DNA of 64,000 nucleotides from Rhynochetos jubatus (taxonomy: Eukaryota > Chordata > Aves > Eurypygiformes > Rhynochetidae): positions 2,408,157 to 2,472,156 of the forward strand of contig CM050676.1 of NCBI GenBank assembly GCA_027574665.1, read 5' to 3'. A program made the position numbers and the translations under genes. Shown here piece after piece: positions 1 through 64,000 of the stretch. The notes beneath the pieces are model-generated. The model did not search any database. It was not told the origin of the DNA and worked only from the letters and a program-made list of their open reading frames with translations. Numbering within the stretch: position 1 is the stretch's first letter; every line of letters starts with the position of its first letter.

Positions 1-345
1 ATTGACGTTTAATGCACAATAACCTGGGTTTCATTACTGGGAACAGATCATCTGTTTAGGAAACCTCAGCTCAGTTTGGGTTTGGGGTTTTTTTTTTTTA
101 GTACTTGCTATTTCTGACCGAGGGGCGATAGCCCTGGCTACACCAGGTCTCCTGTGTTCGGTAGCTGGCGCACCCTCTGCACGTGCCGCGCTGCGCCCGT
201 AGGACATAGGCTCTAGCACTTCACCTGCATTGTGCCCCCACACGTACATGTACGCAAACAGTTCTATGACCATTTTTGTTCTTTTCACACCAATCTTAGC
301 AACTCTGAGTCCAGAAAAGGATTTGGTTTAGATTCTGATAAATAT

Positions 346-351
346 TTTATT
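346..351 (-). terminator. F2RL3: Candidate poly(A) signal of F2RL3
   Basis: The minus strand reads AATAAA here, in an AT-rich stretch about 1.05 kb downstream of the F2RL3 stop codon. This would give a 3' UTR of ordinary length. No transcript evidence is available, and other signals may lie outside the window, so the assignment is tentative. Confidence 0.4.
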
Positions 352-1395
352 AAAAACTGATTTTAAGACAACCTCGTCTGCCTCTCCTTCTTCATGTTGT
401 AGGCTGTAAGTTTGTTTGATCACAGGGTATGGTGAGGATGGAAGTCATGGCTGTACCAGTAAAACTAAAGAATTCAGGAACTCTGAGGAGGTTTATCGCT
501 CATTTTCGACCTTGCTGCTTCCTGGGTTATGCCCTAGTTATGGCTGAGAGGTGAGCTGCATCTGCAACAACCAAATCTGCAACAGGTTCCAACAAGCAAC
601 AGGCTTGGCCCCGTTTGATAAGGGACAGCTCGACTGTGTGTGACACTACACAAAAGAAGTGCGGAGTTCTAGAGCGAGGCTTTTCTCAATTCCTTCTTTA
701 ATATACCCTTTCAAGAGACACATTAAAATTAAATCTGTTAGTACAATCTTTGCTCCAAAGAAACAATGGGTGCCCAGGGTCATTTGCAAAAACGGGGTTA
801 GTGAATGGGATTTTCACACTCGTTACCAACAAGAGGCTGACAGTACCGTGGTGTTGCTTACTAATCAAGCCAAGATATTTGCTAGAAAAGCCAGTGCTCT
901 GCATTCTCTTGACAGAGTATTTTAGTTCAGGAGAAAACCTGCCACATGGGTGCTCCCAGTACTTTTGCAATGTTTAAAAATTTGGCTTTGCCTGTTCTTT
1001 TTCAGTTGTAGGTGAAGGGAATATGCATTCAAGGCCAGCAAGTCAGTAGCAGAAAAAGCAATAGAACACAAATAGCAATCAGTCCGCAAGATGCATTAGG
1101 AAAACCGACCTGGAGCATCCCTGGCAGTATTCACCAGGTGAGAAGCTGCGTGCAGTATCCCGGTTACAGATCGAAATGCGTTCAGCACTCCACAGCTTGT
1201 CTGTGCTCCACAGCTCTCGAGGAATCCTGTGGCCTGGGTTTATTCAGTTTTAGCTATGCAGACAGGAGAGAGGACTTGTCTCCTGGGACATACTGCTCGC
1301 TGCTCTGGATGAAACTTGTGGAATCCCCGCATTGTCATCCTCTCATCCCCCTGGATGTTGTTAGTGCCTTGGGAGCAGGGACCTAGGATGGAGGC

Positions 1396-3201
1396 TTATA
1401 CCAGTGAGTCTTTGGAACTTTTTTGAGGGAGTGTTTCCTTGGAGGTTTTTAGGGATGTGGTGTTTTGTTTTCTGCGACTGAAGAGTCTTCTCCTCACCTT
1501 ATCCCGGAAATCTTCCGAAACGTAGTAGTAGACAAAGGGATCGGCGCAGCTGTTGAAGGTACTGATGGCCAGGCTTACCATGTAGCTGATGTACAGGTTG
1601 CTGTACAGCTTGGAGTTGTAGCTGGAGTAATGAACGAGGAGGAGCACATTGGTGGGTGTGTAGAAGGCCACGAGAGTGAACAGCACGAGAGCCGTGAGCT
1701 TCATAGAGTAGGAGTACCGCTTCCCGCTGTGCAGGAGGGCTCGCAGGACTGAGCAGTAGCTGAAGAGCATCACAGCCAGAGGAGCGAGGAAAGAACAGGC
1801 GATCAGGCAGATGAAGTAGTAGAAGTAATACCCGTCATCCTCATGCCTGGGGAGCACATCGTGGCAGAACGTGATGCCTGCCCCGTACAGGGGGTACGAC
1901 TGCTGCTGCAGGGTGAGGGGCAGGGTGAGGACGGCAGCGCAGAGCCAGATGGCAGCGCATGTGCAGGCAGCGAAGGCAGGGGTGCGGAAGGAGCGTGAAA
2001 AGAACGGGTGCACCACAGCCAGGTACCGGTCGACGCTGATGCACGTGAGCAGCAGCACGGAGCAGTACATGTTCCCATAGAAGAAAGCTGTGGTGAGCCG
2101 GCACAGGCCTTCCCCAAAGGGCCAGTTGTTCCCCAGGAAATAGTAGAAAATCTTGAAGGGCAGCACGGTTATGAGCAGCAGGTCTGCTACAGCCAAGTTC
2201 ATCAGGAAGACAGTGGAGGTCAGCTTCTCGGTCTGGGTGGCCAGGACCCACAGGGCTAGCCCGTTTGAAGGCAGGCCCACGAGGAAGACAATGGTGTAGA
2301 GGCAGGGGATGAGCTGCACCGTGACTGCGCTGTCCAGCTGAGAGCGTGTGGCCTCATGTATCAGCAGGTACGTGACATTGTTTATGGTTGCCTTCTCTCC
2401 TGGGATGGCTCGGGGACACGGTGTGATCTCTGGTGTCGTTATCTGCTCCTCGGTGCTGTTCTGAGAGTAATCTGTCAGACCAAGGCAGTGTGTTACTCGC
2501 TGTTAGTATGGTTACCCCTGTACTTTGCAGAGCAGGCTGCGTGCACAACGCTTACCCCGGAGGCCTCGGGTTTGCGTTTTACACTGGGGTCCTTAGAAGT
2601 GAGAGTATTCCGTACAATGCTGTTGTGTGACGGGTAGAAGCAGCTGGCTAACGGAATTAGGTGTGCAGGAGTCGGCAGTCTTACTGCAAATTTACACGAT
2701 TCCTCTGTTGTGTGGTTTCCCACAGCTTATGAACGGTTGCTGTGTTGTACAACTATCAGCAGACCTGGGGAACCGGAGAGCAATTCCTCTGCCTGGCTTT
2801 CAAAGGAATCCTACGATCCAGGGTAAAGCCATGGCTGGGGGAGTCTAACTTTCAGCTGAAGGTTTTGGTTTCAAGTGCTCTCTTTTTATTTCTCCTCTAA
2901 TTTTTCTTTCTAGTCTCTTCCACTCTAGTTTCTTTCTCTCCTGCATCACCTTCTATCACCTCCTGCTTCACCTAGCGCATGCACAAACCTTAATTAGGGT
3001 GTGCTCCCATGGTATAGCTCTAAAAAATAAGTTTTCAGGGATCTTATAAAGGTACTAATTATCCAGTGCTTTAAGAAGCAGCAATTTTTCACCCAAAGAG
3101 ACATACTCACCATCATAGTCTGGAGAGGCGAGGCAGAGTCCCCAGAAGGCACAGCACAGCACAAGCCTGTGTGACAGCCGCCCGTTCCCGAGGGTCCCCA
3201 T
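1396..3201 (-). CDS. F2RL3: Protease-activated receptor 4 (thrombin receptor-like GPCR), two exons
   Basis: This is a class A GPCR activated when thrombin-type proteases cut its extracellular N-terminus and expose a tethered ligand; it acts at the plasma membrane of thrombocytes and other cells. Coding exons are 3111-3201 (ATG at 3201, donor GTGAGT, phase 1) and 1396-2471 (acceptor CTGACAG), giving 388 codons against 385 in human PAR4. Exon 1 encodes a signal peptide with a Leu/Cys-rich core. The exodomain carries a Pro-Cys-Pro-Arg cleavage site at residues 48-51 and N-glycosylation sequons at N35 and N62. Seven membrane segments follow, with DRY at about 178-180, the TM3 Cys at about 154 that pairs with the ECL2 Cys at 233, the PAR signature CHDVL at 233-237, and DPxxY at about 341-345. 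The position next to SIN3B and the sequence (VGLPSNGLALWVLATQ, then DKVR in the tail) favour PAR4 over PAR1-3. The predicted ligand is unusual (see findings). Confidence 0.93.
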
Positions 3202-6200
3202 TCCGGTGCGGGCTCCGGTAGAGCGCTGCTGTACTCCGAGCTGTGCGGGAAAGGCAGTACTAGTGACCCCGCTTACGCATTTCCCTCTGCTAGTCCTTAA
3301 CTCACGGAAGCACCAGGCTCATCCCGTGAGGGACGAGGCGTATGGGGGCCTGTCACGACACACACGAGTATGTGTTGCCCAAGCAGACTTCGCTCCAGTG
3401 TCACGCAGGATGGGGAGGAGCGTACGTGTCCACATCCACAGCGTATTGGGGTCATACTTCATCGTCAGAGCTAAACGATGGATCGAGTGACTCATTTGGG
3501 CCTCCTTCCTGCCCTAGAATGTTCCTGGAAATAGCAAATGTGGTCAGATTTGTTGCAGTTTGAATTTGGTTTAGAGTGTATCTGAACTTCTGACCTACAG
3601 CAAGCATTTCTGTTCCTGCACCCTGGCTGCGCAGGGGATGAAGCTCCTGCACCCTCCTTCTTGAGCTCACTGCAGAGGTTGATTCAAAGTCCTGTGGGTC
3701 AGAGCTATTTGCACTGGAAAGAATCGGCACTAGCACCAGCGTGGAGTGCGGTGAGTGGCAAGGTCTCACGGCTTGACGGCGACGCTGTGCTTCCGCTGAT
3801 AAACCGCCGGGCGCAGGGAGAGCGGCTCCATCCAGCAGGAAAGGGGCCTGACAAGGCTGCACAGGAAGACTGCTGTTGGGCAGATAATGGTGGATTGCAG
3901 TCCCTCTTGCCCAAGCAGAGCTGTGTTTTTCCAGAGATGTGCAGTCTCCACCCAGGAAACCCCCCCAAGAAGGCTGAGCACTTTGTTCGCCAAGAGCTTG
4001 GAGCAGCGGCGTGCTGCCGCCGCACACCTGCTGGTTGTATGGAGAAGGCAACTCACGATCTGGTGAGAGGGACGGGCAGGCATCACCTGAACCTTTGGGA
4101 TCCGTCGCCAGGTCCCCCCTTCTCTACCTCCTTGAGAGTGTGAGTCCCTTGGTGCGCAGCATTGCTGGCAAGTCCCAAACCTGCCCCCACCCTCTCTGCC
4201 AGAGTTCCAGCGCGACCCCTTCCCAGCGCTCATCCCGGGGTTGGCCGGCGGGGCAGGAGGTCGGAGCTTGAGAGGTTGCTGGTGTTGAGGGCTTTGCTCT
4301 GCAGGCCCCTGCCTGGCTGCGAGGCAGTGAAGACAGAAGCTGGAGGCCGGGCAGTAGGAACTGTAAATTTGGTTTGGCAAGCTGAGGAGTGGCTCGGTTC
4401 TTTCTCCTCGGCTTATGAATGGCCTCTTCTGTGAAGGTTGCAAATTGGAGCCTGGCTGCTGTTTGATGAGATTCTTCTATCCCAAGGAGAAAATGATCCT
4501 ATTTCCTTTGCTTTCACCATATTCCCACATCTTTGTGCCGAGCGTGTCGAGAGGTGGAGTTCCGCTGGCAGGGACAGGGAAGATGCAATGTTAGATGTTT
4601 TGCTTTTGTGATTCTCGCAGGATTTATGAACCATTACAGAATGACTCATGCGGCCGCATATTTTCCATGCCTCAACCCGGATCCTTTCCATGCTCTGTAT
4701 GCAAAAAATTAGACATAATCAGGTTCAGATAGTGTGCAAATCGCAGTCCTGCTTCCTATGGCCAGGTCTCTGGAGTGGAGCAGGGAGAGGTTACTCCTTG
4801 CTGTAGCCTTCATTTTTCAGATGCTGTGTGATCTTTAGTGACTGCTTTAGATGCAGAACAGCTTGCTTGAAAACTCCAACGCCAGAGGTTTGTCACGGCT
4901 TGTTAACATCTTTTTAAGTTGTGTGATCCCTGCCCTGTAGGGTAACAATTTGGTTTTCAAGTAATTCATTGTGCAATAGATCATCTCCTGGGAGAAGGCA
5001 CTCTTTTACTCTCTGGCTCTGAATCCATACGATGTAATGCTGGAAAACAGGCTCAGGCTTTTAGAGCTCAGAGGGAGGGTACAAACACCACCTGGCCTGT
5101 CCCATACATCTTTAAGGCTTGGAAGAGCGAACCTGGGTAGGGAAAGAATGGGGCTTGCTGCTGTTCCAGCAGTTCCGGGGAGCTCTGTAGCTGTGTCATC
5201 AGCTGGGAAGGCTGAAACCTTAGTGCAGCTCATACCTGCCCCAGGCTGAGCTGGCCCTTGCGATGCAGACAGGAGGCTGCTGACCGTGGGAGGCAGCAGC
5301 TCTGCCTTAGCGCCGGCTGCGTGAAGCATTTCCACCGGTGTCAGCACGACATCACTTTTTCCATGCAGGCGCTGCTGGCCGTGCTCTCCCAGCGGCTGGC
5401 TGTGTGAGCATCCGAGCCTTCTCAGCGCCACAGGGCACAGCAAACTTCCACCAATGATCAAAATAGCAACGACGCTCCTTGGAAGCAGGATTAACCCCCC
5501 AGATTTGTGTGTGCAGGCTCTGGCACGTACACGGCGACTCCGTGCCTCGGGCACTCCTCCTGGCTTTCCCGTCACACCAGCTCCCCTTCCTCTCACTGCG
5601 TCGGGTCTCTCACCATCACCCCAGACCCTCCGCAGCTCCAGGGAGTCTCCCTGCCTCTCTTCTCTTCTGCTTGTTGCAGTTCTCCTGTTCCTCTGGGATC
5701 CCATCCAATCTTTTCCCTCGGTTGTGCCTCACCTTTTGTGCTCCCATCCTCCTCCTCCTCACCGCTTGTGAGCCTTATGCTGGTGTCGTGCTTTCGGGGA
5801 GGCAGGGTTTTTCAGAACTACTCCTCTGCTTGCTTGCCCTGTTCACTTCAGTGTAGGAATTCCACACAAAGCCATTTTGCAGGAATATTTGAAGCTTATT
5901 AGCATCGCTACAACACACTAGACGTTCTGGGGCAGCGTCTTTTGGTGCTTTCTCAGCAAGACAGGGATCTGCCTTGCCCGGTACAGGCAGCATCATCCCT
6001 TTGCAGCGCTGGGTCTCAGATGAGACCCATCCCTTGAGATCCATCCCTTAGCACAGGTTTGGTTTAGAACTGCTGGACTTTGAGTCTTTAATTTTGATGA
6101 GTGGAAGGCAGAGTGTGCTGTTGGATGAAGGTTGAGTCACTTAGGTGTAATCCAGAGGAATGGCTAAAGCATGAAGGAAAACTCATGTTTACACACGTTC

Positions 6201-7307
6201 TTCTGGACTGCCCTCGCTGGCTCGCAGCCCTGTCCTTCCCTGTGTGTGTCACCGTGACACGGAAACGTGTTAAACCCCGAAATACTGAATCCAGGTTATT
6301 CCCTTAATGTAAACCCCACTAATTCCTATTCCATCCTGCGAACCTGAAGGGTATTTTTAAGCTGTCGTTGCCAAAGCCGCGAGCTCCCACCGCTCTTGGG
6401 TGATGTCAGATCTGGCCGTCCCTCCCCTCCAGCGCAGGGAACATCCTCTTTGTGAGTGGTCCAAGACCTCTGCGAGAAGGCTGGCGTAAAGCGGCCCCTG
6501 TCCTCCGGGACGCCACTGCCGTCATCTTAATCAAATCACTCCCCGCGCTTTACGCATCGCAGGACCGTTATTAGGAGAACAACAGTTTGTTTCCCCGTGA
6601 GCAAAGCAATACCCTGCGCAGAGAGCAGCCTTGCCTTTTGTTATGGCAACGGCAGCGTGGAGGATGATGTCAAGGAAACTCCTGTCAGATCTGGGTCACC
6701 TCGCTGCAGCTTCGTTTGCAGAACCCACACGTTCGTTTGCCGTGCAGAGCTCGCAGGGAGCGCAGCTAAACATGTTATTACCCAGGAATTTGGGGAGGCC
6801 GAGGGAAAGGCGGGCGGAGGGTTATTTTCATAGTTGCACTTGTATTGTCTTAACCTGGAGCAGATGTGCCTCCAGATTTCGGCACTGGGATCAGCCTCTT
6901 CCCTTGGCCGTCTGTTGTAGTTAGCGTGCGCGCACTCGTGGGCCAAGCCCGGAGCGTGTTTTTGCACCACACCTCTCCCGGCAAAGGTGCTGCTTAGGAG
7001 GAAACCAAGCTGCAGCGATGCTCTGCGGGCACTGTAGGGTTTTCTCTTGAATCCCGTCCCCGCACGGAGCAACGGTGCCACCCCCTGGCCTCCCACACTC
7101 TCGTCCAGCCCTGGGCCTCTGCTCCAAGAGGTAAGGACGGAGCCACAGGCACTGCGTGGGATCTCCCTAGCGTGCACACGCGGGTTTTTCTGCCTTGTAA
7201 ACCCAGTTTCAGGCGCAGGACAATCAGTCCTGGGGACTGGCAGAAAGCGTAAGTGAATTGAAAGCAGATTTTAAACAGTGAGAGCTGCGGACTTTTAAAA
7301 TCAATAT
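3202..7307. other. Intergenic stretch between F2RL3 and SIN3B
   Basis: I recognise no exon, RNA gene or transposon here. The segment just above 3201 should hold the F2RL3 promoter and 5' UTR. The open frames in this stretch are short, overlap on both strands and lack family resemblance or paired splice sites. An AT-rich patch at about 7295-7345 carries AATAAA in both orientations. Confidence 0.6.
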
Positions 7308-7313
7308 TTTATT
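7308..7313 (-). terminator. SIN3B: Candidate distal poly(A) signal of SIN3B
   Basis: The minus strand reads AATAAA in an AT-rich patch 2.4 kb downstream of the SIN3B stop. I did not find a canonical AATAAA between here and the stop, although variant hexamers could be used nearer the gene. The 3' UTR length this implies is therefore uncertain. Confidence 0.35.
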
Positions 7314-9696
7314 TTACTTGAATGTGCAAATAAATATTAAAAAAAAACTACATTCAAAGAGCTGGCAAAGCAATTACAAGCCCAAAAGCAAAGATCCTTC
7401 AAAAAAATGGAAGAACAAACTCTTGCATCCAGGTGGCGGTAGCAGATGCCCAGCGGGGAGCCCCTCAAACCTGCCCTGCTGATTCCCTTCACACCGTGTG
7501 CTACCATCGGGTTTGAGCCAAGAGCACTGTAAGGGGCGAAAGTCGGAACCCGTTCAGGTTATAAATTAAGGTTTAAGAAATAAGGATGCTTAAAAATACC
7601 TGAAGTACACTTAAAAGGGGAGAGATGGAACAGGATGGTGCACAGGTGCGTTACCCTCCGCCACCCTGGGCCGCCTGGAATCAAACGCGTTTTAAGCCAC
7701 AAGTTGCAACCTATTTCCTAGGAAACATCTGTCTGTATCGTAAAACCGTAACGTTTGGCACAGTTGTCATCTCCCCTGGAAGACAGCGGAGAGGTGAGCA
7801 GGGCTGAGGGGGGTTGGTGAGCTGGCCGGAAGCCAAGGGGCAGGGGGATACTGTGCTTTGCACTGGGCTTGGCCCCCCGCTCCTCCACCCGGCCCTCACA
7901 TAGCTGCGCTGCGGCGGCTTTTACCGCCTCCTGTGCCAGGAGCAGAGGAAGAACCTTCAGATCGTTTCAGGAACCCAAATTTAACAGAGACCCGGACAAC
8001 GAGAACAGGAGTTCTTGATGAAGAGTCCTCTGCTGGCAGTGGTTGTGCAAGCGGCCGGGAATGCCAGAGCGTGGCCTCCCTCCTTCCCTCCTGCGGGTTA
8101 TTTTGCAAAAAAGACAAAGAGTCAGTACAGTTTTCTGTTAAACGTACCCCAAAGGCCAATTTTTTTCTACTCGTCGAGTGAGACAATTGCAAAACCAAAT
8201 GCTGTACAGTGGAAACAACCCAGGACCAATCCCACAGGCCGCTACTTCGGCCTGGCAGAAATCACCGCCTAAAACTCAAAGCCACAAAAAGTATGAGGGG
8301 GTGTGTGGGAGTTGTTCCCCCCAAAAGCCAGGAAAACGTTGGAAGCAGAGCTGGAAGGCGGCAGGGTCCACCTCCAGCCACGGTGTTTGTAATACGCGCC
8401 ACGGACAGCGTGCTCGCCCCGGCCCCTGGCAAACGGCGTGACGTCACCGTGGGGCAGCAGCGCAGCCACGGCCCGCTCTTCTACATTTTGCAACGGATCG
8501 AGTCGGACGATCGACGCGTGTTCTGCGGTCCGGGTAGGATGCTCCTTGGCTTTCGCTGCAAAAAAGCGGAGACGGAAGTAGAGATGGCCCAGTGGAAAAA
8601 CTCGTCTGGGATGGTGGCGGCTGGATCCAGTCCTGCCCGGTAGGTTTCCATGTGTCACTGCAAATGCAGCGTCTGCGCTGAGCCGGCGGCACAGCCGAGT
8701 GTCCCGGAGGCAGGGTCCAGGCACCCGCTGTGCTGCGAGAGCTCCATCTACTGATGCTGTTCGAGTGGTCCAGCCCAGCAGCACCACGCCGGGCCAGAGG
8801 CTGCCCATCGACATGCAAAGTAACCACAGAAAGGAAAAACCCAAGGCCAGACCTCGCAGGGGATCTTCCTCCCCGCGCTCCAGCAGCTCCAGATCCGAGT
8901 CTGCGGCAGGTCGTCATTCCCAGTACGACAGGACGGGAGCCGGGGCATCCGCGGAGGAGAGGCCGAAGGGCCGAGGCTGCCTCGCGCCGCAAAACGCTCT
9001 CGCCCAGCGCTGCGGCTCAGAGCTTCCTCCCCTTAGTTCGTGCTCCAAAATACTTGATGAGCGAGAGTGTTTAGTTCACCTCTCTCTCGGTTTTGGCATT
9101 TTTCTCACCAGAGCACCAGTAACAAATACTGCATTCACTGCCTTATTAGTACACGCAGATAACGAAGCGGCCCCGAGCGGGGCTGGCAATCCGTGCTGGG
9201 GGCTCGCGGCCCCGCCGGCACTTGGAAGTTACATCGCAGAGTTCTGCAGGCTCCAAGACGGCACAAATTCAGGAAGATGGGGAACACTAAACCCTTCAGA
9301 GTGGAAGCAGCTGCCAGCATCTGCTCAAACACCAGCCCAGCTCCATCTCCCCAACAAAGCCACCAGTGGTAGTTCACCCCAAGTCTGACCCCTCGCTCAG
9401 CCTTCAGGTATCGGCTGGTCAGTGTGGCCTAAAGCTGGGGAACTACTACAAAGTGCGTGGCGATGCCGAGAGCCCTCTTCCCAAAAAGCTTTTCAAAGTC
9501 TCTTCATGATGGCTGGAGGATTACACTGCAAGGAGACAAGTCTATGCCATATGGAAAATACACCATAATCCAAAGTAAAATGCAGTTTGGATAAATATAA
9601 TTAATACATACATTGCATTCCCACCACTATTCTCAGAGTAAATGTGTTTCATCAGCAACGCTCCTACATGTCTTGGCCCCAGGAACAAGGCTCTGC
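7314..9696 (-). other. SIN3B: Probable SIN3B 3' UTR and flank
   Basis: This is non-coding sequence directly downstream of the SIN3B stop codon, bounded by the candidate poly(A) signal at 7308-7313. It includes a CpG-richer stretch at about 8380-9240. The open frames on both strands (for example 8699-9388 plus) match no family I know and are probably chance. Confidence 0.4.
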
Positions 9697-12600
9697 TCAG
9701 GGTGAAGCTGGACGGCGACTGTACTGAACTCTGTATCTGTTCACTGGGACCCCGTGGACATTCACCGTCTCACAAGTGGTTTTACAGGGCACCATCTCCT
9801 CGTCTTCGTCTCCCATTAGCCAGTCTTGAACGACGTCAACAGCCTCCATGGTCACGTTCTCTTCCAGCCACCTATTGTGCCACTCCTCGAACTGCTGGTG
9901 GTGCTTCAGCAGCACCATTGGCTGTACCTGAAAGCAGGAGAGTCAAGATCACCGAAAGGTTTCTGGGGGAAAAGCCAAAACCTCCGCCTCTTTGTACGTC
10001 TGAGATGTGCACGCCTGACAACAGAAACAGGAGGAAACCGCATACCTGCATTTAAACATCCCTATTTCTTAATGTTGGCCACTCCCCCTTAAAATCTGCA
10101 TGGTAAAGACAGGGCTGCTGCACCAAACCCAAGTAGAGAGCGTTTATCAGCTCTCCTCCGTGTTTCATCCAACACAGAGCAGTAACTTCTGGGTGTAGCT
10201 TGCAGGAATTCAGCCACAAGATGACTTATCGGTACCTGTCTTTCGGCTCACATCCTCAACCTCTGCTACTGCCCGAGCTGCAGAGAGAGTAACAGCGAGA
10301 GGAGGTGCACCTGCTTGGCTCGGCAGAGCGCTCCCCGCCTGTACATGTAATCCTCCGAGTTCATGATGAACATCATTTTGTGGGTGTTGAGCTTGAAGCG
10401 GCAGTCCACATTGCAGGCACTTTCCACCCCGATCAGCCTCTTCCAGGAGCTCTTCACTTCGCTCCGCAGAGCTCTCACTTGCTTACACTGCCACTTGCGA
10501 AACTTTTTCAGGTTTCTAGAAGGAAACAAGGGTTACGAAGCACGTGTCACACTGGGTTCTCCGTTCTAAGCCGCGAGAGCTGACAGGACAAAAATGACAC
10601 TTGTATTTCTACACTTAGTTTTCACACTTCCTCCAGGATCTTCCTCCACACACTGAGAAATATTTAGTGGAATGGGAACAAATTCGCCCTCAAATTCCTC
10701 CCAGAAGGGACCCCTGAGGCAGTCCCGCTCCGCTCCAAACCCAGTTTCATCACTACACCTCAATGCAGCGGTCACCTATTTTCCCGCAGCGTTCCGACGC
10801 AGCGCACGGGAGCGCAGCAGCCCCTTCGGACCTCACCTCACCTTCCCTGGAGCTGCTTGCACGGCATCACCCAACGTCACCACCGCACATGCAGAGAGGA
10901 AGCGCTGGCAGCTGCCGCGGGGGTGACCCAGGAGAGGGAGCGCGCTCACCTTTGCAGAAAGACCGGTTTCAGCAAGAAGCCATCGTTCTGGTTGTTCGGA
11001 GCTCCTTCTACCCCAACGTACTGCTCCATGTAGTTAGCCAGGTGCTACACGAGACCGATTTCAAGTCAGATTTTGCTCTCAACAACACAAACATCACTGC
11101 AAAGAACTAGTTTATTTCCAAGCTGCTTGTTATGAAGCTGATTTATACTGAAACTCTCCTACTAACACACCCATTTCTGTCAATGGCCACAGCCCCACAG
11201 GTCATCTTCCCACCTCCCAGGCACACTTATCCTCCTGGCAAAGTCTCGCCTTTTGGAACAAGAAAGCGGGAAAGCGTTCTTCGACACCCGCTTTGTCTGT
11301 GGCACAGCAGGCTCCACGGTCACCGTGGCATTACCTGGACCTCCACAGGATCTTCTGTCTGGGTTTCTTCTGTATCCAGCAGCTCAATGGTCATGATCAC
11401 CTGTCCCTTCCGCTGAAGAAACATTACCTGTAACAAAGTCACAGGCACAAGATATTGGCCACATGGGTGTCCAGTAAAATGCTGTATGGCCACAAGTATG
11501 AGCTAGGAGAGAAGTAAGCAGCAGTGCGTTTCAGCAAGGCAGTATGCCACTTCACAGCTTTTGCTCTGGTTTTGGTACCTTCTCCCTGTACTGCTCTCTC
11601 CCATTGTGGCCCTGGAGCTTCCAAACCCGTTTCTCCCAGGTAAATTCCCAGTCACTTTACGAAGTTCCCTGGCAGCACGTTCTTACCTTGAAACAGTTCT
11701 CATCTGCCATGCACCGTTCAGCCTTCCACTGGTAGCTGGTCTCCTTTGCTGCCCGGACACAGCGCGAGGACAGGTTACCTCCAGCAGCACCTCGCTTCCT
11801 TTCGTTCAAGTAGAGCTCAACAACCTTCAAGCAGATGTCATCGCTCACTAGATGGTGAAGCTTCCATTAAAAAAGGGGGAATTCGGTCAGCAAACCTGGG
11901 CGTGTTACGGAAGGAGCACAAAACCCAGCACGGCACCACAGCTCAGATGAGGAACCGAAGCTTTAACTCCAGGGACGTCACACGGTTCACTCGCTTTTTC
12001 ATTACTTTGCAATAGAGGAAGAGAGAAGAGCGAGGGTTTGGTGTGCCTCAGCCGTAACAAACTACAACTACAAACCAGATTTGAGTCAAAATGACTGGAT
12101 TTTTTTTTCTTCTCCTGCCTTAAATATTTTTGGGACTGGCTGAATTTCGAAAAGACCAGAACTTAAAACATGCTGGAAAAGGCCAGGAAGAGTAAAATCC
12201 CCTAAGGTGGTCCCTGTACCGAAGCCGAACTATCCCACTGATCTTCTGTCAGCGTCCTTGGCTACGGGGTACTGAGAAACCCACCTGTCTGCACAGGGGA
12301 GATGTGTGCCCCCCCCCAGCACAGCCACCAAATCAGTTACCTGGCGGACGATGTTCTGCACCAGTTTGTCCATCGTAAAGCCGATATAGGCGTGGATGGT
12401 GAACATCTCCCTCAGAGTGTCCTCGTACTGCGTGGGGTCAATATTTCCATCCAGCAGGCTCCTCACCATGTCCAGGAACGCGGGGTAGTACTCCTCCAGC
12501 TCCACCTCACCTGGGTGGGGGAAAAGCGCGGTCAGTTCACGCGTGCGAGAGGCGAAGCCAAGAGGGACAGGGGACAGCACGGCTCAAGAGGAGCGAGGCT

Positions 12601-15600
12601 CGGTACCGAGGACACGCTCACAGGCAGACAGTTCTGCGTAAGGGGAGCTGACAGACTGCAGCGCTTTTCCCTCAAGCGCTTCCTGACTGCCTGCTCCAGG
12701 TCAGTTTTGCTGTGGAGCCATTTGCATTGTAAACCAAAGTGACAGATTAATACGGTGAGGCGCCTGAGAACCCCTGACAACATCAAATCTGTCAACTACA
12801 CGAGAGCTCTCAGAAGATAAGTTACAAACCAGCTCTCCTGTACCCACGTCAGCTCCTGTACAGCTCTCAGCTGTACCCACAAGTCCCAAATACAGCGGAG
12901 GTCTGTAGCCCTGCAGTCCTGACGCGCTTGCCTGCCCATCTGTTACTCAGACGGACGCAATCGAGCACTAGTAACCAGAGCGCTAAGCACGGACTACGTC
13001 CCGGATTATTCTTACTTGGTTGCTTCAGTCTTAGTTCCATGGCTGGGTCATTGGTTTTTTCTTTTCTTCCCTCACAAAGGAGTTTCTCTCTCTCTTTTTC
13101 AGTCCGATATTCTAGAAGCTGCTTCTGAGCTTGGCGATAAATCTTTAGGAGCCTTGAGCAGAGAGTCTGGTGAAGGCGGAGGAAGAAATACCAGTTGTTA
13201 TTGACAAAGAACAGACTGTAAACATCGTCCAGAGTGTTGTGGGGCTCAGCAGCTGTCACATCACAGAAGGTCGCTTTTGCCTCCGAAGGACTGCTTGGAG
13301 GCCCAGGCACGTGTTTTTTCCGTAGCTCGGGAGCATCCAGGTTCTGCCCCTGATGGTTTTCTCTGTCCTCATCTGTTGATTCTTCAGAAATGCTGTGCTC
13401 AGGGGGCTGAGAGAAGAACAGCTCAGGGATGAAGTGATGCACTATCTGCCGGATGGTTGCTTGATCCTCCTTTTGGATAGTAGGCTGCCTTTTTACATAA
13501 TAGCTGATTAGAGAGGCTGCATCTTCCAAAATCTGCTTGTCTTCATAGATAAAGATAAGATGAGGCTCGTTTGTGGACGAACTTCTCCCCTCTGAATGCT
13601 GCTCCTGATGCTGTAATCAAGAGACAAAGAGATAAAGATCCTTCCAATCCATGCACAAGAGGGACTCCTGCCAGAAGAAATTAAGCCGGTATTAACGCTG
13701 TGCTTGGGACAGTCATTTTGGGGGAGAACTCTTTGGGGCACTACCACTTCAACCCGGTCCCAAGTGCCACGTGAACACCTAGAGAATACGCTAACGAAGG
13801 ACATACGGGACGGGTTATTTACCACATACGCACCTCATCGTAGACACTCTCAATTTCGTTCAGCAAGCTCTTGGAGCGCAAAGCTTTGGTGTCGTTTTGT
13901 TTGAAGTTGACGGCCTGATGGTCCAGAGACTTCAAGTAGGCTTTCTCGTACTGCTCCCGCCAAATTTTGTTGAAGCCCTGCTGGGCCTCCCGCCATTCCT
14001 CCTCTTTCGCTTTCAACCTGCACAGACGTATAATCCGCTTCAGTTCCACATGACAAGCACAGAGCATGTTTGATGTAGCCAGCTGCGAGGCACCGAAAGC
14101 TTTTCGGTACACCCCGAAGCACTACGTAGAGCAGAAAAGCCCCAGCACTGACGAGGAGTTACCCTTTGAAACAACACCTACAGATCACAGTTGTTTCAAA
14201 ATGCTTTACCAATTCCGCACCAGCTCCTTAAAGAACCCGGGTGAGCACAGGAGAACGGGATTTACCTCTTAAGAACAACAGGAACTGCAGTAACCGGGTT
14301 TTTCTTAAGACTTTCGATGATCTCTGGTGCCTTATCGCCATAGATGCGATAGATGGCCCTGCGCTGGATCACTTCTGACGTTCCTCCCAAGCAGTCATCC
14401 AGTCGAAATTTCTCCTGATCCTCCTGAGTCAGTCGAGACAGTTTTTTCTGCACACTCTCCAGCACACGTATTGTGGCCAAATTGGTCTCCAAGACAACAT
14501 CCAACTGTTAAGAGTTGACAAGAGACAGTGTAAGAACAGGCACAGCAGGAAAATGGAGGCGAGCGGCACCAGGTTTGTAGCAATGGATTCCAGCCCCTGT
14601 GGGTGGAGCCAAGAAGCACCGGCGAGGTTTCTTACTGGAAAACGTACCTCCGCCAGTTCTCCCTAAGGTCACGGGCTTTTTGGAACTGGACTCATGCCCA
14701 GGAAGAACTATTAGACTCCGAGCAAGTGGCGAACACCAAACTCTAGCTCAAACCAACCAACACTAATAGAACTTTCGGTAATGGGCCACCAATTCATTCA
14801 GTCAAAAGCCTCAGAGCTGCAAGTTTTGCTTTCTGAGGAGGCAGACGGGCAGGAAGGAAGCTCGGTAGAGAGATACCTCAAACCGCTCATCTTCACAGCG
14901 GTGCAACTGCTCCTCATACGGAGTCTTCTTGGAGCTGACAAAAGTGGAGTCTTCGGACCAGGATGGAAATGAAACCCAGGTATCATTCAACACCTGCAAG
15001 AGTGCAAAGACACGACATGGAACAGAGCCTTAGGAGCCCAGAGCTGTTCTCATGGGGTCTGATATCTCTGTTCTATTTTTGCACAGCTCTTCCCTGAGTT
15101 TCCATTGGAAGCTTCGGACCTGGTTCACAAGTCCCTGTCACGACTCAGAAGATTAAAGGTCTGTGAGGAGCTGTGCCAGGGCCCTGCTCAGGAAGCTCCA
15201 AAGCACCTTCACGATCGTCTCACAAACCACAGGGATCACTGCCATAATCAGCAGCTGGAAGCACAGGAGGCAGAGTTGCCAAGAGCAGCCAGGGGCGGGA
15301 GCACCCACGCTGCACGTCTCTTCTCAGGGAGAACAGTGCTTCACACACTGGCTCACAGGGCTCGTCCGCGAGGAAAACTGTTTCTAAAGGCCACGGCGGT
15401 CCAGTGCTAGGGAATTCATTTCAGGCTATTTAACATTCTTTTCTGTCTAAAGGAGTAAGTTTGTGTATGCACACGGGCTCAAAAGACACTGAAGTGAAAG
15501 ATGCGATTTGAGATGGGTTTAGATAAAACTAGTAAAATGCATGTGGCTACTCGTTTCAATAAACGGGATGAATGACTGAGGTGAGACTGATGCTGGCCAA

Positions 15601-18600
15601 TCCCTGCTGAAGAGGGGAATCCACACGCAGAACCTGTAGCTCTAAGAACCCCGATTTACGTAAGTGCAATGTGTGTTCGGGGACCGAACAGGCTGATCCC
15701 AAAGTACCTCCTTGCAAATGGCTGTTCTTCCACTGCACTTTGGCTGCTGATAGGTTTTTGGGAGGGCGCGGTAACTCGATCCTATGCGTTTGCAGGAAGC
15801 GTAATCAATCTCCCGACTCATTCCATCCCCAGATCGGTCGCTCAGCGGAGAAGCAAATGAAAGCTCTTTCACACCGAGGAAGGATTTGAACTGTGCAAAG
15901 AGTTCTGGAAATTTCCTTCAGAAACACAAGTAAGTACGTTGTTATTTCACTCTGACAGTCTGAAGGTGGCTCACGCGTGTCGTAAAAGCGAGGGAGAAAA
16001 CCTAAACTTAGCACTGCAGCGAGAATCCTTCTCCAGCGTTTTACCTCTGTTACCGTTCTCTCTGAACCGTTTTAGGTTCTTTTTGACTTAAGGCAGGAAA
16101 AGAATCTCGCTTCACAACCACGAATACTCCTCTTAACTAGGCCACTGATCCTTGCCACGTGACTCTCCCTCTTCTGCTGGAAGCCAAACAGCACCAGAGG
16201 CTCCCACCAGAGAGCTAGAACTAGTTAACCTTTTCACAGCTCTGTTACGAGACTTCATGGTTATACCTGTATTGTATTTTGCGAGATCAGAACAAGGAGT
16301 GTGAACAGAGACCACGCTCCAGAATCCACAAGATTCTCTGCCCCCCAGCGATTCAGCAGTCCGCTGCCTGTGAGGCTTTCAACTGGATGCACAGAGGAAA
16401 ATATCCTCCTCAAAATGCTCTTGGAGAGCTGCGTAGAAATGTTAGAAGACCCAGATTTTATTACTCCTCTTTTTGGACTAGCCTTCAATTTCTGGAGCCC
16501 TCAACATCAGAAGGATATAGACCGGTTGGAACGAGTCCAGAGGAGGCCACGGAGATGCTCCGAGGGCTGGAGCACCTCTGCCATGGGGACAGGCTGGGGG
16601 AGTTGGGGGGTTCAGCCTGGAGAAGGGAAGGCTCCGTGGAGACCTTAGAGCCCCTTCCAGTGCCTGGGGGGGCTACAAGGAAGCTGGGGGGGCTTTTTAC
16701 AAGGGCCTGTAGTGACAGGACAAGGGGTAACGGGTTTAAATTGAAAGTGGGGAGATTGAGATGGTACATCAGGAAGGAATTCTTCCCGCAGAGGGTGGGG
16801 GGCACTGGGACAGGTTGCCCAGAGAAGCTGTGGCTGCCCCATCCCTGGCAGTGCCCAAGGCCAGGCTGGATGAGGCTGGGAGCAACCTGGGCTATGGAAG
16901 GTGTCCCTGCCCATGGCAGGGGCTGGGGGGGTTTTAAGGTCCCTTCAACCCAAACCATCCTGTGATTCTATGATTCTTGTGTGCTACCCAGGAGACATTT
17001 CTGGAGTTAAATCCAAAACTTCAGGAACAGAGTCCGTAACGTCTACCAACAGGTAACAGAGTAAGACCTGAAGAGTACAACTTAGCAGAGAAGACAATAA
17101 CTTACCCCAGAAACGGTGTAACTAGCTGGAGCAACTCAGAGCCAGAGACCAACTCCTGGTTGAAGAGAGCAATGCAACGGAGAAAATTCTCATAGACTTC
17201 CTGGCTCTTTAGCACCCGGCGCACCTAAAGCGGTTTGGAGAGGAACGATCAGACCACTTGGACACCACTGCTATTTAGTTCACATTTCTGAGTAGTCTGA
17301 ACCACGGGTACAGTGACAAACCTCCATCTACACGGCAACGTAAAAAGAGAATACACACAAAAATGCCAGTTTCAACCAATGATCTAGTAACTACAGGTGG
17401 TACCGTGAGGAAACAGCACTAAACAGAGAGAAAGCCATGTCTGTAAGAGACAAGCATTCAGGGAAAGGTTAATTAACAGTTTCTATTCCTCTTCCCAACC
17501 CACCTATTTTCTCTTTTCTTGGTCTGTCTCTTTCTACCACTTGAACAGTCAGGCAACTGTTAAGTGTGGACACACCGACTGTACAGAAAACCAACCAATT
17601 CATAACCACATACAGGTTCAAGTAAGTCCACAGAACGTGAGAGTAGGCCAAATACTGACCTTGTCAAAGAAGGAGAACTCTTGCAGTGTTCCGTACTTTC
17701 CCACTGTCGCTACTGACAGATCTTTGGTACCTCGCAGTTTCATTTTCTTCTGTTAAAAGAACAAGCAGTTGTAGGTAGAATGTTGTGGCTCAAATGCTAC
17801 CAAATTCCGCGTTGCTGACACCTAACAGCTCTCTGCAAAGCCTGAAACCCCAAATACTGATCTAGCACTGCTGTGCCAAGGCCTCCACAGCAACCTCTAC
17901 AACTGACTCCCAGTGAAGAACCAACAAAAAAAGGATCACTTGAGACAGAATTCCAAAGATTTCTTTGTAGAAGCAACCAACTGCCCCTTTCCAAGGCCAA
18001 CACTTAGTACAGAAGGTCTTGATATTTAGCATTCACCATGTTCCCACGCACACCTAAGCGTACCTTAAAAACTCCCTTTCTTCTACAGTAATTAGTACTT
18101 GTAGAGTAACCCTGAAATTTCATTATCGTACCTGACACTCACACACCTCAAAGACGCTACTCACTGCCACTTTATCGAAGCAAATAGCTAGAGCCAATGA
18201 GTAATATTAGGTTATTCCATGTCGTTACTTCCTGAAAGATACCTTTGCTGGGCCAGAAACGGGACGCAGCAACAGTGGTCTGGATCGCTTTTTGCTGTGT
18301 TCCAGACTCTTCTCATGCTCAGTTTTCTGGACACTGTTCACTTCACATGGTCCATTTCCTGTGAACTGAGGTAAATAAATCATGATTTCAATGTTCTCGC
18401 TTGGCACAAATAGAGAATCCTGTCCCTCCTACCCAACAGGTCACAGAGCATGCGGTTAAGTTACCCGTTCTGCAGCGAAGAGGAGCAAAGTTCAGCTCCT
18501 GGCTGTACGTTTTTCCGTAATGCTCTGCATTCCTAAAGCTTCCCTACGCATTCTACACACAAACAGAGAGTATTCAGTATTTTGCCTTGTTCTAAGCATG

Positions 18601-21600
18601 CACATACCAAAGACCTTTTAGCCTCCGGGAGGAACTGTCCAAACTCAGAAAGCAGATCCTCCTGTCCCCTGAACAGATTTGCTACTTCAGTAAACACTTC
18701 CTCCTCTGACATGCCCCGAAAGGGTCGGCCTTTAGTGTTCAGCTGTTCTTTCTGAAACGATACGCACAGATGTTAAAAAGAGAAAACCGCACCTCACGCG
18801 GCAAGAAAACTCGTGTCCGTAACAGCCAAAACCCCAGTGCTACACAAACTGGAAAGGACTGAGATAGCCCAGGGTCGTACAGTGCACCCATTCACACGGA
18901 ATACCGCTAACTCAACCGGAGGTCAGTAAGGGCAGATCTAGACATGGCCCCTTTACGCCTCAGACCCCGGAGAGCTGTACAGTTGTCACACTGCCGTCAT
19001 TTCGTGGCAGTATCTATGAGGCAATGCCTGGAGAGAGGCTGGCCCTCGGGAAGCCCTGAAGCCCATTCAGCAGGCGGAGGTTTAATCTGACAACAGCTAC
19101 AGTGCACACCCACACTCTCTCAGATGGAACGCTTCTCACCTGGTAAGTATGAAGAATTTCTAAAAAGGATCTGTAAATTTCTGGGTGATCCAGGAAACGT
19201 GTTTTGATCTTATTCACGTAACTGATAGCATTATTGAACTCTACAGAATCAGACTCCAAAGGAATTTGGGATTTGTCTTCTTTGTATGGAAGCTGTTGCC
19301 TAAACTCTTCGGAGCAGTCACTGTGATTGTGCGAATTCTCCTGGGAGTAATGCAACAACAGCCCGCTGCCAGGGAGCGCGTTGGGGACGGGCTCTGAGGG
19401 CACCTAGTGGCACAGGACAAGACAGTGACCCACACAGAAATGTAGGTGCAAGTTCAACAACGATCTAGCATCAGGATTTTCAAGCTGTTTAGCTAAAAAA
19501 GATTTCATTATCCCATCAATTGCTCTACCTATTTTATTAAAACCATCCGTTAAAAGAATCCCGTAAGTCTGACTCATTACCGCTTTGGACTGTCACTGCG
19601 TTATCCACTGCGCTTCGAGAGGGTCTACCAAACATGCCCTGCAGTTTCTTCCCACTGACTCGTTTCAGAGGAACTGTCCGTTTTAAGAAATGTATTAAAA
19701 CATAAGGCTCCTAAAGATGCTAAATTTCTAAGCACCAGAGAGACCTAAAGGAACAGACATCTAGAAGATATTTACTGCTCCTGATTAAACCACAAGCTCA
19801 TCAGGTAACAGCTCTGTTTCAGCCTCCACAACCACCCAACAACAAGAAAAAGGAGCAGAGGCCAACAGGCATCCATCTGTGTTACAGCAGGTATCTTTCA
19901 CTGCAGGATGTTAGCGATTGCATGGCGACACCTCACACGCGTTCTTTGCCTGTTGCCTACACGCACGTCCCAGTTTCTCAGTGGAAGACTGGAAACGCGA
20001 TCCTGCCAGGATGTCTTTTTGTGATTTGTCACTGAACGCCACGCACTGAGAACCGATATAACACGTCAAGCCGATGACAATTTCAGTTTTCCAACCTGGA
20101 GCTGAAGTGACCCTTCATGCAGGGATTTCATTCTTGTGTAAGCTAAACTAACCACTAGTTTGAGAATAAATATTTAAATTTCTGTTATACCCATTACCGC
20201 AGACTTTGGAAACCACGTAAGAACCTTCGCGACATGCAATACGCGTAGCCTACCGCGCAGGAGACGCGTGCAGCGATACGTGGAACAGAACCAATTGAGG
20301 GAGTACGAGCTCTACAACCTACCTGACTGTTCAAAGGTGACTGTATACTTAACTTCCCGTTCTTTGGAATTTCTATCCTGTAGCCCAGAGGGAGGAAAGC
20401 ATTGAATCCTACAATGAGGTCGGGATGCTCATGGAAAAGCTGTGAAACACGTCGGATTACTCCAGGTGTGTCAATGCTAAAAACGGAGACGAGTTTGTTA
20501 CTTGTGTCGGAAAGAGAAGCACGAGTTAAGCCGAGCGCGTCACAGGGTGCCCCAAGCCTGGGCCTGGCTTCTTAGAGGTGCAGTTCTGCAACAAGCAAGT
20601 TTGGGAACCTCAGACCTAGAAATCAGCCCAAGCAGAGGGAACGACCGCCATCCACTGCGGCCTCGCTCCGGGGGTGTCACCCACAGAGGAGCTGAGACCG
20701 TGCAGGCTACCCGAAACGGGCAAGACAGCCACCACCTCTAGGGCTGCCCGGTGACAGAGCGGCTCCACACTCAAGCTTCTGTGCCCCTTTTCAAGATCTG
20801 CGTTTCAGAGCGGGAAGCGAAAACAGACCTGCCTTTTCCTGTGGATCTGGGCCCTGGAAAACAATGGGATGGACAGAGACCCTCCGTCTCCAAGGTCTAG
20901 TGACTGCACTAGCGGGGGACAGGCCAGCAGGGTGGCCTGTGTGTCTGTGGAGCTGGAAAAATGGTGTGGAGGCTGGGGGACCCCCATGAAGGCAGAGAGA
21001 CCCCCGCAGCAGCCCTGGGCTTTACCTCTGGCTCTTGAACTCTTTCATGATCTCCAGGAAGCCGTTGTAGGTGGCAGGGTCGCTGCCAAAGCGGATCTTC
21101 ACCTGGTCCAGGTAGGACAGCGCATCCTCCACCTGCGGGGCGAGAAGGGGGGTCAGGCCCCGAGGGGGGGAACAACCCCTGAGGCATCCCACGATCCCGG
21201 ATTGGGGGCAGGGGCACCCCACGGCACTCAGGGAGATGGCAGCAGGCCCCGGGGGGAGCCCCACAGCACCGGAGGAAGGGAATAGCCCGGGAGGGGCACA
21301 CGGTGCCAGACGGGGGGGCCCTGAGGAAGGAGGGTGGGCCTCGCGGTGCTGGAGGAGGGCACGGCAGGGGGCACGGTACCGGGGAGAGGGAACAGGCCCC
21401 AGCGGAGGGTGACCGAGGTACCGGAGAAGAACAGCCGGGCTGGTGGGTGGGGCACGGTATAGAAAAGGGGGGAACAGGCCCGGGGGGGGCCTCACGGTAC
21501 CGGGGGAGGAGGGCGCAGGCCCCAGCGGACCCCACGGTACCGGGGGAGGAGGGCGAGGGTACCCCACGGCACCGGGGGAAAAGACCCTGGGACACACCAC

Positions 21601-21905
21601 GGTACCGGCTGAGGGAACAAGCGCCGGTGTCGGGTGCGGGGTCCGGACGGGGAGGGGCTGGTCCCGGCGGGGCAGGCAGTGCTGTCCCGGGGGGTCGGGG
21701 GTGGCGGGGAGCGGCCCGTTACTGCGGGGGGGGGGGGGTGTCGGGGGAGGGGGAAAGGGGGAATCACGGCGGTCCCGGCGGGGGTGGCCACCGGGGCGGT
21801 CGCCGCACTCACATGCACCGGCAGCTTCTCCTGCGCCGCGGCTCGGCCGCCGCCGCCCCAACGCGGGGCGCTGCCCCCCCGGCCGCCGCCGCCCCCCGCC
21901 GCCAT
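9697..21905 (-). CDS. SIN3B: SIN3 transcription regulator family member B, 19 coding exons
   Basis: SIN3B is a nuclear scaffold that binds repressors through PAH domains and recruits HDAC1/2. Exons from the ATG: 21813-21905, 21026-21132, 20323-20476, 19140-19340, 18608-18751, 18243-18365, 17660-17749, 17106-17224, 15708-15915, 14877-14993, 14266-14504, 13834-14017, 13016-13610, 12341-12510, 11687-11860, 11335-11427, 10950-11044, 10311-10515, 9697-9927. They sum to 3342 nt, or 1113 codons plus stop (human about 1162), with compatible phases and GT/AG ends throughout. PAH1 is at about residues 30-105, PAH2 about 148-225 ([14 protein letters not shown]), PAH3 about 285-350, the HDAC-interaction region about 365-480 ([16 protein letters not shown] follows near 500), and the Sin3 C-terminal domain about 795-1090. 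A Gly-rich N-terminus precedes PAH1. The start lies in a CpG island. The exon 15 acceptor (AATGGAAG) is purine-rich near the AG but has a T run upstream. The gene looks intact. Confidence 0.96.
16485..16977 (+). mobile_element. CR1 LINE fragment (3' part) in SIN3B intron
   Basis: This is a 5'-truncated chicken-repeat-1 element of about 490 bp, lying antisense to SIN3B between coding exons 8 and 9. Diagnostic text includes GAGTCCAGAGGAGGCCACGG, GGCTGGAGCACCTCTGCCAT, AGAATTCTTCCCGCAGAGGG-like sequence, CACTGGGACAGGTTGCCCAG and the terminal GATTCTATGATTCT tail. The 228-codon open frame across it (16279-16965) is incidental and is not an intact ORF2. CR1 is a non-LTR retrotransposon lineage dominant in birds. 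Confidence 0.92.
21216..21640. repeat. Degenerate GC-rich minisatellite in SIN3B intron 1
   Basis: About 10-11 imperfect units of roughly 32-46 bp share a core like CCACGGTACCGGGGGAGGAG followed by AGGCCCCAGCGGA. The best-preserved copies are at about 21480-21580. Unit lengths vary, so this is an old or unequal array. It sits in the 674-bp first coding intron, just downstream of the CpG-island promoter. The array creates long proline-rich open frames on the minus strand, which I regard as artefacts. Confidence 0.7.
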
Positions 21906-22420
21906 GTTGGGAGTCGGGCGGCAGCGCGCCCCCCCGTCATCGCGTGCGGAGCGCGAGCGCCTGCGTCAGCGCGCACGGCGCCGCCGGCCCGCCCGCGCGC
22001 CACGGCCCAGCCCGGCCCGGCCCGGAGCGGAACCTTCGCGGCCGCCGTCGGCGCCGCCCGGCAACGCCCGCTGCTTCCGGCCGTTCAACCGCCGTGGCGG
22101 GAGCCGCGCCTCTGGCGGCCGCGGGAAGGGCAGCGGCGCAGCCCCGGCCCTTGAAGGAGGGGAGAATGACCGGCCGGCCGGCGCCGGTGTGGTGAGTGCG
22201 CTCTGGGCTGGGGAGGGGGCTGGGCGTGGCGGTCGGCACCGGGCTGGTGATGCTGGGACCGGGACCAAGCCCCTGAGGAGGCAGCCGCGGTCAAGTCCCC
22301 GGTGCCTTTGTACCGGGAACCGGTAGCCCTCGTGGGAGGGGAAGCCCCGAGGTGGGGTGCGGGAAGGCCGCAGCGCCGAGCGCCCGCCGGCTCCGCCTGA
22401 GCTGCGGCCGGATGAAGTGC
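21650..22420 (-). promoter_or_regulatory. SIN3B: CpG-island promoter of SIN3B
   Basis: Very GC- and CpG-dense sequence surrounds the SIN3B ATG (21903-21905) and first coding exon. It extends about 500 bp upstream and stops short of the NWD1 3' end. It contains several SP1-like GC boxes and no TATA box that I can place. A housekeeping-type promoter is inferred from composition and position only. Confidence 0.7.
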
Positions 22421-22548
22421 GGATTTAGAGCTGGGATCGGTTGGCTTTCCTTCCTGAACGTACGTGGTTACGGCTACGGCGCCTGCAGCAGCACCGTGCC
22501 CAGGCAGCCGCAGACTGAATGACCACCGCGAGGGCGCTTTCGGCGATG

Positions 22549-22554
22549 TTTAAT
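22549..22554 (-). terminator. NWD1: Candidate poly(A) signal of NWD1
   Basis: The minus strand reads ATTAAA, the commonest variant hexamer, about 100 bp past the NWD1 stop codon (22650-22652). It lies upstream of the SIN3B promoter, which is on the same strand. Confidence 0.35.
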
Positions 22555-25500
22555 ACCCTAATTCGGGACCAGGAAGGCAAAAGGATGGCAACAAAAACCT
22601 GCAGGCTCAGTCCTGGACGTTTATGCTGCTTTGCCCTGTCCTTGGCTCTTCACGCCACTGAACACATTTGGGAGAGCTTGCTGGAACGAATCGAGCTCCG
22701 GGAAGAACTTCCTTGGTTGCGCTGTCCCGTGCTTGAGTTTTCCCCATCTTTCTTTCTGGGTTTTACCGTACGCGTTGCCGCGATGTTCTGGACTGGGTCG
22801 TACCGAGGAGGGATGGTCTTAGGACAGTGAAACTTCTCACGGGTTGTATAACCTCCTTTTGTGGTCGCAACGAATCCGTCCGCAGTGGGTACAATTCTGG
22901 TAGCGGCTGTGTAGACACACCGTACAGCCAGCAAGGCACCTGCGGAAACCAAGCTCAGAATAACGCGTTTACTGGGCAGCGGGACTGCACTTAAAACATG
23001 CCACTTCCCTCAAATGGTCCCTCGTCACCAGTCAGTAAACTGGGTCTTGTGAAAAGCCAGGAGGAGAGGGGAAAAAACAAGCCATGCTGCTTGTTTCTGC
23101 TTAGAACGTTATAGAGGATTTGCGTAGTAGAAATGACAGAAACCTGTTGTGGTGGGGTTTTGCCCGTGAACTCGCTGCTGATGCCTGGACCCAGCCTATT
23201 TTTCTCTACTATGCGCTGGAATGCTCCAACCGTGGGGTTGCGATTGCAGCTGCCAGTCACAGCGCTAACGCGCTGCCTGTGGATTCGGTATTCTGGCCTC
23301 TGTTCTGATAGTTGCACAAACTGTTGCTGCGTGGCGTGTTTCCCCCCTTACAACACGAGGGATGCTACAAGCCTATTTAACGCAGGAAAGAGTACAGGCT
23401 TCCTCGTAGTTGCTGGCATTTCCCAATTACTCACCGCTTGCAACATCCCAGTCTCTAATGGACTGATCCGGTGACCCAGTGTACCGGTACTTATCATCTT
23501 TCGAGAAGCAAGCACAGCAGATGCCTTTCAGGAGAAATGCAGGCTGAAAATGGATGGTTAGGGTTAGACTGTTAAATACAGGGTGAGGTGAAGATGCCTT
23601 GGAGTATTCAGTGGTTATTCAGTGCTTGCGAACAGAGGTAATCGGTTACGATTTTTACAGCAGTGATCCTGGAAGGAGGGTGGGAGGTATCACAAAGCCC
23701 CTAGCTTGTGAAGCACTGTAGAGCCGTGCAGGAAAGGGAGCCTAGTGTTCCTCCTATGGAAAGGAGTAGCTCAGTTGTGTCCATGGTGTGTCGCCAGGTG
23801 AAAGAGTGTAACAGCATTGATCCAACCTCCTCCATCACTAATTTTTTCTTCCTACTGGATTCTCCTGAGCTGGCCCAATTCAACCCTTGTGTTGCTATTG
23901 TTAACTTGGGAAGCCTCGTTCTCTTCACTGGTGTGTGCCATCTAGCTTACACGGGCTAAATGAGCAGTAATAAGCTGTGGGTAAATAACTCCTGTGACGT
24001 ATGTTTAGCGTCAGAGTGGTGTTAACAGCGCTCATTCACTTAGCACTGACACCTCGGTAGGGTATCTAGATGTAAGGCTGCTTTAAAATCAGACCTAGAT
24101 GCTGAATATAGCTTGCTGCCTCAGTCTGAACAGCTCTGTACAGGATTTGGGTGTCCTGGGAAGAGCTGGGAATCCTGTCGGATCCTCCCTGGCCACTCAG
24201 GGCAGTAATCGCCTATTGACACTGTCCTACTACCGTAGGACCTTATAATAGCACATCTCGTGTTCCTGCTGACAGAACTCCAAGTCCCAGAGACGCTGCA
24301 GGGAATCTTCACACCCACTGAGTGCCCACTGCTCTCCGTGGCTGCTTTCCAAACAGCAGATCCGGCTTCTGTGACCTTCCAAAGGAAACACTTGGGCCCG
24401 AGGGCAGTCATAAAGGAATAAGTCCCCAGCAGTCATGCCACAGAGGACTCTGTAGTCTGCAAGGACGGCCACTCTGGAAATCAGAGAGCCAGGGATCGGG
24501 GTTTCAAAGGTGTAGGTGGGCCTGTTGATCACTGGGCATGGATCTGCAGGGATAATATCCAGCACAAGGACTAAATCATCGTATGCTATGGCAAGCTGCT
24601 CTTCCTGCTTGTTGATTGCTATGTCGTTGGCTGGTTTCTGTGACTCCAGAGGTGGGATGCATGCTGCGTCCTGCCTGGAGTTCAGTGGGAGGACAAGCAC
24701 TGTCCCAGATACAAGCCCTGTGAAAAGGAGCTGCTTTTGCTCCGCTATTTCCAGGCATCGCACTTGGGCAGAGGTGTCCAGTGTGTCACACACTTCACCT
24801 GTAAACCAGAAGGAAATCAGCAAGACTGGTTCACTCCAGCTGCCCCCGCGTGCCTTCCCTCAGCTGGGGCTCATGATCGGCTTCATTTTTGTGAAATAAC
24901 TTGCATATTATTCATATTTCCAGTTTCCCCGTGTCATAATAATAAGCTATTCTAGACGAATGTGCTGGAGAGATTAAAACGCTCTCTGAAACAAACGTTC
25001 CTAGATCTCACGCTTAGGAAAAGCAGAAAGGAGCAGCCTGTCCTCGTCGCACGTGCAGAAAGCTAACTGCTGCCTCTCGGAGTTGGTTTGTTCCCCTCCT
25101 AGCCCACATGCAGGCTGAATTTAACGCGGGGTTTCCGAGGTGCAGTTTACCTCCTGTGGCGTTCCAGATGACAACTTTATCTCTGTTTCCAGGTTGGGTA
25201 AAGTAGACGTAGTTCCCGCCGTGGGACAGGGCAGCGCAGCCTGTGTTTGAGACGGGTGCCAAGGTTTTCTGCCCACGTTTGTGGGTGAGGTTCCACACGC
25301 CTAGATGGGGTGAGCTGTGAGAGGCAGAAACCAAAGTGCGGTCACAGAGGGCTAAGAGTGTTACTGGTGCTCCCACGCCATCCAGTGTGTCGGTCAGCAA
25401 CCCCTGGTCTGACAAACTCCACACCTAGGACAAGTTGCGGGGGGGAGATGTCATCAGTGCCTGAGGTACTTTTTCCTTAGTCCTGGTGAAGAGGTGAAAC

Positions 25501-25694
25501 AATATACCTTAACTAACTTATCCAGAAACATAGGAAGGCCAAAGGATAACATCCTAATACTAGAAGGCAAAACATTGCTTTTTTACTGCAAACAAATGCT
25601 TGAAGTACCTGGAGCCATTCAGCCCTCTTGCTTCCTTTCCTCTGAAAGACCTCTAATTAGATCCTGCCCATTCTGGACTGTACTGGCTGTTTAC

Positions 25695-25876
25695 CTCTTT
25701 CTTTGGCAAGAGATGGTGCTCCAGATGTGTATTCCATCTGGCTCCTGCTCACAGATGGATAACAAGGCAGTTTTAGGGGTTTGGATTAAAAAAATCTGGA
25801 CATTAAATTGTATTCCAGGCCCCAGGCAGACAGTGGCTTGGGGCTGGCCTTCTGAATTGATGAAGTGCTCTCCATC
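25695..25876 (-). other. Exon-like open segment inside an NWD1 intron
   Basis: This 182-nt minus-strand segment is flanked by a good acceptor (TTTTTGACACAG) and an acceptable donor (AAAGAG then GTAAAC). It encodes a WD-repeat-looking peptide containing TALLSICEQEPDGIHIWS. It lies between two NWD1 exons (26095-26249 and 25151-25424) that join directly in phase 0 in the human protein as I recall it. At 3n+2 nt, its inclusion would break the frame. It could be a relic or lineage-specific WD exon, or chance. Confidence 0.35.
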
Positions 25877-28800
25877 CTGTGTCAAAAATAGAAGAACAGG
25901 AAGGCTTAAAGCAATGAAGAGAAGGGTCAATGGTTGTCGTTTTCAGAAGTGTGGCAGTAGTAGGACTGCAAATCCGACCCCCAGACAGGTTGCTGGGGTT
26001 CAAGATGACATCCTTATTGGACTGGGGTCGTATTCTGTAAGCTGGATTGTAAGAGATGCTTTGGACTGGGAAGCTGCCCAGCCTTCCTTCCTACCTCAAT
26101 AGATGCAGCCTGAGAACCAGTAACAATGGTGCTGTTGCCAGCAGAGACAACAGCTGTGTGAACCACTCCTTGATGTTCCAAATCTGCTGCTAGGAACCTG
26201 TGGAATCCCTTGGAGTCTGCCAGGTACACTCGCACATACTCCTCAAAGCCTAAAATAATAAAATTTTAGTTGCTGATTTATTGAGCCGGGCAAGTCTCTA
26301 ATCCCCTTCACAGCATGTCCTCACGCATACAATTTAATTCCTGTATTTCTTTAACAGTAAGCCCCAGGAGTAGCTTAGAAACCATAAAAAATAATCATGC
26401 TAGCTTGAGTCATTTTCACTACTTACATCTCATTTATTCCCTTGAGAAAGGGCTCCTGGTACCCAGGCAATGCTGTGCCTTTCACGGAGGGCATTTCACC
26501 CAATCTTTGTTGCCCCTTAAGTACAGCCCTTGAATAAGGCCAGGGTAACGGGGAATTCCGCATGCTAGCCCCTTTTAAAGGACACTTGGCGTGTGGGAGA
26601 GCAGCTGTTACCAACACTTTCCTAAGGAATGGGTGCTATTGAACCTGCAGCAAGAAGGGATTCATCTTCGGATGCCACCACAAAGCAAACCCTTCCAGGA
26701 AGCTTCTCTAGCAGCCTGTTTCCATCCGGAGAGATCTGCACTAAAATAAGGCCAGAGTAAGACATGAAGCTGGGGTGGCTGAGCTGCCTCTCACCTGAAG
26801 GCAAGAGGATGGATTAGCAATGAAATTTAGCTTGGCCACATGGTAGTGGGCAGAGCTGTGAGGTGCAGCAGGATAGAAAGTGTGTTTGTTGTCCATTTGG
26901 GAGCTAGGACATGGAAGTCTGAGGAGGATGCTCTGTTCAGCATGGAGGAGGAAGGCCAGCTGGTTACTAGATCTGTTGTCTGGCTCAGTAAACCCCTGGA
27001 TATTATAAGAAATTACAAGAAGTATTATAAGAAGGTTGAACAGAGGTGCGTACCATGGCTAGAGATCCCCTGCTAAATCCCACTATCATCTTCCCTTGCT
27101 TCTGGATCAGAATGCTGGAAGTTGGTGTTTCTTCCTGTAGCCCGCGTAGCTGACATTTGGATCTCAGCTCGCCGGTGTTGCTGTTCCACAGACTCAGCGT
27201 TCCTCCTTCAGACACAGTCATAATCACCAGCCTTGGGCTGAGTACCACAGAACACGTCCACGCATCTGACGCCTCTCCAGAGATCTGGAAGACGAGTTCT
27301 GCTGTCTCCAGGCACCAAGCACTGACCTAGGAAAGAGGTGGCAAAGAGATAGGTGTAGCGAGGACTGAGGTAGCTTTTCTGTCAACAACCTTCCTGGTTG
27401 TGGCTGTAACTTCTGAAGTTCTTGTTCCTTCAGCACGCTTCAAGTTAAAGAGTGGCCATACCTTTGTATCTGAGGAAGAATATACAATCATGTGCCCCTC
27501 ACCCACATGAAGGTGATGTGAGGGCTCTTCTTCGATGTCCGTGTCCTGGATAATAAACCTTGCTCTGCCAGAAATCAAATTCCAAATGCACAGACTGTGA
27601 TCCATGGAAGCTGAAACAGCACAGGTTCCTTTTCCAAACACTTTCACGCACCTCACCTCAGCTATGAAATGAGACAAGGATTCACAGGATGAAGGATTGT
27701 CAGTGCCTTCAGCAGTCGGGAGAATGCTGGCAGCCAGGAGGTGTCTGTGTGCCTGCGGCTCAAGGATGGCCAAGCTGCCAGAGCTCTTTTCAGGTATTAA
27801 AACAAGCTCTCCAGCCATGAGAAGTGGAGAAGGCTCACCAGAGTGCCCAGGGAGGGCATGCAGCATCTCAAAATCTTCCATACTCCAGACAAGCATTGAG
27901 CCATCCTGGGAACCTGCCACCAGCAGCCGGTAATCAGAACTCGGTGCCATCACTGTGACCCCTGCCGTGATACACAAAGAGGAGAGGCGGTTCTTGATAC
28001 CGCAGGCAGAAAAGAGACGTTTTAAGATTATTAATATGCTGTGTTTCCCCGACTGGAAACCCCCCCTGTGCTGTCTGAACCCCATAGTCTGTGCCAAGAG
28101 CAAGATTAGGTTCCCTCAGACATATCTAGGTCAGTGTGTGCTTTTGTTGTCCTGACGACAGTGACCCACTTTGTCCTGGTGTCGAAGCGATTGTGACTGG
28201 CACTGGTGCACGACTGAGCACAAAGGCAAAGGGACTTTTATCCCGCCGTGGTGGAAGCTCGCAGGCAAAACCGTATTTCTACAGAAATAGCTGTTCTCTC
28301 CTCCTTGCTCTGTTCATTTATGATGTTTCTTGGATCTCACTCATAACAGATGGATGATTAGATATGTTCTCGGGCTGTATCTGTCCCCGGGACTATCCCT
28401 CCCCCTGAGGAATCCGGTGAGTGTTGTGTGTAGGGTCCCACCGGCTGCCTGGAGAAATCTGCGCAGTGGAATGAGAATGGGATAGGGACAGACACCACAC
28501 CAGCTTCGACACTGCTGGCACAGCTTCCCGATGACCTCTGGGTAAGAAGGCACGGAACGAAGAAGCCTGGCCAACACTTCTGTGTATATTATACTGGCTC
28601 CTAAGGGGGCAGAGACAAAAAAGCGTTCCAGAACACGACTGGCGGGCCTGTGAGCGCTACCACACTTGTATTTTCTGTGATATACAGTATATAATGAACT
28701 CAGCAGGCTGTATCTGGCCAGGCACTTGAATAGCGTAGGGAAGGCGAGGGTGTAAAACATGGGCAAATGTAATGGTGTGGCAGGGTTTTTCCCTTGAGGG

Positions 28801-30003
28801 GGAGGAGTTGGAATTCTGAGAAGAGTAAGGAGCAGCACTTTGTGGCCTCTCATCTCATTAGCTTTAAAGCTGTGAGGGAATCCAGGTCACTAAGAGGTGC
28901 TTCCACTGGACATGGGGTGACAGGCGCTTTGGTTGTGGTAAATGGCTCTGATTCACTAGACGAAATGTCTGTTGGCAAAGAGGAAACCTCAGCTTCCCAC
29001 GGAATGGGGCGTTTATGAGTCTTTTGATGATCCCAGAGCAGAGAATTTCTGTCACTGGGTGTAATTCCTCAGAAAAGTACTTTTACTTGGAAGGGAAAAT
29101 TCCAGTTCTTCCCTCCGGTAAACGCTCGGGTCGCGCTCTGACACGGCTGTTACCTTCAGGGCTGCCTACGCTGCTGACTGCCGGCTTCAGGAGAAGCGTG
29201 TCCTGCACGAGGCGCAGCTCCGGACAGCTGATGCGTTCGGCACACGTGGCAAAGTCGTCAACAACGCTCTCTATTCCAGAGGCAATTATTTTACAGCTGA
29301 TCCAGTTCATATTCCCTGCAGAACGAAACGCTGTTAGAGCAGAGGACATCAGCCCTGAGAATGCACGGTTACGCTGACATGACTGAAATTAAAAAATGCT
29401 TTTTTGGGGGAGGAAAAGGAGAGAAGGATCAACAGCCACCAGCAGTGGAACTGGGACTCATTGCTGAGGAAGTGGAGGGCTGCCATTGCCACGATTCCTT
29501 CTTTAGCCTCTTAAATGCTCTATGTATTTTTTTTATTCAGTTTTTATGTTTCATTCTCATCTTTGGGAGGATCTAGATGATTCCTTTTAGCTACTAAAGC
29601 AGTGTGGTGATAATTCTAGGATAACAGTTCATAGAAGTTTGCTTATTTCTCTTTTTCAAGTTTTCTTCTCACAGCGGTTACTGTGCAGGAAGGGGGTGAT
29701 TCTTACCAGTAGCTGTAGGCATGAAGCCCCTGCAGAGCACTGTACACCCCCTCTCGCCCAGTCCTTACCCAGCACATCCTGCTTCAGCTCCTCAATTCGC
29801 CCAGCATTAAGTAAATGAAATGGCAATTCACTCAACTTGCTCAGGTTTGCAACAGAGTCAGAGAACCAGGGTGGCTACCTAGGAGTAACCAGAACAGTGG
29901 ATTTGAGACACGGCTTGGGGATTAATCTGCTTTCACCACTGCAGCACCAGGTGCTATCTTGTGGTATGCCAGACAGCACTTCCAGGATTTTCATTGTTTT
30001 CCT

Positions 30004-30651
30004 TGTCGTGGTTTAATCCCAGCCACCAACAAAGCACCACACGGCCACTCACTCACCTCCCCCTTCCTGCAGCGGAGGAGGAGAATCGGAGCAAAAGGCA
30101 AGAAAACTCATGGGCTGAGATAAAAACAACTTAATAATTGAATATGACTAAAATAATGATACTAATAATACTAAAAATACTAACAATACTAGTAATCACG
30201 TGTAATGAAAATAACACAAAGTATAACAAATGATACAGTCGCTCACCACCTGCTGACTGATACCCAGCCAGGTCCTGAGCAGCAAGAGCCCGAGAGAGAT
30301 CGCAGCAGGGTCAGAGTGAGTCCCAGGAGCGAGAGCACGAATGAGAGAAGCAACTAACCAATGACATGGCCCCCCCCCGCCAGCCCACCCCCAACTGAGC
30401 ATGACGTTTGATGGCATGAAATGGCCCTTTGGTCAGTTTGGGTCAGCTGTCAAGGCTGTTTCTCCTCGCAGCTCTTGTGGAGAAGAAGTTGGGAACACAG
30501 GGACAGCATCAGAAACTGGAAAAGTCCTTGAATTGGTACCAACACTCCTCAGCAACAACTAAACCCACCAGTGGTATCAACACTCGGCGCAAATCCAAAA
30601 CACAGCCTCATACTGTGAAGAAAATGAATTGTCCCAACTAAACCCAGCACA
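30004..30651 (-). mobile_element. Solo LTR of an avian endogenous retrovirus
   Basis: A 648-bp element ends in TG...CA and is flanked by TCCT on both sides (30000-30003 and 30652-30655), which is a possible 4-bp target duplication. The sequence matches a familiar bird LTR pattern: GTGGTTTAATCCCAGCC, an A-rich centre with AACTCATGGGCTGAGATAA, then GGTCAGTTTGGGTCAGCTG. In minus orientation it begins TGTGCTGGGTTTAGTTGGG. No internal retroviral genes flank it, so it is a solo LTR left by recombination. It lies in the intron between NWD1 exons 31000-31159 and 29769-29878. The family name and orientation are from memory of related elements. Confidence 0.75.
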
Positions 30652-33600
30652 TCCTGTTAGTAGGAAATGGTTTTCATGACTCTAAATTTCTCTTGCTACA
30701 GTCTAAGGCAATCTAATCTGTATTTTGCATACATGAATAATAAATTCCTTCCTTGTTGCCTTTTACATATATAAAGACTATCTGACCATGTTTGTAAAAT
30801 GACAGTGTAGATCTCCTTGGTTGGAGTCACCTGTTTAAAAAACCCCTACCTATATAGTTCTGACATTGCTGAAAGCACCGAATGGTGTCACTGACTATTA
30901 CCTCTGTTGCCTTCTGATTTCAGAGCCTGTCAGCAGTCTGGAGGCACAGCACCCAGTCCAGAGCTTACAGGTATGGAAATGCCTGCTGATATTCCTCACC
31001 TTCCTGTCGGCATTCAAAGTCCTGCCAAAGTGTGGCAATGTAAAAGGTTTCTTCATTCCCCAGCTCCAAGTCCCCTTGAAGAAATCTGCCAGGAGAAAAT
31101 GCCTCTTGATTTGGTCTTGTTTTGATAGATAACGATTCCGCGCTATTTCAACAAATTGCCTGGGAAGGGAAAAAGTAATAGATGTGCTGGATCAGGGAGC
31201 TAGAGCCGGGCTTGTTCCAGAGTCACAGCTCTGACAGGGTTTGAGAATGGACAGGAGTGTCGGCAGGGTGCCCGAAAACCCAGGGTGGGAACATCCCATA
31301 CTCGGGGGTTTGGCTTCTCCTTCTCCACCCTCTGAGAGTACCTGTGTGCAAAGCGAAGAAGGGTGAAGCCGTCTGCCTCCTGTTCCGCCAGGCACTCTCC
31401 CATGTCGCTGCGTAGCCGTGCCCAGTGGAGAGGAGGAAGGCACAGGATGGCTTTACTTGAAGGAAAGTGGTGAATCTCTGAGAGAACTTCATCATCAAGG
31501 GATAAAATGTCCTTCAGCTCCATGTCTGACAGCCCATTTCTGCAAGTGAAGTGTGATATATGAACAGAAATTATTTACTGTGCTTGTTCCTGCTTACACC
31601 GGTGTCCATAGTGGGAGCGTGAGTGGTTTCTCTGGCAGTTAAAAGTACCGACACCAAAACTCTCGCTAGCTCACATGCGTGCGTGGCAGTCTCAGCTGGG
31701 AGCTTAGACCCTGGATAAGCCCTGGAGATGGATTTCCTTTCTCAAGTAATCCCAGAACAAGACAATATTTTAGGGAGGCTGCCAGGGATGAGAGGGATGT
31801 TATGCTAGCTGAATCTATGTATGAACACATTCACAGGCTCAGAGAACTGAGAGCTTGATGGGTTTTGGCTGTGTTTAGACAGATTCCCTGTGAAGAGCAG
31901 GATACAAGGGCTGTTCCACCAGAAATGCAGCCGTACTCACCGTGAGGAAGCAGTATAGCCAAGCACATGAGCCACGAGGAGCGTGCCGTGTGACTTCTCC
32001 AGTCTCTCGCACAGACGACGCATGGCGTCCTGGCTGTGCTAGCAATCACTAGTTCGGAAGGAGAAGTGTAAGATGCCCGTTTTCTGGCCTCACAGGCGGC
32101 CAGCTTGAAGAGCAGGGCTTGCCCGCCCCAGGGGAAGCTCTGGCGGAAATAGGCCCATTGAGCTGGGCTGCGCCGTCGTCTCTCTGACGCTAAGAGCATC
32201 TCTAGCATCTCCTCACCTTCCTCACAGGATAAGGGTTCTACTTCAAAGTACGCTTCAGGGTCAGGCACAACGTGTTGGAGAGCTTTCAGAGTATCAGGCT
32301 CTGCTGTGGAAGTGGAAATGATGATGTGGACCTTTGGAGGGCAGTCTTTAGGGAGCCAGTGGAACCTGTGAGCACCATTACCAGGAAGTAATCTCACCAC
32401 AGAGTCAAGGAACAGCACCAGGATCTGTGTGCCACAACGGGAGACGGTGAGGAGGAGTTTACTGAGGAGCAAGTCTAAATCGCTGCCAGCCTGTTTGGCC
32501 TGGGTTGGAGGTTGTGGCAAATCAAATGCTAAACACACTTGGAGGCAGATGTCCCTCAGCAGGCTGTGAATGGCAGAACTGAGCTGGGATGTCCCCAGCA
32601 ACCGAATCACGACTACGGTGTCTTGCCCTAAAGCAGCTTGCACCCGCTCAGATAGTTTGCACATCACAGCTGTTTTCTCACAGCCTAGTGGCCCATAAAG
32701 GATGAGGGCATTGTGGGTTTTCTCATTGTTCTGCCTAATACGGTGAAAAATGTAATCCAATAAATCCTGTCTCCCCCAGAAAAATCTGCAGTGCTTCAGG
32801 CGCAGCGCTGCGTGGTGGCCCAGCTCCTGCAGAAGTTGCCCTGGCTCCTCGCTGACCTGTCCTCGGTGTCGAAGGGTCTCTAAAACCTGCTGATTGGTGA
32901 CAGCAGCGAACTGCTCACAGAGTTCTTTCAGGTATTTGTTACTCTCCTTGCGCTGAGGGTTCCCGGAGTCTTTCCTGTACGCCCGTGTGTGTACTTTGAG
33001 GTGTTTGGGGTAACGGCTTGCGATTTTCGCTTTAAGGTTGCTGAGCAGCTGGTTTGCTTCACTGTTTGGATTGTCCTCTTTTTCTAACAGCTCGCTGCTT
33101 GTCCCTTGCCCAGTCTGTCTGCTGGAATCCTCCACCTCCCTGAGGAATAGGAAAGCCCCTGGATTGCTCTGCTGGGTGTTGAGGAGACCTTGTTCAATCT
33201 CCCAATCAATGGCTAAACAAAACAAAACCAGAGGGGGAGATGTGAGCGTTTGGGCGCAGAACAGAACACAGGAAAAGCCTTCCACCAACATTAACGTGAG
33301 ATCCCTTGGTCCTTCTGTACTTCAGAGGATGCTGGCAGGGCAGCATTCCCCACGTCCTCTGAGCTAGGTAAGGTCCTGGATGTGCACAGAGAGATAAGGG
33401 AAAAAGGAGAAACATTTCTATCTGGTGTATCAGTTATTGTTTGCTAGTCAGCACCACCCTCCTTTCTTGGGATTTGGGATAGATCAGGTAGTTAGCAAGC
33501 CTCTTCCTTCCCTACATCTTTCCTGTTGTTGTCTGGAACCAAACAGCTGTGCTCACTGACAGAAGGACATTGCAGCCCTGCCAGAACACACCTGATCGGT

Positions 33601-36600
33601 GGTAGCAGTGGCTCCGCTCTGGGCTGAGCAGCCCGCACCTCTCTGCCTTCTGGGCCGCCGTGCGCAGCGCTGAGGCCAGGCGTCTCTCCAGGCAGTGCCG
33701 GGCCTGCCCGTCAGCCGGCTGCAGCACGTAGCAGGTGGGCAGCGCGTTCTCATCCCACCGGTACCGCTGTGTCAGGAGCTGGGCAGAGTCCCCTGCTAGC
33801 TGCAGAGTTAGGGCCGCAGATTCCTCCTCCGTGATGAGCCGAGGCACAGTCTGGTGCCCGTAGTCATCCCCCAGCAGCCCCTGCAACAGGCAAAAAAGGT
33901 CTGGCATCCAGGCACTGCTGCTGCCGTGACAGCTGGAGCGGGGCCTGGCTGCTTGCCCTAGCACCTAGGATTGCCGGGAGGGCTGCCCAGAGAACATGCT
34001 GGTAACCACAGCACCCTTGCGGCTTCCATGCTGGACGGGGGCAGCCGAGCAGAGCCCCAGTCTGCCCCATGGTCAGGGAGAAGGGGCTTTAGAGCAGCGG
34101 CTCCCCAGGCCTTCACAGTGTGATCTGGGCGGGCAGAGAGCGACGGTGAGGCAGCGGACGCACGGAGCAGAACTGGTATGGGGACATTGGCCAGCGGTGC
34201 TGTAAGACTGGCTCTGGGGTGGAGGAGAACTATGGGAACAGCACTGAGCCTGGGGACTTCTGATTAGGACCGAAGGCTGGGCTGGGGAAAAGCGAGATCC
34301 TGAAAAGTGTCAGAGTATCCGTGCAGCCCGGCGACAGCTGGGATAAGCTCAGAGCACAAGCCCACAGTGTAATCCTCGAGCAGTGCCCTTCTGGGGTGCG
34401 TAAAGGAAAGGGGGAGTAGTCAGACCCTCGCGGCTGCCTCTGCTGAGATTCCTCGGTACGCACCGAGAACCAGTCTGAGGGAGACGCTGCCCGAGTGCCT
34501 GCCAGTGCCATCTGCGTGTGCGACGTGGTGCTGCTCACGGGGGGGTGAGCTGCAGGGCGCTCAGCCTCGGGGAGCTCCTGGGTGCAGTAATGCCGTGGTG
34601 AGGCTCTCCTGGTCTCTGCCCTTCCGTTGCTGGCCTGTGGTGGAAGTGGTTCAGGGGAAATCAGGCACAACTTGCACAAATACTTAATGGGTTATTTCTT
34701 TACTTGTAGCTTCAATTATGCCTCCTGGGACTGTGTATGTATTCTCTCTTCAGCAAAACTTTCTCCCTTCCTAAAGCCAAAACAACCTGAGGAAGCAAGC
34801 TGGCGCTTCTGCCTCAGCACTGCAAGGCTCGAAGTTCTGGCTGTGGGTTTCTGTTTGGGGCTGTCACCAAAGCGCTTCCAGGAAGCTGAGGTGGGCTGCT
34901 GCCGTGGGGAGCTTTCGGTGGTTGAAGCAGTGGTCAGAGGGATGTGAGTAGGGCGGGGGCATGGAACAGGTATCAGCTTGCGGTGTGATGCCTGGCTCTG
35001 TCCCTGGTGGTTGCTGTGGCATTTTCTGGTTCTTTGCATGGGGAGTTTGTGTTTATTCCCGAGAAAACTTCCTCAATATTGAGGTATCGGGCAGGAAGCA
35101 AGCTTGGAGCAAGAGCATCCTGCCTTATGTGTATCCCCATCTGCTCGTTAATACACACAGCCCCGTTACCTTCTGCTCTGAGGAGACTGGTCAGGGCTGG
35201 ACTAATGGCGCGTGCCTGTTGGGGGTACTATTGTCTTTTAGGGAGTATTGGCAGTTACTGACATCTCAGCCCCATCGGCGAGCTGATCTGTGAAGCTGCT
35301 CAGGCAGGCTCATTCCTTTTGAAAAGCACCTTCCTTGCCCAGTAGACCCGAGTGCGCCTGGCCTGCCCCGTACGTCCCCCTTCAGTCTGCGCCGCTCTTA
35401 CAATGAAGGTGGGACCCGCTGACGGTTTCTGACAGGCTTCAGTTTCCTCCAGAGAGAGCTGTGCGTTTCTGTGATCAGGGTCTGCAAGCTCAGAAATACC
35501 CCATTTCAAGTCGATTACCTGCACAAAAAATATGTATATATATAAAGATTCTTAGACCAGTCAATACTGTCATCAAAACAGCGACATGGGAAAATGAAGC
35601 CATTCTAACATGTTTCGGTTTTAGAGCGGTCTGAATGCTAGTGGTAAGCAACTTGAATTACTGGAACTCTGCAAGAGAGGCTGAGATACTCAAAATCCCT
35701 CAGGAGGGATTTCTCCTGTGAAAGACTCAGGGATTCGGACCCTGGATGGGCAATTAGGCAACTGAGGACAAGGAGCCTCGAGACTGGGTTACCTGCTGCA
35801 ACATTTCGAGCCTGTCTTTTATCAGAGAAGCTGAGGATCCCAAACGTTTCAACAGCCCCTTTTATGCTAGAAGTTCTGTGCAAATCGGTATAATTAGGTA
35901 GTTCAACTACCCCTGAAGTATCTCCAGTGGAATTTATACATGGAACTTATTTTCCAATCGAATATAGTAACAAAAGGACTATGGACACCCTTGTGTCCAG
36001 GTGCTTGAGTAGGGCTAGCCACCTTCACCGGAACCCATCCGGCTCAAGCATACAGATATACGTAATACAAGAGTTCTAGGGGTTAGGTACAGCAGTATTT
36101 GACTCCTAGGAGGCTCCTAAGGAAATGGAAAAAACATTTTTGGGTTTTTTCCCCTCCAGCCCACATAGTTGGATGGCCTTTGGGCAGGACAGACAGGAGA
36201 GAAGTGATTTACCTCCAACATTAGGCCGTGCTTCTGACAGAAGGCCTGCGCTTCTGGGTAGGCTTTCTCCAGGAGGGTCTCTTTGTAGCCACGTCTGCAT
36301 GGAAGGATTTGTGTGGCACACCAGAAGTTAGGGCTTTGGAGCTGGGTTTTGACTTCGTGTCATGTTAGACCTTACAGCACCAATGCCGTTTGTGTTGCTA
36401 TCGTCTGATCTGGGTTGTTTCACACCCATGACGTTGTGGTTCAGCCCGGTGAACCTGTGGTTTCCAGACCTGTGCCCACAGGACTGCGTTACCGACGTGA
36501 GTGCGTTTTCAAGGCGCTACCCTGGCTTGTCACGCCGTGGGTTTCATTTGCTAACACGCAAACTCTGGGTTGCGTAGGTACAGAATACGGTACAGCAGCG

Positions 36601-38506
36601 CTGATCCAGAAAAATACGTTTGTTACGTCTTACTGCGGCAAATCCTCCATCCTATTTTAAGACCACTCAGGCACCCCGTTGGCCATCTCAGCAGTGATAA
36701 ATAGCCACAATAAAAGGCAATTCTACCCACAGGGAATCTTTTCATACAGCCTCCAGCCTGTGAAATGTTTATGGCCGCTTCCCCTGCTGTGCTTTTCACA
36801 AGAGAGATTACCACTTTCTAGAAAAATCCTTGTGCCACCTTTTAAGTGACATACTCACGGAATTGAGTCAAGCAGCAAAGTAGGTGAATTCAACATAAAC
36901 CGAGACAAAGCCAATAGGAGGAAAAGTAAGCACAGCTATGCACGCAGATGTGAGCGCGAAAGCTCGCTCCCGGCGCCCACATGCGTGCACCCTCTCCTGC
37001 CCGCTGATAGGTCTTATGTTCGTGGGTACTTTCCTCACCTGCAAAATGAAAAGACAAGTGGAATATAAAGGACATTATTCTCCTTACTTATGTTTCATCA
37101 TACGAGATCATAATTTCTTCAGAACTGGAATGTTCTCTCCCCAAAATGGTTTAAACGTTCACAGCACTACGTAATCATGTGATAGAGCAGTACAAGAGGG
37201 AATGCTAAAATTAGGCTGGGGAATGGCTGTATCTGCAGCTTGCCTTGGGCCTGTTCTAAGTGAAAAGTGATCCCTAATGAAGTCTGTGCCAGTGTCAGAT
37301 GAGGAAAGGGCTCCCTTGGGTTAGGAATTACCAGGTCTGCACTGCTGTCCGACGGGGAGCAAGCACTCCCGGTCTCATACCCCTGGAATAATGCATTAGC
37401 TCTCAGCAAGGTTGCAGGAGCTACGGGAAATCCTTCTATCGCCTTACACTCCAGCCCACGTGAATTCCAAACTCCACTGAGAGAGTGGGTTTAACTTATA
37501 AGCCTGTCTCGTGGTGAAAATCCAATCACGCCACATCCTTCCTCCCAAAACTGTTCCTGAAAATGCACGAGGCCTACCACAAGTTGGACAGGTGGTGTAG
37601 GTAAAACCCTAACACAGTGTCCTTACATGCCGCTAGTTTCAGGCAGTCTGCAGTTCTCGGACAGTGCAGGATCCGCTTCTGTAAACGCGGATGTACCTGC
37701 TTAGGAGAAACGCCTCGCCGACCGCGCACATTCATCGTGTTATCTCCCGCTGGAGGAGATGCTGCCGTATTTCCTTTCTTTGGAAGGCACTTTTTGTGGA
37801 ATTGAGAGCCTATCGAAGCCTAATTCTTAATTAAAAATGGAGACAGAGTGAATGATTTTCAGAAGCGGAATCTGAGCTTTGTAATTCCTGAAAATCTGAG
37901 TCATTGCTACCCACTGCCGGTTACCACTTTAGGAGCTCAGTCTGGCAACCGTGTCCCAGTAGGCAGAGGAAGTGGGAAATATTTGGAAATTGTCCAAGAA
38001 GAGAAGTTCTTCACAAATACTTCTTGCCGTTAGGGCGGTGGATGGGAACCAAATGTGTGCTGCCCAGCGTTTCCAGAAAGCCTGCGAGCGTTGCTGCTGC
38101 GTGCAGACAGGCGTTGCGCTGCGCTGCTGTCGCACAGTAGTGCCCAGGCTGAGCGTGGCCCCGCTGCAGATGCCAGTTCCTGAACTGCTGCGCAATCCTG
38201 CCACCTCGGACACGTTCTAGGTGCAATGTGAGCGTGACAGAATACAGCTGTATGTAAAGTGCAGTGGATCATAGGCGTCTTCCCTGTCAGATGGAGCTGC
38301 AAGCTTACAGCAGCCTCAGTGCGTGGTAATGCTTTGCAGACGCTAGCAGAGAGTGCCTGATGCATGCAGCAGCTGCAGGGCTTTTCAGCTTATTTACCTG
38401 AAAACACCGAGCTGATGAAGGCTCGGACCAGGCTGGAAGGCTGGAAAGGAAGAGGAACCATCTTCCCACACAGAAGATCCCGGTGTGTGTCTGGACGGAA
38501 GCTCAT

Positions 38507-41500
38507 CCTGCTATCGGCACCCTGAGCCCTCCTCAGCGGAGGCAGCTCGTTAGAGAGGAGATGACTAATGGCAATGAGCACCAGTCAGTGGTGCCTCCCT
38601 CCAGAAAGCTGGCTTGCTCCTTCTTTTAAGGAAAGCCTGGGAAGATCTCGGCGATTTTGAGAGGGACGGTAGGAAATGGTTGACTGTCTACAGTGAGATG
38701 CAGTGAAACGCATCCTGCAGCGATCCGTCTGTATTTGAAGAGGACAGATATCTCTATAGCAACCGGTGTTTGTCACTTGGGTAGAATCCCCAGGGTCTCT
38801 TTCTAAGGCATTAAATGTGCTCCCTATCAGGTGTTGTACACCTGAGCTCCCTTTGTTCGCTACTCTCCACTCTTCAAAATACTCCTCTGCGTGTTTTAGC
38901 ATCAGGTGAGCCTGCCGCTGGCAGTATCACTTCTGGCTCAGGCACTCTCTGCCATTTGAGGGAGGTTTCTTAATACCCAGGGGGTGTGCCTGTGCCCTGT
39001 CACCATGTGCCTTCTGCCAAGCTGTGCAAAAGTGAATTTACTAAGAGGTGTTTACACTGTGCACAATAAATATTTACTACTTTGCAGCTACGTTTGGATG
39101 GGGTACCACATAAAAAACCAGCCAGTAGGTAAAAATCAGAGAGAGAGGAGAAAAAAGACTTCCCGAGGGATGCTACAGCTAACAGAACTCAGCGACAGAA
39201 GCTGTTTGGCTGTTGCTCCTAGCTTTGAGTTACGCAGTGCAGGACATCCATGACCCACCTGCTGCCCCTCTCACCGCGGGGAGCAGCGTGTGCTGCCGCG
39301 CTGCTCCCCCACAGCATCAGTTGTTGGGCTCAAAGGCAGGAAACTGCAGCTGTCAGCAGAAAACACGTAGAAAAATGACATCTTTTGTCCAAATGCCCTC
39401 GGAACGGGCAGGGAGGGGAGGTGGCGGGTGCGGATGTTGCAGCAGAGGCCCTAACGGGATACGTGTCTCCACCTCATGTTCACGGAGGATGCTTTTCAGT
39501 GTCTTCCCTGCTGGTCTGTTTTCCAGAATGCGCAGCACGTTGCTGTTTCAGTTGGTTTCAGTGTGTTTCTGTATTTGCTGAGCACAGCTTTTCCCGTAAG
39601 ACATGCTGCTTTCTCCACGTTCTCTGCCAACAGAGGAGGTGCTGTACCAGCCAGGCAGATTCACTCACTCGGAACCACTTCCCGCTTCCCCTTTTTCTCA
39701 CCGGAGCCCCTAACCTGTTATTTCTGTGGCTTATTGCCTTCTCCAGGAAACTGAACTGAGCACGTCAGAGAAACCCAGCGTCAGCCAGCACTGCTGCTGT
39801 GTTTTTTCTGTTTCTCTCGTGGAATGAGATTTAAGAGGCGGGTGTCGACCCTTGCCTGTACCCCTCAGTATCCCCCTGGCAGAGAGAGGAATAACTGAAG
39901 AAAAACGAGTAATCTGTATTCGTGGGCTCCTTTTGCAGACAATAGTTGATTAATCTCCAGTCACCTAGCCAAATAAGAAGAGATTAACCGACATCCTAAT
40001 CCGTCAGAAATCAAACAGGCAGGGAGACGAAGCGTTTTACCTTCAGAGACAAGCGTTACAGACCGCCTACATTAGGGTTTAGCCTACATTAAATCTAATT
40101 TAAGGCAACATTAGGAGTCTAAAGTCATGCATTTTTAGACTGTTCTGCAAGATGCTGCAAGCTGTGCTGTGCTGTATGCATCTCACTGCGTATACCTGTC
40201 GCTGTTACCGATTCCACCAGTTCTTGTCGCTAACAAACCGGAGGAAATCGGCTCACTCACCACTTCGAGCGGTTGGTTGCAGTGGGACCCGAAGTCCACA
40301 ACTAGCAGATCTTGTGGTTTTTGGAAGTCAAGATCTGCCAGCTCGATTGAGAAGCGTCAGGGGCTGGGAGAATTGGAAAAGCAGCAGCTTGCTTTCTGCA
40401 GGAAGGCAGCGTGTGTTAGGGCTTCTGGTGAGCTTGCTGTAATTTGCAAATCAAAACCAAACAAAATCAACCAACCAAATCTTTTCCAGGGACATTTTGG
40501 ATTTCCTGGGGCTATAAAAATGTTCAAGCCTCTAAACATCAGACCTGTTTTCCTGCATTCCTCAGCTGTGTCCTACCTGCACCCTAAAGCTAAGATGAAA
40601 TCACTATCTCACACGATTCAAGCTCCTCTAAAAACTCCCTTTCCAAGTTCTCCTTTGGAACACAAAGGAAACAGAAGAGGGTCATGATAGAAGATGCTAG
40701 GAACGGTACTTTTCCTAGGAATAATGCATGAAGGATGCAAATGCACAAGTGTAAAAGGGAGACCAGGCTCAAAGGTCTCCATCAGAGTTGATCTTTGCAT
40801 GATCAACGTCTCCTTTTTGTCAGAAATGTCATCACGGGGGTGAAGTGAGTAGCAACTGGGAGTTGTTTTCTTGCCATCTGTCTGTTCCCTGAGCCATCGT
40901 CCCCCAGCAGCTTGCTCACAGGCTGCTGCCTGTACAGACCACACGGGAGCAGGATTAAACGCTTAGCTGGGAGGTGATTTTGTGGATGTTTACCAACGGA
41001 GAACAACACTGTTGGTGTCTGATGAAATCCAAACCCCGTTAATTGGCCTTTCCGTACAGTGGATGGGCACGCAGGACAAACCAGATCTCCTTGGGGCCAG
41101 TAATACGTAACTATATAAATATATATATATAAAGGAGTACCCTAGGGAGGCAAACATCAACCCTCTGCGTGCAGTGACTGCCTCAGCTTTGCTATCAACA
41201 GCGTTTATTTTCTCCATTGCTAGTAGTTTGCTTCTAGCGGAGGTGGGAGAAGCTCATACTGAATTCAGACTGTCTTTGTGAGCTTTCTAGAAAAACTTGT
41301 AGAGATGTATGTTCTGATTTCTCATTATTTTGGCAAAGAACTAAGATCTCGTGAGAGAAAAATCTTCGCTGCAGCAAAAAGCGGGGTGTCGGAGGCGGTA
41401 GGAAATGCCATGCCACGCCGGCCTTACCTTCCACGTATCCTCCGTCTTTACCTTGCCGGAGCCAGTTAGGTCCTCTGAAGAGCAGCACAAGAGCCGTAGG

Positions 41501-43748
41501 CAGTAACAGCTGCGGGCCCGAAGAAAGCCATGCTACTGCGAACTGCACGAGGCTGTAATTTGTAATGCTTTTGTGCGTGCCGGGGGGGACTGACTCAGCA
41601 CTGATCTCGTGCTTCACGGCTCTAACGCACCGTACAGCCATGAAAAGGCTGCAGGAAGAAGCGGGCGTTCGGCAGCTAATCACCTGGCAAGTGTTGAAAG
41701 GAACAACTTCTCTGTTGCTCAGGAGACGGCCAAGGTAGCATCCATCTTTACCTTCTGGGTCTTTCCGCGTGGCTGGATTGTGTAATTTGGTTATTCTTTG
41801 GGCAAAGTGTGGAAGAATGTACATACCGTCATTAATAATGGAAGGAAACGGGGAAAACGCGAACACGGGTTGCTCGAGCTTGGCGCTCTGTTGTGCCGGC
41901 TCTGCCCTTTCTCACACAACCTCTTCAGGGTACAAAGTCTTTCCTTTGGCCTCCCCTTTTTTTTACTGCAGTTCGTTTACTGTGAAGAATTACTGTTTTC
42001 TGTAAAATTACCCTATGGGTTTGGGTTTTTTCTACAAACACAGTAAGGGCTGCGGAGCTTTCCCTATCCGTACAGCTCATCCGCAGCGATGAAAGACCTG
42101 TGGACAGCGGGTTTGGCTCGCGCTACCCAACAGAAAAGGGAAACCTGTCAATCAACAAGAAATGCTGAGAGCAGCAACTGAAACACTTTGCTTTTTCCAT
42201 CAGGCAACCAGGGCCTCTTGGAGGATTACACTTACGGCTAAATTTAGCTACATCTCCCTAGAGTTAGTATCAGGAGTTATCAGATCAGAACATCTTTGGA
42301 GGGAATGACGTCTGTCCCGTGGAAGTCTAAGCCCTGGCGTGCTTCCCTCCTCCCCTGAGCTGCAGCGGGGTTTGGGGCCGGGGATGTTCTGCCCAGCCAG
42401 CACAGCATGGGGCTGGAGACATCACGGGATTTTTCAAAGTCCTTGAAATCCCTGCTCTCCTCAGCCCGCTCCTTTATGTTCTGTGCAGGTCCTGAGCAAA
42501 ACTTGTTAACGCTGAAATGGATGTCACGGGAGAGGAGAACGGTTAAACCACAGGAAAGGTTCCAGTGCTTTTTTGTGGAGCGCATTGCTTGCACTGACCT
42601 TCTTTTCCATTGGTTGGGTCGTAGAGACTTTAAATCCCACCCTCCAGTGCAGCTTATCTCAACTGCTCTGATGGGGGGGAGACAGGTGAAACCCTTCATA
42701 AAACAAACAGCCCTTTGCAGGTCCTCATTTAGGGCGGCAGTTAACTGACCGTCCCGTGTTCTCCTCGCCCTCCCATCCTGCCACGCAGGCAGTTCACTCC
42801 AATCCTCTAGGAAGCGCCCAGCCACCATTTTCATCCTGGGTGGAGCGGAGTCTTAAGGCAGACGCGTACGTACGGGGAACGTGGGGCTTCCCCATGTGGA
42901 AGCAGCCCCGTGGAACCCCGTGGCCCTGCAGCAGTGGGGAAAACATGCCGCTTTTTCAGATCAGTCTTTGTTTCGCGGGCCGAAGGATGGTACCATTGGG
43001 TCTGGCACCGTACCAGAGACTACCAGCGCCGAGCCATGGAAATTCAAGGAAGGTTCCATCTCTCCCTGAATGAAACTTGTGAGGCTTCTTCATGGCAGTT
43101 GCCTTCCCAGTACTAATCCCGTTCTAAGGTACTTTGAAGGCGGACAGAGCTTTAACATCTCTCGGAGTATCTCTCCTGTCTGTTCCCGGCCAGCACCTGG
43201 GATCTGACCCAGTGCAAAGACTCTCAAGGACTCTGGCACTTGGGCCAGCAGCTGACAGTACCGTGCTCAGTAAATACCCGCCCTCTTTCAAAGCACTTTG
43301 ATTTTCTGTCCGTTTTAATTAGGAACACTGGGACTCCACATAAACATGCTAGAGTTGTGCGTGTGTGGTTGTGTGTGCGTATTCACCTGCCCCGGGTGAA
43401 CGTCCTCCTTCCTCTCCGAGTGAGAAAAGGCCGGCCAGAGTGAACTGCTACAAGCGCCCGAGGAAGCGAGCTGCCTTATTTCCCTACCGGAACCCTCAGC
43501 TGGGATGTGAGAGCACTGCAAATACAGCTGAAGCAACGGACCTTTTGCCGTGCTGTTTCCAGCTGTGACCCGCACAGGCATACTTGCAGGACGTATCTAA
43601 GTTCGATCTCTCTCTCCAGTTAGAATCGTTCCGCCATCGGGTCGGGGAGACTTTAGATCACGGAGCACGTGGCTCCCGAGACTGGCGAGAGTAAAAGAAA
43701 CACGCGTATTTCCTCTAGTGCCAGTGGACAATCAGTCACTTCACCATT
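38507..43748. other. Intergenic stretch between NWD1 and TMEM38A
   Basis: I recognise no coding exon, RNA gene or transposon in these 5.2 kb. It should contain the NWD1 promoter at its left end, but no CpG island is evident there. A short TA-rich microsatellite lies at about 41112-41132. Open frames such as 41234-41866 minus (210 codons) are low-complexity in character and match nothing I know. Confidence 0.55.
41112..41132. repeat. Short (TA)n microsatellite
   Basis: A short TATA-repeat tract with one ATAAA interruption, about 20 bp long, in intergenic sequence. Confidence 0.7.
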
Positions 43749-43754
43749 TTTATT
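43749..43754 (-). terminator. TMEM38A: Candidate poly(A) signal of TMEM38A
   Basis: The minus strand reads AATAAA about 1.8 kb downstream of the TMEM38A stop. The sequence between 43755 and 45545 would then be 3' UTR. It is AT-balanced and has no recognised features. Confidence 0.3.
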
Positions 43755-45545
43755 TGTTGATGGCTTTTATAAATCAAAATCCCCCTTGAATCCGACATCT
43801 CATAAAACATTTACAGTCCCGTGCACGCTAGTGATACGTCAGCTTTCCGCAGGTCAGGATCTGCAACCAAACGGCTGAGCTGTTGGCAGAACTCCTGGTT
43901 TCTGCTGAAGGGGAGGAAAGCTCACAGAATTAAGGCACTGTCAAAACCCAAGCCTCAAATCATTTAATCTTCTGTACTGGCTTTTGTCGGTTGTGTACAG
44001 TATTTTTCTTTTAAATTAACCGTCAATTTCAGTTTTGAACGGGGACACGCAAAAACCAAAACCGCTCTTCTTCAATCCCGTTGGTATTCCCAGTGCAAGG
44101 TGACAGCAGGAAACGTTCCTGCTCGGAGTGGCAGCACGCTGCTTAAGGGAGAGCCCAGCGCCCCCTCCCCACGCACACCGGGTTCACCGCGGTCACCCCA
44201 GAACGAGCCTGGTTCTCTGGGTGCAGTGCTCAAGATGACGCTTTGAAGAACAGTCAGTTGTAAGAACAGTTTAAAACTAGTCTAACAGTCAGCATTCACT
44301 AAGCAGAACATGAGCTAACTGACAGACTCCTCCCTGAGCCACGCAAGGCGTTTCATATCCTTCACTCGTGGGGCACAGGCCGCTTTCAAAGACCAGTAGT
44401 TTGGCCGAAAGGGACCCACGAGGGATAATCGCTATCTTCAGCTGGTGTGCTTTGACCTGTCCTGTAAAGCAGCTTTAATCAGCTGGTGTGAAATCCACTG
44501 CGTCAGCCTTTCTGTCGTAATTTAAGGATACAGGAAATGCTCCCTCCTGCACGCAGTGAGCGTTCAGGCTGTCCTCCAGCGCACCAAAATCACTGCCCCG
44601 AGCACAAACCAGCACGTAGCTCTGGGCTCAGGACCGCACTCAGAAATACCCAGTTCTCTAGGTGAAGATGCAACGCTTTTAAAAAGCCAGTTTCGTGAAT
44701 TAGGTGCCCTGGCGATTATAAATAAGTAGTAATAAATAGGTATTTACACTCACACACGCTTCTTGTGTCCCACAGACAAACCAGAACCATGCTTCTTCAG
44801 TTAAACACCATCAGCTTTGGGGTGGGACACACTATTACTAGCGACGTGCAGCAGCGCTACACAAGAGTGCAGAATAGGAACAGTACCAGTCGATCGCACT
44901 CGGAGCGTCTCACAGCTTCAAAGCTCTCGCAAACACAGTTAAGGAAGTGCCAGCGTTCTATCCGCTACCAACCAGAGGGGACGCAGGTGCGGGGTTTGGC
45001 TAGGACACCCGACTCCGTGTCCTTACTGCATATAAAATGTCACATTAATTGGAGATATGGCAGATGTGGGAGCTAGGAAAAATTAGATCAGGCTCATATG
45101 AGACCATTTAATTTCCTTGAGTAGGAAATCCAATTTCCCCATTGATTGTGTCTAAACAGTTTGCTGGTTTGGTTGACATCGGAAAGGTCAGTGAAAACTC
45201 AAGGGAACTTAGGAGTTGCAGGAGCACAAACTATTACCTCCATTCATAAATAAACACAGTGAGAGGTTTTACATCACTTGAAAATGCTGCGTCGTAACTG
45301 CTGACAGCTTGGGAACTGACACCCATTTATCACCCTGGCAGGAATCTACAGATCCCTGAAAATACGATCAGAATAGAGAGACAGAGACCAAGAAGCAAGC
45401 AGCAGCACAGCACAAATGAGATTCAGGGACCCGCCTGGCAGTGTCCTGGCTTCCACCTCCTCTGGAGTCTGAGAGAGAAGGACTGAAGCATGAAGGAGGT
45501 CAGGTGGCTTGGAGACTCAGCTCTGGAAGAATTTTCTTGGCCTAT
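43755..45545 (-). other. TMEM38A: Probable TMEM38A 3' UTR and flank
   Basis: Non-coding sequence downstream of the TMEM38A stop codon. Apart from the candidate poly(A) signal at its end, I see no gene, transposon or structured repeat. Confidence 0.35.
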
Positions 45546-48500
45546 TTACTGTGTGGTTGCTTTCTTGGCTTTCCGCTTCCTTGTGCCTTCATTTAGCTCC
45601 TCTTTTGACTTTGCAGGAGGAGGCGGAGGATAGGAAACCTCCTGGGAGGCCCCATGCTGATCGTGATGATGACTGCTGTGTCCACTGGAAACGGAGCCGA
45701 AGAGAACGGGGCAGATGAAGCTTTCCACTGGCGCAAAAGGTGAGGCGTGAGAGTGAGTTGCCGTCATGAAGACCTGCCATGCAACAGTGAATACTTAGAG
45801 ATCACAGCATCACGGAATGGTTTGGGTGGGAAGGGACCTTAAAGATCATCCAGTTCCAACCCCCTGCCATGGGCAGGGACACCTTCCATAGCCCAGGGTG
45901 CTCCCAGCCTCATCCAGCCTGGCCTTGGGCACTCCCAGGGATGGGGCACCCACAGCTTCTCTGGGCAACCTGTCCCAGTGCCCCCCACCCTCTGCGGGAA
46001 GAATTCCTTCCTGATATCTAATCTAAATCTCCCCACTCTCAGTTTAAATCACAAACACCAGCTATGAAATACTAACAAGAAAGGAGCATTCCAGTTACCC
46101 CAGGTAAAAATCCCCACTGCCACGTGACTCAAGGCTGTATCACAAGGATCTTGTACCATACTGCCTACGTGATGGAGAATTTAGCCTCTAATTTCCTGAG
46201 CAGATCTTTCCTGGTATGTACAGCCAGCGCCTTCAGTAGCGGCTTAGGAAGGTGAACACCCCCAGTTTACACCTGTACCCTTTCCCTGGTTCTTTAGATT
46301 CGTTAACAGCAAACCTGCTGTAAACTTACCTTGCAAACTATCATGAACATGGTGAAAAAGAAGATGAGGTTGGCTTCAGAGACAGGGAGCCAGTGGGTTT
46401 GTTGCAGCGTGAAGAGGACTGTGCCATACAGACTAGCCTTTGTAGGGCTAGAAGAGAAATAAAGACGTTTTCTAGGTCTGCACCCAGTCCCGATTGGTTC
46501 TTTAAATTCCATTTTTGCTCTGACCGAGACGTTACAGGCTGCCTACTTACAAGGACATATGAAGAATTTCGTTTGTTTCTGGCATCCAGACCCCACGCAG
46601 CAGTTGCTCCAAGTTAGACATCAGGGCAACACCAGAACCTGCGGAACAGTAAAAGCGAACAGCTCGAGCTGCCACACCAGAGGAGAGCTCTGCGGTCTTT
46701 TCTGGATCCCCAGGGGATAAGGATAACCTAAGGGCAACAAAAGGTTCATCACCTTCTTCCCAAATTTAACAGAAGTTAGCCTAAAACAACAGGGCAGGGC
46801 AAGTGCGTTCTAGCCTTTCTGTGAAGTGGCTCCCATGCCACAGAGGCATTTGCCTCTGTCACTCAGTGAGGCTCAAACGCTTGCCCAACCCAAAAGTTAA
46901 ACTGGCGGGGCTGTTTCAACACCGCTAGAATCCCTCTGAAAAGACAGAGGTGAGGCCAGAGATGACAGAACACAGGAGAAAGAATACAGAATTCCTCAAT
47001 TCTACACCCGTATTTCATAGCGACTCCAGTTCCTCCCGCCTCCGTCGGTTAGACGATGGCTCGACTGACGACCGTTCTGCACGCGAGGGAACTCGACTGA
47101 GAAGCCAGCTGAGCACATGCCCTGCCCAGCCCGCGGGTCAGCGCTGAGCGAGGCTGACAGAGGCTCCCGTCCCTCCCCTGCTGCACCAAGAGTATCTCGT
47201 GTTTCACCTTTGACCCATCCGGTGGCCATCATAACGAACCACCCGTGGTGGTAACGGTGATGAGCGTGGTGGACCCCAGCTGCAATTTTGCGAACTCTCA
47301 CCACCTCCTTCATTGCCACAAAGATGAGCTTCACGGGCAGAAAGCTGACGCACTTGTAGAAGAGGTTCATGGGACAGAAGAATATCAAATACCTGGAACA
47401 AAACCACAAAGAGCTTAAGAACCCCTTTGTCCTGACCTGGGACGCGCAGAGGATCGACACTGGTGTTAGCCTGAGTTACGTCAGGGAGAAGGAGACGCTG
47501 GATGTACAACCCGTACGCACCGAGGAACTTCAGCTTGGAGTAGCCGTGGTTACTCTGTGCACGTTTCACCACCACGATGAATAAAATGCCCCCAGATTTT
47601 CAGCGCGGGCCGCTCCCCGACCGTACGGGGTGCCAGCGCTTTAGCCGCTCGGCCGCAGTTCAGGCGCTGTGAACAGAAACGCCCGGCGGCTGGACCGGAC
47701 CCAACCCTCAATCAAATCATCAGACAACTGGCCAGAGAAACTGGAAGGGAGATCCAGGAATAGGAAAGACTCCAAGACTCCACCCCACCTCTCCTTTCCC
47801 CGGATAATCCAAGCTAGCCCGTGCACGCGCCACCCGGACAGCACACCCCCCTTCACACCGGAGGGTTCCGCAGACAGCGTGGCACGCTTAACGAGGTGAA
47901 GTGCAGAAGACTCACCAGACTGCCGTGGCCAGGATGACACTGGAGTTATTACTGAAGTAATCAATAGGCGATTCTCCAAGTAACAGATCAGCAAGTATGT
48001 AACTCCCAAAGCAGTGGAGCATGGCACACAGCCAGGAGGCAAACGGGCTCTTCCGAGACATCTCCACGGCCCCTGTCATGCAAATTCTACATGAGAAGAC
48101 GGATTCAGCCAACAAGCGGAACCCTCAAGACCCTCTAAGAGAGAGGCTTGTGGTGCGTGTTCTCCAACAAAATGAAGGAAAAGTGCTCGTAAAACAAAAT
48201 ACAAATGTGTGCAATCTGTGAAACCTGAGCAAGGAGCACATTTGGTCAAGAAGTGGCACGTGTGGTCACAGCCTGCAGCCCCCCCGGCAGGTTTCAAACG
48301 GGCGGAGTCGTTAGTGTATGAATCGGCTGAGAGGCTGTCATCTCCTGTGCTCGCTGCTGCTTACAGCGATCAGAGAGAACAGGTTTTTTCCCTTGAAATC
48401 AATGTCTTTGTATAGTCTAAAAATGAGATGCATACTAGTACCATTCTCTCCATTGCTTCACCCTCAGTGCCCTCTAGAATTCATGACCAATCTGCTCAGC

Positions 48501-50317
48501 TCTTTCATTCGTAAGATAACCTGTGAAAACAGAACAGTCAATCTTCGTTTGAAAGAAGAGGATTTGAGGATTCTTCCCTGCTCCTGCACTACTTTGGAAA
48601 CGCCCTCTGAAAATACAACTAGATAGTAAAGCAGTGTTACTATCTGGTAATACATTATGGTCTCCTCCCACAGCCTTTTATTGCTTTTTTGTTGTTACTC
48701 CTTTAGCCATTTTCATCCACCTCTGCACTTCTTCCAAGCAAGTCTCTCAAGAACATCAGTTCCCAAGATTGTTTCATCACCTAAACTGCTCCAGAGTGCT
48801 TCGTGTAGCCTTTCAGGTACCAAACTGCTCAGTAAGCCAGTAACAGGCGGGCAGGAGAGAGAACGCTAAAATGTTACGTCAACATGACACCTTAAACAGC
48901 AGCAAGTGAATCAGCGCATGCTAAAACTGCCCGCTCAGGCTCCTCCTTACGCAGAGACATTTGAACCGGCTGAAAGCACAGTGGAAGCGAGACAGCTGCA
49001 AGTCGTGTTATGAAGCTGGTTCTATAGGGGCCTGGAGTTAGCTGAGGCTTAAATTTAGTAACACTTGTTTTTCTCTGGCTCCGTGAAGCCGCGCTGTCTC
49101 CCAGGGGGAAAGAGGGCATTACTGTCCTGACACCTGATTCAGCACAGGAGCGGAGGGCTGAAGCACGTAGGAATCTAGTGAAAAGCACAGCCCAGCCGTA
49201 GCCGGTCCGAGTGGATGACTGGGCTTACACACTTTTACCAGCTATTTTCCTGAGGGTTGCCTGTTAACTGTTCCCTTCAGGACTTAACGCTGGAAGACAG
49301 CTGTAAGCGACTGGGCCCCTAAAGCCCAGCGGTTCTGTTTACACGGAGTTCAGCGAGAACAGTATGTACAGCGCACAGCACGGCCATCCCACAGCTGCAG
49401 GGTCTCAAGATCACACCCAAGCGGGTCTTCGCCTTCCCCTCAGTCACGGGGCGGTTGCACTGAAACCGTTCAAAGCAGAGCACGAAGAGCAGAGCGCTAT
49501 GGAGAATACACAGCGGAGACCAAAGCACGGTCCGGCTGCAACAGCGCGGAAGGCCAACGCGAAGATGCAGATCTATCGATCTCTGCGGGATGAGGCCAAG
49601 AGAACAAACAGCAAGGTCAGTTCGGGTGCCTGGCAGCAGATTACAGCCCAACCCGGAAGGTGGGTTCTGCTGCCAGCCATTCTGTGCACCGCCAGGAGAG
49701 TACCGCCACAGCAGAAAAGCCAAGCCAGTGGGCAGAAGGGTAACCCTCGCCCCTGGACAGCGGCACGGAGGTGACTGAAGCGTTGCTGGAAGCAGTCTTA
49801 CATAAACGGCAAGATTACGTTTCAAAACGACCAGCTCTTGGGTTTGCTGCCTTACACCCTGACCCCCGTGCCGGGGGTGTGGGGAAGCCGCGAGCGAGCC
49901 CCGGGGTGCCCACCACGGGCGGCACCGCGGCTGCCTACAGCAGGAACCGGGAACTGCACAGCCGGCGGGAATCACCCGTTCGTGCCCAGAAATGTCAGCT
50001 TTATGCCTCGGAACACGGCCCCGAGCGTCCCTCCTGCTCCCCACGCCACCACCACCCTGCCACAGCGGGTTCGGCCCGGCCCCGCCCGGCCCGGCCCGCC
50101 CCCGGCCCTGACTGACGGGGCTGGGGCTGGGGCTGGGGCCGGGGCTGGGGCCGGGGCCGGGGCCGGGGGCCAAGGGCGCGGGGCCGCACTCACCTGGCTC
50201 GTACTTGAGGTAGAGGATGGAGACGATGAAGTAGGCCATGTCGAAGAGCGGGAACACGGGCACGGCGGCGAAGGCGGCCACCAGCTCCCCGAGCTGCAGG
50301 GCCCCCGCCAGCTCCAT
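45546..50317 (-). CDS. TMEM38A: TRIC-A trimeric intracellular cation channel, six exons
   Basis: TRIC-A is a trimeric potassium channel of the sarcoplasmic/endoplasmic reticulum that supplies counter-current during calcium release. Exons are 50194-50317 (ATG at 50317), 47916-48072, 47208-47392, 46551-46638, 46330-46447 and 45546-45773. They total 900 nt, or 299 codons, the same length as the human protein, with all phases and GT/AG ends consistent. Recognisable segments are [20 protein letters not shown] near the N-terminus, [19 protein letters not shown] near 70-85, the family KEV motif at about 122-124, and a His-rich [10 protein letters not shown] loop near 135-144. The C-terminal tail is Lys-rich (KRKAKK) and suits ER retention. 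The start codon lies in a CpG island shared with divergent SMIM7, about 320 bp between start codons. A CR1 fragment sits in intron 5 and a GGGGCC-type repeat in intron 1. The gene looks intact. Confidence 0.97.
45801..46050 (-). mobile_element. CR1 LINE 3' fragment in TMEM38A intron 5
   Basis: This is a 5'-truncated CR1 of about 250 bp, in the same orientation as TMEM38A. Read on the minus strand it contains GGGAAGAATTCCTTCC-type sequence in complement, CACTGGGACAGGTTGCCCAG, TGGATGAGGCTGGGAGCACC and GGTTGGAACTGGATGATCTT. It shares long stretches with the copy at 16485-16977. Both edges are approximate. Confidence 0.9.
50117..50171. repeat. GGGGCC/GGGGCT hexanucleotide tandem repeat
   Basis: Eight perfect-length hexamers on the plus strand (three GGGGCT, one GGGGCC, one GGGGCT, three GGGGCC) plus a terminal GGGGGCC. 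The tract is in TMEM38A intron 1, just beyond its first splice donor. The G-rich strand is antisense to TMEM38A and could form G-quadruplexes. Confidence 0.9.
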
Positions 50318-50638
50318 GGCGGCAGCGGGCAGCCCCCGCCGCCCGCCCGCCCTCCGCCGCTCGCCCCGGGCCGCCCCCGGACCCGCCTACAGAGGGACGT
50401 CCCGGGGCGCGGCCTTGGCGGCTAACGGGGCTGTGGCGGCGGGGGGAGGCGGGACCGGCGCAGCCCAGTGCCGCGGGGCGGTTCCTTGTGCCGCCGCCGC
50501 TGTGGGACGGTGTCCGGGAGCCGCGCTCGCCCCCGCTGGCCCCCCCCGCCCCCTCCCCCGGTGCCTCCGGCGAGCGCAGGCGCCGCACCGGAGCGAGCAG
50601 CTCCCGCCCTTTCCGCTTCCGCCGCCGGAGCCGCCGCC

Positions 50639-52286
<1,648 letters not shown>

Positions 52287-52556
52287 AAGTCATCCCCAAA
52301 CGTGCCTGTAACTTGGAAGAGACTTTTGGCTGGAAACCTAACTTTTCTATAATGTAAAATATTATGATGCTTTCAAAACGCAGCCCTGGGATTGTGGCCT
52401 GTTCCTCGGTACACGCTCGAGGGCCGGGATGCATTCATCCTCCGCAGCCGGTCGCGTAACGATACGGTGTGTGCCGGTTCGCGTGCTGCCGAGGGGATGG
52501 AGCCTTTAGGCCCCTGAGCCAAAATCTTCAAAGTGAAATGATTTCAACTTTACTGA

Positions 52557-52562
52557 AATAAA
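52557..52562 (+). terminator. SMIM7: Poly(A) signal of SMIM7
   Basis: AATAAA (in GAAATAAAGAG) lies about 270 bp past the SMIM7 stop codon, a normal 3' UTR length. A second AATAAA at 52992-52997 could serve a longer transcript. Confidence 0.6.
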
Positions 52563-52999
52563 GAGAACTTTAAATTGTTTTGCTAGGCTTCCAGTGCGGT
52601 ACCTGGTACGGCGGGTGGAACTGGAGCGTGACCGAAGATCACGTTCGTAACGCTCTGCGCTTAGTCACTCCCAGCTCGTGATGTGTCTGCTAGTGACACG
52701 TCCTTGCCCAGGGTACCTGGAAATCACACTTCTCATTTTTATAAAGTTGAGCCAAGTGTTGGTGTAACGTCTCACTGTTCCATTTGGGGGTTTTTTTGGA
52801 GAAAAAAGGATGATTAAAAAACTGGGATTCTCACCTTCTCGCTGTTTTTTCCAACAAAATGCTTTTTAAATTAAAATTTCAAAGGTAAGATTTTGTTATC
52901 TAAGCAATACGTAAGGGATTTGGAATAGGAAAAATAGCAAAAAATTCTATAAGCCAATCCTAAGGTTTCTGAATCATCTTGGAGTTGGTTGAATAAAGT

Positions 53000-54171
53000 T
53001 GTTCTATTTAAGGGCAAAACACGTATTTGATGCCGTGTTCATTCTGTCACAGGAGGAATCAGTCCAGCGTTGGTGTGTTTTGGGAGTTGTGCCCGGATTG
53101 TCTCGTTCGTGTTCCTGTTAAGTTAGCCTCTTTTCCAGCAGTTTTCCCCCAGCATCACCAGGATCATTAAGAGCGAGTGCAGTGCTGGGTATCCTTGAAA
53201 TCAAACTGTAACCTACTGGCGGCGCTTCCTTGGCTTCAGTTCCTGCTGGGGAGGAGAGAGAGGCTCAGATTTTTAGCCAATACCTGGGACCTTATCTGGA
53301 TGCAGCCAGGTGGTCAGACACCAGCGCTGGGCCCTCAGCAATTTACTCGGGTCGCCTTTTGCACTGACCGAGGTTTTTATGAATTCTTTCGGGAAAGATG
53401 GTTCGGGGGAAGATGCCTTGCTGTAAGGGACGTACAAAAAGGATTCTCTGAGTGTGTTGTCGTGGCACCCAACCAAAATCCAGTGCTTTATGTAGCTCTT
53501 GAAAAACATGTTCTCCTTAATATTCGTTAAACCAAGCCTTCCTGACATGCATGGGGAGGGGGGGAGGCCGTCACCGTCCGCGTGACCCACCGCAGCGCTC
53601 GGGCACGGTTTGAGTCGGGGGTTAAATTCTTGCTGGGGGAAACGCTTGCTGCTGCGCAGAACCGAAACCGCTTTCTGAGCAGCGCTGCGAGTGCGGCGAG
53701 CACGGGAAACGCAGGAGGACCACGCTCTGGTGGCAAAGGAACACAGACCGCGTTAGCACGCCGCATCGATGATGGGGCTCAGTAGCGTGCGGCCGCCTCA
53801 GGAGCTGTTCAGATGAGGAGAAGCTGTCGTTGGGATCCTAGGGAGGCCTTTCTGAAACGGTTCGTTCTGCGCTGCTCTTCAGGGCTTTGGGAAGCTGAAC
53901 TGCTGGGCTGGCGGCGTACGCAGTGGTGCCGAATGCCCTTCCCTGGGTTTTGCTGTACCGAGCCCATCTTTGTACCATTACGCTTCTGAAAACCTGACCA
54001 GCTTTTTACGGGTGGGTTCCTCGGAACCAGGGAGACGAGCCAAGTGAGAAGGTACACGCGGCCGTGCAAGGAACCGTTCAGCTTCTGCCTGGTTACCCCC
54101 TTCCAGGCAACGGCTGGAAGTTCGCCGTCGCCGCCTCACCCGTTACGCTGAAAACGCGAACGCCAAGTTCT
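53000..54171. other. Intergenic stretch between SMIM7 and MED26
   Basis: I see no gene or transposon here. The open frame at 53177-53530 plus has no recognisable motif or splice context. CpG density rises from about 53570 towards MED26. Confidence 0.55.
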
Positions 54172-54381
54172 GCCGCGGGGCACAACGTCCCAGCCGCGGG
54201 GCACAACGTCCCAGCCCCGCGGCACAACGTCCCAGCCCCGCGGCACAACCTCCCAGCCCCGCGGCACAACGTCCCAGCCGCGGGGCACAACGTCCCAGCC
54301 CCGCGGCACAACGTCCCAGCCGCGGGGCACAACGTCCCAGCCCCGCGGCACAACGTCCCAGCCCCGCGGCACAACCTCCCA
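54172..54381. repeat. 21-bp minisatellite upstream of MED26
   Basis: Ten exact-length 21-bp units of the form GCCGCGGGGCACAACGTCCC-A or GCCCCGCGGCACAACGTCCC-A, with two copies reading AACCTCCC. Using a for the CGCGGGG form, b for the CCGCGG form and c for the CCTCCC variant, the order is a a b c b a b a b c. The unit is a multiple of three with no stop, so both strands show long repetitive open frames (AGHNVPA and GWDVVPR types). I regard these as by-products. The array ends about 780 bp upstream of the MED26 ATG, in the CpG-island flank. Confidence 0.93.
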
Positions 54382-54389
54382 GCCCCGGC

Positions 54390-55960
54390 TCTTTTTCCGG
54401 CCCCTCCGCCGGGTGTTCACAAGGCCAAGGGCCGCGTTACCTTCCTGCGCGCCTGGACCGAGGCACGTGCACTGCGCCAGCCCGGCGCCGTCCGAGTGGC
54501 GATGGTTTATTCCCACCTTTATTCACCCAAACCCTCTCCCCACGCGGGGGTCGCTGCCGCCGCCCGGCCGGGGCCGCCTCCCGCGGAGGGTGGCCCGCGG
54601 AAGCGCTATCGGCCCGGTACGCGTCGGGAGCTGGCGCTCGGCGGGCTCGCTCCTCTCCCCGCTGGGCCGCGGCGCCCGCCCAAGCCCGGGCTCCCGCCGC
54701 CGCCCCCCTCGCCCCGGGCCCGCCGGCCGCCATGCTCCGCCGCGCACGTCCGGCCGCCCCCGCCTGGCGCAGGCGCGCCCCGCTCCCGCCCGCTGCGCAG
54801 GCGCGCCCCCCGCACGGCCACACAGCGCAGGCGCCCTCCGTGCCCGCCGGTGCGTACGGCGGAGCGTCAGGGGCGCGCCGTGCGTTTCGGCGTCGGGCGT
54901 GTCCCAGGGTGCCCTGCGCGGGGCTGGCTCCTGCCCACAGTTGAGTTTGGCCCCGAGCGGAACACTCGGGCCCGGCCCGGTCGCGCCGTCGCGGTTCCCG
55001 CCGCGCCCCGCTCCCAGCGCCGCTGCCCCCGCCTCGCGGGGAGCGAACATGCGACTCCGGCTCCCCGAGGAGGCCGCCGCCGGCGAGTGAGGAGCCGCCG
55101 CCCCGGCCCGGCCCGGCCCCGCCGCCCGCCCGCCCCGGCCGCAGCCGCCCCGCTTCGCCCAGGCAATGACAGCGGCTCCGGCCCCCTCCCCGCAGCAGAT
55201 CAGGGACCGGCTGCTGCAGGCCATCGACCCGCAGAGCAACGTGAGTACGGCCCGCCGGGCCCCGCGGCTCCCGTGCCGGCAGCGCGGGGACGCCGGCCGC
55301 GGCCCGTCGCCGCGGCCCCACGCAGCCGCCCGCCCGCCCGGGGCTTTTGCCCCGCCGTCCCTCGCCGCTGTCCGAGGGCGCGCGGGGGCCGCGCGTCCGC
55401 CGCCGGCCTCGCCTCCCGCCGGGACGGCGGCTGCGGCCGGGTTCCTCCCCGGGCACCGGAAGCCTCCGCTGCGGGCGGTAGCGGGGAGCTCCCCAGCGCC
55501 CTGCCCGCTCCGGGGTCCTGCTGCCAGCCGTGCCTCGCCGCCCGCTCCCCCGAGCCGGCACCGCGGGGCTGCCGCGGGGGCGGCACCGAGGCTTCTCCCC
55601 TCTTCCCAGGGGGTCGCGTCCGTCTCTCGCCGCGCCGCCTCCCGCCGCCGCACGGCACCCTCCGGGGCCCGGCCGGCGCTGCCCGGCCATGCGGCTTGCG
55701 GCCGGGCGGCCTCCCGACGCCAGGCCGCGGCTCGGGCGCGGCCTGCAGGGGGCTCTGGGCCGGGCTCCGCCGCCGCTCGCCGGGACCTTCCGGGGCGCCC
55801 ACCTGTTCCTCGGCCCGCGCGGCCGCCTCCAGCCGGGGCCGTGGGGTACCCCGGGCTGCGCGGACGCCGGGAGGGCTTCAACGGTGACTTCGGGGCTCTG
55901 GAGCCGCTCCAGCACCGAGCGGCCTGGGTCCTCGCTGTTATCCTCCCCTGCAGCGCGCTA
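54390..55960 (+). promoter_or_regulatory. MED26: CpG-island promoter of MED26
   Basis: Extremely GC- and CpG-rich sequence surrounds the first MED26 coding exon and runs into intron 1. It includes NRF1-like GCGCAGGCGC motifs near 54770-54835 (CTGCGCAGGCGC, GCGCAGGCGCCC), typical of housekeeping promoters. It supports very long open frames on both strands (up to about 600 codons) that arise from base composition. Confidence 0.75.
55166..55240 (+). CDS. MED26: Mediator subunit 26, first coding exon only
   Basis: MED26 is a metazoan Mediator subunit that helps recruit elongation factors through its N-terminal TFIIS-like domain. This exon encodes 25 residues, MTAAPAPSPQQIRDRLLQAI then DPQSN, and ends at AAC before a strong GTGAGT donor in phase 0. 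It matches the start of the human protein closely, with one extra Pro. The remaining exons, carrying the rest of the TFIIS N-terminal domain and the long C-terminal part, are not in this window. The expected next-exon motif (LINDVRKK) is absent from every frame to 64000. Confidence 0.93.
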
Positions 55961-58900
55961 ATGAGCTTATCCGCTCCTTCTGGGATGGAGCGCAAGGGCA
56001 GAAGTCGGCGTGTTTTTCACCTGCAAGCGGCCCTAAGGTTTAAGTGGTGGTTATCCAGAGTACGTTTACTCCTTTTAAGGATTTTTGGCACGTTAAGGCA
56101 GTTCTCCGCTTAGGTGTTTATTACCCTGAGAGGACTGCGGAGCCTGCAAGCTGTCAGATTTTTGAATCTCAGATCGACGGTCACCGCAGCGGGATGCAAA
56201 GGTGGGTTTGTCTCGGCCGTCTGCAGTTTGTGGGGGCAGCCACGGGTGCGTCAGGCCGAGCACACGCGTGCCTGATTCCAGGAGGCTGGTTACGTGAAAC
56301 GGTGTTGCGGTTCTATTAAAGTCGTACCTGCTTCTGTCTGAATAAGCGTGGGGTTTCCTGTGATAGACCGGTATCGAAGTCGTAAAGCAGCTAACGGAGT
56401 TACTGCCGTTCGCAGGCGTTGCGGAGCGCCCTGCGTGCGACACGAAACTGAAGAAAAATCCCTCTGACCTTGTAGCTGCCTCAGTAGTCGCCCGCGATGC
56501 GCGTTGGTCATGAGCTGCAGTAGTGCATGTTCGAGTAACGCTGATGAATTATGGTGGTGATGGTGGGCTGCTAAATGTCAGCGTTTGAGTTTGCAGCACT
56601 TTAACGTGGATCTTGCTTAAATGTCAGTTAGTACACTCTGAGTTTTGTTTGCTTTGAGTTTTCTTCTTGTGGCTGCAAATTTTTCACCTCACAACAGACC
56701 GAGTGTCAACTTGGTTTAATAAAATTCTAACGCATCTATGGTTTCTTGTCACTTCCAAACCGTGGCAGCACTGGTTCCCCTGCTTCTGGTGTCACTTTCT
56801 AAACCACCGTGGCTGTGTGGAATTAAGTGGCCGGGAAATACATTTTGTGATGGCTGCTTTTCTTTCTCTCCGTACGTTCACGATACGTGATGTCGTGAAT
56901 GTGCTTGCGGTTTGGTTGGGATGAGGGGGACCAGAAATAACCAAGCAGCTGTCTGCAGGGGGAGTGAGCATCGGCCAATAGCTCTGCTGAGCTTCCAGCA
57001 GGTCAGTAGCCCCACAAGCTGAGGAGTAGCGTACGTTAAATTATAATTCTGCATACTTGATACTTATCCAGGGCAATAATTGGTGGTGGAAAAAATCAAC
57101 CCATTGTTTAGAAATGCCTGTAGGCAGGGGGCTGTCTTCATTTTAACCTTTCCTTTGGACGAGAGCAGAGGTGGTGTAGCCGTGATTCGTTGTGCAGCCT
57201 TAGAGCCCGGACCTTTTTCTCCAAAGCCCATAGAATACGTGGGAAAGGGTTGATAAAACTGTCATGCTGTTTTCACGAAGGGAAGAAAAAATGAAATTTT
57301 GAACGTGCTTAAAAGCAGGTTCTGAATTGAATCGCACTTGGGCACCAGCGTGGAAGCGTAAGAAACTGTTGTGATGCTTTCCCGCAGGAAGAAGTCGAAG
57401 CGGCTACGAGCTGCGGCACTTGCTGGTACTCACGGCAAGCTGACTGCTCTCTTCTGGCTTTCAGAACCTTCTCCTCACAGAAGGGGTTGCGTGCCGACGT
57501 AGAGCATTCATTATTGTGATCGACTTCCTTGTTTACCGAGAAAGTCCAGCTTTGAGGCCTGGATTTCATTCAGGCTTTTCAGTGTAATTGTTGGTGTACG
57601 CGCGTGTTTCTGGAGAGGGTGAAAACGGCAGGAATGTTGTCTGGTGTGCAAAAACCAGGCCAGTTTTGTGAGCTTGAGGAGGAGGAGACGGCTCTTCGTA
57701 GTGCTCTACTGTGGGGCGCTGTGAATTTAAGCTTCGCTGATACGTTCCCTGGTGGGGGCTGTTTCTCCGTTGCCGATACTCGTTCCAGCGTAGCTGGGAA
57801 GGTCTTTGTGGTATATCCAAAACTCTGAGGTCCTGCCTTAAACTGAATTGACAAAAGAGAAGTTCCCCTGCCTGGGGTGAGTCGAACTGGCCTGAAGTAA
57901 TCTTTTCCCCAAGTTTTGATCCATCATCTTCTGTTCATCTTCAACTGCTGCGCGGAGCTGTGCTGACTCAGGAGCAATGTTTTAATTGTACACGTGCCTT
58001 TAGTGCTGGAGACCTCTCCTAGTGATTGCTGCAGAAGATATTTATAACTTAGTTTCACACACTTAGTTCAGATTTTACACGGGTAACCTCCATTTCAAAG
58101 GAGACCTATAAGAAACAAGCTATTTTTAAAAAATTACATCATCTTGGAAGCCACCCGGGATGTCTGGTGTTATGTCTTCATTTATTCAGCCTTTTCCCCT
58201 CGAAAAAACATATGGGCAGACTACTTCTGCTACACGACTTAAGCGCTATCACCATCCATTTCCTTCCAACGCTCGTGCGTTAGTGGGAACGTACCAAGGC
58301 TGGTGTCGGAGGGAAGCGTGGGTTTAGTGGTATCGCCCGCAGCGATGGGTGACGGGATTTTTCTTGTAGGGAAAATCCTTTCCCTGGAAGAACAGCGTAG
58401 AAACAGTAGCGGGAGTATCTGAAACCGTTACTGCAGCGCTTCTGTGAGGTCTTGCCGGGGAGGTGCTCCCTGGTGCTGGTGGAAGCAACGCTTTTCCCTT
58501 CGGGCTCGAGCGTGCGGAGGAACCACCTCTTCCACCAGGCGGAACACCTTCGCCTTGTTAAACTGGGCTCTGCGCTCTTGGGGGAATTGGTTACCTGGTG
58601 TCAGGAATAATGAGATCTGTTCGGTTTTGCTCTGTGGGAAAGCCTGTCCTTTCCAACTGGCTGTTAGAATTGTGCTGGCAATTAAATGGCTCCTCATCCT
58701 GAACACGTAGCAGTCTTCCTGATGTTAGTTATGAGACGGCAGCGTAATTCTTTGCCGTTCGTACCTCTCTGCGACACCAACCTAGCTTTGGGTTGAGTAA
58801 CGACCCGTTCTGTGCCCGCTGGGCGGTTGGGGTCGATGGTAAGCCAGGCTGCCGTTCGTGCGGGATCTCCGTTGGCCTTGCTGCTCGCACCTTCGGGAGG

Positions 58901-61900
58901 TCTGTGGTCTGAATGGTTAATAATGGATTGGACCGCGGGCTGTAATGTGAAATAGTGCGTTGGCCTGGGCTGATCTTCCACGAGTTCAAGGCGCTCCCGT
59001 GGCTGTTCTCTGTGTCGCTTGCTTTCCCAGAGTCCCAGGAACAAAGGCCCATCCTTGGTGATCAATACACCTTCTGGGATTGAGAGTGAGAAGGGGAGAG
59101 CAGGTGCCAGACACGGCTGTAACAATATCAGCGGGGGAGTAGAGGGAGTGGGTAGTTCCCTTAGGGAGGGTCTTGGCGGTTCCTTTGGACGCAGGGAAGG
59201 GTTCCGTGTGGGCGAAAGCAGACTAGGCATGGCTTTTGCTTTAGCTTTATCCTTTCTGTCAGGCCTTAATAAGCTTATCAGTTTTGAGGAAGCTGCGGCG
59301 TGCAGGGGCTGGAGCCTGTTGTACCGCGCACCCTCTCTGTCCGCTTCCTTATTATAGCTCCTCTCGAGCAGTGCTGCGTTTCGCCCGTCAAGGCAGCGGG
59401 TTGTCTTCAGGTGGGTGGTGAAACAAGTGGGTGACTGTGGCGTTTCCCAAAGCGCAGGGTCTGAAGTGTCCTTGCTGTGTCAGTCCTGGGTTCCAGATCA
59501 AGATTTGGGCCTGTGGCAGCAAGTCCCATTATGTTCAGTTTCTTCACGATTTAAATAACCTCAAACGAGGCTGGCTGCTTTTTATGATGCTCTGCGTTGT
59601 AACCAGCTGGGTACCCTGGAATTCACCCGGCTGAGGGTGGTGGTATCGTTGGTTTCTTGGCCTTGCTTTGCAGCTTACCTGCCCCCCTCTTTCCAAAACA
59701 GCTTTTTTTGCTTGGTGGAAGTATTTTCCAACAGCACCAGTGGCGCTTACCTGGACACTGAGTTCAGCTGGTCCCAGTTGGCACCTGTGTGGGTAGCTGC
59801 TTGGACAGACCTGGACAGTTTATCAGTGGTGATACAGCTTGGTGCTTCCTGAGAGTGGTTTTTGAGGGGGGGATTAAAAACGTCGTCTGCACAGCACCCC
59901 TTGCAGAGGTGGGACCATTACAAAGTTTGAGGCTGCTGAACCAAAATGTGAGCGAACAAAAGTAGCTGAGAGCTTGGATTGAGGGGTCAAAGCAAGGGAA
60001 GGCCAAGCTGCCTTCCTGTTGTTAATTCCTTGAAACTCCGCAGGTTGCAGTGATGCTGGCAGTAGTCACTTGCTCTCGAGCTGTAATTGGTGTGTTTGTT
60101 TCTGCAGCAGTGACAATTCAAATAACACCCACTTCTTATTCCTGCTACACACACCCATTTTATGTGTGCCCGTGCGGCTCTTTGCAGGATCGTGCAGTGA
60201 ACTAATCCGGGGGATTGATCAGGGTTTAAAAAGGAAAATACGTTTTTTCCCTGCGTAGCGTTACCTGATAAAGCTCGGGGTGCATCACTGACAGCGCTGG
60301 CGCAGGTGTGGCAGCAGAATTGGGTGTTAAAGTGCCTAAATACGGCAGCTGACAAACGGAGTGCTGTTTGCTTCCTCGGGCTTCCCTGCTGCCTTAGCAG
60401 GCTGGATTGGGACTTTGTAGGGAAGAGGGCTGTGTTACCATACCTCGCCGTGGTTTTGAGATGAGAGTGGATGCCATAAATGAGCGTTCCTTTACGGAGG
60501 TTTTATTGTTACTGTTGCTTGTGCGTGGTTCAGAGGTGCCTGGAATCGTACCTTGTGCTTGTCGCGATGCAGTAACGCAAGGGAACCCTTCGTGGATATC
60601 CAGGAGGATGCTGCTGAGTAGCACGCTTTGCCACTCCGAGTAAACCACCTTACAGTAAAGGCCAGCGCGCCCAATAATCAAAAATTGACTTGGCTTCAAC
60701 TCCCATGCTTGCACCAGCTCAGACTGCCAACGGAGCCGCGCCCGGCGGGAGAGCTGCTGTGATCCCCATCCACTTCCCCACCTCCAGCTGCACATTCCTG
60801 TTCCCTCCCTTGTGCTGGGTCAGCCAAAGAACTCACCTGGCCAAACCCCACCTGAAAGGGGGCTCGTCTGGGGCCTCATTCCCTGCACTGGCTCCTCGTG
60901 GGCTCAGGACGATGGGAGTTTTGGCACAGAGCAGTGGGGGGGAGCGTGAGCGACGCTGGGGCAGTGGCAGCCCCAAGCGGTACCAGCTCAGGCTGTTGGA
61001 GAGCAGCACCCTCCAGCCAGACCCTCCTCGGTTTGTCAGGTCGGTTCGTTAAAGGGGATCGAGGTTTTTAAGTCCAGATGCTAAAACTGGGCAGCAGGTA
61101 GCTGGCTGCGCAGGCTGTGGCCTGGAGCCGTGGTGAGAAGTGAGCTCTGAGCGCTCAGAGGCTGGAGGGAAATGACTTATCTGACACATTTTTCTTGCTA
61201 TAACCATGAAGCAGTTTACAGCGTGGAAGAACCAACTTTTTGTAGGTAGAATAAACACCAGGAGTAATCTCTGGCAGTCCCCAGGAACCACAGCGTGGGA
61301 GGGACGGCTGGTGTGTAAGATGTGTGTCCTTCCAGGAGAGACTGACTACAACAAACATCCCAGCCAGCGAGGAACCTGAGGCTGCCGTTTCCCAAGCGGC
61401 TCTGGCTGGGGGCAGCTGTCTTCCTGCGGCCCCTGCGCACCCGGGACCTGCGGTGAGCCCTTGGGGTGTGCGCTGGCACCCCAGGGACCCAGGAAAGCAG
61501 GGAGCTGAGGCGGCTGAGCGGGGGGTCCCAGGACGGCTGGAGCTGGTGTGGGACGCGCGTGGCGTGCAGCCAGATGGGCTCCCGCTGCCGAGGTGTTGCA
61601 GCCTGGCCCGCGAGGGAGGGAAGATGCTTGCTGTCTGAAGCTCCCAAGTGCGGAAAGACCCAGTTGGTGTCTTGGAAAATATGAAGACCTTCAGCTTAGC
61701 CTGGTTTGAGAAGTCGAGACCTGGGACAGAAACCCCAGTTTGTCACTTCGTAGGGTTTTGTGCGGTGAGTTGGGGGTGAGCCCGGTTTAGGAGTGCGTAC
61801 GGCGTGCGTTGCTGCCTCGCCGGGGTTTTTGGTTTGGCTGTGTGACACAGCCCTGTTCATTCTGGCACCTTTGGCTCCTGATCCGAGGAGTTTCAGCGCA

Positions 61901-64000
61901 GCTGAAGCTTTCTCTCCCAGTATCCTGTGAGGAGAAACCCTCTTCCAGTGTCTTCAAGGAGCTGCTGCAGTTGACAAGCAGAGGTGGTGGTGGTTTTCAG
62001 GAACCACGAAAGTTTGAGGATAGGGAAAGAAGGAATTGATTCTCCTACTGGGGAAATTTGTTGTTAATTAAGAAGTGCTTCTTTGAAGTCATAGTTACTC
62101 CCATATATTAGATTTGGAGTTAAAATTGTCAGTATAGGTTTTATAAATAAACAAGCCCGTGTCTGTTTTGGCTGATAACGCTTTAGTGCTGTTGCGTCTC
62201 GCCCGTTTTGTGCCTGGTGATAATTTGAACTCAGCTCTTCCCTCTGTGAAGCATGGTGTGATGTGGCCCCACTTCTGCACTTGTTCCTTAAAGAAACATG
62301 TCAGGTAAGGGTACGTACATCCCATTCAGTTTAATGTAGAGTAGGTTTGTGTGTTCAGTATTCGAACAGCTAAGTTATTCTTTCTGCAGGTAATTCCTGC
62401 TTTCAGTGTTTGGAACAATATTTAAGTGCCAGCCAATTGCTTTAATCTGAGGTGCAGTCTGCTAAACTTAACAGCGTGTCAGTGTTTTCTGGGACGTGGC
62501 TTTCGCGGGGCAGCAGTGCATGCGTCAGTGTGATTGTTAATATCAAAGTATATGATTTTCAGCATGTCCAAACGGTCGGTGGTAGAAATTTCCATTGAGG
62601 AATCCCTGGAAGTAAAACCTCATTAGTTCTGTTTAAGTGAACAAAGTGGTTTTCTAACATAGCAGCTGGGAAGGAGAGGAATCCTACGTCTGTAGTATTC
62701 AGCAGCGTACTCAACTGGGTGTATTTTGAAACTTGGTGCTGTGAGGATGATTGTGCAGAGGTGGAAGTCTTGTCTCGGAGTGACAGCCAGCACTTTGTGG
62801 AGCTGCGTTCTCACGTACTGTTTTCATGCAGAAACAGCTTGCAGAGCATCATGAGTATATGGCAGGGCTCAATCGATTTAGGTTTTTTCAGGAGTGTAGA
62901 ATTCCTGAAGGTAGAGGAGCATGGTTTTTTCTTTTTTATCCGGAGCAGTGATGCACATTCATAAACTCTCCAGCAAACAAACTCCCAGCGCGTCTCAACC
63001 AGCTCTGAGTTTCTGTAAGCTGAGCTGTCGCTTAAGCGGAGCTCTGTGCGCTGGGTAGCGTGGTCGGTAGGTAACGCTCCTTGTGCTGTGTAAATTAATT
63101 GCGTGGGAAGGAACGCGGAATTTTTATGTCTGTATATAAGCTGTCATCCTGAAATTCCAGAAAAACTTAGGCCTTGATATTATAGTTCATCACCGGAGGA
63201 ACTACAGTTGGTTCTTGAGTAGAGTTGAGCATAGTGGGGTGAAGATGCAAGAGGTGACGTTCCAGATGCATTGGCAAAGGTGGGTGCCTGCAGCTTGTTA
63301 AGAATCTGACTGCGGCGTGGAAACTCAGTCTGTTGTCACGTATATAAGAGTTTGTCTATCAAAATATGAGCTGTTGGGGTTTAACAGTGTAGGATTTCCT
63401 TCCCTGGACTTTTCAAGGCAGGCTGCCAAGGGCCTTAAGCGTCAGTGGGGCTTTCTTAAGTGGAAATCATGAAAGATTTTTGCTACTGGATTCGAAACAA
63501 CAGCGCCAGGTTGCAGCTTCCTGAGTGTTCTGTGCCTAAACAGAATGCTGATGGGGTACTGGGTTCTTTTGTCCTGCTCACGCTGGGCAGTCGGCGCTGG
63601 AGTAGAGCTGGTCCTAAAAGCGAAGCAGCCCTCCAGCTCGCAAACTCCAGTGCGGCGCAAGGTGGTCGGTGTGCGCGTGGACCCGGGCAAGGGTTGTTTC
63701 CAGCCAGAGATGGACAACTCACTTTGTTCCTGAGTAGCTGCTAACGCTTGTGCCTGAGTGGAATGGCTGGACCTGCAGAGTCTTCAGAGAACAGGGGTGT
63801 TTGGAAATGGGCCGCTGGCAACAGCACTGTTACCTAGAATTTAGGGAGCAGTGGTTGTGGGAGATGGGTAAATTGATTTCAAATTTTTTTTGCCTGTCCA
63901 GAGAACTTTATGGTGTGTGCTGACAGAAATTCTGTGTTGGTAATTGCTGCTGAAAGGACGCTGGCTTCTCTCCAGACTCGCCATGTGAAACTTCGCCCAT
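55241..64000 (+). other. MED26: MED26 intron 1 (partial)
   Basis: After the CpG island ends near 55960, about 8 kb of intron follow to the window edge. I recognise no exon, RNA gene, CR1, LTR or satellite in it. Short open frames on both strands have no family resemblance. Confidence 0.7.

What the first reader, a model, noticed from the sequence alone, without database searches (positions are those of the whole stretch)
22650..38506. NWD1 looks like a unitary pseudogene between intact neighbours
All recognisable NWD1 exons lie in order with mostly perfect splice sites. Codon-phase arithmetic nevertheless shows several independent breaks and motif losses, while SIN3B and TMEM38A on either side are flawless. 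Loss of a NACHT/WD gene in a bird lineage, with a nearly complete fossil at the syntenic site, would be notable and datable.
Basis: partly seen in the sequence, partly recalled or inferred. Interest (0 to 1): 0.78.

Follow-up and report, generated by a model that had tools for sequence, protein, structure and literature searches.

The report
Dead NWD1 gene in kagu-like bird
In this bird, a relative of the sunbittern and most likely the kagu, the only copy of the signalling gene NWD1 is broken in several independent places while its neighbours look intact, so the gene has probably been lost within the last few million years.

Summary
Nineteen NWD1 exons lie in order on the minus strand, start codon 38506 to stop 22650. 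Against bird and reptile NWD1, three length changes break the frame (about -4 bp in exon 2, -1 bp in exon 5, -8 bp at the start of exon 8), the exon 10 donor reads GG, and Walker A is GPLGCEKT where 25 of 25 others keep PGCGKT. The spliced reading stops after 60 aa. TMEM38A (5 of 5 junctions), the anchored parts of SIN3B (13 of 13) and the F2RL3 main exon keep frame. The genome has one NWD1 locus. A control of 142 kb of open protocadherin frames makes assembly error unlikely. The window groups with the sunbittern (support 100), so it is most likely the kagu. Changes private to the window fall on otherwise invariant residues twice as often as in other birds (18 of 56 against 146 of 988, P 0.002). 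The sunbittern shows the same (15 of 45); their shared stem does not (7 of 43). No nonsense codon stands in 1586 codons, so frame loss is recent, roughly 3-9 My. A real unitary pseudogene: new case, known kind.

The parts
38398..38506 (-). NWD1 exon 1 (start codon, first strand of the DUF4062/TIR-like domain)
   Evidence: aligns with Anser, Eurypyga, Theristicus
36213..36294 (-). NWD1 exon 2, frame-breaking
   Evidence: 4 bases shorter than the reading of the 11 other sequences that cover the stretch
36277..36284 (-). lesion 1: about -4 bp, frameshift; first stop of the spliced reading follows at about 36223 after 60 aa
35402..35518 (-). NWD1 exon 3
33592..33880 (-). NWD1 exon 4
31941..33212 (-). 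NWD1 exon 5 (NACHT domain, start of winged-helix domain)
32671..32694 (-). Walker A, reads GPLGCEKT; the glycine before the lysine is replaced by glutamate
   Evidence: 25 of 25 other sequences covering the motif keep PGCGKT
32029..32036 (-). lesion 2: -1 bp, frameshift inside exon 5
   Evidence: 27 of 27 others read through; the HTH_NWD1 match starts at profile position 24 just downstream, in another frame
31342..31539 (-). NWD1 exon 6 (in-frame loss of 2 residues)
31000..31159 (-). NWD1 exon 7
29769..29878 (-). NWD1 exon 8; frame-keeping start at 29874 only with the second of two AGs
29866..29878 (-). lesion 3: about -8 bp at the exon 8 start, where 23 of 27 others read VAPQPLWFS
29154..29315 (-). 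NWD1 exon 9 (in-frame loss of 1 residue)
28403..28600 (-). NWD1 exon 10
28401..28402 (-). lesion 4: exon 10 donor reads GG
   Evidence: no frame-keeping donor found nearby at the script's threshold
27839..27961 (-). NWD1 exon 11 (WD repeats begin)
27462..27661 (-). NWD1 exon 12
27054..27326 (-). NWD1 exon 13, donor GTACGC
   Evidence: the script kept frame here only with another donor
26645..26735 (-). NWD1 exon 14, weak donor GTTCAA (ancestral state unknown)
26095..26249 (-). NWD1 exon 15
25151..25424 (-). NWD1 exon 16
24242..24798 (-). NWD1 exon 17, weak donor GTCCTA, probably ancestral
23435..23543 (-). NWD1 exon 18; last WD blade reads KYRYTGSPDQSIRDWDV
22650..22939 (-). NWD1 exon 19 and stop codon
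45558..50317 (-). TMEM38A, neighbour that keeps frame (6 exons)
9697..21130 (-). SIN3B, neighbour that keeps frame between 14 anchored blocks (ends approximate; not all of the protein anchored)
1396..2502 (-). F2RL3/PAR4 main exon, open frame of 368 aa

Best explanation
This is the single NWD1 locus of a bird sister to the sunbittern (most likely the kagu), inactivated in place. Shown: exons in order, two frame breaks that splicing cannot bypass (exons 2 and 5), a third at the exon 8 start, a lost exon 10 donor, loss of the Walker A glycine, neighbours that keep frame, and no other copy. Inferred: constraint relaxed after the split from the sunbittern; the canonical transcript would end after 60 aa and be removed by nonsense-mediated decay; any rescue product would lack the winged helix and WD propellers and have a dead ATP site; the frame was lost roughly 3-9 My ago.
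For: Gene model and lesions. First stop after 60 aa. 18 of 56 window-private changes at otherwise invariant sites against 146 of 988 in 18 other birds (Fisher P 0.0019), not distinguishable from the neutral 0.425 (P 0.14). One locus. Neighbours. Assembly control: 51 of 55 protocadherin-type matches lie in open frames of 700 aa or more (50 of them sum to 141.6 kb); P of 3 or more breaks in 4.77 kb is 0.0004, or 0.002 with a cautious rate. 3 of 5 window-specific length changes break frame, about what is expected without selection.
Against: No nonsense codon in 1586 codons; about 5-8 would be expected if the whole terminal branch (about 129 aa changes) were neutral, so a good part of that branch evolved under selection for a full-length frame. 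The branch is not significantly faster than the sunbittern's (58 against 47 private changes, chi-square 1.15). Hoopoe, pitta, tinamou and megapode proteins depart from consensus as much or nearly so, though their DNA was not seen. A small population could also raise changes at invariant sites. Two of the four lesions might be bypassed by splicing. No reads or RNA were seen.
Confidence: 0.86

Rival explanations
1. Assembly errors: the gene is intact and the length changes are sequencing artefacts.
For: No reads were available; the lesions are short, and the exon 2 one lies in a two-base repeat.
Against: 51 of 55 protocadherin-type matches sit in long open frames in the same assembly and the neighbours keep frame. 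The donor change and the excess of changes at invariant residues are substitutions that indel errors do not explain.
Confidence: 0.08
2. A shortened functional product: an alternative start in or after exon 2 gives a DUF4062-NACHT protein ending shortly after the exon 5 shift.
For: The frame is open from exon 2, including a Met in GLMLEV, up to the exon 5 lesion, about 530 residues.
Against: It would lack the first TIR-like strand, the winged helix and all WD repeats, and its Walker A glycine is lost.
Confidence: 0.04
3. Polymorphic or very recent loss: broken alleles at intermediate frequency, with intact alleles in the species.
For: No nonsense codons; the assembly shows one haplotype only.
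Against: Four separate lesions on one haplotype and near-neutral private changes suggest more than one recent event.
Confidence: 0.1

Closest known systems
[quoted passage not shown]
   Same: Same order of segments and domains; 86.5% identical to sunbittern (1326 residues, its mispredicted stretches included) and 83.7% to red-throated loon (1535 residues)
   Different: Frame broken at three places, one donor lost, Walker A and last WD blade altered
NWD1 entries of Morphnus guianensis, Anas acuta and Ciconia maguari
   Same: Other birds whose entries carry the LOW QUALITY label, with missing exons or apparent frame changes
   Different: Their lesions were not examined in DNA; none is a close relative of the window
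Unitary pseudogenes in general (in-place loss of a single-copy gene; recalled, e.g. primate GULO)
   Same: Decay at the syntenic site, no spare copy
   Different: Younger; almost the whole reading frame still stands

Membership tests
NWD1 orthologue | Position between TMEM38A and SIN3B | tested here: met
   that the order is the same in mammals is recalled
NWD1 orthologue | NACHT, NWD1-type winged helix and WD repeats | tested here: met
   HTH_NWD1 3.2e-18, WD40 7e-22; NACHT only 2.9e-4, 21.1 bits, below its 26.7 cut-off
NWD1 orthologue | N-terminal DUF4062 (TIR-like) domain | tested here: inconclusive
   No DUF4062 hit to the split pieces; part matches the TEP1 chain 11gz_A at 2.8e-4
NWD1 orthologue | Best matches are NWD1 of other birds | tested here: met
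   tree
Functional STAND NTPase | Walker A GxxxxGK[ST] | tested here: not met
   GPLGCEKT at 32694-32671
Unitary pseudogene | Disabling lesions not removable by splicing | tested here: met
   exons 2 and 5
Unitary pseudogene | No functional copy elsewhere in the genome | tested here: met
   (1.33 Gb, 148 contigs; only the best candidates were scored)
Unitary pseudogene | Intact orthologue in the sister lineage | tested here: inconclusive
   Sunbittern model P0018 is intact at all four lesion sites but skips parts of exons 5 and 13-16
Unitary pseudogene | Relaxed constraint (dN/dS near 1) | tested here: inconclusive
   Protein-level proxy positive; no relative's DNA for dN/dS
Unitary pseudogene | Lesions fixed and confirmed in reads; no functional transcript | not testable with these tools
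   no reads or RNA held

The most novel reading that the evidence does not exclude
NWD1 has lost constraint independently in both living families of Eurypygiformes after they split. The sunbittern copy is also decaying, its database model having stepped over damaged parts of exons 5 and 13-16. These are two of many separate losses of NWD1 across birds, including all oscines.
Probability: 0.4. Interest if true: 0.55.

Novelty: new member of a known kind. Interest (0 to 1): 0.42.

Why it matters
NWD1 is described as one of the oldest animal NLR-type genes, found from sponges to bilaterians (PMC4852459, passages), and is tied in mouse to purine-synthesis assemblies in neural progenitors (PMC7186558, passages). 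A bird that lives without it is a natural knockout. If losses recur across birds, comparing lineages with and without the gene would test what NWD1 is needed for, and the near-complete fossil here suggests the order of events: missense relaxation first, frame loss late.

Tried and rejected
Rejected: that the window branch is accelerated relative to the sunbittern (chi-square 1.15). Rejected: that fast protein change alone proves decay (hoopoe, pitta and tinamou proteins depart from consensus as much or nearly so). Rejected: the weak exon 17 donor as a lesion. Rejected: my first guess that the window is an eagle relative, from two stretches shared with Morphnus; sunbittern is closer. F2RL3 did not identify the species. 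The Rfam scan was empty. Literature: searches of NWD1 with pseudogene, birds, chicken and gene loss, and of 'NACHT and WD repeat' with avian, gave listings with no title on NWD1 loss in birds (listings only, 15 of 16 papers were shown). A listing for kagu, genome and sunbittern led to PMC11111414.

Full report
What was checked. The finding names 22650-38506. On the minus strand I found 19 exons in order, from an ATG at 38506 to a stop codon ending at 22650, 4765 exonic bases in all. Boundaries were chosen by hand: 18 of 18 acceptors are AG and 17 of 18 donors GT; the exon 10 donor reads GG. Pfam sees the NWD1-type winged helix (3.2e-18) and WD repeats (7e-22) clearly, and NACHT weakly and below its cut-off. 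A protein search with the pieces joined by X returned NWD1 of many birds (251 hits, 120 listed).

The lesions. They were read against a 28-row protein alignment. Exon 2 is 4 bases short where all 11 other sequences that cover the stretch read ERE.LL. Exon 5 is 1 base short where all 27 others read through. The start of exon 8 is 8 bases short where 23 of 27 others read VAPQPLWFS; the other four are crocodile and sunbittern with one substitution each, an ostrich model with a different start and a razorbill model lacking the exon. The three shifts sum to -13, so they do not restore the frame. The spliced reading ends after 60 aa, at about 36223 in exon 2. The exon 8 break could be avoided by a second AG four bases on, and the exon 10 donor loss by skipping exon 10 (198 bases, in frame). 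The exon 2 and exon 5 breaks cannot be avoided that way. Exons 6 and 9 each lost codons in frame (2 and 1), so of five window-specific length changes three break frame. The lengths rest on protein comparison, since no other bird's DNA was available.

Motif losses. Walker A reads GPLGCEKT. The 25 other sequences that cover it all keep PGCGKT. The last WD blade reads KYRYTGSPDQSIRDWDV, with four changes seen in none of the 24 others that cover it.

Which bird. In a maximum-likelihood protein tree (1248 columns, 21 taxa, 7 of the 28 rows left out) the window and the sunbittern Eurypyga form a clade with support 100, a stem of 0.062, and tips of 0.082 and 0.066. They are 86.5% identical over 1326 residues, so the window is not the sunbittern. 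The order has two families, Eurypygidae and Rhynochetidae, each with one living species (recalled). The kagu is therefore the likeliest source. Tropicbirds, placed with them in Phaethontimorphae (PMC11111414, passages), are not excluded, but the long shared stem argues against them.

Unitary and syntenic. The genome (1.33 Gb, 148 contigs) holds one NWD1 locus. Among the 21 matches to loon NWD1, 18 lie at the window's own locus, one is a long open frame on another contig at 28% identity (inferred to be the paralogue NWD2), and two are weak. Exon 5 DNA finds only itself. A script asked whether plausible splice sites keep the frame between anchored blocks: 5 of 5 junctions in TMEM38A and 13 of 13 in SIN3B do. 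SIN3B was not anchored throughout: residues before 41, 245-350 and 954-984 of the solved chain are outside my blocks, and the sites the script chose need not be the true ones. F2RL3 is open over 368 aa. For NWD1 the script reported 8 failures among 21 steps. Four are junctions that I count as real or possible defects (1-2, 7-8, 10-11, 14-15), one is 17-18 (weak donor, probably ancestral), one lies inside exon 5, and two are anchors far apart in one exon. At 13-14 it kept frame only with a donor other than mine.

Assembly error. In the same genome 51 of 55 protocadherin-type matches sit in open frames of 700 aa or more, 50 of them summing to 141.6 kb (one longer frame left out); four are short. 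Counting all four short ones as errors gives 0.13 breaks expected in NWD1 and P 0.0004 for three or more; a cautious rate gives 0.002. The control covers one gene family, mostly on one contig.

Tempo. At 1021 conserved columns the window has 58 private changes, the sunbittern 47, and at 44 both depart (chi-square 1.15). The window is thus not clearly faster than its sister. Whether changes hit residues invariant in all other taxa is more telling: window 18 of 56, sunbittern 15 of 45, stem 7 of 43, 18 other birds pooled 146 of 988; the neutral expectation is 0.425. Both tips differ from the pool (P 0.0019 and 0.0024) and the stem does not (P 0.83). Before these counts I masked three mispredicted stretches of the sunbittern model, and columns where the window or sunbittern is gapped were left out. 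One search, with other outgroup sets, gave 22 of 58 and 16 of 47. A small population, or errors in the sunbittern draft, could push the same way.

Against an old loss stands the absence of any nonsense codon in 1586 codons. About 129 aa changes on the tip would bring 5-8 stops if all were neutral (P 0.0004-0.006), so at most about half of the tip can be post-loss. Taken with the invariant-site estimate (neutral share 0.63, range 0.2-1.1), a share of 0.2-0.46 fits both, which is 25-59 aa changes, or 3-9 My at a recalled rate of 2-2.5 substitutions per site per thousand million years. This is a rough figure.

The sunbittern. Its model (P0018) is intact at all four lesion sites, so those postdate the split. 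But it omits the first half of exon 5, the stretch from the end of exon 13 to the middle of exon 15, and the first half of exon 16, where it takes in sequence that matches an intron of the window. Such steps are what a gene predictor does to avoid stops or shifts, but an assembly gap on its 28 kb contig would look the same. With its relaxed tip, this makes a second, independent decay plausible, not shown.

Birds at large. together list 25 bird NWD1 records. Three are labelled LOW QUALITY (Morphnus, Anas acuta, Ciconia maguari), and none is an oscine (order membership recalled). The neighbouring PAR4 gene, in the same database, lists many oscines as well as galliforms, a woodpecker, a hummingbird and a pigeon. 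The lists are cut at 120 rows and hold 90% clusters, so this is a lead: NWD1 looks patchy in birds.

Function. In mouse, NWD1 is proposed to drive purinosome assembly in neural progenitors (PMC7186558, passages). Purified human NWD1 showed no NADase activity, unlike TEP1, which shares its DUF4062-NACHT layout (PMC13174449, passages). Here neither a nucleotide switch nor the WD sensor half could be made.

Verdict. A real unitary pseudogene, recent, in a sunbittern relative; ordinary as a kind, new as a case in the literature searched (listings), and a pointer to recurrent loss of NWD1 in birds.

Noticed in passing
P0018 (Eurypyga helias NWD1 model), aligned to window 33212-25151: The sunbittern model skips parts of exons 5, 13-15 and 16 and takes in sequence that is intronic in the window, suggesting that its NWD1 may also be damaged, or that its draft assembly has gaps.
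   Followed up: partly
protein database lists: No oscine and, apart from Alectura, no galliform NWD1 is among the rows listed although PAR4 of many such birds is; NWD1 may be repeatedly lost in birds.
   Followed up: partly
P0276 (Ciconia maguari) and P0253 (Anas acuta): NWD1 entries labelled LOW QUALITY, 481 and 679 aa, with missing exons and, in the stork, an apparent frame change; probably further decayed copies.
   Followed up: no
24242-24236: The exon 17 donor is GTCCTA; ibis, curlew and stork models read through the same site, so an unusually weak donor seems ancient in birds.
   Followed up: partly
54172-54387: GC-rich minisatellite, 21-bp unit, 10.3 copies, 93% matches, in a stretch of 78% GC beside what looks like the first exon of MED26 (MTAAP..QQIRDRLLQAIDPQSN, plus strand near 55170; name recalled).
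   Followed up: no
30154-30196: Short TAATAATAC repeat in the intron between NWD1 exons 7 and 8.
   Followed up: no
G000:C3:35753854-35754294: A NACHT match with two stops inside its frame, possibly another broken NLR-type gene in this genome or an exon boundary.
   Followed up: no
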